Below, piece by piece: positions 1 through 64,000 of a DNA stretch of 64,000 nt; position 1 is the first letter of the stretch, and each line of letters begins with the position of its first letter. The stretch is from Branchiostoma floridae (lineage: Eukaryota > Chordata > Leptocardii > Amphioxiformes > Branchiostomatidae). Made by a program: the position numbers and the translations under genes. The stretch spans positions 6,032,012 to 6,096,011 of the forward strand of contig NC_049996.1 in the NCBI RefSeq assembly GCF_000003815.2, in the 5' to 3' direction. The notes beneath the pieces were generated by a model. That model saw only the letters and a list, made by a program, of their open reading frames with translations. It had not been told where the DNA came from and ran no database searches.

Positions 1-1029
1 GTATACTTATTCAAGACATTCAAACTTTATTTTATTTACATGCTTATTTACAAGTTGGACCAAAGGTTGGATAGCTGAGGACAGCAGCTTAGAATCCATA
101 TCTAAAGTTTTAAAGGAGATGCTGCCAGGCAGGTAAAGCTCAGTCTAGCTTATAAAGAGGGTATAGTTTACTTATACAGCAGTTTAGTTTATGAAATAAA
201 GGGTTGGAACTAAGTATTAAAAGACTAGATAATTTTTGCATATGGGAGAGATATGAGTAGAGAAATATGCTGCATTTTCTAGCAAACATTGCTAATCCAA
301 TACAATAGTGTATTAGACCAGGGATGAAAAAAGAGGCAAGGACAATATCATACACTGAGGTTTTAATTCAATGTTGTGCAAGTGAAATCAGTGATCACGA
401 GGGAAGGGGTGCTGAGAATCTTCCAGTGCAACTGCAAGTGAAGAAAGAAGATAACAGATGTTAAAAGAAACATGTTTTGAACAAATTGATTAAACAGAAT
501 ACAGTACACAGTCTGAATGTCTTCAATAATGACTGAGATATAATAATACTACATGTACATATGTGTCACAAATGTAGAGAAAAATACAAAAGGTTACCAA
601 CTCAGAACTGCTTACTTCTAAGTGGAATTTTTGCGTATTCCTTTGATCATATTTTTTTCTCTGAACAGTCTTTAGATGATAGAAATGCTGGAAGTTCTTG
701 ACCACTTTGCATGCATGTTTGAAGCATATAAAATAACATGCAAGACAGATTTTCTAATAAAGTCTCACAGTTGAAAGAAAGAAAGAAATTTCTGCCTCTA
801 AAAATGCCAACTTCTAAATGAAACTTTTGCTGTAATACCATTAACCACAACCAACACCTTAAGAAGCATTCTAGGTCTGCAGAATCTGTATGTGAAGGTT
901 AAGAAAGCACAGGATACAAAATGTATATACCTGGAATATGTGGTGATGTTGTTCCTATTTCATGGGTCGTGGGGATAACCATAAACTTTTCTATGCTGAA
1001 GATAGTGCAGGAAGCCAATTCACCACTCT

Positions 1030-1664
1030 TCATGGCTTCAAGGTGGCTATCTGGGCCAGACACGCCTTACCAGCCTTCCTGTTGTGCCTTTAAAAACATG
1101 AATACTGAATTAGTAAGATAAAGACTTGTACTGACATGTATTATACAATGTGCACAGATCATACAGGGCTAAAATTCTCTGCTGCCAACAATTTGGAGAA
1201 AAAGAGAGAAGTCACTTGCAGCATATACCTGGCTATAAGAAAATCAGGTATAGGTTCAGTGTTAGGAATCCCATATACTAATGTAGCAGAAGACAGCAAA
1301 AAAGGATTTTGAGCCCTGTTATGTATTGCACAACAATTTTTTTGTTTTATTAAGATACTGGAAGAATACATTGTAGCTTGAAACATGCCATGGCTAATGG
1401 TGAATCTCAATCAACCCAAGTAAACACAACAAAACTGTGTTTAGTATAAACATAACCATAAGAAGCAACCTGGTTATGATAACAGGTAACAACAACAACA
1501 TGCCAGTTTCAAAATTGGCATGAAGAGGAACATGAACTGAACCAGAATGTCTGTTTAGTTGATGCCAACTTACCAATACTCACGGTGGACACGCTGCGAA
1601 TAAATTTGTAGACTCATGCAGGGTAGTAAGCAAAATCTGAGCTTGGGTGTAATCAGTCCATTTA
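1030..1664 (-). CDS. 3' exons of an unrecognised gene (C-terminus)
   Basis: Three consecutive minus-strand exons join with matching phases. Exon 1584-1664 follows TTTGTAG and ends before GTGAGT; it reads KWTDYTQAQILLTTLHESTN then LFAACP. Exon 1229-1315 follows CATAACAG and ends before GTATAT; it reads AQNPFLLSSATLVYG then IPNTEPIPDFLIA. Exon 1030-1078 follows GCACAACAG and reads KAGKACLAQIATLKP, then TGA. Split codons are completed at both junctions (CC|G and AG|G). The peptide looks like ordinary soluble helical protein, but I do not recognise the family. Upstream exons must lie at higher coordinates; none could be linked securely. No AATAAA was seen close after the stop, so the 3' UTR end is unknown. 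The exon chain could be chance, but three phase-consistent junctions with good sites make that unlikely. Confidence 0.5.
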
Positions 1665-1923
1665 CTACAAATACTGCATTCAGATATTGTGTGTGGAGGA
1701 GGAGGGGGTACGTTCTACTAAGTTAACAGATTTTACTACAGAAAATTCTGTGGACCATTATCAAACTTGTGCAACATTAAAAGTGAAAAAAATTAAAGCT
1801 AAAAGGGTGACAGCAGAGTCAATGTTTGCATTGATTCTATAACAGTGTATGACTTCCAAAGTTAAACACCAGGAAAAAAGACCTTCCCAGTAATTATCTA
1901 TTAGTAAGTACGTTCTGTCCATT

Positions 1924-2202
1924 CTCCTACGCAGAGAAATCCAACGGCAACAGCAAACCACCTCTTGTCTGCACTGTGCTAACTCAACTCTCACTATCAG
2001 TTCCTGACCGCCCTGCTTATAAATTCTAATGAGCTTATCCTTTATATATGCCAGATACCTTTTGAAAACTGAAAAGCCTATTCTCTGACTGGCTGACAGC
2101 TGGCTTGTGGCAACACCCACAGGAAATGATGGTGACTGTTGAGATAGCAGACTATAGATAAGAAGTGGTTTGCTGTCGCCAGTGGATGTCTCTGCGTAGG
2201 AG
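1924..2202. mobile_element. foldback (MITE-like) element
   Basis: Two inverted arms face each other: CTCCTACGCAGAGA at 1924-1937 and its complement at 2189-2202. The match continues inward (GCAACAGCAAACCAC against GTGGTTTGCTGTCGC) for about 45 imperfect bases. No transposase is encoded. A long minus-strand frame across it is a by-product of the palindrome. Confidence 0.6.
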
Positions 2203-2283
2203 TTAGTAGATAAATTGACAACCAAAAATCTTCAATCATCTCAATTTATAATTCAATAAATCAAATCAAACCAACTGAAGAAA

Positions 2284-2555
2284 TTAGCTGGTTAAGTTGT
2301 GAGCGAGATCAGAAATACAATGTAGTACTATGCAGTCCTGGGTTCTAAATGTGCTTTGTTGGGTGTAGCTAAGTGCAGTATGTAACTGCTCAACATTATA
2401 ACTGAGAACAAATGCCCTTGGTGCATGTCCAGTAGTTTCATTATTAACACAGAGGCGAATGAGTCGGAAGCCATCTGAATGAAAATTATTTCTGGGTATT
2501 TGTAGTGCATTCCGAACTGCCAAACTACAGAATTCTCTCAATAACTGCTGTTATC
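2284..2555 (-). other. possible minus-strand exon or element remnant
   Basis: A minus-strand open stretch begins after an acceptor-like GATAACAGCAG (2542-2556) and reads LLREFCSLAVRNALQIPRNN, then FHSDGFRLIRLCVNNET and further. Its composition is protein-like. It could be an upstream exon of the gene ending at 1030, but no donor of the required phase was found. It could equally be a decayed transposon piece. Confidence 0.2.
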
Positions 2556-2753
2556 TGCCTATGTATAGTCTTCAAGCCTTAAAAACCAAATGTTCACGAA
2601 TATCTCTACTACCATTCATTCTAATTGAAGTGTAGCCAAAGCTCACAGCATCTGGGCAAGCCAATTTTCTGCTTGGCTTAGAGCACTTTGTGGTCATTAA
2701 TATCAATCAGTCCTTGTTGATGAATCGTAATGTCTTTGCTCATATCTTCACAT

Positions 2754-3722
2754 GGAAAAGTGTATTGAAGAGGGACTTAGCCTTGCATAGCCAAGCCAAG
2801 AGCCAGCCGATTGGTACAGGTACAGTCTGAGCAGTGAGTTTAACGTTAACACTAGCTGCATTTATGGAATACCTCTACAACCATGCTGTAGAAGACAACT
2901 GGACAGTGAGTGATGTGTTACCAACCTTTCTGTGGCCTGGTGGTGCTGGGCGCCGGAGGTGTGCTGGGCGCCGGAGGTGTGATGGGCGCCGGAGGTGTGA
3001 TGGGCACCGGAGGTGTGCTGGCCACCAGAGGTGTGCTGGCCACTGGAGGTGTGCTGGCCACCGGAGGTGTGCTGGCCGCTGGAAAAGTGTATTGAAGAGG
3101 GACTTAGCCTTGCATAGCCAAGCCATGAGCCTGCCGATTGGTACAGGTACAGTCTGAGCAGCGAGTTTAACGTTAACACTAGCTGCATTTATGGAATACC
3201 TCTACAACCACGCTGTAGAAGACAACTAGACAGTGAGTGATGTGTTACCAACCTTTCTGTGGCCTGGTGGTGCTGGGCGCCGGAGGTGTGCTGGGCGCCG
3301 GAGGTGTGCTGGGCGCCGGAGGTGTGTTGGCCACTGGAGGTGTGCTGGCCGCCGGAGGTGTGCTGGCCACTGGAGGTGTGCTGGCCGCCGGAGGTGTGCT
3401 GGCCACTGGAGGTGTGCTGGCCGCCGGAGGTGTGCTGGCCACTGGAGGTGTGCTGGCCGCCGGAGGTGTGCTGGCCGCCAGAGGTGTGCTGGCCACTGGA
3501 GGTGTGCTGGCCACTGGAGGTGTGCTGGCCGCCGGAGGTGTGCTGGCCGCCGGAGGTGTGCTGGCCACCAGAGGTGTGCTGGCCGCCGGAGGGGTGCTGG
3601 CCGCCGGAGGTGTGCTGGCCGCTGGAGGTGTGCTGGCCGCCGGAGGTGTGCTGGCCACCGGAGGTGTGCTGGCCACTGGAGGTGTGCTGAGCGCCGGAGG
3701 TGTGCTGGCCACTGGAGGTATG
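2754..3722. repeat. 327-bp tandem duplication with 18-bp minisatellites
   Basis: The sequence from GGAAAAGTGTATTGAAGAGG at 2754 recurs at 3081, giving a 327-bp tandem duplication with a few substitutions. Each copy ends in an array of the 18-bp unit GGAGGTGTGCTGGCCGCC: about 8 units near 2945-3090 and about 25 units near 3275-3722. Units alternate between GCCGCC, GCCACT and GCCACC forms. Because 18 is divisible by three, every frame is open through the array. These frames (AGG- or GVL-rich peptides) show no sign of being genes. Confidence 0.85.
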
Positions 3723-4639
3723 CTGGTGTTTCCCGACCCTATTTTTTTTTATTTGAAACAAAAAAAAATTTCATATTGATGGCTACACCTCATGTTGACA
3801 AAATGTCACAGCCTCTCCTGTCTCTTCATTAGGTATGGGCCTCAAGTTCCAGTAGCTATACGTGCCTATTTTGAACGGTATGTTAAGAATTTTTAGGGTT
3901 AGGGTTAGGACTTTGCTACCAGGGACCCCTTAAATTAACTGTAACTTGAGTAAGTCCCTCGATATCTCCTACCCCCGACTTTTTGCAAGTGTTTATTTTT
4001 TCGACCGACCGACCGACCCAATCTTTTTCTAAAAAAATCTAAGAAACAACAAATAAAATTGGTGTGCCCTTAGTATACTTCTAAAACAAACAAGGGTCCG
4101 TAGGGCACAAACCTCCTTGAAGTAATTACGGTGTTTGCAGTGTGGTATAAAATGTTTGATATTTGGCTAAATTCAATTTTTTGCGTTGGCAGTAGCAGTT
4201 CAACTGTAATGTTTGATAGCTCTTTTCACATTCCACCACGTCAAGGTATAACAACAAAGCTATTGATCATGTATGTGATGTAGGTTCACATCATTTCTGC
4301 CAGGAACTACAAATTCCACACATCTCAGTCTTGGATTCTCCTGTCGATTTTTTCGACAGATGAGCAGGCAAACAGGCACTTGCTGGTGGGTACGGCAACC
4401 TATTTGCCTGACCTGCACGACTTTTTTTTGGAGAAGGAGGGATGTTCGATTCCTTCACCACCCTCTCGTCTATTAGCGCACTATGTTTCACAGGGACAAG
4501 AACTGCATGCCACGTGTAAGACGACCCCAGCTGATGGAGGTTTGTTATTTGGAGTGTCCGTCTCCTAGGAGGACTTCCGACCAAGGATTTAAGGGGTTCC
4601 TCCTACCCCTGACTCGTGTGTCATGGCGGGTGCGTCATG
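3723..4639. other. no gene seen
   Basis: AT-rich single-copy-looking DNA with a short AGGGTTAGGGTTAGG run near 3895 and a GACC run near 4002. The plus-strand frames at 4380-4930 run into the SINE and show no recognisable domain. Confidence 0.4.
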
Positions 4640-4860
4640 CCCGAACATGCCCTAAGGCCTGCCACTGCTACAAAGGCCTGTCACTGCCACTAGCTGCAGC
4701 TTGGTACTCATATACACCTGAGTTAGGTGAGGAAAGTCGTGTAAAGTGCCTTTACCAAGGGCACAAGATCAGTGGCACAGCGGGTTCAAACTCAGGACCT
4801 CTTGGGCCGGAGCACAACGCGCTGCCAATCACGCCACGTGATCTCACTAAACTATTGATC
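4640..4860 (-). mobile_element. tRNA-derived SINE
   Basis: On the minus strand, an A-box-like GTGGCGTGATTGG and a B-box-like GAGTTTGAACCC lie at tRNA-like spacing (about 4795-4850). They are followed by a conserved-looking body with AAGGCACTTTACACGACTTT and CAGGTGTATATGAGTACC. Internal Pol III boxes followed by a tRNA-unrelated body are the usual layout of a tRNA-derived SINE. Ends are approximate. Confidence 0.55.
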
Positions 4861-5637
4861 ATGTACATCTCAGTACACGTGAATCCCCCAGTTACAACAG
4901 CCCCAGTTTCAGCACCAGAGACAGGATAGATGATAGATTCAACTCTCCACACACAAACATACCTGTGCATCGCCTCTTGGCTGAGTGAAGTTCTGATGCA
5001 TCCTACAAAATACAACAAAGGAAATATTTTATGCCGTGGCTATCAAAAGGAACGTATTGCACAAAGAGGTCTTATTGACAGGAAAAGGTTGGGCAGGCAA
5101 GAACTGGAAGAATTTGTTAAATTAGTAGTTCATTATTCCTACTCTGAAATACCAATAAGTCTCTATTGACAGGATCATCCTCAAGGTTAAGATTGCCCAA
5201 TGGTTATGAGGTTGATAGGCTAATCAGGTGTTATAGACTTTCTTTCAACATTATCAAAACTGTAAGGACTGCTTTGGATGGTTTCAGTCCTTACAATAGA
5301 CAGATTGACTGACTGTCCATCAAAATTAGCATGTATGAAAAGTACATCTTCCATCAGAAATTCTTACTTACTGTTGTGCTTGGCCGCTTCCTCTTGCTGG
5401 ACTCCTGTGTGGTAACCAGGAGGGTCACAGTTATTGATGAACCGTTTGAAACTGAAGGCATTTTTGACATCTTGTTTTTTCCCTTTTTCATTGAATTTGG
5501 ATTCTGCACTGGATGTCATCTATTAAATGTACTTCCTGTGGCCCAATGTAAATAATATCTTAACAGTGTGACCCAGTCAGAATTGCCCTGAAGAAGGTGA
5601 CAGGCGGTCACCAAAACGTTGGTGTAAAAAGAGTATC

Positions 5638-5643
5638 TTTATT
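5638..5643 (-). terminator. polyadenylation signal AATAAA
   Basis: AATAAA on the minus strand, about 45 bases after the stop of the helical-protein gene. It supports that exon as terminal. Confidence 0.5.
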
Positions 5644-5686
5644 CAGATGATGATAAGTGTTGCACAGCTAGTGACAGGGTTAACAT

Positions 5687-8600
5687 TCATACCATTTTCG
5701 CTGCGCGCTCCTGAAAGTAAGCCAGAATGTCTTGGATCTCTGCGACCTTGCGTCTGATGGTCTGGGACGCGCTGGGGAAATTGCGGATGATCTTGTTGCT
5801 GCCCTTCACCAGGGAGGCCACCTGGGTAGGGAGGCACAATTGTAGCTTGTCAATAACTCAAAACTTTCATAATTTTAACGGATGATGTAATACTGCCTCC
5901 TTACTGTATTCCAGAGGAGAGTGTTCCAGTTCTGCTGGTAATATTTGTCTGAATCCAAAAATTGTATCTACCACTTGACATTGAACGAGGGATTAGTTGC
6001 ATTATAAAGCAGTAACCCCCTGCGTACCCTCCAATTAAATTACAGCCAGGTGTAACACATTATAAAACAAACAACCATTGGACAAACTTAAACTTGGCAG
6101 CTCTAAAGAAATATTTGGTTGGGCTTGAAGATTATTTGCAATGTGTTTCTGGATACTTCAAAGTTCGACAAATTGTAGCCTTAGTAACTTTATGTCCCAC
6201 TTGCTTTTGGTCAAAAATGTGCTTTGATCTTTGTCAATCATCCCATTGATACCCATACTTAAGACTTGAAAAAAAGGGCCTTGGGCCGATGGGTCTGCAT
6301 GAAGGGGCAATACTCAGTTACTGGATTTTAAATGGTCCATTTATTTGTTCATCTGTGATTAATTGTAACACATTTAGTTGATTTTGTGTACATAAAGATG
6401 TGGCCTAGGCCACACCAATTTAATTTCTTGGTTCACGGATTTTTTCATAAAAAATATGGAGCGAGAGGGCAAAATAAAAATAAAACTCGTAAAATGGTTG
6501 GGGTAAAGGTAACGGCTAATCCAAAACATGAATAAAAAAAGTTTTCAGCTTGAAAAAAGTACAAAAACACTATTATTGTACAGTAACCGTACCTGTACCC
6601 ACACTTTAAGGAGCTTATAATATAAAGGCCAATTTGCTACACCAGAAAGTTGGTGAATGATTTCATTAATGGTGAAAATTTGCTGAGTGGTAATTTTTAT
6701 TTTTATTTCTTTTTCCAAAAAATAGGAGCGAGCGAATCCGTGAACCAAGAAATTAAATTGGTGTGGCCCTATAAGAAAATAACACTCTCCTCTGGAGTAC
6801 AGTATGGCTTTACATGTAGTAGGAAATCTTAAGCAGTACATGAATTTGAAGTGAAGTCGAGGCTATACATAAGGTATTATGGCACCCTGTGGAACCATGA
6901 GCATTAATGATACCTGCCCTCTGAAAAACAAAACAATTGCAATGACAGAATAAAACTACACTGCATTGTGCCCTCTAGCTGAACATATAAAAACTGCAGT
7001 GCAGAAACACATATCATTAACAGCATAAGGTACAACTAAAAGATTGAGACATGTTTCAGATCATGTGTTACCAGTACTATTACAAAGAAGCCCCTGTACA
7101 CATCAACAATGTTGAAATACATGTAACGTGCATACTATCTTTACAACACACTAAGCCTGTGATAAATGTAATAAAAGGATCAGTTTTAAAATATATTTTC
7201 TGTGACATTATTTATGTGTCAGTTCTTTCTGCAATTGTAGTGTCATATCTCAGTTTGAACAGTTTCTGATAATATGTGGAAATATGAGTACCAGTAAAGA
7301 TGAGTACCTTGTTATTAAGGGCTTTGATGTCGTCTTTCATGTTGTGGTAGTACATCAGCAGTGACTCCACGCAGCTGTTTCCCATGGAGAACGTGTTCAT
7401 CTCCTGGCTCTTGTCGACTATCTGGTGTATGACACGATCCGCACAGCTGGAAAAGGTGAACTGTATTGTCATCATCATGCCACATTTTAAATTCTTAGTT
7501 CTTAGAGTAATGCTTTGAAAACACCTGTAAACAGATTCCATTCTAGCTTAGCAAATTAATCAGCTGCTGCTAATAAACTAACCACGACTCACAGTGTTCT
7601 AGCTGCACTTTAGCCTAACAGGTCACCACGGTATAACGGGACTATCCGTTACAGACTCATACCGGAATTATGCTGTCCCATTTAGAATAGTGTTTACATG
7701 TAGATATACAACTTCAATGAGAGAAAATCCCATGAAGAAACAGTTCTGCTGGAGATGTTTTAACTTCTATAGCAAGAGCACATATCCAGTAAAAAATGTC
7801 CCCAAAATCCAACCAGTAAATTGATTTTTCTAACATCTTATTTACACTGCACTATATGCTCGCTAGCTTTCTGCAAGAGGCCCTTTCTCTGCTAAACTGC
7901 TAAATGTAGTACTCAGGACATGAAAATGTACACGTCCGACACTTACAAATATACGCCGTGTATTGCAAAATAAAAACAAATATCTGAAAACGTATGATTA
8001 TCAATGTCATTGACTATTCCAAGGTCAAAAAGTATGTGAAAGAACAAAAATGTTATAATAATAAGGTCTTACTCTGTTTGTTCAGTCATCTGTTCAATCT
8101 TCCTAACCACGTAGATTTCATAATAAAGGCAACTTTCTGAGGGTCAACCTTTTTCAATTCACACGCTTGCACCAGTTTTGGGTTCCCAGGGGATGTCATC
8201 CATGTAATCAAATCAACCTGGCCTTAGGTTAAAATAATATATGGGCCAGAACCCTGACCAGGGCTTAAAATACAACCTGAATATGCAGGTTAGTGCAGGT
8301 AAAATTAGAGCTGTGCAGGTATTTTTGGTAACCTGAACATAACTTCCATGGTCTGGGTTTTCTACATAAATTTCCTATGATGTATGTGTATATTATGGAT
8401 TGTTATCTGTCAGTGAGCTGCATTGACAGTTACCACCTATAAAGCATAAAAGAAAAAAAATAGTAATGGTTCCTGAATAATTTTGGTATGATTCTGAGTG
8501 GTGCAGGTAAAAATTATCTGGTGCAGGTATGCAGAAGTATTTCGAGCCCTGTCAAGATATGCAGAAGTATTTCGAGCCCTGTCAATCTCCCAAACCACTG

Positions 8601-11600
8601 GACTACATAGTCACAGAATCACAAGTATTGATTCCCCTTCCTTATAGTTATACTAACATACCTCATGAATGATACCGGTGTCACTGGCACCTAAAGGGAC
8701 ATAAAGAGTACTTTGTTACTGCAAAATTCATATAATGTCAATATAGAACACTACACGGTATGTTTGTATCACCCAAGGTGCCAGCCTGACCGCGGGTAGG
8801 ATGGCTGGACGGCCGATCCGACCTATGGGAGGGGTGGGACTGAGGGTGATGCGGAATACACCTTGTTTTATTTCATTTATGTCATACCCACCTGAGAAAA
8901 CCCATGTTTTGATGCAAAATGCAATTATAGAATTTGAATAAAATTTGGTGATCTCGAACACAAGTTGTTACAAAACAATGTTTTAACGTCTGAATCAGGT
9001 ATTTGAATTTTTTACCGCACTGCACTTGGCGTGCACAGGTACGTTTGAAACATTTGATGGAAGCCTATCTGTGACAAAACTGTGAAGCCTGTTATCATCA
9101 TTTTCTCTATAGTGGCCACCTGGCTATAGTGGCCGCATTGTTGAGTGGCCACTATAGACAGGTTTGATTGTATTGTTACAATCCATCCATAGCTTCTAAA
9201 CTTATGCTGACCACAAATATACATTATCATATAGCCAGGCGCCGCGGACCAATCAGAAAGCCCCGTTCCACGTAGGTTATGACGCAACACATAGATTCCG
9301 GCCAGGCAATTCATTCTGACCAACCAGAATGAGCGATACACATAAGATATACAGGCTTTGGCCAATCAAAAGGAGCGAAACACATGCCAGAGCAGAGGGG
9401 GAATGGCTCCTTCTGTTAACATTGATAATTAGTTCTGTTGTTCTAAAAAGGCAAAGACTGCAATTTTTTGAATATTTTCTGTGGAAATTTTGGTTTCAAA
9501 CTGCAATCTGTAATCTCCTTACAAATGTATGTACCAATTAGCAAGGAACAAATGTGAACTGTCAGAAATTCGACAAAGGAATTCACACGTATAGTACCAA
9601 GGGATCTATGCGTCATACAGGAGTTTGCAAGTTTCGGTACCTCTGTGAAAATTCAAGCGTCTCAGACGGCGAAACGCCGTTTGCGACAACCGTCCAAGGC
9701 GTCTTAAATTATTGGGACGCTTTGGACGGTTACGGCGGCGGACGGCATGGGACGGGCTTTTGAACGCCCGACGAAACGTCCAAGACGGTCCGAACGGCAT
9801 AACAAACGCTTGGACGCGTCTAGATTGGCACTTTAGACGCGTCCGGTCGGACGTTCGGGACGTCCGAGACGGCGTCTGAAAGCGGGCAGCCGGACGCTCC
9901 CGCGCTCCGTCGGGCGGGCCCCCCGCTGGGAACAGACGTCTCTGCGGACGGACCAGACGCCGATTGCGACGGACGTAAATGACGTAATCCAGGCTGCTGG
10001 GACGGATCGGATGCCGATTGCGACGGGCATAAACGGCGTAATCCAGGCCGCTGGTACAGGCGGTAGCCTCCACCACGCCTTCCCACGGGGGGTACAGATC
10101 GTAAAATTCGACAGAAAATGGAATGAAAGGCCAAGAGGCAGTCATCGCTATATTATTAAAGGTTAATATCTGGGCCAAACTCCTAGCAAAATATTTTTTC
10201 TTCAAGACACAGTTTTAGTTAGTCAGGCAGTACGGTAGAAACTCATAACGGGCCGGTGCATTTAATTTGGAACGTGCGTAGACGGCTGCCCGGACGCCGT
10301 TTCTGACGCCGTCCGGTCACGGCTATAATTTTATGGCCTGTTGGGACAAGCGTTGCCACATACCAAACAAACAAATATTCAGCCAGGCAGTGGAAGACCA
10401 CCCACGACCGGGCCGTCAGGTTTAGTTAAAATCAAACGCAACTTGAACAAATTTCTTCGTAAATTCAGACATACTTCGCGGCGTTTGATAAACTTTGCTA
10501 CATGTATGAAATTCAATCCGACCTTCAATCGTGTCCGCGGCTCTTTGTGCCGCCGTGCCGCCCGCACTGTCACACGTTACATCATAATGGACGAGTCCAC
10601 ATAACATCAAAGGTGAATACAGGACGTTTTATAATTCTCTATCGTACATTTTAATCACAATAGTCTTAATTAAAGACTGGATACATTGTAAATGTGCAAT
10701 ACATTTTCTGCAAAGCTCATATGTCATTTTTATTTCGCGGTAGCGAAACAAATTTGTCCGTTTCATAAGTTCCCAACCCCTAGTAGTTGGGAGGGCCGAT
10801 TTCATTGACGGCAAAATCGGTAGGTGCTATCTCATTATCTGTTGTCTAAATCTACATTTTAACAGCATTATCATTCTTAATCGAAACCACAGATATTTTT
10901 TACAAGTATTTTACAACGTGTTCATAAGTCTTTTTATTTTGTGGCATCAAAGTAAGATCCTAAATTTTATCATTCCTTTGCGTATGTGGGGAGGGCACCG
11001 AAACTTTGCAACCGTCGTCGGCAAACTTTGCAACATGTTGTACAAAAATAAGAATAAAATGAGTATCACTTACCGGCGCCAGCAAAGTATCGACAGTCAG
11101 CTAACGGAAGGACGCTGCTTCTTTTGACGGCATCTGTGATTTCTCCTGTCCGTTACGTTTCACAGTTGCTTCAGGTAAGTAGTATGATTTATCCCCCTTG
11201 TCGGCGCACGACAAATAATTTTTGTACATTCTTTTTTAGTATAAATAACGAATAAAGTCATCGCCGTAAACCCAACCTCAGCACAATGTCGTAGAAACAT
11301 CAACTGCTACTTCTAGACGTGATGTCCTTGGTCTAAAAGTAAGCAAAGTTTTAACAAACAGACATAAAATCCACAGAAATAGTCACCTTCTGAACATATG
11401 TCCTGCAACCGCCGGATTGTTCAACGGTCTGAAATTCGAATTCACCCGCTGAAATTGGCGCATGTGCAGAAGTTAAAACGTAATGTTTCCCGTGGGGATA
11501 AGGACAGACGCAAGCCGTCTGAGGGCGTCGGGTTCCTAAGTATTTTATAGCCCCATCAGTGGCCGTCTCAGACGGCCGTCTCAGACGTCTTTCAGCCGTC

Positions 11601-12108
11601 TGGACGTCCAACAAAAAAACTGACAGAACGGCCCGGACGCTCACGATGTGTTCGCGGCCGTTTCTGACGGCAATGGACGCGTCCAGAGAGTTTGAAACGC
11701 GCTCAGACGCCTTTGGACGCTTGTAGACGCCGTCTTAGCAGTTTCGGACGCTTGAATTTTCACAGAGGTAGGCTATATGATACGCTTCGCTCACTCGGTG
11801 GTTTTATTCGGTGGTTATAGCAAAGGACCAGGCGTTATGACACCATATACACCTCGGGGCGGGTCATTAACCCTTCTATATACATAAAACATTCTATAAC
11901 ATTAACACAATCACACAGACAGACAGACAGACAGACACAACAAAAATACTTCAGATCCATTTTTCCTGGATGCAAAATGCCAAAAGAAAGAGAGTACAAA
12001 TGTACCAGTCTTCTGTAACACAGACTGGAATCTTTGAGACATGAAATGATGAATACCTGAAAGGTGGCCTTGCGCTTGCTAAGGTCCTCACTGAGTGTCT
12101 TCTTCTTC
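5687..12108 (-). CDS. unrecognised gene for a small helical protein (3' exons)
   Basis: Four minus-strand exons are supported. The last, 5687-5821, follows CCCTACCCAG and reads VASLVKGSNKIIRNFPSASQ, then TIRRKVAEIQDILAYFQERA and AKMV before TGA; an AATAAA on this strand lies at 5638-5643. Exon 7308-7446 follows CCTTTTCCAG and encodes CADRVIHQIVDKSQEMNTFS and on to KALNNK before GTACTC. Exon about 8073-8136 ends IEQMTEQT plus GA before GTAAGA; its split codon GA|C joins exon 7308-7446 in phase. Exon 12057-12108 follows TGCCTTCCAG and reads KKKTLSEDLSKRKATFQ before GTATTC. The link between the 12.1-kb and 8.1-kb exons does not keep phase, so an exon is missing or the 8.1-kb acceptor is misplaced. 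An ATG at 12117-12119 offers an alternative start. The heptad-like, charged C-terminus suggests a coiled coil. Family not recognised. Confidence 0.5.
6408..6768. mobile_element. foldback MITE
   Basis: GGCCACACCAATTTAATTTC begins at 6408 and its exact complement ends at 6768; the arms continue to about 34 matching bases. The interior is AT-rich and non-coding. It lies in an intron of the helical-protein gene. Confidence 0.75.
8259..8581. mobile_element. MITE of the CAGGGCTCGAAATAC family
   Basis: The element starts CAGGGCTTAAAATACAACC and ends GTATTTCGAGCCCTG, with scattered TGCAGGT motifs inside. The right terminus is duplicated (ends at 8551 and 8581). Related copies occur at 17049, 20902, 46273 and 52117. 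Confidence 0.65.
9095..9180. mobile_element. right-end fragment of the TACAGTCAAACCTGT family
   Basis: Contains CTATAGTGGCCACCTGGC and ends GACAGGTTTGATTGTA, matching the right end of the full copy at 55066-55480. Confidence 0.5.
9638..11770. mobile_element. 2.1-kb non-autonomous element with 24-bp terminal inverted repeats
   Basis: It starts TACCTCTGTGAAAATTCAAG (9638) and ends with the exact complement (11770). Both subterminal regions are packed with GACGGC/GACGCC/GGACGC words in many orders. The centre is unrelated AT-rich DNA. Open frames inside, including one of about 200 codons at 9606-10205, are products of the GACG-rich sequence and show no transposase motif. It lies in an intron of the helical-protein gene. 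A 0.3-kb relative with the same ends is at 45081-45397. Confidence 0.7.
11771..12056. other. no gene seen
   Basis: Intronic DNA with a short ACAG microsatellite near 11916. Confidence 0.35.
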
Positions 12109-13430
12109 CTGGAAGGCATAGGAAAACATTATTCATCATTTCCTCACATTAAAATGGTTAGCAGCAGCAATACCAACAATCTAAGGGCGGAAAGTAGGAG
12201 TAAGTACTGGTACAGAAAAAGACCTAATTGTCTGTAATAAAACTTGTGAATTGGCGATACTCAAACAATAGTCGCATTTTGCAACTAAGAAAACTTCTAC
12301 TGGCATTTAAAAATGCTATCTTCATTGTGAGCAACACTAAACGTCTCTGTTATCTACTTCACTCTCTGTTATTTTCTTGGGCCGGTAAGCCCCCAAACAA
12401 TATAATCTGTTCATTTTCTAATCAGTCCAAAATCTGGTCCAGCGAGTCAAATCCCGTAAAGAAATAGAGTCAGAGTTTTAAACTCTGCTTGCATGCAGAC
12501 ATCTCTCTGATACATAATCCTTATGGACCATTCCAGCCGAACACCATAAGCCCAGTCCCCTGTTCTATTTCTAACACCTCAGTCAAAAACTGCACAAGCA
12601 GGACAGAACTGGCTGCCGCCACAATTTAGTTGATGATACTATCGGACTGACTTGGGTTTAGCTTTTGGGGCCCTGAAATCCTCTCAGAACGGGCTAAAGA
12701 AAAATGCCATGCCTTCTTTGTTGAAGGCTACATTCATTGAGTACAGTCGTTTGAGGAGGGGTTACTAAGGTATATAGTTGCAGTAAAGGTGTCAGAATTT
12801 CAGTCAAAGTAAAAGCGGGAGGCACTCCATATAGCATTACCATTGCTGTTGAGTAGACGTGCCCGGTTTCTGATATGCGGTCAATGCACATGAATAGTAG
12901 GATACTTGTACATTTGTATTTAGGACAGGTTTTTGCATGCATGACAGTAAGCATACATGCCCAGGAGAAGAACATTATAAATTAAGAAGAAAACAGCTCA
13001 GCCACTTGCGGAGAGGGAGCTTGTACCACATGTCAACTATAGAACAGTACTACAGAGTCCACTAGTGCAGAGTCCTGTCTCTTATACATACATGTACCCA
13101 GCTAACATTTGCATGCGCATCCTGCCCTCCAATGAAGAAAATTACTATGCAGTGGATCTCCCTTCCAAAACAACTGTACTCCATTGGTGTAATCTTCAGC
13201 AAAGAAGAGTATTTTACATGTACTAGGGACAGAACAGGTGGTTCTATTTGTTCGATACAGCGTTCTATGGGAATGGTCCATTAACTTATGATTAAGAAGG
13301 CCTAACAGCTGTGCAAGCACTGCAGCAGGTGGCTTACAGTAAGTCTACAGTGAGTGCTACAGTACTACAACTCTGTCTCTTTCTTATCACAACACATGAG
13401 AAACACTCACTTGGAGGGCTGGACGTGCCT
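12109..13430. other. no gene supported
   Basis: Near 12190-12480 there is a decayed copy of the GGTACAGAAAA-type MITE also seen at 22143, 26090 and 58139. The rest shows no exon chain I can support. Confidence 0.3.
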
Positions 13431-13433
13431 GGT

Positions 13434-13756
13434 GTTCCGTCCCAGGTGGTCGGGGGGCTGGGCGTTCCCAAGGTGGTCGGGGGGCTGGGCGTTCCCCAGG
13501 TGGTCGGGGGGCTGGGCGTTCCCCAGGTGGTCGGGTGGCTGGGCGTTCCCCAGGTGGTCGGGGGGCTGGGCGTTCCCCAGGTGGTCGGGTGGCTGGGCGT
13601 TCCCCAGGTGGTCGGGGGGCTGGGCGTTCCCCAGGTGGTCGGGGGGCTGGGCGTTCCCCAGGTGGTCGGGGGGCTGGGCGTTCCCCAGGTGGTCGGGTGG
13701 CTGGGCGTTCCCCAGGTGGTCGGGGGGCTGGGCGTTCCCCAGGTGGTCGGGGGGCT
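13434..13756. repeat. 27-bp minisatellite, about 12 units
   Basis: Unit CCCCAGGTGGTCGGGGGG followed by CTGGGCGTT, highly uniform, with G/T variation in the G run. 27 is divisible by three, so several frames stay open (for example GVPQVVGGL repeated), but no flanking coding evidence was found. Each unit contains CCCCAG|GTGGTC, which could act as a weak splice donor. Confidence 0.9.
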
Positions 13757-14294
13757 GCACGTGGCTGGTGTTCCGCTCCTACAGAAAAACAGCGCACATA
13801 GGTGTTACATAGGTGAAGTAATTTTGCATGTTACCTGTAACAATGGGAGCATCATGCCTCCGTAAATCACAATGTCATGTTTTACTTCTGAGGGCTTTCC
13901 TTGCTTTACACTGAATCAAACAGTTTGGTGCATGTGGAAAACTCAGACCAATATCTTTTCCGTCCCAGAAGCCAAGCCTTCAGATACTAATTGCAGAACA
14001 GCAGACATCAGAAATTAGCTAATATTGTGCTGTAATTTTTTATTAAATATTGGAATATGGATGCTAATGGCAGTAGGTGGCGCTTTTAGGGGCTGCCACG
14101 ATTGCTTTCGTGTCCCCTAACTTGATACTATTTAGTTGTTTTGTTTGCGTGTTTTAAGTTACTTTGTGGCCACATGAGCGTGTAAAGTACTGTTGAAGAT
14201 GCTGGCAGCTTGTTTGGATCGACTTTTCCGTGCGACAGGCTGTATTTGTGGTGATTACTCGGACCTTTCTGTGGGCTGTTCATGACGAATCATC

Positions 14295-16407
14295 ATGGCG
14301 TCGCTCAGGACTTATGCCTCCTTCTTTCTACGTGCCTGCCGGACTGCAACTAAGCCCCTGCTGCCCCAAGAGAAGGCAACCCTGCGGGAGGTAGGCATTC
14401 TCAAGTCGCTGGGTAGGCCTAGAGGCAGTAAAGGCGGAATTCATCGTATAAGGAAAATTGAAACTGTTGTTGGGAACAGGCCATCTTGTTGGGAACAGGC
14501 CATCTTCTCTGTTATGCAAATCTCATGTGCGGTCTGTGGAATGCTCTGATGTGAAATGCCCTGTCCTGACTCGAATTCCTTTAACTCACCCGGCTAAGCA
14601 AAAACCATGTCTTCCTGGATTTTTGCTCACAAATGTACGTGCTCTGCGCCACAAGACCGACGAGCTTCACACCGTGTCCTGTATGAATAACGCGAGTATT
14701 GTCGCAGTCACGGAAACATGGCTGAAGGAAGACATTCCTGACGCGGTAATCGCGTTACCAGGATACGATGTTTACAGAAGGGACCGGGCAGCACGTAGAG
14801 GCGGTGGGGTGGCCATGTACATTCGTTCTGAGCTCCAGTGTAAGCGACTAGCGGAACTGGACCACGATGACCATGAAGCTTTATGGATGTGGGTAAGGCC
14901 AAGTCGTCTCCCCCGTGGTTTGAACTCTCTGATCGTCGGTACTCTCTATATCCCACCGAAGTCATCAGACTCATCCAGGCCAGACACTGAGGTCTCGGAA
15001 TACCTAGGACACTGTCTCGATCACATCGAGCGCAACTTCTCACAACCAGGTATAGTGATCCTTGGAGACACCAACAAGTATAAATGCCAATCCCTGTGCT
15101 CGAGGTTCAGCTTGAAACAAGTAGTTACCCAAGCCACCAGAGGTGTTAATCAGCTCGACTCTATTTACACTAACATTAAGTGTATGTACCCTGCACCTGT
15201 TCATCTGCCGCCGATTGGTACCTCAGATCACCAGTCCATTCTACTGCCTGCTGGTGCATGGCCATACACGCGTCCCAAGCACATCACGCGGAGGCAGTGT
15301 AATCCTGACGCGATGAGGAGGTTGGGGTTACTGATGAACACAACTGATTTCACACCTGTCTTCCAGACCACAGAGCCTTCTAGAAAGGTTGCAGTTCTGA
15401 CAACCATGCTAATAGGACTACTTGACAAAGCTGTACCTGTTAAGAAGGTCAAGATTTCCACCGTTGACAAACCGTGGATGACTGTGAGGATTAAGGAGTT
15501 GCTTGCAGAGAGACAACAGGCATTCCGCTCCGGAAACGTCGCTCTGTAATCCAAGTTAAGGAATTCTGTGGCCAAGCATATCAAGCAAGCCAAACGGCAG
15601 TACTATGAAAGAGAAGTTGCTAACCTGAAACACTCCAGTCCAAGACACTGGTTTAAGTCAATCAAGTCCCTAATGGGAATGGACTCTGTTAAGGAGGATG
15701 TCTCCAATCCCAACATCAACGTGATGCAAAATGAGTGTGACACGCTTGCAGAGCATTTCAGGTCTGTGTGGAGTGAAGTGTCCCGTACTGTTCCAACGCT
15801 GGCTGATGTCGAGCACAAGCTCTCGCATGATACACCCACACCGTTCAGTATTGGACAGGTTAAGGCCAGACTGCGCAGGCTCAATGGGAGGAAAGCCGCT
15901 GGGCCGGACCTCATTCCTTCCTGGGTACTAAAACAGTATCATGAAGAACTTGGTCCTGTTTTATGTGACGTCTTCAATTCTTGTCTCCAGAACTCCTCTT
16001 TCCCGCTGCAGTGGAAAGAGGCTGTAGTTACGGCAGTGCCTAAGAAGCCACGACCACATTTCCCATCGGAATACCGACAAATTTCGCTTGTCAGCTGCGT
16101 CGGGAAAGTGTATGAAGGGCTGCTCCGTGATGCCCTGCTACAGGACACTGCCAGAGGTCTCGCACCGTCTCAACATGGCTTCCTGTCAAGAAGGTCTACG
16201 GTTACTGCGCTAATACACACCCTCCAATCGTGGCACGAAGCGTTAAACAGTAACCCGAAGCTGGACGTTCATGCTGTGTTCGTCGACTTTTCCCGTGCTT
16301 TTGACACCATCAGTCACAGTCAATTGCTAATGTGTCTAGCCGACATGGGCATCAGGCGGTCCTTATGGATGAGCATCAGTAGCTATCTGGAAGGACGTAC
16401 ACAGAAG
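14295..16407 (+). pseudogene. CR1/L2-like LINE, endonuclease and first half of reverse transcriptase (copy 1)
   Basis: A short N-terminal frame (14295-14549) overlaps the main frame from 14458. The main frame carries an APE-type endonuclease: FLLTNVRAL, VAVTETWL, YRRDRAARRGGGVAMY, VILGDTN, LDSIYTN and GTSDH. A single in-frame TAA at 15547-15549 interrupts it. The same frame then continues into reverse transcriptase with GRKAAGPDLIPSWVL, FPSEYRQISLVSCVGKVYE, SQHGFLSRRST and VFVDFSRAFDTISHSQLL. It stops at 16407, where a DNA transposon was inserted before the YADD box. The element is therefore dead on two counts. The clade is judged from motif style only. Confidence 0.85.
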
Positions 16408-18055
16408 TAGGGGGGGACATTAGTACAAACTTTTTGAAATACGCATCCTAAAATATGGAGATGATCTATATAAACACAGAAATCACAAAAATTAGGCAAT
16501 TGTAAGACTCTAACCCCCCTGTACATACCCCCTGAAGTTTGGATACCCCCCTCACCATGTACTTGTGTGACGTTGCTAAGGTCTGCAAGCACTGACTGCA
16601 TTACTTCAGTTCTTTTTGCACATTTTGTGTGATTAAATGATACATTACACTCCAAGATACCTTTCTATCGGATTTTGGCTTAATATTCTTGGTTGCCATA
16701 GCAACAGGGCAGCAAGTATTGGGGCGAATTTCCATTATTTGGCAAAAAACAGGGAAGTCACGGTAAGGCAGTAATTCGACAAGTGCTGAGAATAATAAAG
16801 AGTACCCAAATCAACTACAAAGTGTCTTTAGCTTAACAAGAATAGTGGTAAAATTTTCAGAAACTAGATGCCAAGGAATTGGGCAACTTCAAAACGAAAC
16901 ATTGTTTCTAGGTCACAAAAACACAGTTTTTCTGCCAAGCTTAAAACCAGTGTTTTTGTATAATATGTCGTGAAGTATGGACAGAAAAGCAACAGTTGAC
17001 TGTTCTCTCTACTACTAAGCTCTCTTGTACATGTACATACTATATCCAAGGCTCGAAGTACTTTTTCTGCATACATGTACCTGCACTGGTGCAGGTAACA
17101 ATTTGAAAATAGCCTGCACCAGGAAAATTTTACCTGCACCACTCTGAATTTTGGAAGTATATTTCATACTGAAATTGGAAATTGTTCAGGAACCATTGCT
17201 ATTTTTTTTCTTTTCTACAGAATATTACTTGATATAGGTGGTAGTGGTAACATTCAATGCAGCTAATAACAATCCACGTACACCTACATCGTATGACGTT
17301 TATGTATAATAACCTAGTATTTGGGACCAGTGCAGGTTAGGTGCAGGTAGACATCAAAAATACCTGCACAGCTCCAATTTTACCTGCACTAATCTGTATA
17401 TACCCAGTACATGGACCAGTGCAGGTTAGGTGCAGAAAGACACCAGAAATACCTGCACAGCTCCAATTTTAGCTGCACTAACCTGTATGAGCAGGTAGTA
17501 TTTCGAGCCCTGATATCTCTCATTGTAAGCAAGATGCCTGCAATACTGAATTTCAACTATGTTTTATTGGTACATCTATTTACAACAGGATCAAAAGAAT
17601 CATAGTCAAATTTACACTCATTGATGGTGTCAATGGCGTGTAACATTATTTCAAGTACAATTTTAGATTGACCGCAGATGGAGTTTTTGTGGTTATCGGT
17701 AGTGACAGGGCTGTGTTCTTGAGTTGGGCCACTTACATATCAACTCCTGCTGCTGATGTGAAAGATCCATCTTGGGTTTTCAGGGTTTGTACTAGTTTAC
17801 GTATTTGTCTCTCTTCCAATCAACAGCAATGTTTGCAATCTCTTTCTCATTGAGTCCTTGCTTCTTAAGCTCCTCTTCATTTCTCTTCCAAGCTATCAGA
17901 ATCTCTGGTATCCTGCCTCTTTTCCTGAGTTCTCTACTGTACTGTCCAAACGATCCAGGTTCTCTTTTCTTTTTCAGTAACCTTGTAACTTCAGATTGGT
18001 AATTGTGGTTACCACTTGGACAATGGCACTACAGACTTCTTCTTTCCTTGTCTGT
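16408..18055. mobile_element. left part of a DNA transposon (copy 1 of the duplication)
   Basis: Begins TAGGGGGGGACATTAGTAC directly after ACAGAAG. It is the duplicated left portion of the transposon described at 20261-22778 and is cut off by the tandem duplication junction. Confidence 0.75.
17049..17512. mobile_element. MITE of the CAGGGCTCGAAATAC family
   Basis: Runs from GGCTCGAAGTACTTTTTCTG to GTATTTCGAGCCCTG. The interior is rich in ACCTGCAC and GTGCAGGT. It is nested in the DNA transposon and repeated at 20902-21365. Confidence 0.65.
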
Positions 18056-18147
18056 TGGCAGCTTGTTTGGATCGACTTTTCCGTGCGACAGGCTGTATTT
18101 GTGGTGATTACTCGGACCTTTCTGTGGGCTGTTCATGACGAATCATC

Positions 18148-20260
18148 ATGGCGTCGCTCAGGACTTATGCCTCCTTCTTTCTACGTGCCTGCCGGACTGC
18201 AACTAAGCCCCTGCTGCCCCAAGAGAAGGCAACCCTGCGGGAGGTAGGCATTCTCAAGTCGCTGGGTAGGCCTAGAGGCAGTAAAGGCGGAATTCATCGT
18301 ATAAGGAAAATTGAAACTGTTGTTGGGAACAGGCCATCTTGTTGGGAACAGGCCATCTTCTCTGTTATGCAAATCTCATGTGCGGTCTGTGGAATGCTCT
18401 GATGTGAAATGCCCTGTCCTGACTCGAATTCCTTTAACTCACCCGGCTAAGCAAAAACCATGTCTTCCTGGATTTTTGCTCACAAATGTACGTGCTCTGC
18501 GCCACAAGACCGACGAGCTTCACACCGTGTCCTGTATGAATAACGCGAGTATTGTCGCAGTCACGGAAACATGGCTGAAGGAAGACATTCCTGACGCGGT
18601 AATCGCGTTACCAGGATACGATGTTTACAGAAGGGACCGGGCAGCACGTAGAGGCGGTGGGGTGGCCATGTACATTCGTTCTGAGCTCCAGTGTAAGCGA
18701 CTAGCGGAACTGGACCACGATGACCATGAAGCTTTATGGATGTGGGTAAGGCCAAGTCGTCTCCCCCGTGGTTTGAACTCTCTGATCGTCGGTACTCTCT
18801 ATATCCCACCGAAGTCATCAGACTCATCCAGGCCAGACACTGAGGTCTCGGAATACCTAGGACACTGTCTCGATCACATCGAGCGCAACTTCTCACAACC
18901 AGGTATAGTGATCCTTGGAGACACCAACAAGTATAAATGCCAATCCCTGTGCTCGAGGTTCAGCTTGAAACAAGTAGTTACCCAAGCCACCAGAGGTGTT
19001 AATCAGCTCGACTCTATTTACACTAACATTAAGTGTATGTACCCTGCACCTGTTCATCTGCCGCCGATTGGTACCTCAGATCACCAGTCCATTCTACTGC
19101 CTGCTGGTGCATGGCCATACACGCGTCCCAAGCACATCACGCGGAGGCAGTGTAATCCTGACGCGATGAGGAGGTTGGGGTTACTGATGAACACAACTGA
19201 TTTCACACCTGTCTTCCAGACCACAGAGCCTTCTAGAAAGGTTGCAGTTCTGACAACCATGCTAATAGGACTACTTGACAAAGCTGTACCTGTTAAGAAG
19301 GTCAAGATTTCCACCGTTGACAAACCGTGGATGACTGTGAGGATTAAGGAGTTGCTTGCAGAGAGACAACAGGCATTCCGCTCCGGAAACGTCGCTCTGT
19401 AATCCAAGTTAAGGAATTCTGTGGCCAAGCATATCAAGCAAGCCAAACGGCAGTACTATGAAAGAGAAGTTGCTAACCTGAAACACTCCAGTCCAAGACA
19501 CTGGTTTAAGTCAATCAAGTCCCTAATGGGAATGGACTCTGTTAAGGAGGATGTCTCCAATCCCAACATCAACGTGATGCAAAATGAGTGTGACACGCTT
19601 GCAGAGCATTTCGGGTCTGTGTGGAGTGAAGTGTCCCGTACTGTTCCAACGCTGGCTGATGTCGAGCACAAGCTCTCGCATGATACACCCACACCGTTCA
19701 GTATTGGACAGGTTAAGGCCAGACTGCGCAGGCTCAATGGGAGGAAAGCCGCTGGGCCGGACCTCATTCCTTCCTGGGTACTAAAACAGTATCATGAAGA
19801 ACTTGGTCCTGTTTTATGTGACGTCTTCAATTCTTGTCTCCAGAACTCCTCTTTCCCGCTGCAGTGGAAAGAGGCTGTAGTTACGGCAGTGCCTAAGAAG
19901 CCACGACCACATTTCCCATCGGAATACCGACAAATTTCGCTTGTCAGCTGCGTCGGGAAAGTGTATGAAGGGCTGCTCCGTGATGCCCTGCTACAGGACA
20001 CTGCCAGAGGTCTCGCACCGTCTCAACATGGCTTCCTGTCAAGAAGGTCTACGGTTACTGCGCTAATACACACCCTCCAATCGTGGCACGAAGCGTTAAA
20101 CAGTAACCCGAAGCTGGACGTTCATGCTGTGTTCGTCGACTTTTCCCGTGCTTTTGACACCATCAGTCACAGTCAATTGCTAATGTGTCTAGCCGACATG
20201 GGCATCAGGCGGTCCTTATGGATGAGCATCAGTAGCTATCTGGAAGGACGTACACAGAAG
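18148..20260 (+). pseudogene. CR1/L2-like LINE, endonuclease and first half of reverse transcriptase (copy 2)
   Basis: Duplicate of the element at 14295-16407, including the same internal TAA (19400-19402) and the same truncation at the transposon insertion. One codon differs (Arg in copy 1, Gly here). The shared stop shows that the nonsense change preceded the duplication. Confidence 0.85.
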
Positions 20261-20901
20261 TAGGGGGGGACATTAGTACAAACTTTTTGAAATACGCATC
20301 CTAAAATATGGAGATGATCTATATAAACACAGAAATCACAAAAATTAGGCAATTGTAAGACTCTAACCCCCCTGTACATACCCCCTGAAGTTTGGATACC
20401 CCCCTCACCATGTACTTGTGTGACGTTGCTAAGGTCTGCAAGCACTGACTGCATTACTTCAGTTCTTTTTGCACATTTTGTGTGATTAAATGATACATTA
20501 CACTCCAAGATACCTTTCTATCGGATTTTGGCTTAATATTCTTGGTTGCCATAGCAACAGGGCAGCAAGTATTGGGGCGAATTTCCATTATTTGGCAAAA
20601 AACAGGGAAGTCACGGTAAGGCAGTAATTCGACAAGTGCTGAGAATAATAAAGAGTACCCAAATCAACTACAAAGTGTCTTTAGCTTAACAAGAATAGTG
20701 GTAAAATTTTCAGAAACTAGATGCCAAGGAATTGGGCAACTTCAAAACGAAACATTGTTTCTAGGTCACAAAAACACAGTTTTTCTGCCAAGCTTAAAAC
20801 CAGTGTTTTTGTATAATATGTCGTGAAGTATGGACAGAAAAGCAACAGTTGACTGTTCTCTCTACTACTAAGCTCTCTTGTACATGTACATACTATATCC
20901 A

Positions 20902-21365
20902 AGGCTCGAAGTACTTTTTCTGCATACATGTACCTGCACTGGTGCAGGTAACAATTTGAAAATAGCCTGCACCAGGAAAATTTTACCTGCACCACTCTGA
21001 ATTTTGGAAGTATATTTCATACTGAAATTGGAAATTGTTCAGGAACCATTGCTATTTTTTTTCTTTTCTACAGAATATTACTTGATATAGGTGGTAGTGG
21101 TAACATTCAATGCAGCTAATAACAATCCACGTACACCTACATCGTATGACGTTTATGTATAATAACCTAGTATTTGGGACCAGTGCAGGTTAGGTGCAGG
21201 TAGACATCAAAAATACCTGCACAGCTCCAATTTTACCTGCACTAATCTGTATATACCCAGTACATGGACCAGTGCAGGTTAGGTGCAGAAAGACACCAGA
21301 AATACCTGCACAGCTCCAATTTTAGCTGCACTAACCTGTATGAGCAGGTAGTATTTCGAGCCCTG
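20902..21365. mobile_element. MITE of the CAGGGCTCGAAATAC family (duplicate)
   Basis: Second copy, created by the 3,853-bp tandem duplication, of the element at 17049-17512. Confidence 0.65.
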
Positions 21366-22142
21366 ATATCTCTCATTGTAAGCAAGATGCCTGCAATACT
21401 GAATTTCAACTATGTTTTATTGGTACATCTATTTACAACAGGATCAAAAGAATCATAGTCAAATTTACACTCATTGATGGTGTCAATGGCGTGTAACATT
21501 ATTTCAAGTACAATTTTAGATTGACCGCAGATGGAGTTTTTGTGGTTATCGGTAGTGACAGGGCTGTGTTCTTGAGTTGGGCCACTTACATATCAACTCC
21601 TGCTGCTGATGTGAAAGATCCATCTTGGGTTTTCAGGGTTTGTACTAGTTTACGTATTTGTCTCTCTTCCAATCAACAGCAATGTTTGCAATCTCTTTCT
21701 CATTGAGTCCTTGCTTCTTAAGCTCCTCTTCATTTCTCTTCCAAGCTATCAGAATCTCTGGTATCCTGCCTCTTTTCCTGAGTTCTCTACTGTACTGTCC
21801 AAACGATCCAGGTTCTCTTTTCTTTTTCAGTAACCTTGTAACTTCAGATTGGTAATTGTGGTTACCACTTGGACAATGGCACTACAGACTTCTTCTTTCC
21901 TTGTCTGTTGGAACATCTCCTTAGAGATAAACCCAAAGGCTGCATTCTTTACCTGCAGCAACAGTGCTTGAAATACCCACTTGCACACTTGAAAATGCAT
22001 TTTGGTTGGCGCAACGTAAGTCGTAATTTTAAATTCAGGTAGCGCAGTGCGCAACCTGAAATTTTTCAGCTGGAACACCACCTACATGCATAAGTATTTA
22101 TTTCTTGATAGGATAAAACATAAGTTACATGTAACTACAGGG

Positions 22143-22460
22143 GTGCCTAATACGGGTGGGTAAACGGTACAGAAAATTCAGGTTCATGCAGGTCTGGTTC
22201 AGGTCCAGAGGTCCGGACCTGAACCTGGACCTGATTCAGTATGTGAAAACTTGTGATACTCAAAACAATGGTCCATTTCGCTACAAAGAAATCTGTTTTG
22301 CAGAGTATTTGAGTACCACTGGCATTTTAAAACCCTACAAGGCTAACTGCCTCTGTGCGATTGAGTGTAAAAATGGGTAGAAATGACTATAGACTATACT
22401 ATAATATACCTGTAGTCCGTTTCGTCCAATTTTGAGTTTGGATCAGTCCATTTTTGCCAT
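22143..22460. mobile_element. hAT-like MITE, partial
   Basis: Contains GGTAAACGGTACAGAAAATT, then GGTCCGGACCTGAACCTGG, matching the complete copy at 58139-58562. Confidence 0.5.
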
Positions 22461-22785
22461 GGGGGTGATTTGGAATAGTCCATATTTGCATGAAATACAT
22501 TTGAAGGTTCAGATATCCACAATGATCTCTCCTGAAGTGAAATATTCTGTCAAGGATGCCAAAGTACAATTTCTAAGGCATTAAGCATGTTTGGTAGTAT
22601 AGGGTTATACTAGTTTAGTACATTGTCAACTTAAAAACTTCAGGGGGCATGTACAGGGGGGTTAGCAATCAAAGATTTTCAAAATTTTTACATTTTCATA
22701 TTCAGATGGACCGTCTCCATATTTCTAGGGGCGTATTTCATCAAAAACTGCATTTTTGCAAAATAGTGTCCCCCCCTAACAGAAG

Positions 22786-23945
22786 GTAAAGTGGGGCCCC
22801 TGTGTATCTAAGTCCCACGATGTCCTCGCGGGTGTTCCACAGGGTGGTATTCTGTCACCAACGCTTTTCGTCATCTGCATAAATACCTTGGATGCAAGGT
22901 TGCCAAGGCCCATTGTTCCTGTCAAATATGCGGACGATCTGACAACCTCTGAAATGCTAATGGCGTCACTTCCTGGTCAAACGCAGAAGGCACTTGACTC
23001 CATTGTTGAATGGGGGGAGGACTACACTCTCAAGGTAAACGGGAAAAAGACAATGGACATGGTAATCAGTGCAAGGAAGGAGGTAAACATTCCTGTCCCT
23101 CCTCATCCGACAATATCTGGTCACGTGATTCAGAGGACTACGTCTTTCAAACTACTTGGAGTACACATCACTGCCAACCTTACCTGGGATGAACACGTTC
23201 ACTTCATGCTGACGAAGTCCCGCCCACGTGTATATTACCTTGCGGCTGCAAAGAAGGCTGGTCTCCCTACTGATGTCCTGCTCCAGATTTATCTGACATT
23301 CATTCGCCCCTCACTGGAGTATGCCAGCCCTGTGTGGGGAGGGCTACCGAAGTACCTCTCCGACATGTTGGAAAAAGTTCAGAAGCGATGTCTGAGACTG
23401 ATCGGAATTCCTACGGACTCTTTGCCTTCACTGTCCAGTAGACGTGACCTTGCTACGCTCAGTACTTTGCGCAACACACTCCAGGACAGTAGTTCTCCTC
23501 TGAACGAGTTCATTGCCCCACCTCAGAACAATTGCTATAACCTCCGTCGCGAAGGTCGCTACCGGGCACTGACAAAGAGTAAGACTAAGAGACATGAACT
23601 CTCCTTTGTTCCTAGAGCAATAAAATTGCTCTATCAAGATGGCGACTCTGTGGCGATAGGTCACTAGTACTGCGTCTGTACAGAATATACATGCAGTTAC
23701 TTTTTCCTTGTAAATTTTACGTACGTTATTGTTTGCTGACATAGTTGTGTCCACTTTTGTCTCTCCGCCACTCCTATGTTTAATCCAGTGCCAACGTCTA
23801 GGTTTTTAAACAAAATGTGATTATGCATGTTTGTAAATTGTATTGACTTTTAAGGATTTTACGGAATGTAATTCGTGGCACATTTCATGTGGCAGTTATA
23901 ATGTCATTTGCCATGCCAAGAACCAATAAATCTGAATCTGAATCT
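22786..23945 (+). pseudogene. 3' half of the LINE: YADD reverse transcriptase and C-terminus
   Basis: The reading frame resumes directly after the transposon's target duplication. It contains VLAGVPQGGILSPTLF, the catalytic YADD box (22927-22938), FKLLGVHI, and a C-terminal region with IYLTFIRPSLEYASPVWGG and VQKRCLRLIG. It ends at TAG near 23667. The 3' tail has AATAAA followed by repeated TCTGAA ending near 23945, as CR1/L2 elements commonly do instead of poly(A). It belongs to the same insertion as 14295-16407. Confidence 0.85.
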
Positions 23946-23972
23946 AATAGTAATGCCATAGACAGTGGCAAG

Positions 23973-26022
23973 CAGGGCTCAAAATATACTTTTCAGTCAA
24001 CTTGCACAAGTGCAACTTGCACAAGTGCAAGTTGAGCCAAAGGTAACTTGCACCTAAAGAAACTTACTTGCACCACCCAAACTAGTGAACTATTAACCCT
24101 TTACCGTCTCATCTGAAAATTTGCTGTATGTAAGTAAATGGGGACACAAAAAGACCACATGTTTGGATATTTATTTTTTTCAAAAGTGCATTTTACTTTT
24201 GGTTTTAAATTGTACAAACAGTTTCATAAAAGGGTGAATTTAGGCTTCATTAAAGACAATTCAATGTCTACAACTCGATAAGATTTTTTTTCTGGATGTT
24301 TTGAGTGACATTCATTACTATTCTTAAGCATCACTAGAATGAAGTGGTATAACAACTCAAGACAAGTAACATGCATTGGCATAATACCGGCAGTAAGACT
24401 TATACCGCCAGATTATAAATAATGGAATTTAAAGAGATCTACACATGCAACAATAGTTATTTCTGAGGTATGCACACTCCAGACATCTAGGTGTCCAATA
24501 CATCATTTACAAAGCATCGATAACAGTGCATTCGAAGACAACAAGGCCAAACGTTTTCATTATCTTTTTCGGGGCAGGCGAGCTCATTGTGGGACAAACA
24601 CACTGTCACGTTTATCGACAGATTTGTAGATCATAATCACACATGCTCACGGCACAAGACAAACATGATTCAACAGCAATCTTGAATTTCTGTTGGTGAC
24701 CTACAACTCGTGTGAAAGTGTGAAGAACCGTTGCATTATAGCCCGGATCTACGGCTGAATGGGCAAAATTGAACGTACGCAGCCATTTTCCCACCATTTT
24801 TATTTCTACGCTAGCAGTAAAGTATTACGTCATAGCGACCAACAACAAATGAAAATTCTTGACAGTATACGTCTGTTTTCTCATGGCTTTCTGTATGCTC
24901 ATTCAGGTTTATGTTTTTTGTAATTAAGAACAGGAAAGGAATGAACAACAGAGGAATGAATGAATGATGATGATTTATTAAAGTGTCATGCGTTGTACAA
25001 ATGCCCAGCCCGCGTGGGCTTATAAGACACGTCAACAGAAAGTATACTGAACAGAGGTAATGCATGTACATGTACAACGTAAGTGAACAAAGGAAACATG
25101 AGCAGTCTGGCTGCTAAACAAACTTAAGTAACAGTCATAATATAACTGTCATAATATAATCGCATACATTAATCAAAATCAACAAACCAAGAATTCTCAG
25201 AATTAAACAAAGTAAAATATATAGTATTACAGAATATGAGGTGAACAAAAGAACAGATGTATACGTGAATCATGTGTAAACCTGTCTTCTTCTTTTGTTC
25301 CACGCTTTGTGTAAGAAGTGTGAAAATTCAGAAACCCCCTCATTAAATAACCACTTCATTCTGATTTCGTCCCTTTCCCAGATGACCTTTGGAGATTTTT
25401 CATACATTTTGCAAAACAGACTTTCCCGTAGGTCATCATAGAAGGGGCAGTAGAAAAGAAAGTGCGCCTCGTTTTCAACTTCACCTAGACAACACATTGT
25501 ACAAATCCTATTTTCCTCAGGGATTGCTTGGTACCGGCCAGTTTCAATATACAGTGGTAAAATTCCCGCTCGCAACTGCGCACAAAGAGATCTTTGGCTT
25601 TTACTAAGGTTCATTGTTACATAACGATCTGTGCAATAGGTATCCTTAAATAATCTACATATGTTCTGAGTTTGGGCTTTTGCCATATGCCATAAGACCA
25701 ATCTTCTTTGTACATAGTGGATGTATAAAGGTAACATAGTGACAGTTAATTGTGCTGTGTTTCTTCCTGACGGAACTTCTCCCAACCATGCGTCCGTACT
25801 CTGTGTAATTCCGCGGTGTGTTACAATTACAATATTACGTTTTTAGAAACATAAAAGATACACAGAAGTGGCAAAGGTAAGCTGTAACAACAACATGTAA
25901 CTGAAGAAAATGATGCGTTGACAATTTGTCGAATCAGTTAAAAGTTTGGTCTAAACTTACTTGCACTACACCGATTCCACATTGCGTAAACTTGCATATG
26001 CATGTGGTATTTCAAGCCCTGG
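23973..26022. mobile_element. MITE-like element with a nested LINE
   Basis: Begins CAGGGCTCAAAATATAC and ends GGTATTTCAAGCCCTG, a variant of the CAGGGCTCGAAATAC termini. Internal CAACTTGCAC and GTGCAAGTTG motifs replace the TGCAGGT words of the sister family. A minus-strand LINE remnant occupies 24948-25800. Confidence 0.55.
24948..25800 (-). pseudogene. LINE C-terminal fragment
   Basis: The minus-strand frame at 25270-25785 has the C-terminal pattern of non-LTR polymerases: LRAGILPLYIETGRY, then CTMCCLGEVENEAHFLFYCP (a Cys/His cluster), then FYDDLRESLF. The 3' end on this strand has AATAAATCATCATCATTC followed by ATTC repeats. The catalytic domain is absent. Confidence 0.65.
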
Positions 26023-26089
26023 GCAAGTCAATTTCAAAGTCAAACCTCACAATGAAAGTTAAATGAAGAATTTATTGTTTGGTATAGGC

Positions 26090-26520
26090 TAGGGGTGGGT
26101 ACCGGTACAGAAAATTCAGGTCCAGGTCCGGTTCAGGTCCAAGTTCAGACCTGAACCTGGACCTGATTGTCTGTGGAAACTTGTGAATGGACAATACTCA
26201 AAAGCATGGTCCATTTCTCTACAAAGAAATCTGTTTTGTGGAGTATTCGGCTCCCACTGGCATTTTAAATTGCTACAAGGCTGACTGCATCTGTACAATT
26301 AATTGACTGTAAAACTTGGTGGAAGTGACTATAGTATAGACTCAATCATTCTACTTTGCTCTTGTAATTTTCTTCGACCGGTAAGCCCAAAAACGTATTA
26401 TGCCTGATCATATAATCTGTTCATTTTCCAATAGGTCCAACATCCGGTCCACCAATTTTTTTCAAGTCTGTTTTTTCCGGACCAGTCCAATAAGGAAAAA
26501 ACGGTTTTGTAACTTTTTAA
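26090..26520. mobile_element. hAT-like MITE, nearly complete
   Basis: GGGGTGGGTACCGGTACAG at the left, CCTGAACCTGGACCTGATTG inside. It shares its layout with 58139-58562. Confidence 0.6.
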
Positions 26521-26664
26521 TGCCTAAGTTATTTTTCTTCAGTTTTGTATTTCTCAGATGATAAAGCTGGAAAGCATGGTGTGGTACTGATCTGAAACAA
26601 CCTTGAAAACATCTACAGAATGTATGATAGAATACTAAATGATAAACACTTTAAGATTACTTAC

Positions 26665-27200
26665 ACGTTTGTATGGGCAGGCCTGCTTCCTTCTCCGTCC
26701 ACGTTTGCTCTGTGACAAAATGAACAAAGCTATCAGCAATATATCAATAGCATACAGAGTTAAGATAGGAATGATCAAATTACAAGTTCTCTACTCTCTG
26801 AGCATATGTCAAAGCCTGAGCCCGCCCTAACCTCTGCTTGAAGAGTTTCATCATCATCATCATCATCTTTGAAAAGCCTTCTATGAACGCCCAGTGTAAG
26901 TTCTGCAACATTAGTTTCTGAGACTTCTGGCGCTCCGGATATCGATTCGAACACACTGAATATTTCCCGCAATATCAGTACCAAAATGTCCGGACCAAAT
27001 CAGGGGATTGATCATCAGAAATTGGCTCTACAACCGCACTGCCATGCCATACCATACCAGTAAAAATGTGAAGTAAATGCCCCCCTCCCCATTTCCCCAC
27101 TCCATCTTTCTTTTCTAATCATACTCGCCGTGATAAATATATAAAAACTACTACTTAAAGTTACTAACTCTTAAAACCGTACCTTCGTATGGTACTCCAT
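26665..27200 (-). CDS. possible 5' exons of a minus-strand gene
   Basis: Exon 26665-26709 lies between TTTTGTCACAG and GTAAGT and reads SKRGRRRKQACPYKR, a basic, nuclear-localisation-like stretch. An upstream exon ending at 26832 before GTTAGG reads GAPEVSETNVAELTLGVHRR, then LFKDDDDDDETLQAE, and joins it in phase 0. The Asp run comes from a GAT microsatellite. A candidate first exon has ATG at 27198-27200 with MEYHTK before GTACGG, but its phase does not fit the next exon as drawn, so an acceptor or exon is missing. It may be the start of the gene ending at 5687, which would put the LINE complex in an intron; that is speculation. Confidence 0.35.
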
Positions 27201-28122
27201 GATCGCAACAGTCTTCTCGATTCTCTCGCACACAGATCTTGACAATGACTATGACAGTATCGACCTTCCTCAACGGAGGTATCAGTTCGAATGGGACCAA
27301 CCGTTTTCAAACGGACAGACTGCAGCCACCGAGGTTGGTGATTGGTCAATCCACATGACATCCTTGGTCTCGGTCTCAGACACCATGTAAGGATATCTAC
27401 AGTTTAGTACATCGTTATTTTCCATCAGAAGCAAGGGATATCAGATGGGGTTAATTATAATTTCCCGATGGCTGACTCTCGGGGCTTATCATTCACCGAT
27501 ATTTGCGATATATGATCCCAACTCTACTATCGGGAACCCTTGGGAGGGCCTATTGGAGACTACCCTTTTCTTGAATAGACAGGTTCCAGAGACTGTCAAT
27601 CACATACAATTACCAGATCACCCAATGAGAGGATTCCAATTATTGGTTCGACCAATGAGAGGGCGGCAATTAGTGTCCGACCAAGAACAGAGTGGCTACA
27701 TGTCTGTAAACTTTATTTGCATTTGTGTTTTAACATCAAGGTATGCCGTCGGGGAGGGTAGTATGGCCAAAGCCTTATTCTATAGTTTACACAAATGAAT
27801 TAGTTGAAAAATCGAGGGGTTTGTGTACGAAGATGATACCGATGGGTGGGAGGGGCACATGATTGGCGTACTTTCTCTGCAATCACCTCAAGTTATTATT
27901 ATTGGAATTTGAAAAAAAAAAGTATTGCTCTATTTTCAGTACCCAGGAGAGCACCCATAGTCAGTTCTAGAATTTCGTACAGAATAGCCCGTCCCTATGT
28001 AAGTCTTTAAACCCTTACAGTTTTTCCATGTGGATAGCTAAGGGGGATTCAGATGCAGCTTTATTTTGTATTGTGGCATTTAAAAAGCGTCACCTGGCAG
28101 TCCACAATGGCAGTGCACTTAT
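27201..28122. other. no gene supported
   Basis: Possible 5' flank of the gene above. Plus-strand frames at 27199-27798 have no recognisable domain. Confidence 0.3.
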
Positions 28123-29217
28123 TACCTCCATGAAATGTCATGGAATGGAGGTTATATTTTCCGTTATGTGTCTCTGTCTGTGTAGATGATTACTTAAGAA
28201 CGGCTGGATGGATTGGTTTCATACTTGTTGTGTTGGTGGGGTGTGATGAAAGCTCGAATCGATGAGATTTTGGGAGCCGTATCTATCGTTATAATTGATG
28301 TAATAATATCAGAAATCACCCCTATATTTGAGATATATTGGTACAGGCATCGTGCTTTATGTGTTTGTTAATGGGCTTAGCTTCAAGCAGATGGTGAGGT
28401 GACAGCTGTTTGGGGAACCCCGAGTTTTTTTTAAATATGATAATTAGTTTTATTTATGTCTGCTTAGGATATCATGGAGATGTGAAGCGTAAGTATAATT
28501 GTAAGAAGTTGAGGTACATTTAACGATAATGCTTAACAGGTATGGATCCGGATGTCTCACATACTGTACTGCTGATTTGAGTGACATGGTGATTAAAATG
28601 CCATTAGGTCCTCTCATCTGGGTTGGGTGTCAGAAGTTTTATGGGCGATACAGATGTTCTGATTTTGTTACGATAAGGGACAGTTCTTAGTCGTCTCTTT
28701 CGTAGCCAATGGTACTTGTTTTTTAGCAGACGGGGTTGGCGCCAAGTATTCATCTTACAGCTGGTGTAGGGCTGTCAGAGGAAAGTGTGCATCTCGTTTT
28801 TGTACCATGTGAACAGCTGATGTTATGACATATTGGTGGAAACTCAAATCACCATCTGACTAAAGTTGGCCACATCCATTCTTCTTTCTGAGTTTCCCAA
28901 CTTCCTCCCACCACACAGCTCTGAGGCACATAGTCGAACCTCAATAATGCAGGACCTTAGACAGTCTAAATGCCAAACATCAAGCTTAAGGAACACCACG
29001 CTACCATATGCCGTCGACCTCTTAAACGCACATTACACAATTAAGTGTCACATTTAAATAATTACTAATCAGATGGACATCCACTGTGTCATTAAATAAA
29101 TACACCACTACTTTCCCATAACATTTATATTATATAACCATTACTCTCAAATACAACCGACTATGATATAAACATACATACCATCCACAAAAAAGCAATA
29201 AATATTTCATGGAGGTA
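28123..29217. mobile_element. 1.1-kb inverted-repeat element
   Basis: Termini TACCTCCATGAAAT and its complement (ending 29217). A short plus-strand frame at 28866-29057 with SSLRNTTLPYAVDLLN resembles the last residues of a LINE polymerase, so a LINE scrap may be included. Confidence 0.5.
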
Positions 29218-29430
29218 TGAGGTCCCCGAACTCTAGTTTACTATCAAAGATATAATCGTTAAAGCTTATGGAAGAGTTACCTGGTATGTATTTCAGAGCA
29301 GATAATTGCAGTGCTAGTATATATTGCCAGACGACGCTTTTAACCCATGAGCTTAGACCGTTTTGCAGAAGATCATCTACTTCTGACAAAATCACTTGGT
29401 GCCTGTATTAAGTGCAGAACAAACACACAG

Positions 29431-30075
29431 ACAGACCCACCCAAAACTCCATCTCCATTTTTCACGGAGATAAAAATCCAGAAACACAAACACACAGACA
29501 GACCCACCCAAAACTCCATCTCCATTTTTCACGGAGATAAAAATCCAGAAACACAAACACACAGACAGACCCACCCAAAACTATATCTCCATTTTTCATG
29601 GAGATAAACATACAGAAACACAAACACACGTACAGACACACCCAAAACTATATCTCCATTTTTCATGGAGATAAACATACAGAAACACAAACACACGTAC
29701 AGACACACCCAAAACTATATCTCCATTTTTCATGGAGATAAACATACAGAAACACAAACACACGTACAGACACACCCAAAACTCCATCTCCATTTTTCAT
29801 GGAGATAAACATACAGAAACACAAACACACGTACAGACACACCCAAAACTATATCTCCATTTTTCATGGAGATAAACATACAGAAACACAAACACACGTA
29901 CAGACACACCCAAAACTATATCTCCATTTTTCATGGAGATAAACATACAGAAACACAAACACACGTACAGACACACCCAAAACTATATCTCCATTTTTCA
30001 TGGAGATAAACATCCAGCAACACAAACACACAGACAGACCCACCAATAACTATATCTCCATTTTTCATGGAGATA
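29431..30075. repeat. 67-bp minisatellite of hairpins, about 10 units
   Basis: Each 67-bp unit contains a perfect hairpin, TATCTCCAT-loop TTTTC-ATGGAGATA (9-bp stem), followed by a purine/CA-rich spacer (AAACACAAACACACGTACAG). The first units carry CAGACAGACC and CTCCATC variants. Confidence 0.9.
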
Positions 30076-30985
30076 AGTATTAATAAAACCGCAGAAGTTC
30101 AAAACACACCGGATCAACCTATCCTCACACATTTTCCCTTTAAAATACACAAACACGAAAACAACTATTTAAGCAAAGTTTCAGAGATACGTATAAAGTC
30201 CTTTAAGGCGGAGATATATTTCAGCAGATTTTAAGATCTATTAAAGGCATCGGAAAGGCGGAGATATATTTCAGCAGATTTTAAGATCTATTGAAGGCAT
30301 CGTTTGTAAATTTAATCTGTCGCGTTTCTTTACGTGGATTTTACATGTATTTTAGTATGCCGAAAAGACAACTTAAATGTCTCAAAAAGTTAAAATCCGT
30401 TTTACTGTCTTACCACTGTGGTAATATTTTCTGTCAACACTGACAAATACAGGTTCTCTGTTACAAAATACATGTTAACCAAACGTACCTCGGCTATGTC
30501 AAATATAATAAGCCTTTGTCTGGTGCAAATATCAGATAAAAGATTGCGTCATCTGTTTTATAACAGTGGCAAGATTTACAGTTAAACCTGAGGATTGCGT
30601 TTTCTGGTACAAAATGTTATGTTAATTAATACCTCAGCAAAGTCAAATACAATAAGTGTTTTTTTTTTTAATTTTCCGAAAGCATATGACCTATTCAATC
30701 TTTCTGTGTGCGAGGTTTAATTCAAACAGGGTAGACCTCTCACGTTTAGCTTATATGCACTCCCTTATATGTTGCGTTTTTCTGTTTGATATTCGGCTTG
30801 TATAATTTAGTTCGAATTTATTTAAGCAAAGAAGGGAAGACACCCCATTTAGCTTAAATGTTACCAAGGCGTACATGTAAATGAAATGTTGCGTATTTCT
30901 GTAAAACATACGACATGTTTAATCTTTGAATCCGCGCAGTTTAAGCGCACAAGGGGAGACCTCCCCTGTTTAGCTTATATGTTCC
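30076..30985. other. no gene seen
   Basis: AT-rich DNA. A 47-bp segment with GGCGGAGATATATTTCAGC is tandemly repeated near 30208-30300. Confidence 0.4.
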
Positions 30986-32800
30986 AAAGGTATAAATGCA
31001 ACGTATGGCGAGAAAGGAAGCTATATCCCCCAGACTATGGTGCCTGTCCCCAGCGTCTTGGCCAGGCGCATGGCTGGGGACACCTGGCGGCCGCTCATGG
31101 CCTCGCCGCTCTTAAGGGCGCTTAAAAGAACCTCTCCCCATTGAAATGCATTGCGCGGGGTTCTTTTACTCCTATTTTTATATACCAAGGAAGTACCGCC
31201 GGCTTTTAGCCCCAAGACATGCCCGTCGCCCGTCCGCATCGACCTAGCGCGAAAGACGAGGCCTCTAGGCCCGTCTGACCGCCTGACGCGGTGAAATAAG
31301 TTCTTCACCTGTCCAGCCTGATGACGTCATCGTGGCCTGAGAGCCACGCAAGGTATAAATGTAACATATGGCGAGAAAGGAAGCTATATCCCCCAGACTA
31401 TGGTGCCTGTCCCCAGCGTCTTGGCCAGGCGCATGGCTGGGGACACCTGGCGGCCGCTCATGGCCTCGCCGCTCTTAAGGGCGCTTAAAAGAACCTCTCC
31501 CCATTGAAATGCATTGCGCGGGGTTCTTTTACTCCTATTTTTTATATACCAAGGAAGTACCGCCGGCTTTTAGCCCCAAGACATGCCCGTCGCCCGTCCG
31601 CATCGACCTAGCGCGAAAGACGAGGCCTCTAGGCCCGTCTGACCGCCTGACGCGGTGAAATAAGTTCTTCACCTGTCCAGCCTGATGACGTCATCGTGGC
31701 CTGAGAGCCACGCAAGGTATAAATGTAACATATGGCGAGAAAGGAAGCTATATCCCCCAGACTATGGTGCCTGTCCCCAGCGTCTTGGCCAGGCGCATGG
31801 CTGGGGACACCTGGCGGCCGCTCATGGCCTCGCCGCTCTTAAGGGCGCTAAAAGGAACCTCTCCCCATTGAAATGCATTGCGCGGGGTTCTTTTACTCCT
31901 ATTTTTTATATACCAAGGAAGTACCGCCGGCTTTTAGCCCCAAGACATGCCCGTCGCCCGTCCGCATCGACCTAGCGCGAAAGACGAGGCCTCTAGGCCC
32001 GTCTGACCGCCTGACGCGGTGAAATAAGTTCTTCACCTGTCCAGCCTGATGACGTCATCGTGGCCTGAGAGCCACGCAAGGTATAAATGTAACATATGGC
32101 GAGAAAGGAAGCTATATCCCCCAGACTATGGTGCCTGTCCCCAGCGTCTTGAACAGGCGCATGGCTGGGGACACCTGGCGACCGCTCATGGCCTCGCCGC
32201 TCTTAAGGGCGCTTAAAAGAACCTCTCCCCATTGAAATGCATTGCGCGGGGTTCTTTTACTCCTATTTTTTATATACCAAGGAAGTACCGCCGGCTTTTA
32301 GCCCCAAGACATGCCCGTCGCCCGTCCGCATCGACCTAGCGCGAAAGACGAGGCCTCTAGGCCCGTCTGACCGCCTGACGCGGTGAAATAAGTTCTTCAC
32401 CTGTCCAGCCTGATGACGTCATCGTGGCCTGAGAGCCACGCAAGGTATAAATGTAACATATGGCGAGAAAGGAAGCTATATCCCCCAGACTATGGTGCCT
32501 GTCCCCAGCGTCTTGGCCAGGCGCATGGCTGGGGACACCTGGCGGCCGCTCATGGCCTCGCCGCTCTTAAGGGCGCTTAAAAGAACCTCTCCCCATTGAA
32601 ATGCATTGCGCGGGGTTCTTTTACTCCTATTTTTTATATACCAAGGAAGTACCGCCGGCTTTTAGCCCCAAGACATGCCCGTCGCCCGTCCGCATCGACC
32701 TAGCGCGAAAGACGAGGCCTCTAGGCCCGTCTGACCGCCTGACGCGGTGAAATGAGTTCTTCACCTGTCCAGCCTGATGACGTCATCGTGGCCTGAGAGC
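30986..32800 (+). repeat. 364-bp satellite, five monomers
   Basis: Period 364 bp, measured between GGTATAAATG at 31352, 31716, 32080 and 32444; adjacent monomers are nearly identical. In each internal monomer, palindromic TGACGTCA (for example 31322-31329) lies 25 bp before TATAAA (31354-31359). Downstream come a 10-bp stem TGTCCCCAGC/GCTGGGGACA (31408-31445) and a 9-bp stem AAAAGAACC/GGTTCTTTT (31487-31530). Short frames within it are not conserved-looking. No match to a known rRNA, snRNA or tRNA was recognised. Confidence 0.9.
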
Positions 32801-34204
32801 CACATACATGTCCACAAATGGGTGAAATGTACGAAGTTTGGATCAGCCTACGTCACACGTAATTTCCGACAACTTCTAGCTTCCGACAACTTCCGACAAC
32901 CGCTGTCGGCAAAGTTCGGGAAACGTCGACAATTATCTGTGACGTAGCTACGCTAAGTTCGTACATGGGGCGGACCTAATGTACGATGTACGATGTTCGA
33001 AGTTAATATGTTTTCTACTTTGTGGGTTTTGCTAAGTTCGTACATGGGGCGGACCTAATGTACGATGTACGATGTTCGAAGTTAAGATTTTTCTATTTTG
33101 TGGGTTATGCTAAGTTCGTACATGGGGTGGACCTGATGTACGATGTACGATGTACGAAGTTAAGATATTTTGATTATGCTGTGGGTTATGCTAACTCTGT
33201 ACGCAGCATTTTATTCTACTTTCACCTGTCGCACATGGTAAATGTGAAACATGTAGAATAACGATGTTTTGTCTGAAAATAATGAAAATGCAACATGTAT
33301 TGCATTTATCTTTTGTTGAACATTTATTTTTGATAATTTACAAGATCAGCAGTCCTGCTCTCTCCAGTTTTCTCTCTTCTCGAACATTGTGTACGTACAT
33401 CAACCCTGCCCCTCTGTACTAAGTTAGATTTTTTAAGTTCGTACATCGTACATCGTACATCAACCCTGCCCCTATGTACTAAGTTAGATTTTTTAAGTTC
33501 GTACATCGTACATCGTACATCAACCCTGCCCCTCTGTACTAAGTTAGATTTTTTAAGTTCGTACATCGTACATCGTACATCAACCCTGCCCCTCTGTACT
33601 AAGTTAGATTTTTAAGTTCGTACATCGTACATCGTTCATCAACCCTGCCCCTCTGTACTAAGTTAGATTTTTAAGTTCGTACATCGTACATCGTACATCA
33701 ACCCTGCCCCTATGTACTAAGTTAGATTTTTTAAGTTCGTACATCGTACATCGTACACCAACCCTGCCCCTATGTACTAAGTTAGATTTTTTAAGTTCGT
33801 ACATCGTACATCGTACATCAACCCTGCCCCACTGTACTAAGTTAGATTTTTTAAGTTCGTACATCGTACATCGTACATCAACCCTGCCCCTCTGTACTAA
33901 GTTAGATTTTTTAAGTTCGTACATCGTACATCGTACATCGACCCTGCCCCTCTGTACTAAGTTAGATTTTTTTAAGTTCGTACATCGTACATCAACCCTG
34001 CCCCTATGTACTAAGTTAGATTTTTTAAGTTCGTACATCGTACATCGTACACCAACCCTGCCTACCTGTACAAAGTTAGATGACGTCACTTAAAACTTCC
34101 GAAGTTTACCGATTACGGCCTATATCTACCTTTAACTTCGTACAAGTTCGTACAAGTTCGTACACACTAACTTCGTACAATTACCCCTTTTCTGGACATA
34201 CCTC
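32801..34204. repeat. 1.4-kb block of the higher-order repeat, copy A
   Basis: Starts CACATACATGTCCACAAATG. The left part has three units with GTACGATGTACGATGTTCG (about 32945-33165). The right part has about 11 units of 60 bp carrying GTACATCGTACATCGTACAT and AACCCTGCCCC (about 33393-34075). The left motif is the complement of the right motif, so the block has inverted minisatellite arms around a single-copy core. Long minus-strand frames through the right arm are repeat artefacts. Confidence 0.85.
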
Positions 34205-34938
34205 GAGAGCCACGCAAGGTATAAATGTAACATATGGCGAGAAAGGAAGCTATATCCCCCAGACTATGGTGCCTGTCCCCAGCGTCTTGGCCAGGCGCAT
34301 GGCTGGGGACACCTGGCGGCCGCTCATGGCCTCGCCGCTCTTAAGGGCGCTTAAAAGAACCTCTCCCCATTGAAATGCATTGCGCGGGGTTCTTTTACTC
34401 CTATTTTTTATATACCAAGGAAGTACCGCCGGCTTTTAGCCCCAAGACATGCCCGTCGCCCGTCCGCATCGACCTAGCGCGAAAGACGAGGCCTCTAGGC
34501 CCGTCTGACCGCCTGACGCGGTGAAATAAGTTCTTCACCTGTCCAGCCTGATGACGTCATCGTGGCCTGAGAGCCACGCAAGGTATAAATGTAACATATG
34601 GCGAGAAAGGAAGCTATATCCCCCAGACTATGGTGCCTGTCCCCAGCGTCTTGGCCAGGCGCATGGCTGGGGACACCTGGCGGCCGCTCATGGCCTCGCC
34701 GCTCTTAAGGGCGCTTAAAAGAACCTCTCCCCATTGAAATGCATTGCGCGGGGTTCTTTTACTCCTATTTTTTATATACCAAGGAAGTACCGCCGGCTTT
34801 TAGCCCCAAGACATGCCCGTCGCCCGTCCGCATCGACCTAGCGCGAAAGACGAGGCCTCTAGGCCCGTCTGACCGCCTGACGCGGTGAAATGAGTTCTTC
34901 ACCTGTCCAGCCTGATGACGTCATCGTGGCCTGAGAGC
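34205..34938 (+). repeat. 364-bp satellite, two monomers
   Basis: Continuation of the satellite at 30986-32800 with TGACGTCA, TATAAA and both stems in each monomer. Confidence 0.88.
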
Positions 34939-35310
34939 CACATACATGTCCACAAATGGGTGAAATGTACGAAGTTTGGATCAGCCTACGTCACACGTAA
35001 TTTCCGACAACTTCTAGCTTCCGACAACAGGCGCATGGCTGGGGACACCTGGCGGCCGCTCATGGCCTCGCCGCTCTTAAGGGCGCTTAAAAGAACCTCT
35101 CCCCATTGAAATGCATTGCGCGGGGTTCTTTTACTCCTATTTTTTATATACCAAGGAAGTACCGCCGGCTTTTAGCCCCAAGACATGCCCGTCGCCCGTC
35201 CGCATCGACCTAGCGCGAAAGACGAGGCCTCTAGGCCCGTCTGACCGCCTGACGCGGTGAAATGAGTTCTTCACCTGTCCAGCCTGATGACGTCATCGTG
35301 GCCTGAGAGC
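34939..35310. repeat. truncated block start joined to a partial satellite monomer
   Basis: The first 90 bases of the 1.4-kb block (to CTTCCGACAAC) are fused directly to the middle of a 364-bp monomer (AGGCGCATGGCTGGGG). This is a recombination scar within the array. Confidence 0.75.
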
Positions 35311-36714
35311 CACATACATGTCCACAAATGGGTGAAATGTACGAAGTTTGGATCAGCCTACGTCACACGTAATTTCCGACAACTTCTAGCTTCCGACAAC
35401 TTCCGACAACCGCTGTCGGCAAAGTTCGGGAAACGTCGACAATTATCTGTGACGTAGCTACGCTAAGTTCGTACATGGGGCGGACCTAATGTACGATGTA
35501 CGATGTTCGAAGTTAATATGTTTTCTACTTTGTGGGTTTTGCTAAGTTCGTACATGGGGCGGACCTAATGTACGATGTACGATGTTCGAAGTTAAGATTT
35601 TTCTATTTTGTGGGTTATGCTAAGTTCGTACATGGGGTGGACCTGATGTACGATGTACGATGTACGAAGTTAAGATATTTTGATTATGCTGTGGGTTATG
35701 CTAACTCTGTACGCAGCATTTTATTCTACTTTCACCTGTCGCACATGGTAAATGTGAAACATGTAGAATAACGATGTTTTGTCTGAAAATAATGAAAATG
35801 CAACATGTATTGCATTTATCTTTTGTTGAACATTTATTTTTGATAATTTACAAGATCAGCAGTCCTGCTCTCTCCAGTTTTCTCTCTTCTCGAACATTGT
35901 GTACGTACATCAACCCTGCCCCTCTGTACTAAGTTNNNNNNNNNNNNNNNNNNNNNNNNNNNNNNNNNNNNNNNNNNNNNNNNNNNNNNNNNNNNNNNNN
36001 NNNNNNNNNNNNNNNNNNNNNNNNNNNNNNNNNNNNNNNNNNNNNNNNNNNNNNNNNNNNNNNNNNNNNNNNNNNNNNNNNNNNNNNNNNNNNNNNNNNN
36101 NNNNNNNNNNNNNNNNNNNNNNNNNNNNNNNNNNNNNNNNNNNNNNNNNNNNNNNNNNNNNNNNNNNNNNNNNNNNNAGTTCGTACATCGTACATCGTAC
36201 ATCAACCCTGCCCCTATGTACTAACTTAGATTTTATAAGTTCGTACATCGTACATCGTACACCAACCCTGCCCCTATGTACTAAGTTAGATTTCTTAAGT
36301 TCGTACATCGTACATCGTACATCAACCCTGCCCCACTGTACTAAGTTAGATTTTTTAAGTTCGTACATCGTACATCGTACATCAACCCTGCCCCTCTGTA
36401 CTAAGTTAGATTTTTTAAGTTCGTACATCGTACATCGTACATCGACCCTGCCCCTCTGTACTAAGTTAGATTTTTTTAAGTTCGTACATCGTACATCAAC
36501 CCTGCCCCTATGTACTAAGTTAGATTTTTTAAGTTCGTACATCGTACATCGTACACCAACCCTGCCTACCTGTACAAAGTTAGATGACGTCACTTAAAAC
36601 TTCCGAAGTTTACCGATTACGGCCTATATCTACCTTTAACTTCGTACAAGTTCGTACAAGTTCGTACACACTAACTTCGTACAATTACCCCTTTTCTGGA
36701 CATACCTCGAGAGC
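35311..36714. repeat. 1.4-kb block, copy B (contains a gap)
   Basis: Same organisation as copy A: left inverted units, core, then right 60-bp units, part of which is replaced by the N run 35936-36177. Confidence 0.85.
35936..36177. other. assembly gap (242 N)
   Basis: A run of N inside the 60-bp minisatellite. The true number of units here is unknown. Confidence 0.99.
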
Positions 36715-37442
36715 CACGCAAGGTATAAATGTAACATATGGCGAGAAAGGAAGCTATATCCCCCAGACTATGGTGCCTGTCCCCAGCGTCTTGGCCAGGC
36801 GCATGGCTGGGGACACCTGGCGGCCGCTCATGGCCTCGCCGCTCTTAAGGGCGCTTAAAAGAACCTCTCCCCATTGAAATGCATTGCGCGGGGTTCTTTT
36901 ACTCCTATTTTTTATATACCAAGGAAGTACCGCCGGCTTTTAGCCCCAAGACATGCCCGTCGCCCGTCCGCATCGACCTAGCGCGAAAGACGAGGCCTCT
37001 AGGCCCGTCTGACCGCCTGACGCGGTGAAATAAGTTCTTCACCTGTCCAGCCTGATGACGTCATCGTGGCCTGAGAGCCACGCAAGGTATAAATGTAACA
37101 TATGGCGAGAAAGGAAGCTATATCCCCCAGACTATGGTGCCTGTCCCCAGCGTCTTGGCCAGGCGCATGGCTGGGGACACCTGGCGGCCGCTCATGGCCT
37201 CGCCGCTCTTAAGGGCGCTTAAAAGAACCTCTCCCCATTGAAATGCATTGCACGGGGTTCTTTTACTCCTATTTTTTATATACCAAGGAAGTACCGCCGG
37301 CTTTTAGCCCCAAGACATGCCCGTCGCCCGTCCGCATCGACCTAGCGCGAAAGACGAGGCCTCTAGGCCCGTCTGACCGCCTGACGCGGTGAAATGAGTT
37401 CTTCACCTGTCCAGCCTGATGACGTCATCGTGGCCTGAGAGC
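36715..37442 (+). repeat. 364-bp satellite, two monomers
   Basis: As above; the second monomer has CACGGGG where the others have CGCGGGG. Confidence 0.88.
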
Positions 37443-38791
37443 CACATACATGTCCACAAATGGGTGAAATGTACGAAGTTTGGATCAGCCTACGTCACAC
37501 GTAATTTCCGACAACTTCTAGCTTCCGACAACTTCCGACAACCGCTGTCGGCAAAGTTCGGGAAACGTCGACAATTATCTGTGACGTAGCTACGCTAAGT
37601 TCGTACATGGGGCGGACCTAATGTACGATGTACGATGTTCGAAGTTAATATGTTTTCTACTTTGTGGGTTTTGCTAAGTTCGTACATGGGGCGGACCTAA
37701 TGTACGATGTACGATGTTCGAAGTTAAGATTTTTCTATTTTGTGGGTTATGCTAAGTTCGTACATGGGGTGGACCTGATGTACGATGTACGATGTACGAA
37801 GTTAAGATATTTTGATTATGCTGTGGGTTATGCTAACTCTGTACGCAGCATTTTATTCTACTTTCACCTGTCGCACATGGTAAATGTGAAACATGTAGAA
37901 TAACGATGTTTTGTCTGAAAATACTGAAAATGCAACATGTATTGCATTTATCTTTTGTTGAACATTTATTTTTGATAATTTACAAGATCAGCAGTCCTGC
38001 TCTCTCCAGTTTTCTCTCTTCTCGAACATTGTGTACGTACATCAACCCTGCCCCTCTGTACTAAGTTAGATTTTTTAAGTTCGTACATCGTACATCGTAC
38101 ATCAACCCTGCCCCTATGTACTAAGTTAGATTTTTTAAGTTCGTACATCGTACATCGTACATCAACCCTGCCCCTCTGTACTAAGTTAGATTTTTTAAGT
38201 TCGTACATCGTACATCGTTCATCAACCCTGCCCCTCTGTACTAAGTTAGATTTTTAAGTTCGTACATCGTACATCGTACATCAACCCTGCCCCTATGTAC
38301 TAAGTTAGATTTTTTAAGTTCGTACATCGTACATCGTACACCAACCCTGCCCCTATGTACTAAGTTAGATTTTTTAAGTTCGTACATCGTACATCGTACA
38401 TCAACCCTGCCCCACTGTACTAAGTTAGATTTTTTAAGTTCGTACATCGTACATCGTACATCAACCCTGCCCCTCTGTACTAAGTTAGATTTTTTAAGTT
38501 CGTACATCGTACATCGTACATCGACCCTGCCCCTCTGTACTAAGTTAGATTTTTTTAAGTTCGTACATCGTACATCAACCCTGCCCCTATGTACTAAGTT
38601 AGATTTTTTAAGTTCGTACATCGTACATCGTACACCAACCCTGCCTACCTGTACAAAGTTAGATGACGTCACTTAAAACTTCCGAAGTTTACCGATTACG
38701 GCCTATATCTACCTTTAACTTCGTACAAGTTCGTACAAGTTCGTACACACTAACTTCGTACAATTACCCCTTTTCTGGACATACCTCGAGA
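37443..38791. repeat. 1.35-kb block, copy C
   Basis: Third copy of the block, with about one 60-bp unit fewer than copy A. The spacing B to C (35311 to 37443) gives a higher-order period of about 2.1 kb. Confidence 0.85.
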
Positions 38792-39222
38792 GCCACGCAA
38801 GGTATAAATGTAACATATGGCGAGAAAGGAAGCTATATCCCCCAGACTATGGTGCCTGTCCCCAGCGTCTTGGCCAGGCGCATGGCTGGGGACACCTGGC
38901 GGCCGCTCATGGCCTCGCCGCTCTTAAGGGCGCTTAAAAGAACCTCTCCCCATTGAAATGCATTGCGCGGGGTTCTTTTACTCCTATTTTTTATATACCA
39001 AGGAAGTACCGCCGGCTTTTAGCCCCAAGACATGCCCGTCGCCCGTCCGCATCGACCTAGCGCGAAAGACGAGGCCTCTAGGCCCGTCTGACCGCCTGAC
39101 GCGGTGAAATAAGTTCTTCACCTGTCCAGCCTGATGACGTCATCGTGGCCTGAGAGCCACGCAAGGTATAAATGTAACATATGGCGAGAAAGGAACCTAT
39201 ATCCCCCAGACTATGGTGCCTG
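38792..39222 (+). repeat. 364-bp satellite, one full and one truncated monomer
   Basis: The second monomer stops after ACTATGGTGCCTGT at about 39224, the right edge of the satellite. Confidence 0.85.
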
Positions 39223-39595
39223 TTGTTTAAAGTAAAGCAAACTGCAACTAGTCAATCCCCGCCAAAGGCACTTTTTACCTTTTAGTGTACAACCGCAGCA
39301 CTCAGAACCCAGGGCTGTGTACCTCCGACTTAGCGCGTGGCTGCCAAAATTTACTTGCTAATTTCAACAGTTACAAGCAAACTTTCGTCAATCTGACTTT
39401 TGAGGTCAGTTTGGCTGGCTAAGAGAGAATTTCTCACCGCTAAAAACATGCGTCCATGTAGCCGTTCAGTTTTTGGCCCGGATCTCTTTTAGTGTGCCCA
39501 CTCGGAGTAATACATCAATGGGACTCTAACTATGCTCTAGATGCTAGGTTGCTGCAATTTCTGGAAACTCCAAGAATATTTTTACAAAAGTGATT

Positions 39596-40018
39596 ATGTG
39601 AAATTTCAATTTGAGAGCTGTCATTTATGGTCTCTGTCTCCCAAATTTCGCATACATATAAAATGATTGACTTCATGGAAGACTACAAATTTGGGGAAAC
39701 AGACAAAAGCTTATAACGTTACGGGCTTTGAGTGAAAGTTGTTTTTTGGCCAGGGAGAAGCTTCCCGACGATGTAATATAATAATCAGGCACAGATAGCA
39801 GTACGAAGGGACTAGGTCCAATTTGCCTTGTCCGAATAAGAACTTTTTTGGGGGAGGAACGCACGCCCGGATTTGTTGAAGATCATAACTTTAGATTTAT
39901 TAATTGGTGTGCCTTCATATTCGTTTAGAGAACTGGGCGCATATCAGGACAATTTGAATACAGACCCCCATGGACTGCGAGGGTAGCTCTTAATGTCCAG
40001 GCAGATTGAGTCAAAGAC
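39596..40018 (+). repeat. 423-bp direct repeat, left copy
   Basis: Begins ATGTGAAATTTCAATTTGAG and ends AGATTGAGTCAAAGAC. It matches 41861-42283 without visible differences. It lacks a convincing TG...CA frame and the flanks show no target duplication, so an LTR pair is not established. Confidence 0.8.
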
Positions 40019-41860
40019 GTGGAAAGAAGCCTTTTTTATTCAGAAACGGACTGGATGTTTGCCGTGCTAACTGCGAGTTCCATAAACACAGGATACGGCC
40101 TACTCGCCGTTTCTATTCAACAACATTACCTACAGTCCGTCCTCTTTTCAATAACTTGATTAAACCACTCTCCTACCACCCCACCAACAGTAGCCCTGCC
40201 GCGGAGTTTATGCATGCCTTTTAAAAAATTTTTTGGGAGAAAGTTGGTTTCTGGTACAGGGTATGTCATGGACGTATACCATGTTACACGAAAATGTCAG
40301 CAAGCTTGTTCTATTTCTTCTTCATAAAACACGGCACATCGCGTCCTGAGCTGTGAATGATATTTTAAATTTTTTCACCAGTACTACCCCCGATGTTCTG
40401 TCGATAATCAAGCGAGGATTAAAAATTGTTAGGCTTGTTCACGAGGAACGAAATTCGAACCTTTTTACTCACGATTGTGTAGCTGGTAGAACAAAACAAA
40501 AATTTCTTCAGCCGCAAACTTTACCTAAGGCAAGACAAAACATCAATGCGGAACTTACACGTGTTAACGGGCACAATACACCCCTCACGCGCATCTCAAT
40601 CGTTGTGTCAGTTTTACGCTCAGCACGGCCCAGTACTCACTCACTCACTCACTCGTCCCGTAGCTCATGTGGCCGTAGGGGCAGTACGCTTACCTAAAAG
40701 TATGAGGTGAGGTACCTCATATGGACTTGATATATACGCTCGTGTGACTGCACCTGAAGGATGCGGTCACACATGCGTATACATTCAAGTCCGTATGAGG
40801 TTCGTATGAAATTCTTAGCCCCCACCATGCTCCACAGGTTGCTGGGAAAATAAAATTGGACAAATATATACAGATAACATGCCAGAGGAGTTAGCTAGGT
40901 CGCAGGCCATACTCCCTTGGCCAACTAACTTCTCTAGCATGTTATCTGAGTGTCTATATTTGTTTAATTTCTGCTTTTTCCAAGTGATATATAGGGACCT
41001 CATACGAACTTTGATAAAGATTCTTTATAAAGACACGGCAAAAGTACAGAGACTTTCGTAAGGTCTACATGTATAACAGATATACGCACGTGTGACGGCA
41101 CCCTTTCACAAAACTTTGACAGCCCCTTCCGTATCTCGCACGATTTTAGTACTGAATCGACAAAGTGTGGCGTGTCTTCCAGCGAGCTTTGCGCTTGTGA
41201 CGAGGGAAGTTTCTACAAGTCGACGTCTGGTCGAGTTCTGTCACCTCCATGCCGCGACGGGCACTAAACGCAATTTGGCATCTGACTAAACATGTGCTAA
41301 GCATTCTCAGAGTTTGAACTTTCAGTATTAAGTGCAACGTTACAGTCTGTCGCAATAACGTCAGCGCTAGCAACCCTGATTCGTATGTTTAACGTTAGTT
41401 GATCAACTGAATTGTAATTTTGTAAACAGACCTTTCTAATACACATGTTGACAAAGCCAAAATACGGAAAAAAGACGCGCGCGCGAACTTTTTTAATACC
41501 ACTATCCCGCTGGTCCCCACTATCCGCTTGCCTCACGGAGTTAGGGTCGGGGAAGCGCTAAATTTTGCCCCTTGTTAGGCAAGTGGACAGTGAGGGCCAG
41601 CTCGTGCGCGTGCGGTGGGGATTGGTAGCTAGTCCTCTGCACGCCGCCTGTCAGTGAAAGGACATCACCAAGGGTAGCGTGCCAGGTACAGTGAATGATC
41701 GCGGTTTTTGCGAAGTCGCTTCACCGCGAACTCTAAACCACCGCGAACACTCCATTTCCCGCTACCGCAAAAGTAAATCCTCGCGATCGGCACCAGCATT
41801 AGATCGTTGAAAAAAGTGCCATTTATATAGATCAAGACGTATTATTGCAACTTTGTCCTG
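40019..41860. other. spacer between direct repeats, with two hairpins
   Basis: Holds an inverted repeat at about 40707-40800 (CCTCATATGGACTTG against CAAGTCCGTATGAGG) and another at about 40876-40950 (AGATAACATGC against GCATGTTATCT). A short CTCA microsatellite lies near 40638. No gene was recognised. Confidence 0.5.
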
Positions 41861-42283
41861 ATGTGAAATTTCAATTTGAGAGCTGTCATTTATGGTCTCT
41901 GTCTCCCAAATTTCGCATACATATAAAATGATTGACTTCATGGAAGACTACAAATTTGGGGAAACAGACAAAAGCTTATAACGTTACGGGCTTTGAGTGA
42001 AAGTTGTTTTTTGGCCAGGGAGAAGCTTCCCGACGATGTAATATAATAATCAGGCACAGATAGCAGTACGAAGGGACTAGGTCCAATTTGCCTTGTCCGA
42101 ATAAGAACTTTTTTGGGGGAGGAACGCACGCCCGGATTTGTTGAAGATCATAACTTTAGATTTATTAATTGGTGTGCCTTCATATTCGTTTAGAGAACTG
42201 GGCGCATATCAGGACAATTTGAATACAGACCCCCATGGACTGCGAGGGTAGCTCTTAATGTCCAGGCAGATTGAGTCAAAGAC
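41861..42283 (+). repeat. 423-bp direct repeat, right copy
   Basis: Second copy of 39596-40018, ending about 137 bp before the LETMD1 start codon. Confidence 0.8.
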
Positions 42284-42378
42284 AATATCTAACGGCTATG
42301 TAAAGCACTGTTGACTTGGATGATATCTTTGCCCCCATAGATCTGCTTGGAGATTAGATAACTCTTTTCCTTAATCAG

Positions 42379-42383
42379 CCAAT
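42379..42383 (+). promoter_or_regulatory. CCAAT box upstream of LETMD1
   Basis: CAGCCAATCAG lies about 40 bp before the LETMD1 ATG. No TATA box was seen. Its closeness to the ATG suggests a short 5' UTR or an additional upstream start. Confidence 0.35.
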
Positions 42384-42419
42384 CAGAAGGCGCCTTGATC
42401 AGGGTGAAAGTTCACCAAG

Positions 42420-45400
42420 ATGGCGCTACGTTGTTGTGCGGGGTTCGGGCGGGCCTATGTCCGGTGGTGTGGGGCTCCTCTGGACAACTCGCTGTGCCGA
42501 CATGTCAGCCTACATGTCCCGGAAGGGCGCAGAAGTCCAACGGTTCATCTCAGGTGGTTGTTAGACTCCATATTCCCGCCTGTTCATGATGTTCCTGATG
42601 TGGTTTCTCAAGTCATTCAAACCGTTATGTTCTCGGGTTTGCGGAATACTAGGTCACTACTGGGCTGTCGCCATAAAAAGTATAAGCCTTCTCACATTAG
42701 TTAGGACGCATTTGCGGCGACAGGAATTCTAGGTAATATGTCAAAGGGTAAGGCACACGAAAAGTAAACAAAACCCGTCTGGATATTGTTATGCAAATTG
42801 AAACAATGGTCAAGACAAAGACTGTTTACTTCTTGTGTGCCTTACCCTTTGACATATTACCTAGAATTCATGTCGCCGCACATGCGTCCTAACTAATGCG
42901 AGAAGGCTTATTTATGCATTAAAGAATTTAAGGTGTTCATAATGCGTTGATTGAATTCATCCATCACAAATCGTGACCACAGCATGGCCAGAACACATGA
43001 TATTAAAACCGTAAGTTCTACACAAGGAGGTTAAAGACCTCCATGGTTATGCAGCAGTACCCAGGGAAGCCACTAGGGGGCCCAAATTCGGAATCATTAA
43101 CGTTACCAGTTTTTGTCATGACAGACAATTTTCCGCTATTGACAGATAAAGCCTTTAAATAAGAATTTTTGTTTACCATTTACAGGGAACAACTTGTCAA
43201 TAGCCTTTTGGTTCCGTTTTGGAATTTCTTTTGACCGTACCGTAAAGAAATCCGTGAAAATAAGACATAGGTTTCCCCCTTCGTGTTGGCTCCCAATTTT
43301 TTTTAGTACTGCTCTCGAACCGAGACCTTTGTCACACAAAACTAATACAACAAATATAAAACTAATCCATTTGGCCATTTTCGAGTTATATTCACAATCA
43401 GACACAGGCACTGCCTAGAACATTACCTCCCCAACATACATCATGAGATAATTACACAATATTGTCTTGAAGTGGTTCCATCACAAATTGTAGCACTAGA
43501 AAGGATGGGTATACCTCACAGAAAAAGACATACAGATCCCCTTTGAAGACATTCCTAGTGTCTGTTTAAAGTTGTCCATTCTGACATTATTTAGAGGTAT
43601 ACAAGTGTAGAAATTAGAGGAACAGAAAGAACGAAACATGCCGACACCCGGGATCGAACCCGGGTCGGCAGATTACAAACCAGCAGCGAAACCACTGCGC
43701 TAGAAAAGGCTGATCAGCCGATTCGCATGGCTGTTACAGTAGACACCACTCACCCCCACCCCATAAAATTCACTGCTCCTAGAACTTTAACCCGACAAGG
43801 AGCCCACATTAGAGGATTGCTTAATCATTGATATTTTTCTCCACTCAGCTGGAGATCTATTTCAACTGACAGACAAGGAGACAAACAGCACAATGGACCA
43901 TCATCTATGTTATCCCTGTATGTGAGACTGAATGACAAGATAGGACAGTTGTTACAGAGAGCACACCCTACTGCTGGCAAGGTGTATGTGCAATTTATAA
44001 ATGGTAAGTTACTGTTTATTATTAAATATTATTGTGATAAATAATGTTATTTGTTGTCGGAAGTGCAAGACTTTCCATTTGTTTAATCATAATCTGTTAT
44101 GATGTAATATGCATTATCTCTAGCCTGGGTACCATCCGGAAAGTAGTTCGCTCCGGCATTATATACTATAATTTATAAACAGTCACTTCTAGCTCTGACA
44201 TTCATTGTACACTATATACAGTCGCTTCTCTGTGTTTCCATCTGGGAACGCGGACCATCTTAACGCCTGGAATCGTCCAAATTTTGGAAGCAGGTGCTGA
44301 TTGGTCCCTACTCATGAGCGAATTATGGAATGGGTTCAAACGCTCGTTCGAACCTGTGTTCCAACACCGGAAAAGCCCTGCGTCCCCTTGCGCATGCAGG
44401 CTGTTCTGGCGAGTGCTCTGGAACCCATTCCTTACTTTGCTTATTAACTGAGGTTACCACCAAAATGTTTGAATGCTTGTTACCTCTGAGAGGTACTGTG
44501 GTAGGTCATGTGCGTTTACGTCTGTGCACCCAGGGGCACCCAAAATCGGAGCTGTGCACCCAATCTTTTCTGTGGGTGCATACAAACACCCAACTATTTT
44601 CATAGGCTTATGTATGTCAAGATGTCAGTAAACTAGTAAACACCATATTCTTGACATCTATGTGTTAGAGAGATAATAGAATGCCTGTCATAGTACTTGT
44701 TGAACTTCATCGATCCAAGCCAACATCAAGTGCTTCACACTAACCAACTTCTGGGTTCCACAGGTGACTCTGGACATGAGAACACTGATTGTCATGTGTT
44801 CAAAACATGACATCATTTGTTTGAGGAGTTTTTGGTACTTCCTATGATAACTGCTGGGATGAGAACATGTTAAATTTGCACCTTTTCTTAACTTCGCTGA
44901 TCTCCGTGACCACACTGTCATGATCTTTTGGTTGGCAAAATTTGGTGTTATAATGCCTGGATGTCAGGAATAGCATGAAAATGTCAATTTGAAAGCAAGT
45001 ATCCCTTTTCCAATTTCTTAAGAGCTCCATTGGAATTACTAATTTAGTAGGTTTGCAATTAGGATATTGTGATATTCTACTACCTATGTGAAAATTCAAG
45101 CGTCAATGTTAAAACGCCATGTTTTCCGTGGGGAATAAGAGGAGACGCAAGCCGTCTGCCGGCGTCGGGTGACTAAGTATTTTATAGCCCCATTAGTGGC
45201 CGTCTCAGATGGCATTGGAAGGTCTCTCACTCAGCCATCCGGGCGTTCACCATAAAAACTGACAGGACGGCCCGGACGCTCACGATGTGTCCGTGGCCGT
45301 TTTGGACGACAATTGATGCGTCCAGAAGGTCTGAAATGTGCTTGGACGCTATTGGACGGTCTGGGCAATTTTGGACGCTTGAATTTTCACATAGGTAGTA

Positions 45401-48400
45401 CTTCATTTTATGTTTGCACCCCAATTTTTTTTGGTGCACTTAATTTTCTAGCTTGGGTGCACCAGTGCACCTAATCCTATATCATCATCCTTTATATCAT
45501 CATCCTTTATTGATTTCAACATAGCAGACATAATAGCAGCCTGAATAGCGTTGAAATTTAACATAAAATACGTATATATAAAAATAAAGTAGTAAACAAC
45601 ATCTCCGACGTTAAGTAGCCATTGTTACTACCTACGTGTCTACAGTCTTGTTGTACAGCTTGATGGCTGTGTGCAAGAAAGAGTTCTGAAGTCTTTTAGT
45701 TCTAGCTGGGGGGATGGAGAAAGTGTTTTTGTTTCTCAGTGATCGTCCCGTGGCAGTTGATCTGGAAGGTGGAACCATGTTGTGTAGGCGATGGTCAACA
45801 TCCAACATTTGTGTGAAAAGTTTGACAGCTGCATCCTCGCGTCGCGACTGGAGGGTGGGTAGGTCGGGCACATCGCGCCTGCCCGCTCGGCTGATGATCC
45901 GTAGAGCTCGCTGTTGGACTCTCTGCATTGCGCGTTCCTGGTCCTTGCTACAGCCTACCAGGAGGACATTACCGTACTCGAGGACTGGGCGCACGAGGGA
46001 CACGTAGATAGACACTAGGTCGGCGACACTGGTCCCTTTCTTTCCAAGTAGTCTCAAGAAGTGCAGTCTAAATCCTAAAAATGAATTGGAGCCCTGCTGC
46101 CCTCTCCAGGTGCTGTTCAGTCCTGGAGAGAAGGGAAAACTGCAGCCGGGATCATGAGACACAAGCACACCTTGGGGAGGGGCTACGCCAGGCTGACGTG
46201 GCGGGAGGTGGACTGCTGTCGACAGGTAAATGCTAGACTTGTAATTTCTTCATTCCTGGTGCAGCTCACAGACAGGGCTCGAAATACTACCTGTATATGC
46301 AGGTTAGTGCAGGTAAAATTGGAGCTGTGCAGGTATTTCTGGTATCTACCTGCACCTAACCTGCACTGGTCCATGTACTGGGTATATGCAGGTTAGTGCA
46401 GGTAAAATTGGAGCTGTGCAGGTATTTCTGGTGTCTACCTGCACCAGGCTTTTAGCTAGGATTTTATAATAGGGAGTCCAAACTTAATGGTGAGTTGCGG
46501 TAAGTGACTATTGTAGGGGGGTCTGGGGGCATCCACCTTCCATGGTGCAGATCGAGTTTTTGATGATTTTAAATTAAAACAGTGCATTCTAAGGTATCCA
46601 AGACGCAAGAATACTGGTACAGATGTCACAGTAGAAGACTGTGACCACAGATGACCTGGTAGCATCCCTGGTCAATCAGAATTTCATGCTTGTCAGAGGA
46701 TTTTCTCCCCAGTATAGGGCGTCCAGGGGGATCAAATTTCTTGTTATTCTAAGAAGAGTGCGTCCAGATGACGCGTTGACGCATGCCTGGCTAAAAGCCT
46801 GACCTGCACCTAACCTGCACTGGTACATGTACTGGGTTTTATACATAAATACCCTATAATGTAGGTGTATGTGGATTGTTATTAGCTGCATTGACTGTTA
46901 ACCACCTATAAAGTATAAAGGACAAAATAGCCATGGTTCCTGAACAATTTTGATATGATCCATACTTCATAAACTTGTGTGTGGTGCAGGTAAAATTTGT
47001 CTGGTGCAGATAATTTTCAATGTTATCTGCACCAGTGCAGGTATGCAGAAAAAAGGATTTTGAGCCCTGTCACAGCTCTTCACTGGATTCTATTGCATAG
47101 TCAGCAGTGCTATAGTTACCTTTTCCAAGAAGGTTTTGTTTTTGGGTACATATGTGTGTGATAGTTTGTGGACAGCATTAAACTGGAAAAGTTGTGGATG
47201 ATAATATGTTGGTAGTTTTGGCCAAAAGAAGGAGCCATTAGATTATGCCCCCCTACTGATTGTGTGACTTTTGGAAGCATTTCTTGTTCCTCCTTATAGT
47301 TCAAACTGGATGTGCTGAAGACATTACCAGTGTTCCTGTTAGCATCACTGCCCTTTATATGGCTGCTGGTGTTACCTCTCATGTAAGTATGATCTACTCA
47401 CTCACTCACTCACAAACTCACTCACTCACTCACTCACTCACTCACTCACTCACTATCTCACTCACTCACTCACTCACTAACTCACTCACTCACTCACTCA
47501 CTAACTCACTCACTCACAAACTCACTCACTCACTCACTCAACCACCCACTCACTCACTCACTCACTCACTCACTCACTCACTCACTCACTGTTTCTTTTT
47601 CTTGTCCTCTTGTATTATCTTATGGAAAGAAAGATATTCTTACATACAGAACATTCAAGAAAAATCAAGAAACAGTGTTTTTATGCTAATTCTTACTGGA
47701 CATGTTACCATTTTGATAATGATAACCAGTCAAGATATCTTCACAGTCAGAATATGTGCAGTAAGCGTACAATTGTGTATACATGTAGTAGAAGAAGATC
47801 AGAAATTTTGCAATGGTAATTGTGAGGTGGTGAAACTCATCAATCAAACTAATTCTAACACTCGCCAAAAAGCTGTTACTCAAGCAACTGGATATGATTT
47901 TGGAAACTGTCCGACGTTTCAGACAGCCATCCGGTGTCTTTCATTAGTGACACTGAAGAGATCTTGTTGGAGAAGTTTTCATGTCCTAGCTATGAACTGA
48001 TATGTAAAAGCTTAAGGATATCTCTCGAGTGTCACTGACGAAAGGATCTGAAACGTCTGACCCTTTCCAAAATCGTACCCAGTTTCTTGAGTAACTGCTT
48101 TTTGGCATATCCTTACCTGGATGTCTAACCTGCATCAACGTGATATAAAAAACACATCACTACCAATGGACCAGCCCTCTGCTGTTGTGTCTTACTCAAA
48201 TGTGTGGCCCATGGGCTACAGAAATGGAGATGGGCACCACCTTTATGAATCTGTTACAGATACACAGGAAACTTTTATCAGCTAATTAACCATCTTTTAG
48301 AATCATTTCTTGTTTGCTAAGAAATTTCAATATTCATTGGTTAAAGAGTAGCCCCAAATGCACTAAGGAATGAAAAAATGTATGTTGACTTTTTGCAATG

Positions 48401-51400
48401 TTATCTGGGTTTGTTAAGCAGGCTGATTTTTCTAACATTACGATATTTCCATTTTTCAGTTACTTTTATCCCAAACAGCTGTTGAGCTCGCAATTTTGGT
48501 CAGCAGGGCAGAGAGTGACTTTCTTCAACAGTTACCACATGGAGAGAGTGGCATACTACCCTAGCATTCTACAAGCTCTGCACAGAAAAGCACATCGAGT
48601 AGAGGACTTCAGAAATAGAACAAAACTGCAAGAATTGTGTTCAAATGTAAGTTTTCTATTGTATCCTTCTTCAGAATGCTGAGGTTATGCATTATTTTAT
48701 AGACAACTCAAAGAAATTTTCAATCTTTTTTTCAATCCTGAATATACCTTACTCGAAATACATTTTTTGGTCAACTTGCACTGGTGCAAGTTCACCCCCA
48801 GATTACTCAGGCAATACAGTCGTACCAAACAGATTGTTTTGTAGCAAAATGGAGCTATTGTTATGAGCCTGTTCACGTTTTCACAATCAGGTCCAGATTC
48901 AGGCCCGGGCCTGGCCCTGAATCATGACCGTGTGTCCTGAATTTTCTGTACCAGGTACCCCTGCTAGTACTCATCTCCAGTATTGGGTGCTTTTGTAATG
49001 CAACCATGCATGGTTTCAACTGCCAACTCAAAAGTACAAGCTCTTGATTTTTGCTGACAGTCACAATTTATAGATAGTATTTGATAATTAGAACTACATG
49101 TATTGCCCATCATGTAAGACTTGCTGTGGCTCCACCTGCAGGCATTAAGAGAGGAGAGTCCTTCCACTGCAGCCATCATGAGGGTCCGTCCCACATTCTC
49201 ACATCCTGGGCTGCACTTTAACAAACTCTCCAGGACACAGTTGGTATGTTACATGTCAAGTTGTTTTTTTGAAATACATGGTGTTGTCAAGAGTTTCCTC
49301 TGGTGGGCATGATATAAATAAAATTCGGCCATCGGCCAATCCTACCTGCGGTTGGGCCGTACATTGGGTGATACGGAATTGGCCAACGTTTTGTATAGCC
49401 TGAGTTCCAACCTCCGTACTGACCACTAGCTCAATCCTTTTGCTGTGGTTAGCAGTTGCCATTTTGAATTTCATCCTGTCTGCATGTATATCCCTCATTC
49501 TGGTTGCCAATGGTTATTTCCCTTTGTATCGGTCCTTCTGTTCAAGTGTTAAACAGAATCATCACCGAAATGTACAAGACCAAAATGTACAAAATCAAAA
49601 GCAAACTAGAGGCAACATTTTCGTGAAAATGCAGAATGCAAATTCCCAGAGGTTTTAACGGTCGACCACTAAATTTTCATTGTTTTATTCAATGTAACGT
49701 TATCTCTTATCCCTGACAGATTTGGGTGGCAGATAGCTTCCAATGTCAGTACAAGGTTTGACTTTGAGCCCCCTAATGTTTAATTTTGGAACTGCAGGGG
49801 AATTTTTGTCAAGCCATTCCAAAGAGGATATCTGAAAGGAATGACAGATTTCCATCATTTCAGGCATACAGCATAGGCAAATAGCATAGGCAAAGATGTT
49901 TAGAATGATATACCTGTTATGCAAATGATGACTTATTTTGCATAACTATAAAGGAAATTGTGTAATTTCATTGTTTTCCATAACTGGACTTCATTAAATG
50001 TAATTTATGATGGATGGAACATAAACAGATACCAAATAAGCAAATGAGGAACTGATTTGCATCTTCTATGCAAATATGGCAACAAATGTTGGGAATTTTA
50101 TTAGTAGAATGAAATGTATACATGAGTATAGAAAATGGGATAACTGGCATCCATTCCAGGCCTGGCTGAGTCGTACCCTGCTGCTGACCCCCTACCTGCC
50201 CAAACTCCTGCTGAGGAGACGTCTGCTGAAACACCTGGAGGATGTGCATGCCATGGACCGGGGGATCCAACAGGAGGGCCTCAGTACACTCAGCACACAG
50301 GAGCTACGCAAGGTCAGTACACTCAGCACACAGGAGCTACGCAAGGTCAGTACACTCACCACACAGGAGCTACGCAAGGTCAGTACACTCACCACACAGG
50401 AGCTACGCAAGGTCAGTACACTCACCACACAGGAGCTACGCAAGGTCAGTACACTCAGCACACAGGAGCTACGCAAGGTCAGTACACTCACCACACAGGA
50501 GCTACGCAAGGTCAGTACACTCAGCACACAGGAGCTACGCAAGGTCAGTACACTCAGCACACAGGAGCTACGCAAGGTCAGTACACTCAGCACACAGGAG
50601 CTACGCAAGGTCAGTACACTCACCACACAGGAGCTACGCAAGGTCTGTACACTCACCACACAGGAGCTACGCAAGGTCAGTACACTCACCACACAGGAGC
50701 TACGCAAGGTCAGTACACTCACCACACAGGAGCTACGCAAGGTCAGTACACTCACCACACAGGAGCTACGCAAGGTCAGTACACTCACCACACAGGAGCT
50801 ACGCAAGGTCTGTACACTCACCACACAGGAGCTACGCAAGGTCAGTACACTCACCACACAGGAGCTACGCAAGGTCAGTACACTCACCACACAGGAGCTA
50901 CGCAAGGTCAGTACACTCACCACACAGGAGCTACGCAAGGTCAGTACACTCACCACACAGGAGCTACGCAAGGTCAGTACACTCACCACACAGGAGCTAC
51001 GCAAGGTCAGTACACTCACCACACAGGAGCTACGCAAGGTCAGTACACTCACCACACAGGAGCTACGCAAGGTCAGTACACTCACCACACAGGAGCTACG
51101 CAAGGTCACCAACTACTGTCTGCTTTTACATTCTGTTTTTTTACCATAAATGTTATTGACCAATTGTCTCACAATATGTCTGTTTTGTAGTGATGCTTTT
51201 CAGCCATGCTAGAATTAAATGCTATTTCGCAGCAGATAATGAGAAATTTGAATGTAAACTCAGACCCTCGAGACCCTTTCATCACTTTTTTGCCGCGCAC
51301 TATTACGGACCCCTGTCACGTGAAGAATTGTTGTGGAAACTGGTTTTCTGTCAGGCTCTGTCAAATTGTTATTAAAATAATGTACGGTATAGTTATCATT

Positions 51401-52877
51401 AACTTGCAGAAAAGGATGCTCTGTGTACAGTGTTGCTTTTGCCTCCAAGGTGACACTGATGTTACATGTTGAATGTGTACCGTAGATGTTGACACTGATG
51501 TTGCATGTTGAATGTGTACCGTAGATGTTGACACTGATGTTGCATGTTGAATGTGTACCGTAGATGTTGACACTGATGTTGCATGTTGAATGTGTACCGT
51601 AGATGTTGACACTGATGTTGCATGTTGAATGTGTACCGTAGATGTTGACACTGATGTTGCATGTTGAATGTGTACCGTAGATGTTGACACTGATGTTGCA
51701 TGTTGAATGTGTACCGTAGATGTTGACACTGATGTTGCATGTTGAATGTGTACCGTAGATGTTGACACTGATGTTGCATGTTGAATGTGTACCGTAGATG
51801 TTGACACTGATGTTGCATGTTGAATGTGTACCGTAGATGTTGACACTGATGTTGCATGTTGAATGTGTACCGTAGATGTTGACACTGATGTTGCATGTTG
51901 AATGTGTACCGTAGATGTTGACACTGATGTTGCATGTTGAATGTGTACCGTAGATGTTGACACTGATGTTGCATGTTGAATGTGTACCGTAGATGTGCTA
52001 CATCCGTGGAGTGGACAGCATATCCTGGTCCAGAGACACATGTGTGGAGTGGTTGACACAGTGGCTGCAGATATCTACACAGCTACAAGGTGAGTTACTG
52101 AGCTTAAACAGAATGCAAGGCTTGAAATACAATCTGCACTGGTCCATGTACTGGGTTTTATATATAAATGTCCTATGATGTAGGCGTATATGGATTGTTA
52201 TCAGCTGCATTGACTGTTACCTCTTATAGTTACATGTATAAAGTATAAATTAAAGGAAAAATAGCAATAGTTTTTGAAGTTTTAGTATGATCCATACTTC
52301 CTAACTTCAGAGTGGTGCAAAAATTTCAATGTTACCTGCACAAGGTATGCAGAAAAAAGTATTTCGAGCCATAGTATGTCTATAGTTGCAGCTTAGCCAC
52401 ACAACTAGTCAATCCTCTTTTTAAATTTGCAAACAACTAGTACATGTGAATTATGTCCCAGGGGAAGGCCTATGGTATCCCACTATGGCTAAACTGATAA
52501 CTACAGATGGAGACACCAAGCCCTTGGTAATGCAAGTAGGACTGCTGCAAATTAAAAAGACATCTTGGCACCCTACCTATTTGATTTGATATTTGATTTG
52601 TCATGGACTACTAATATGCATTTCTGTCTGTCCCTAAATTGTGTACTCTTGAAGTCAGCTACATTGTATGCTGCCTGAGTGTCAGTGTAATATATTCTAA
52701 CATTTGTCAATATTAAAACAAATTGATAAAATATTAATAAAGTGTTGTTGGTTTTGACAGTGTTGTCACTTGGATACAACTGACAAGTATTTTTTCTTCA
52801 CATCCACAGCTTCAGAGCTCTGTCTGCTTGTCCACTGTATGGTGTTCCTATCCTCTGGACACTCACATGTCAAGTAG
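42420..52877 (+). CDS. LETMD1: LETM1 domain-containing protein 1, complete, nine exons
   Basis: Exons: 42420-42553, 43849-44003, 46110-46225, 47300-47382, 48460-48646, 49142-49243, 50160-50312, 51993-52089, 52810-52877. Phases agree at all eight junctions. The total is 1,095 nt, or 364 residues; human LETMD1 is about 360. The start MALRCCAGFGRAYVRWCGAP is Arg-rich without acids, as in a mitochondrial targeting peptide. Exon 4 (FKLDVLKTLPVFLLASLPFI) and exon 5 (YFYPKQLLSSQFW) match the family's inner-membrane helix and the YLFPRQLL...FW motif. Exon 7 (SRTLLLTPYLPKLLLRRRLL) and exon 8 (MCYIRGVDSISW, WLTQWLQIS) match the LETM1-like ribosome-binding region. The family is mitochondrial and has no enzymatic motif. 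Oddities: the exon 1 donor is GTGGTT, and exons 7 and 8 abut minisatellites that multiply their splice sites. The model uses the first of 25 possible exon 7 donors. Confidence 0.93.
42683..42910. mobile_element. foldback element in LETMD1 intron 1
   Basis: Arms of about 90 bp are nearly perfect inverted repeats: TAAGCCTTCTCACATTAG and onward, matched by the complement ending at 42910. Only about 60 bp separates them. Arm identity suggests recent insertion or gene conversion. Confidence 0.8.
43640..43710 (-). pseudogene. tRNA-like sequence, Thr(TGT)-like, degenerate
   Basis: The minus strand has an A box TAGCGCAGTGG, a perfect 5-bp T-arm around GGTTCGATCCC, and an anticodon loop TTTGTAA giving TGT. 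Only the first three acceptor pairs (GCC/GGC) form and the anticodon stem has a mismatch. It is likely a tRNA pseudogene or a SINE head rather than a working tRNA. It lies in LETMD1 intron 1. Confidence 0.55.
44525..45470. mobile_element. GTGCACC-ended MITE-like element
   Basis: CTGTGCACCCAGGGGCACCC and GGGTGCATACAAACACCC lie on the left; TTGGTGCACTTAATTTTC and GGGTGCACCAGTGCACC on the right. Interrupted by the element at 45081-45397. Ends approximate. Confidence 0.4.
45081..45397. mobile_element. 0.3-kb MITE related to the 2.1-kb GACGGC element
   Basis: Starts TACCTATGTGAAAATTCAAG and ends with its complement, with TAC/GTA continuing the symmetry outside. The interior has the same GACG-rich words as 9638-11770. 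Confidence 0.7.
45480..46080 (-). pseudogene. CR1-like LINE C-terminal fragment
   Basis: The minus-strand frame contains DLVSIYVSLVRPVLEYGNVL, RVQQRALRIISRAG and TKRLQNSFLHTAIKLYNK, the usual C-terminus of CR1/L2 polymerases. The 3' tail has AATAAA plus a duplicated GGATGATGATAT. The fragment starts about 30 bp before the acceptor of LETMD1 exon 3. Confidence 0.8.
46273..47069. mobile_element. MITE of the CAGGGCTCGAAATAC family with an insertion
   Basis: CAGGGCTCGAAATACTACCT at the left and GATTTTGAGCCCTG at the right, flanked by ACAG/CACAG. The left terminal segment is repeated at about 46385-46445, and about 350 bp of other sequence is inserted. Lies in LETMD1 intron 3. Confidence 0.65.
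47394..47590 (+). repeat. CTCA tetranucleotide microsatellite
   Basis: About 48 units with a few CTAA and CAAA interruptions. It begins about 12 bp after the donor of LETMD1 exon 4 (CTCAT|GTAAGT). Confidence 0.95.
47864..48106. mobile_element. foldback MITE in LETMD1 intron 4
   Basis: GCCAAAAAGCTGTTACTCAA at the left and its complement at the right. Related to 56381-56684. Both copies are followed by CTGGATGTCTAACCT. Confidence 0.6.
50280..51106 (+). repeat. 33-bp minisatellite spanning the LETMD1 exon 7 splice donor, 25 units
   Basis: Each unit consists of AGTACACTCAGCACACAGG (C/G variant), then AGCTACGCAAG|GT, and so repeats the last 11 codons of exon 7 together with the 5' splice site AAG|GTCAGT. 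The first donor follows 50312 and the last follows 51104, exactly 24 units later. All units are in the exon's frame and add VSTLTTQELRK each. Two units read GTCTGT, and the last donor is GTCACC. Confidence 0.95.
51447..51992 (+). repeat. 39-bp minisatellite spanning the LETMD1 exon 8 splice acceptor, 14 units
   Basis: Each unit ends GAATGTGTACCGTAG, the sequence immediately before exon 8 (ATGTGCTACATC at 51993). Fourteen copies of the acceptor end between 51485 and 51992, exactly 39 bp apart. In the exon 8 frame every unit contains CCG TAG, so only the last acceptor gives an open reading frame. Confidence 0.95.
52117..52373. mobile_element. MITE of the CAGGGCTCGAAATAC family, partial
   Basis: AAGGCTTGAAATACAATCTG at the left, GTATTTCGAGCCATAG at the right, with the internal TGGATTGTTATCAGCTGCAT shared by other copies. 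In LETMD1 intron 8. Confidence 0.6.
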
Positions 52878-52960
52878 ACACAACTACCTCTATAGACAGA
52901 CACCCAACAAATTAATGTTAAGTCATCATGACTTGATTCAGTGTCAACTCAAAAACCAAC

Positions 52961-52966
52961 AATAAA
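52961..52966 (+). terminator. polyadenylation signal AATAAA of LETMD1
   Basis: AATAAA 84 bases after the LETMD1 stop. Confidence 0.55.
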
Positions 52967-53929
52967 TATTTATTTATGGACCCACAGCCAGCTCAAGCCA
53001 TCCTCTCTAAGGACTTGTTTAGAGTTTTGAAAAGTTGGATAGTAAAGAATGTTGACCAAAATATGTTTTCACTGTTATGGAATTATGGAGTTATGTCATG
53101 GAATGTAAAAAATATACAAGACCTTATTATTATTAGTTAGGGACCAGTTTTCAGAAGTTACTTTTGTACATGCACATAAATTTTTCAAAGGTTTTATGCA
53201 TACATGTACAATGTATGGTCTAACACATCATTTCATACTTGTATCTATCTGTGCCCCTGGAAGATGTGTTGAAGATATTTGAAAGAATACATAGTAACTG
53301 TCATGGATAAACTTGTGGGGAAGGAGTGAAGTACGTATTTATTCGAAATATAATGTTCAGATTTAATGTGAAAATGTCAATGTGCAATGTGTTACATGAT
53401 AAAAATTGAATGAACAATCACGTTCTCTATGTACATGACTGTGTTATCCATATTTTGATTGAAATTTTCTTTAAGTAACCTACGGCATACTTTGTTAAGT
53501 TTGGTTTATAACGTTTTTAAGTGTAGCAGTGATGCTTAAAGACAATAGTACATTTTAGTTTGCAGTTCATTTGCTAAACTTGGTGTTGTGGACATCGCCT
53601 CAGTGATGCGAACTTGCCGGCTCCAGTGGAACAGTGCCAGTGGCTGCATTAGCCACGAAATTGCAATTGCCAGGAAACAGGTCGTGGTTCGAGTGTGTCA
53701 GGACGGACATGAAGTGTGCAGCCTGATGAGTGTGTACCTGTAGGGTAGGGCTGCTTGGTGTGAAGACTACCTGACTGCTGACTGCCTACCCCTGTCAGGG
53801 ATCCCAGCAGCTGTAGAATCAAATACTTCATACTGGTTTAAATAGCTCTTTCATACTTGTTTACATCTCAGTTACAGTCTATCATAATTCTGAAACCCAC
53901 CAGGAGGATATCGGGGGCTTGGGATACAG
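52967..53929. other. no gene seen
   Basis: AT-rich intergenic DNA downstream of LETMD1. Confidence 0.4.
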
Positions 53930-54095
53930 TATTTCACCCCCACCTAATCTCCAAGCAGATCCTACAATGGCATAAGATAGTACCAAACTGGCCAAGGAGT
54001 GTATTCAGCCAAAAGGTGCTCTGTACTCCTCTGCCAGCTTTTGATACCATCTTATGCTACCGTAGGATCTGCTTGGAGACTAACTCCCACCCACC
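53930..54095. mobile_element. short foldback element
   Basis: CTCCAAGCAGATCCTAC and its complement face each other, with GGCATAAGAT/ATCTTATGC inside. Confidence 0.55.
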
Positions 54096-54742
54096 AGTCA
54101 ATCTAGGGCAGGTGGAACATTGATCATATAAACAATAGAGCAATCTCACATGATAAATGGTGTACATACTACTACTACTAATATACTAGCCTGATTAAAT
54201 TGCCCTTATAGCACGCCCAACATTGCTGGCGTAAAATCTAGGTCAACAGTGGCCCATTGTATAACGTTTCCCTAGTTTTGCTAGTGCAGTTTTCTTGATT
54301 ATCTCACTGTTGATTTGTTATGGCCATGTTAATTTGTAATACATGGATGACATTTTTTTTGTTGGACCAGTAAATAAAACCAGACCTGATAAAGATCAGT
54401 GGAAAGGATTTTGGACCGATAAGAAAATGAACAGATTATATTGGTAGGCGTTCACAAATTTGGGGGCTGACTAGTCCAATAGAATGACAAGAACTAAGTA
54501 GAGTTAGTAGTAGCAATTAGTAGTAATTTCGAACAAACTTGTACAGTCAAACTTGGTCTCAAGACGGCCAGAGTTTAGTTTCATGGTCGAATTGCACAAC
54601 AGGCGATGAAAATAGGGCAAATACAGTTGGCCCCTGCACCTAGACCCCTCCTATAGAGAGCAAAATCAAAGATGTATTATTTTATTTATATTATGATATA
54701 GAATTTGTTGGATGTGAGTGCACATCATGAACAGATTACAGC

Positions 54743-55056
54743 GTTAAAAGTGGAAATATTCTGGATAAGGCAATCTGTATGATATTGACATCTACTGCAA
54801 TGTATTCTCACATTCACATAATCATTTCTTACTTTGAGCTATTAAATAAAAACAGCCCAGAGACAAGTCGCACGAGGATATTCCTTATTATTGCAACCCA
54901 AAGAAATTAGGCCTTGAGCAGGAATCCCCGTGTGACTTGTTTCTGTGACATTTTTAACAGCTCAATTTATGAAATAATGATGTAAATGTGCTAAAATAGT
55001 GCATTAGATATCAATACTATACAGAATGCCTTATTCAGAATATTTCCACTTTTAAC
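54743..55056. mobile_element. long-palindrome MITE
   Basis: GTTAAAAGTGGAAATATTCT at the left, its complement at the right (about 30 bp), and a second inner pair GACAAGTCGCACG / CGTGTGACTTGTTTC. Nearly the whole element can fold back. Confidence 0.7.
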
Positions 55057-55065
55057 AATCTAATA

Positions 55066-55480
55066 CAGTCAAACCTGTATTAGCGGCCACCCTTGCATAC
55101 CGGCCGCCTGGCCATAGTGGCCACTTTTAGTCGGTCCCTTGGATTCGTAATGAAGGATTTCCTGTCCCGTAGATACAGAAACACTGCCGATTACGGCCAC
55201 GGTGGACGGCTGATATACAATGTACGATCCGGGACGTGTTTGGCCATACAGTGGCCGTATCGTCGCCCGACTAAAAACCTCTTTATTTTCATGTAGTGTA
55301 ATAGTCATTGCAGTACATGTATAGTACTGTAGTATGTGAATTAAGATCATTGGGTACTAAAACCATGTGTAACTTATTGCTTGTGGTCAATTAATCAGCA
55401 TTTTCTCTATAGCGGCCACCTCTCTATAGTGGCCAATTTTGACCAGTCCCTTGAGTGGCCGCTATAGACAGGTTTGACTG
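55066..55480. mobile_element. MITE with CAGTCAAACCTGT ends and TA target duplication
   Basis: CAGTCAAACCTGTATTAGCG to the complement ACAGGTTTGACTG, flanked by TA on both sides. Subterminal CGGCCAC/GTGGCCG motifs. The ends and TA duplication fit Tc1/mariner/pogo-type MITEs. Confidence 0.75.
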
Positions 55481-55999
55481 TACTGCTTAGGTTGCCTTTA
55501 ATTGAGCCAGAGGGCAAGTTTCTTTGGAAGTTTTGATAAGTGACACTTCATTTCCTCCACTTTTCACAAGATTACCAGATGCAGAACTGGTCACCACCTC
55601 CAATCATGCAACTTTTGCTGGACCTCAGGCTTTCATGCCCATTCCTTAACCTTTTATTCAGGTCTATCAGTAGAAATATATTATGGCAACATACATTTGT
55701 GGGGTCAAATATCTTAATAAATAACAATCCTTTTTTTCTTTTGCCCTCTGCAATATTAGGTATTTGTAATTGTAATTAGGACAATAATCTGATGCCCATA
55801 TTTGTTTGTATATTGTATAGATATTGCATACCTTGCATAACACACCATTTTTGTACTGTACACTATAACACCAGGCAGATTTATTTGATCTATTCACACC
55901 GGGATGAACTACTGAAGTGTGGTGGGTTCTTTAATGTACTCGAGGTGTGGCTCTCCTCAAAGTGAAACATGGAACCTCCACTCAACGTTAGAGATGCGT

Positions 56000-56335
56000 A
56001 CTGGTACGTTGGACTGAATCTGGACTTACAAAAACGTTTAAGTTCAGGTCCGAAAAAACACGAAACCCAACTGATTCGGTTCTGGACTTGTAAAAAATCT
56101 AGCGCTCACATATCCTTTTGATCTAAACCATCTTGAAGCCTCCAAAAATTGTGAAATTTGCGCTGGAAAAAGACTTAATTCAGCCAAGTTGCTCGCGCCA
56201 TGCCATTATAACATTATTCTAGTATGCCATGGGTTCAGGTCCGGACTCATTAGGTCCGGACCTGAACAGAAACCTCTGGATTCGAATCCGGACCTGAACC
56301 TAAACGTGGGTTTAGGTACGCACCCCTACTCAACG
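56000..56335. mobile_element. diverged hAT-like MITE
   Basis: GATGCGTACTGGTACGTTGG at the left, GGTCCGGACCTGAACAG inside, and GTACGCACCCCTA at the right. A variant of the 58139-58562 family. Confidence 0.45.
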
Positions 56336-56380
56336 TCCCATTCAAGGGTTAAATGGAGCCGGCTGACTTCAGTAGAGGCT

Positions 56381-56684
56381 ACACCAAAAAGTAGTTACTC
56401 AAGCAACTGGATATGATTTTGGAAACGGTCAGACGTTCCAAATTGTCTTCAACTTGATTTTGCCTTACCTTTGTTTTCTTTGGAATCCAAATTGTCTTCA
56501 GTCTGAATTGTCTAACAACGTTTCCTATTGGACATCTGAAATTGTCTTCATTCATAGTTAGAGTATAAGACCTGTTTCTTCCAGATCACTTCTGTGTCAC
56601 TGATGAAAACTGGTGGATTCCAGTTGAAACGTCTGATCGTTTCCAAAACCATATCCAGTTGAATGAGTAACTACTTTTTGGTGT
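56381..56684. mobile_element. foldback MITE
   Basis: ACACCAAAAAGTAGTTACTC at the left and its complement ending at 56684. Arms of about 55 bp. Sister of 47864-48106. Confidence 0.7.
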
Positions 56685-57467
56685 ATCTTTAAGTTATTAC
56701 CTGGATGTCTAACCTACATCGACGTATTCAGTAGAGGCTGCTTCATGCCACTACAAATCCTCTACAATACTGGCTACAACAGATGAGAGGGATTCTGAGG
56801 AAGAATAACTCAATGAGAGACAGAAGGGATCCCCACACATGTACAACACACAGTCATGAGAAACTTCAGACCAAGTTTATTCCATAAAAAGTTATCCCTT
56901 CTTATAGTGCTTGATATACTTCTTGTCAACTCAGGGTTCATCCATTTTCAATAATTCTTACCCACCAGATGAAGGTGAAACTGCAGGATTTGCCAGTGGC
57001 TCTCATATTTACACTAACAAAAAAAGCATAACCTTTGCATTTCCTGCATTGAATTGAGCCAATCTTACTAAAAACTTAACTCTGCATTTCTTCTTTGCAG
57101 TGAGGTTGTTGCTGTGAATTTACAAGGCATCTACAGGTGTATATAAATTAAATATTGTCTTACCAAGTTGATATGATCTTATTGCAAGGGTGGCATTTAT
57201 ACCCATGTCATGTTACCTGCTATGACTATGTTTAAAATAATTGCTCCAAAATTATCATAAATTTGCTGGCTATGTAATACTGTAGCTCATAGACACCTTA
57301 AAAGATATGATAGTAAAACTTGCTCATATTCTACATGTACAAGCAGCCCCACACTTAATTTGCAAAATAATAGCAAGTCAGCCAGAAATACCATGGAAAC
57401 ATCTACAGTGCAGTAAGAAGTGGTTTCATTAAATGTAAACAATATTAATTGTAGTACATACATTTTA

Positions 57468-57498
57468 TACATGTACATGTACATGTACATGTACATGC
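57468..57498. repeat. ACATGT microsatellite
   Basis: Self-complementary run of ACATGT/GTACAT, a word also abundant elsewhere in the window. Confidence 0.8.
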
Positions 57499-57923
57499 TT
57501 TCAGAACCAAGGGAGAGTAGAATGTCACTTTTGCCCATACTGTATAACACGTTAATATGCAGTAATTGCTTTAAAGTGAGGCAGAAATACTCCATATTTT
57601 GTATATCCCTGTTCTGTCAGTAGTTCGACACCTCCTCAGATATACAGGTTCATCTGCTGTGGACAAGTCTTTAGAGGATGTTCCTTCTCATATTTTGTAA
57701 CAGGTCATTAGACTATAATCAACCATGGTGCATAATGCAACATAAACCTGTCTGCATGGCCACATAGAAAAACTAGAACATAATATATAATATGTGCACA
57801 TCTACATGTATGGATTTGTAGCTACTAGCTACGAGCAGATCAAGATATGGTATTGTTTGTTGCATAAAATTATAGACAGCATGATAAAATATATAGCATT
57901 ACATGCATTAGTGGTGTTATTGC

Positions 57924-57929
57924 TTTATT
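57924..57929 (-). terminator. polyadenylation signal AATAAA of SVIL
   Basis: AATAAA on the minus strand about 35 bases after the SVIL stop. Confidence 0.5.
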
Positions 57930-57963
57930 TCTAGTTTCCTCTATATGTACTTCAGCATTGCCA

Positions 57964-60900
57964 TCAGAACAAGCCCATGTCTTTCTTCAGGTTGGTCTGT
58001 TTCCAGATAGGCAGCAGGTAGAACTCCTCCCTGCTCATGCCCAGGACCCTCTGCAACAATAACACATTGGACCATTAATCATATATACAACAACATACAT
58101 ACATGTACAACAAGTAGCTGCTACACATACATGTACATTAGGGGTGGGTACCGGTACAGAAAATTCAGGTCCAGGTCCGGTTTAGGTCCAAAGGATCAGG
58201 TCCAGGTCCGGACCTGAACATGGACCTGATTCAGTATGACTCATACCAATGGTCCATTTCACTACAAGGAAATCTGTTTGGTGGACTTACACCTCCTTTC
58301 AAAATCATACAACGCTAACTACACCTGTACAATTGGCTGTAAAACTTGGTAGAAATTACTATAAACTCTACTCTATTTTACTCTTGTTATTTTCTTCCGC
58401 CTGCAAGCGCCAAAACGTGTGAATGCCTGATAAAATAATCTGTTAATTTTCTAATCGGTCCAACATCCGGTCCACCTAATTTTTTCAGGTCCGGTTTTTC
58501 TGGACATGTCCAAGAAGAAAAAACGGTTTTGTACCGGTACACTGCACCGATACCCAGCCCTAATGTACATGCTTAAGGCTTCTACAGTCATCTGAAATGT
58601 AAAGTTGGGCCAAAAAATTAGGTGATAAAAACAAAGCATATAGTCTGCCTTGTGGGCTAGCAGAGCAGAGCTACATGGACAGATCTACATTGAAAGTATA
58701 CACACATGTAGTACATATATGTATACTGTCAATCTAGATCTGTGCAGACCTACAACATTCAGATGCTCTCTTATAGTTCTTTCACACATCGTCAACAATA
58801 CATAACATAACAATAGCAAAACAAACAGTGTGTGGCTTTCCGATCATGGACGCATCCCCAATCAGCCAGTAGCTTCCACCCGGGATTTTTGTCAGTCAAG
58901 GTTGACAAATTGGTTTTGGTCTTTCCGTCACACGCAGCAAATTTCCGTCAATTGACGGAAAAACAGACTCTGGCTAGAGCCCTGACATAGGTTCTAATGA
59001 TTTGCCCTTATTCTGGTATTTTATACATTGGTACATTTGTATACAATGTACATGTACATACCTTGCAGCTACATGGTACATCTGTATACATGTACTGTAT
59101 GATGATGTACATGTACATACCTAGCAGCTACATGTAAACATACCTCAAAGTCAGCTTGTTCCAAATACTTCTCCAGTCTCATGGGGTCGACTCCTTCTGG
59201 TAATGGTCGCTCCATCAGCTCATCAAAGGTGTACTGAGATTTGGTTAGCCTCTTCAGCACATCGCTCACCAGGACTGCCTTGTTCCGTACCTTACCATCC
59301 TGCGAACAATCAGAAAACATCATCAACATATACATGTTGTACCAACTGTATCTACTGCAGCAAGAAATGTAATGCTCTGATTGACGATACTTATCTAATT
59401 TCAGAAGAAAAAAACATTCAAACCGGATTATGAGATAACTGGCCTCAATCAGATTTATGAAATCTGATTTGTCCTTGGTTTGAGACAATTTTAATATAAT
59501 CTGATTCAATCCGGTTTAAGCCGCTCAAATTCACAAAATATAACCAGGTTTCATAAAAGTTGGGATCTGACTGATCTTTAACATAAAAGTCCTACATTTT
59601 GTATTTAACAATCCCTTATGTAAACAGTGAGTCTGACTCTGAGGCTGTGGAAGCAAGAACTTGGGCATTGTGGCACTCCCCAGACTCTGGAATCTGATGT
59701 ACATGTAAATTTGTACAAAATAATGTGCAGCAAGACTGTAGACACTTAGTTAGTAATGATGGCTACATAATGTCGGGGATGTTGTTCACTATTTATAGAG
59801 TGGACCTGGTCTGGGCAAGTAGCCCGCGACGATGATGATGTTCACTATTTTAATAACATTGTCTCTCATTGTACATATACGGTTTTATGTTGCAAATTTC
59901 AACGCCATTAAGGCTGCTATTATACCTGCTATGTTGAAACCAATAATGGATGATATGATGATGATGATGAAATATGCAGCTTGGGGCAGGAAAAAATTCA
60001 ACCACTTTGTCTCACTTGACAAAAATCAAAACATCCATCATACTGGAATCATGACAGTTTCATAAGGTTGCCGACAGCGCTTGCAAAATTCCTAATTCCT
60101 AACTTGAGATGATGAAACCCACTGACCCTGATGTTGATGGCTGCGATGTGCTCCTGGTGATCCCAGTAAGGGTAGATGTTGGTGAAGGTGAGGGGCTCCA
60201 GCCCAGCATGGATCAGGTAGGCTTTAGGGGGGTTGTCTGGTCTCCTCTCTACAAACAAACAACATGTACAGATTCCATAACTTTCAGAGAGGCTACATAA
60301 AATAGTGGCCTACTCACAACAAATCAATGGTGTACATGTATGTGCTGTTCACGTACAATGTACATGTACATTTTGTAGGTGAACAGGACTGGCGGGCGTG
60401 CAGAATGTACAGTAATGTCAGGGTTGTGGCCTGTAAATGTAGTTTAATACTCCATCTTCCAAACTATAACTATACTTATCCTCAATGTTGTTCCTACTGG
60501 TACTTGTATGATGTCAATGCATGTGAGCTCTCATCACATGTACATACATATTAACTATACATATTAACTAATAATAGATGTTATATACATACGTGTATAC
60601 TGCATGACCATATACGTTTGTTTCATTTATGTATGGCAATAGCAGATGGTTATCTCATGACATGTCGCACCATACACAAACCTGACAAAAACGACAGTTA
60701 TTTTCCAGTTGAGTGTGTTATTTGACATATCGTACCTCTGCAGTAACTCATGGCGGTCTCCATGGCACACTTGCGGTCCATGTCCCATCTGATCTGAGCC
60801 GACCCCGTGAACTCCTCGTCCTCCGGCCACCAGCCCTGCCACAGGTACACCTCATGCAGGTTGTCAACCAGGAATTGGGCTGCACATGTACACAAACAAA

Positions 60901-62932
60901 CATCAACATTCAGACCAACCCGAGGGTGCAGGAAAATCCACGAGGACGGGAAAAAATGATCCCTTTAAAAAGCATCTCTTTGGCTGGTTCAACCATGACA
61001 TGGTCAGTATATAAACTGACATAGGAGGGAAATGGTGCCTGTACAGTGGTGTAACAACTTTCACAACTGCTCCATTAGGCCAATGGTTCCACAACAATAG
61101 CTTGGAGGGCGTCAACCCCACAAAAAATTAAGCAGAAACTCTTAATTTTTTTCACTGATAGATATGGAAAACCAGAACATGGCTACAGTAATGAAAACCT
61201 AGTCTAAAAGACTTCTTTAACCCTACACATTTTATTACGTTAAACAAAGTGCTGTTCTGACTCCTTCCAGCAGGTAAACAAGGTAAGCATTGAGACTGCA
61301 AACTGGAGATGCTAGTTCTCTTCCTGGGAATTACCAAGTCCTGATCATGACAGGGCTTTGGAGATCAGGGAAATAATGTGTCTCATCACACGATGACAAG
61401 ACGACAGTTAAATGTTGTGATATGCCTAGGATGCAGAAATACGTGTACATAATCATGACAACAGTAATTGTACAAACAAACACAAACATGAATGGCACTT
61501 TTGTTATCTTCAACTTCTAAAATAATACGGTCACCAATTTATTTTCCCCATGTTGAGAGAGTTGTTGTAGTGTGTTAACCCACTTGGCTGAGCGGCTGTG
61601 TACATGTCTGACTGTAGGAAGGGATGGGGACAGAACTGACTCACCTGGCTGAGAGGCTGTGTACATGTCTGACTGTAGGAAGGGATGGGGACAGAACTGA
61701 CTCACCTGGCTGAGAGGCTGTGTACATGTCTGACTGTAGGAAGGGATGGGGACAGAACTGACTCACCTGGCTGAGAGGCTGTGTACATGTCTGACTGTAG
61801 GAAGGGATGGGGACAGAACTGACTCACCTGGCTGAGAGGCTGTGTACATGTCTGACTGTAGGAAGGGATGGGGACAGAACTGACTCACCTGGCTGAGAGG
61901 CTGTGTACATGTCTGACTGTAGGAAGGGATGGGGACAGAACTGACTCACCTGGCTGAGAGGCTGTGTACATGTCTGACTGTAGGAAGGGATGGGGACAGA
62001 ACTGACTCACCTGGCTGAGAGGCTGTGTACATGTCTGACTGTAGGAAGGGATGGGGACAGAACTGACTCACCTGGCTGAGAGGCTGTGTACATGTCTGTC
62101 TGTAGGAAGGGATGGGGACAGAACTGACTCACCTGGCTGAGAGGCTGTGTACATGTCTGACTGTAGGAAGGGATGGGGACAGAACTGACTCACCTGGCTG
62201 AGAGGCTGTGTACATGTCTGTCTGTAGGAAGGGATGGGGACAGAACTGACTCACCTGGCTGAGAGGCTGTGTACATGTCTGTAGGAAGGGATGGGGACAG
62301 AACTGACTCACCTGGCTGAGAGGCTGTGTACATGTCTGTCTGTAGGAAGGGATGGGGACAGAACTGACTCACCTGGCTGAGAGGCTGTGTACATCTCTGT
62401 AGGAAGGGATGGGGACAGAACTGACTCACCTGGCTGAGAGGCTGTGTACATGTCTGACTGTAGGAAGGGATGGGGACAGAACTGACTCACCTGGCTGAGA
62501 GGCTGTGTACATGTCTGACTGTAGGAAGGGATGAGGACAGACATCGCGGGGTCCCACTCGTGCTGGGTGCAGAACTTCTGTCACCTCAAACTGTCCGGAG
62601 ATACTCGACATTTGGAACATCCTTGGGGTGAACTTAAAGTCCACTGGATCTGAAGGCAATAGTTTTGTGGAGTGGTTAAAAGTTACATTTTTGTTTAATG
62701 AAAGATGTAAATTACAGTAGGGTACATAAATTATAAGTCTCCTACAAATTGCCAAGCTTCCTAGAGCTTCAGTAGAAATGTATAAACCACAAAAGTACCT
62801 TCCAACATGCAGTCATACACAGTCCTGTCCTTCTCGCCCAAGGCTACCCAGAATTCCCTGCGCTCCTTCCCTTCTTCCATCTCGATGACAGACAGACTGC
62901 TGTTCGGAGTCAGACCACACTCTAAGGGACAT
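57964..62932 (-). CDS. SVIL: supervillin, last six exons (gelsolin-like repeat end and villin headpiece)
   Basis: Exons in transcript order: 62799-62932, 62491-62649, 60736-60879, 60127-60248, 59144-59299, 57964-58050. Phases match throughout, giving 266 residues before TGA. Landmarks shared with vertebrate supervillin: [94 protein letters not shown] and the headpiece end [13 protein letters not shown]. The first exons cover the last gelsolin-like repeat; the last two form the villin headpiece. Supervillin links actin and myosin II to membranes. The 5' part of the gene lies beyond 64000. Exon 62491-62649 ends at the first donor of a 61-bp minisatellite that repeats its tail. The gene converges on LETMD1, with about 5.1 kb between stop codons. 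Confidence 0.95.
58139..58562. mobile_element. complete hAT-like MITE with 8-bp target duplication
   Basis: TAGGGGTGGGTACCGGTACA at the left, GGTATCGGTG-type complement ending CCCAGCCCTA at the right, flanked by ATGTACAT on both sides (58131-58138 and 58563-58570). The interior alternates AGGTCC, GGTCCGG and GGACCTGA. Located in the last SVIL intron. Confidence 0.8.
61573..62540 (-). repeat. 61-bp minisatellite spanning a SVIL splice donor, about 16 units
   Basis: On the minus strand each unit contains CATCCCTTCCTACAG, then TCAGACATGTACACAGCC, then TCTCAGCCAG|GTGAGTCAG: the tail of exon 62491-62649 with its 5' splice site. The pyrimidine-rich exon stretch TTCCTACAG also resembles a 3' splice site, so each unit looks like a 28-nt mini-exon plus a 33-nt mini-intron. 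A few units are 57 bp. 61 is not divisible by three; reading through one unit reaches a stop. Confidence 0.93.
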
Positions 62933-63194
62933 CTGGCGACAGACAACAGGCATGGAAGTCAGGAATGGTCTGTTTTAGTTTCAGCATATTCTGGCACAGT
63001 AAAAGTTGTCTTAGCTGTCTTACCTCAAACTTATCTCCTTTCATTTATTATACTAGGTAAAATGGGGCAATGTCTATTTCTGTATGGGTCAAACAACCAA
63101 AGTGACTGTCATGCTGGACAGGACTATGTGAAAATTGTGGTGTGACCTCTCTACAGAGGATGAACTGATCTAACTGAAGTAAAAGGCTGTTATC

Positions 63195-64000
63195 CCTACA
63201 GTCCCCTCTACATGTTCCACATCCCAGTACCTGTCCTGTACCCTACATGTTCCACATCCCAGTACCTGTCCTGTACCCTACATGTTCCACATCCCAGTAC
63301 CTGTCCTGTACCCTACATGTTCCACATCCCAGTACCTATCCTGTACCCTACATGTTCCACATCCCAGTACCTGTCCTGTACCCTACATGTTCCACATCCC
63401 AGTACCTGTCCTGTACCCTACATGTTACAGTACCTGTCCTGTACCCTACATGTTCCACATCCCAGTACCTGTCCTGTACCCTACATGTTCCACATCCCAG
63501 TACCTGTCCTGTACCCTACATGTTCCACATCCCAGTACCTGTCCTGTACCCTACATGTTACAGTACCTGTCCTGTACCCTACATGTTCCACATCCCAGTA
63601 CCTGTCCTGTACCCCACATGTTCCACATCACAGTACCTATCCTGTACCCTACATGTTCCACATCCCAGTACCTGTCCTGTACCCTACATGTTACAGTACC
63701 TGTCCTGTACCCTACATGTTCCACATCCCAGTACCTGTCCTGTACCCTACATGTTACAGTACCTGTCCTGTACCCTACATGTTCCACATCCCAGTACCTG
63801 TCCTGTACCCTACATGTTCCACATCCCAGCGCCTGTCCTGTACCCTACATGTTCCAGTACCTGTCCTGTACCCTACATGTTCCACATCCCAGTACCTGTC
63901 CTGTACCCTACATGTTACAGTACCTGTCCTGTACCCTACATGTTCCACATCCCAGTACCTGTCCTGTACCCTACATGTTCCACATCCCAGTACCTGTCCT
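63195..64000. repeat. 35/28-bp minisatellite in the upstream SVIL intron
   Basis: Unit TCCACATCCCAGTACCTG, TCCTGTACCCTACATGT (35 bp), interspersed with a 28-bp variant lacking CCACATCC. On the minus strand every unit contains GGACAG|GTACTG, a donor-like site. The array runs off the end of the window, so its relation to the next SVIL exon cannot be seen. Confidence 0.9.

Follow-up and report, generated by a model that had tools for sequence, protein, structure and literature searches.

The window analysed here is a stretch of 64,000 nucleotides from the amphioxus Branchiostoma floridae, and its plus strand carries a gene whose nine exons have GT-AG borders and compatible phases and together encode a protein of 364 residues. 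The joined protein matches the LETM1 RBD domain (PF07766, residues 125-354, E 1.3e-51), a Pfam scan of the 364 residues returned no other domain, and the gene may be LETMD1. Exon 1 (42420..42553), which holds the start codon and has no domain match, exon 2 (43849..44003) and exon 3 (46110..46225) are predicted from frame and splice sites. Exons 4 (47300..47382) and 6 (49142..49243) fall where the joined protein matches PF07766, and exon 5 (48460..48646) matches positions 34-100 of the domain at 25.2 bits, just below the cut-off of 25.3. Exon 7 (50160..50312, 153 nt, phase 0 at both ends) covers PF07766 positions 136-183 and exon 8 (51993..52089) positions 182-221; exon 9 (52810..52877) contains the stop. 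Between exons 7 and 8 lies intron 7 (50313..51992), 1680 nt long with the proximal pair of splice sites. Residues 251-346 align with yeast Mdm38 (3skq) at E 2e-9, the sole match at E up to 1. Exon 7 ends after residue 310 and the alignment crosses the exon 7/exon 8 junction without a gap, so that the conserved protein is the one made with the first donor and the last acceptor of the arrays described below.

The literature covered gave no paper on LETMD1 in amphioxus. A second, better-scoring LETM1-domain gene lies on contig C4 of the assembly, and its region (stretch L010 2423-3086) holds an array of 15 copies of 44 bp ending in AAAAAGGT. Within the gene studied here, an ACTC microsatellite (47396-47590) starts at the 14th base of intron 4.

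The end of exon 7 is the first copy of a 33-bp minisatellite (50281..51108, plus strand; TRF, 25.1 copies as assembled, 98% matches, score 1600, period 33), and the further 24 copies are intronic. The motif AAG|GT is found in all 25 expected places at a step of 33, with last exonic bases at 50312 to 51104 and first intron bases at 50313 to 51105. The donor hexamer is GTCAGT in 22 copies, GTCTGT in two (50643 and 50808) and GTCACC in the last (51105). The exon-adjacent donor, AAG|GTCAGT (50313..50318, plus strand), is the predicted main 5' splice site. An earlier, sequence-only reading of this DNA had correctly given the 25 sites, their spacing, the end of exon 7 at 50312 and the 364-residue product of the first donor. 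It had also taken all donors to be GTCAGT and the repeated part to be the last 11 codons of the exon, but the part repeated is the final 32 bases of exon 7 (50281-50312), preceded by C in the exon and by G in the repeats. Three types can be told apart among the 24 intronic units (17, 5 and 2 copies), which translate as VSTLTTQELRK, VSTLSTQELRK and VCTLTTQELRK. A DNA search of the assembly, by a method that skips very common words, placed all 24 matches at this one locus, of which a single copy was found. The S-to-T variant of the unit also creates a donor-like word, GTGGTGAGT, 19 times on the opposite strand of 50281-51108.

When each of the 25 donors is joined to exon 8, all the products are open, the shortest having 364 residues and the longest 628, with 11 added at each step; every donor is thus frame-neutral, as had been claimed, and a change of copy number would keep the frame, the unit being a multiple of three. 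The openness of the units across the donors is weak evidence. The actual unit has no stop in any of the three plus-strand frames, and shuffling its letters leaves a given frame open in 69% of cases. Only three sites vary between the exon copy and the units, and all three variants change an amino acid, which is compatible with an unconstrained intron, although three sites are few. The multiple-of-three unit length looks incidental: copied coding exon DNA, together with a one-in-three chance of such a length, accounts for a 33-bp unit that is neutral to the frame, and this neutrality gives no evidence of a protein function.

The other end of intron 7 lies in a second, 39-bp minisatellite (51451..51996, plus strand; TRF, 14.0 copies, 99%). 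Neither this array nor the published class discussed below figured in the sequence-only reading. Each of the 14 units contains CCGTAG|ATG, with an in-frame TAG, and a branch-point-like CTGAT, whose A is 26 nt from the G of the TAG in the one copy measured; CTGAT may act as the branch point. All but one of the 14 units are identical, the exception being an outer copy. The array stops four bases inside exon 8, and its last unit is the exon 8 acceptor. With any of the 13 acceptors farther upstream, MLTLMLHVECVP and an in-frame stop are added, giving 322 residues, and only the last, exon-adjacent one yields the normal protein; exon 8 would thus use the nearest of its 14 acceptors. The 20 nt before the AG of this acceptor contain 10 pyrimidines, the lowest number among the gene's eight acceptors. 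The repetition of both ends of one intron is the unusual part of the locus.

The neighbouring gene, on the minus strand, is villin-like. Pfam recognises a villin headpiece exon, and the minus-strand exons upstream of it may belong to the same villin/gelsolin-like gene. No Pfam domain was found in two other minus-strand stretches or in two villin-like pieces; a PDB sequence search matched one piece to the gelsolin family (best E 5.5e-5; an unrelated lectin scored 3.5e-4) and the other only weakly to villin (E 0.23; an unrelated protease scored 0.87). This gene has two donor arrays. The first, of 61 bp (61581..62541, minus strand; TRF and exon joins), begins in an exon and has 15 donors CAG|GTGAGT, of which the first (62490) joins the next exon openly and the other 14 lead to a stop. 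The second, of 35 bp (63208..64000, minus strand), carries donors GACAG|GTA from the exon end onwards and extends to L025:1026, just beyond the window; 22 of these donors were counted, a 23rd match at L025:4580 lying outside the array and being left out, and reading beyond the first donor meets an immediate stop. Three of the four splice-site arrays in the stretch (39-bp, 61-bp and 35-bp) are therefore intolerant of distal choice. As the distal copies truncate the product, proximal choice must already operate at these arrays, if the genes are functional.

Arrays of this sort have been described from lancelets under the name "mirages", and judged by its repeats the locus belongs to this class. 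The donor array starts in exon 7 and the acceptor array enters exon 8, so that tandem repeats span both exon/intron boundaries; splice signals sit in the units (AAG|GT in 25 of 25, CCGTAG in 14 of 14). As far as the accessible text of these sources goes, mirages have been described in the globin genes BflGb6 (150-160 bp) and BflGb9 (a two-copy 157-bp repeat), for which an intron-gain model was proposed (PMC3087553), in Adh3, with units of 10-72 bp and a length instability that includes somatic change (cited in PMC3087553), and in troponin C (cited in PMC3902484). The same repeat finder recovered a globin mirage at one of 10 globin places, a 158-bp repeat of 4.2 copies with AG|GTTACTCC in each printed copy, which fits the published BflGb6 repeat and accords with B. 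floridae as the species; the two-copy BflGb9 repeat was not seen at the 10 places, of 3.2 kb each. Compared with the Adh3, troponin C and globin mirages, the locus differs in its 25 donors, its frame-neutral unit and the placement of one intron's donor and acceptor in unrelated arrays; the Adh3 and troponin C cases enter this comparison through the descriptions of the citing papers, and a double array may occur there.

The nearest precedent found is PGBD5, which has two different splice-site arrays in one gene, one of 60 bp and one of 108 bp, located at exons 3 and 4 (PMC3902484, in the part available). Unlike those described here, the PGBD5 repeats are imperfect and number 2-7 and 3-6 copies depending on the assembly, and their placement as described is ambiguous, whereas at our locus the two arrays clearly bound the same intron. 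In the mirage literature covered, with most subscription papers outside the search, we met neither a survey of mirages across a genome nor a clear example of an intron repeated at both ends; the accessible part of a huntingtin paper (PMC2206037) mentions tandem repeats but not splice-site arrays, and we found no literature joining minisatellites, tandem splice donors and the exon-intron boundary. Intron gain by tandem duplication of AGGT (the Rogers model) has been described for a potato RdRp gene (PMC4974935, as far as its available text goes). Our locus resembles it in that the splice signal is carried by a tandem duplication, but here an existing intron has apparently been lengthened and none newly formed. 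The locus departs from this model in that its intron lacks a pair of duplicated AGGT flanks, the acceptor coming from the unrelated 39-bp array. Tandem alternative donors with in-frame spacing are a known class as well. They share with the array the presence of several donors a multiple of three apart; here, however, the spacing is 33 bp, the copies are 25 and any use of the further donors is hypothetical.

We consider it likely that the locus is an amphioxus mirage in which a minisatellite, born by slippage, has grown across the exon/intron boundary, and that splicing uses its exon-proximal copy and discards the others with the intron. TCA is common to both ends of the duplicated segment, the exon reading GGCC-TCAGTACAC and the intron AAGG-TCACC. 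One tandem duplication by slippage or misrepair at this shared TCA would give AAGG-TCAGTACAC, matching the repeat junction that is observed. This junction and the terminal GTCACC point to GTCACC as the probable ancestral donor, which survives at the far end as the last donor, AAG|GTCACC (51105..51110, plus strand), which would mark the ancestral start of the intron. The duplication would have pushed this weaker donor downstream and placed a better GTCAGT at the exon end with the protein unchanged, the predicted U1 pairing going from -4.1 to -6.0 kcal/mol, and later slippage or unequal exchange could have multiplied and homogenised the units. Most probably exon definition, a principle of splice-site choice, selects the exon-proximal donor and acceptor. 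With exon 7 defined as an exon of 153 nt, the nearest donor would be used and the other 24 would leave with the intron. Such proximal choice is suggested by the three arrays of four where any other choice would be harmful, and by the published mirages, which are reported, in the accessible text, to leave splicing undisturbed (PMC3087553, PMC3902484).

Several points count against the use of the proximal donor. Its U1 pairing is moderate: the main donor copies have C at +3, and their -6.0 kcal/mol is far from the -11.6 of a full-consensus donor and ranks fifth among the gene's eight donors, the other seven ranging from -10.2 to -4.8 (four stronger, three weaker). These values do not support the "over-strong" splice site that had been proposed. 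An intronic AAG|GTGACA, located where the 39-bp array begins, is slightly better, at -6.6 kcal/mol, and since 22 of the 25 donors are identical, position alone tells these apart. A shortest-intron rule, moreover, would pair the last donor with the first acceptor, giving a 381-nt intron and a truncated protein.

Both ends of the intron lie in independent splice-site minisatellites, which offer 25 x 14 = 350 possible pairs. One might go further and speculate that, after a duplication had upgraded a poor donor with the protein unaffected, the arrays persist as self-upgrading redundant sites, buffered by exon-proximal choice, whose copy number tunes splicing efficiency between individuals. We regard this extended scenario as rather unlikely.

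The length-variable protein put forward earlier, in which several donors are used and 0 to 24 extra units of 11 residues are inserted, would be allowed by the 25 open products and by the identity of 22 donors. It appears improbable and is left unsupported by our results, as the insertion would fall in the conserved stretch aligned without gaps to Mdm38 within the LETM1 RBD, and the acceptor array and the neighbour's two donor arrays do not tolerate distal copies, so that proximal choice must operate there. Moreover, all array variants change amino acids, and the published mirages are reported, in the text available, without disturbance of splicing (PMC3087553). Minor use of the other donors may nevertheless occur. 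Still less probable is an intron gain in progress, in which AG and GT copies would become new splice sites, exons and introns, as the accessible text proposes for globin mirages (PMC3087553). Each unit does contain AG and GT, but the gene model needs no copy as an exon, and under the duplication model the intron would be older than the repeat. It is very improbable that the array is a coding repeat whose exon reaches the last donor at 51105: the frame is open that far, but a protein always carrying the 24 units (628 residues) would have 264 residues inserted inside the LETM1 RBD and would depend on GTCACC, the weakest of the 25 donors by U1 pairing. An assembly artefact, equally hard to credit, is suggested by a copy number that is the assembly's own and by PGBD5, whose copy number differs between assemblies, but the unit variants are patterned, the edge copies differ, and resequencing of PGBD5 confirmed the original sequence (PMC3902484, in the part available).

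The locus offers a natural experiment on spliceosomal choice between identical sites that lie side by side. In the donor array each choice would mark the protein readably, whereas in the acceptor array and the neighbour's donor arrays a wrong choice would truncate it. Comparing RNA from the tolerant and the truncating arrays would directly measure exon-proximal selection.

We also compared TRF units with their shuffles, using a donor matrix entered by hand, for 26 arrays (at least 80% matches, period 10-200, at least three copies), among which the 35-bp array is counted twice (window and L025). Two of the 26 reached p < 0.05, both within the window, and none of the 13 arrays from 19 unselected stretches (190 kb) did so; for the 35-bp and 39-bp arrays the scores did not exceed those of the shuffles. 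The best donor-matrix word of the 33-bp unit scores 9.1 and is probably GTGGTGAGT, on the other strand, and AAGGTCAGT scores 8.3. As the best word differs from AAGGTCAGT, the p value of the 33-bp unit gives the finding no support.

Genome-wide, pairs of AGGTGAGT (GTGAGT) within 35 bp number 206 (28 for the reversed word) and pairs of AGGTAAGT (GTAAGT) 119 (205 for the reversed word). As these two counts are opposite, we do not claim an enrichment of splice sites in lancelet repeats. Single donor words in a 190-kb sample were about equal to their controls (4 vs 5 and 10 vs 9), and both pair lists contain words resembling dispersed and simple repeats. Among the 100 of 206 AGGTGAGT places listed, 24 with an identical recurring 17-base match and seven simple repeats were dropped by eye; the remaining 69 listed places form 35 loci, 13 with at least two pairs. 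The 28 places of the reversed-word control, none dropped, form 23 loci, two with at least two pairs. The AGGTAAGT list, showing 100 of 119 places, is taken as it stands.

Further repeats were seen in passing. The region 30987-38750 of the window contains repeat blocks of 364 bp, 78 bp and 60 bp, which return several times as part of a larger arrangement, and the 10-kb stretch L041 has four 60-bp arrays (594-5400), resembling a Thr/Pro-rich coding repeat.
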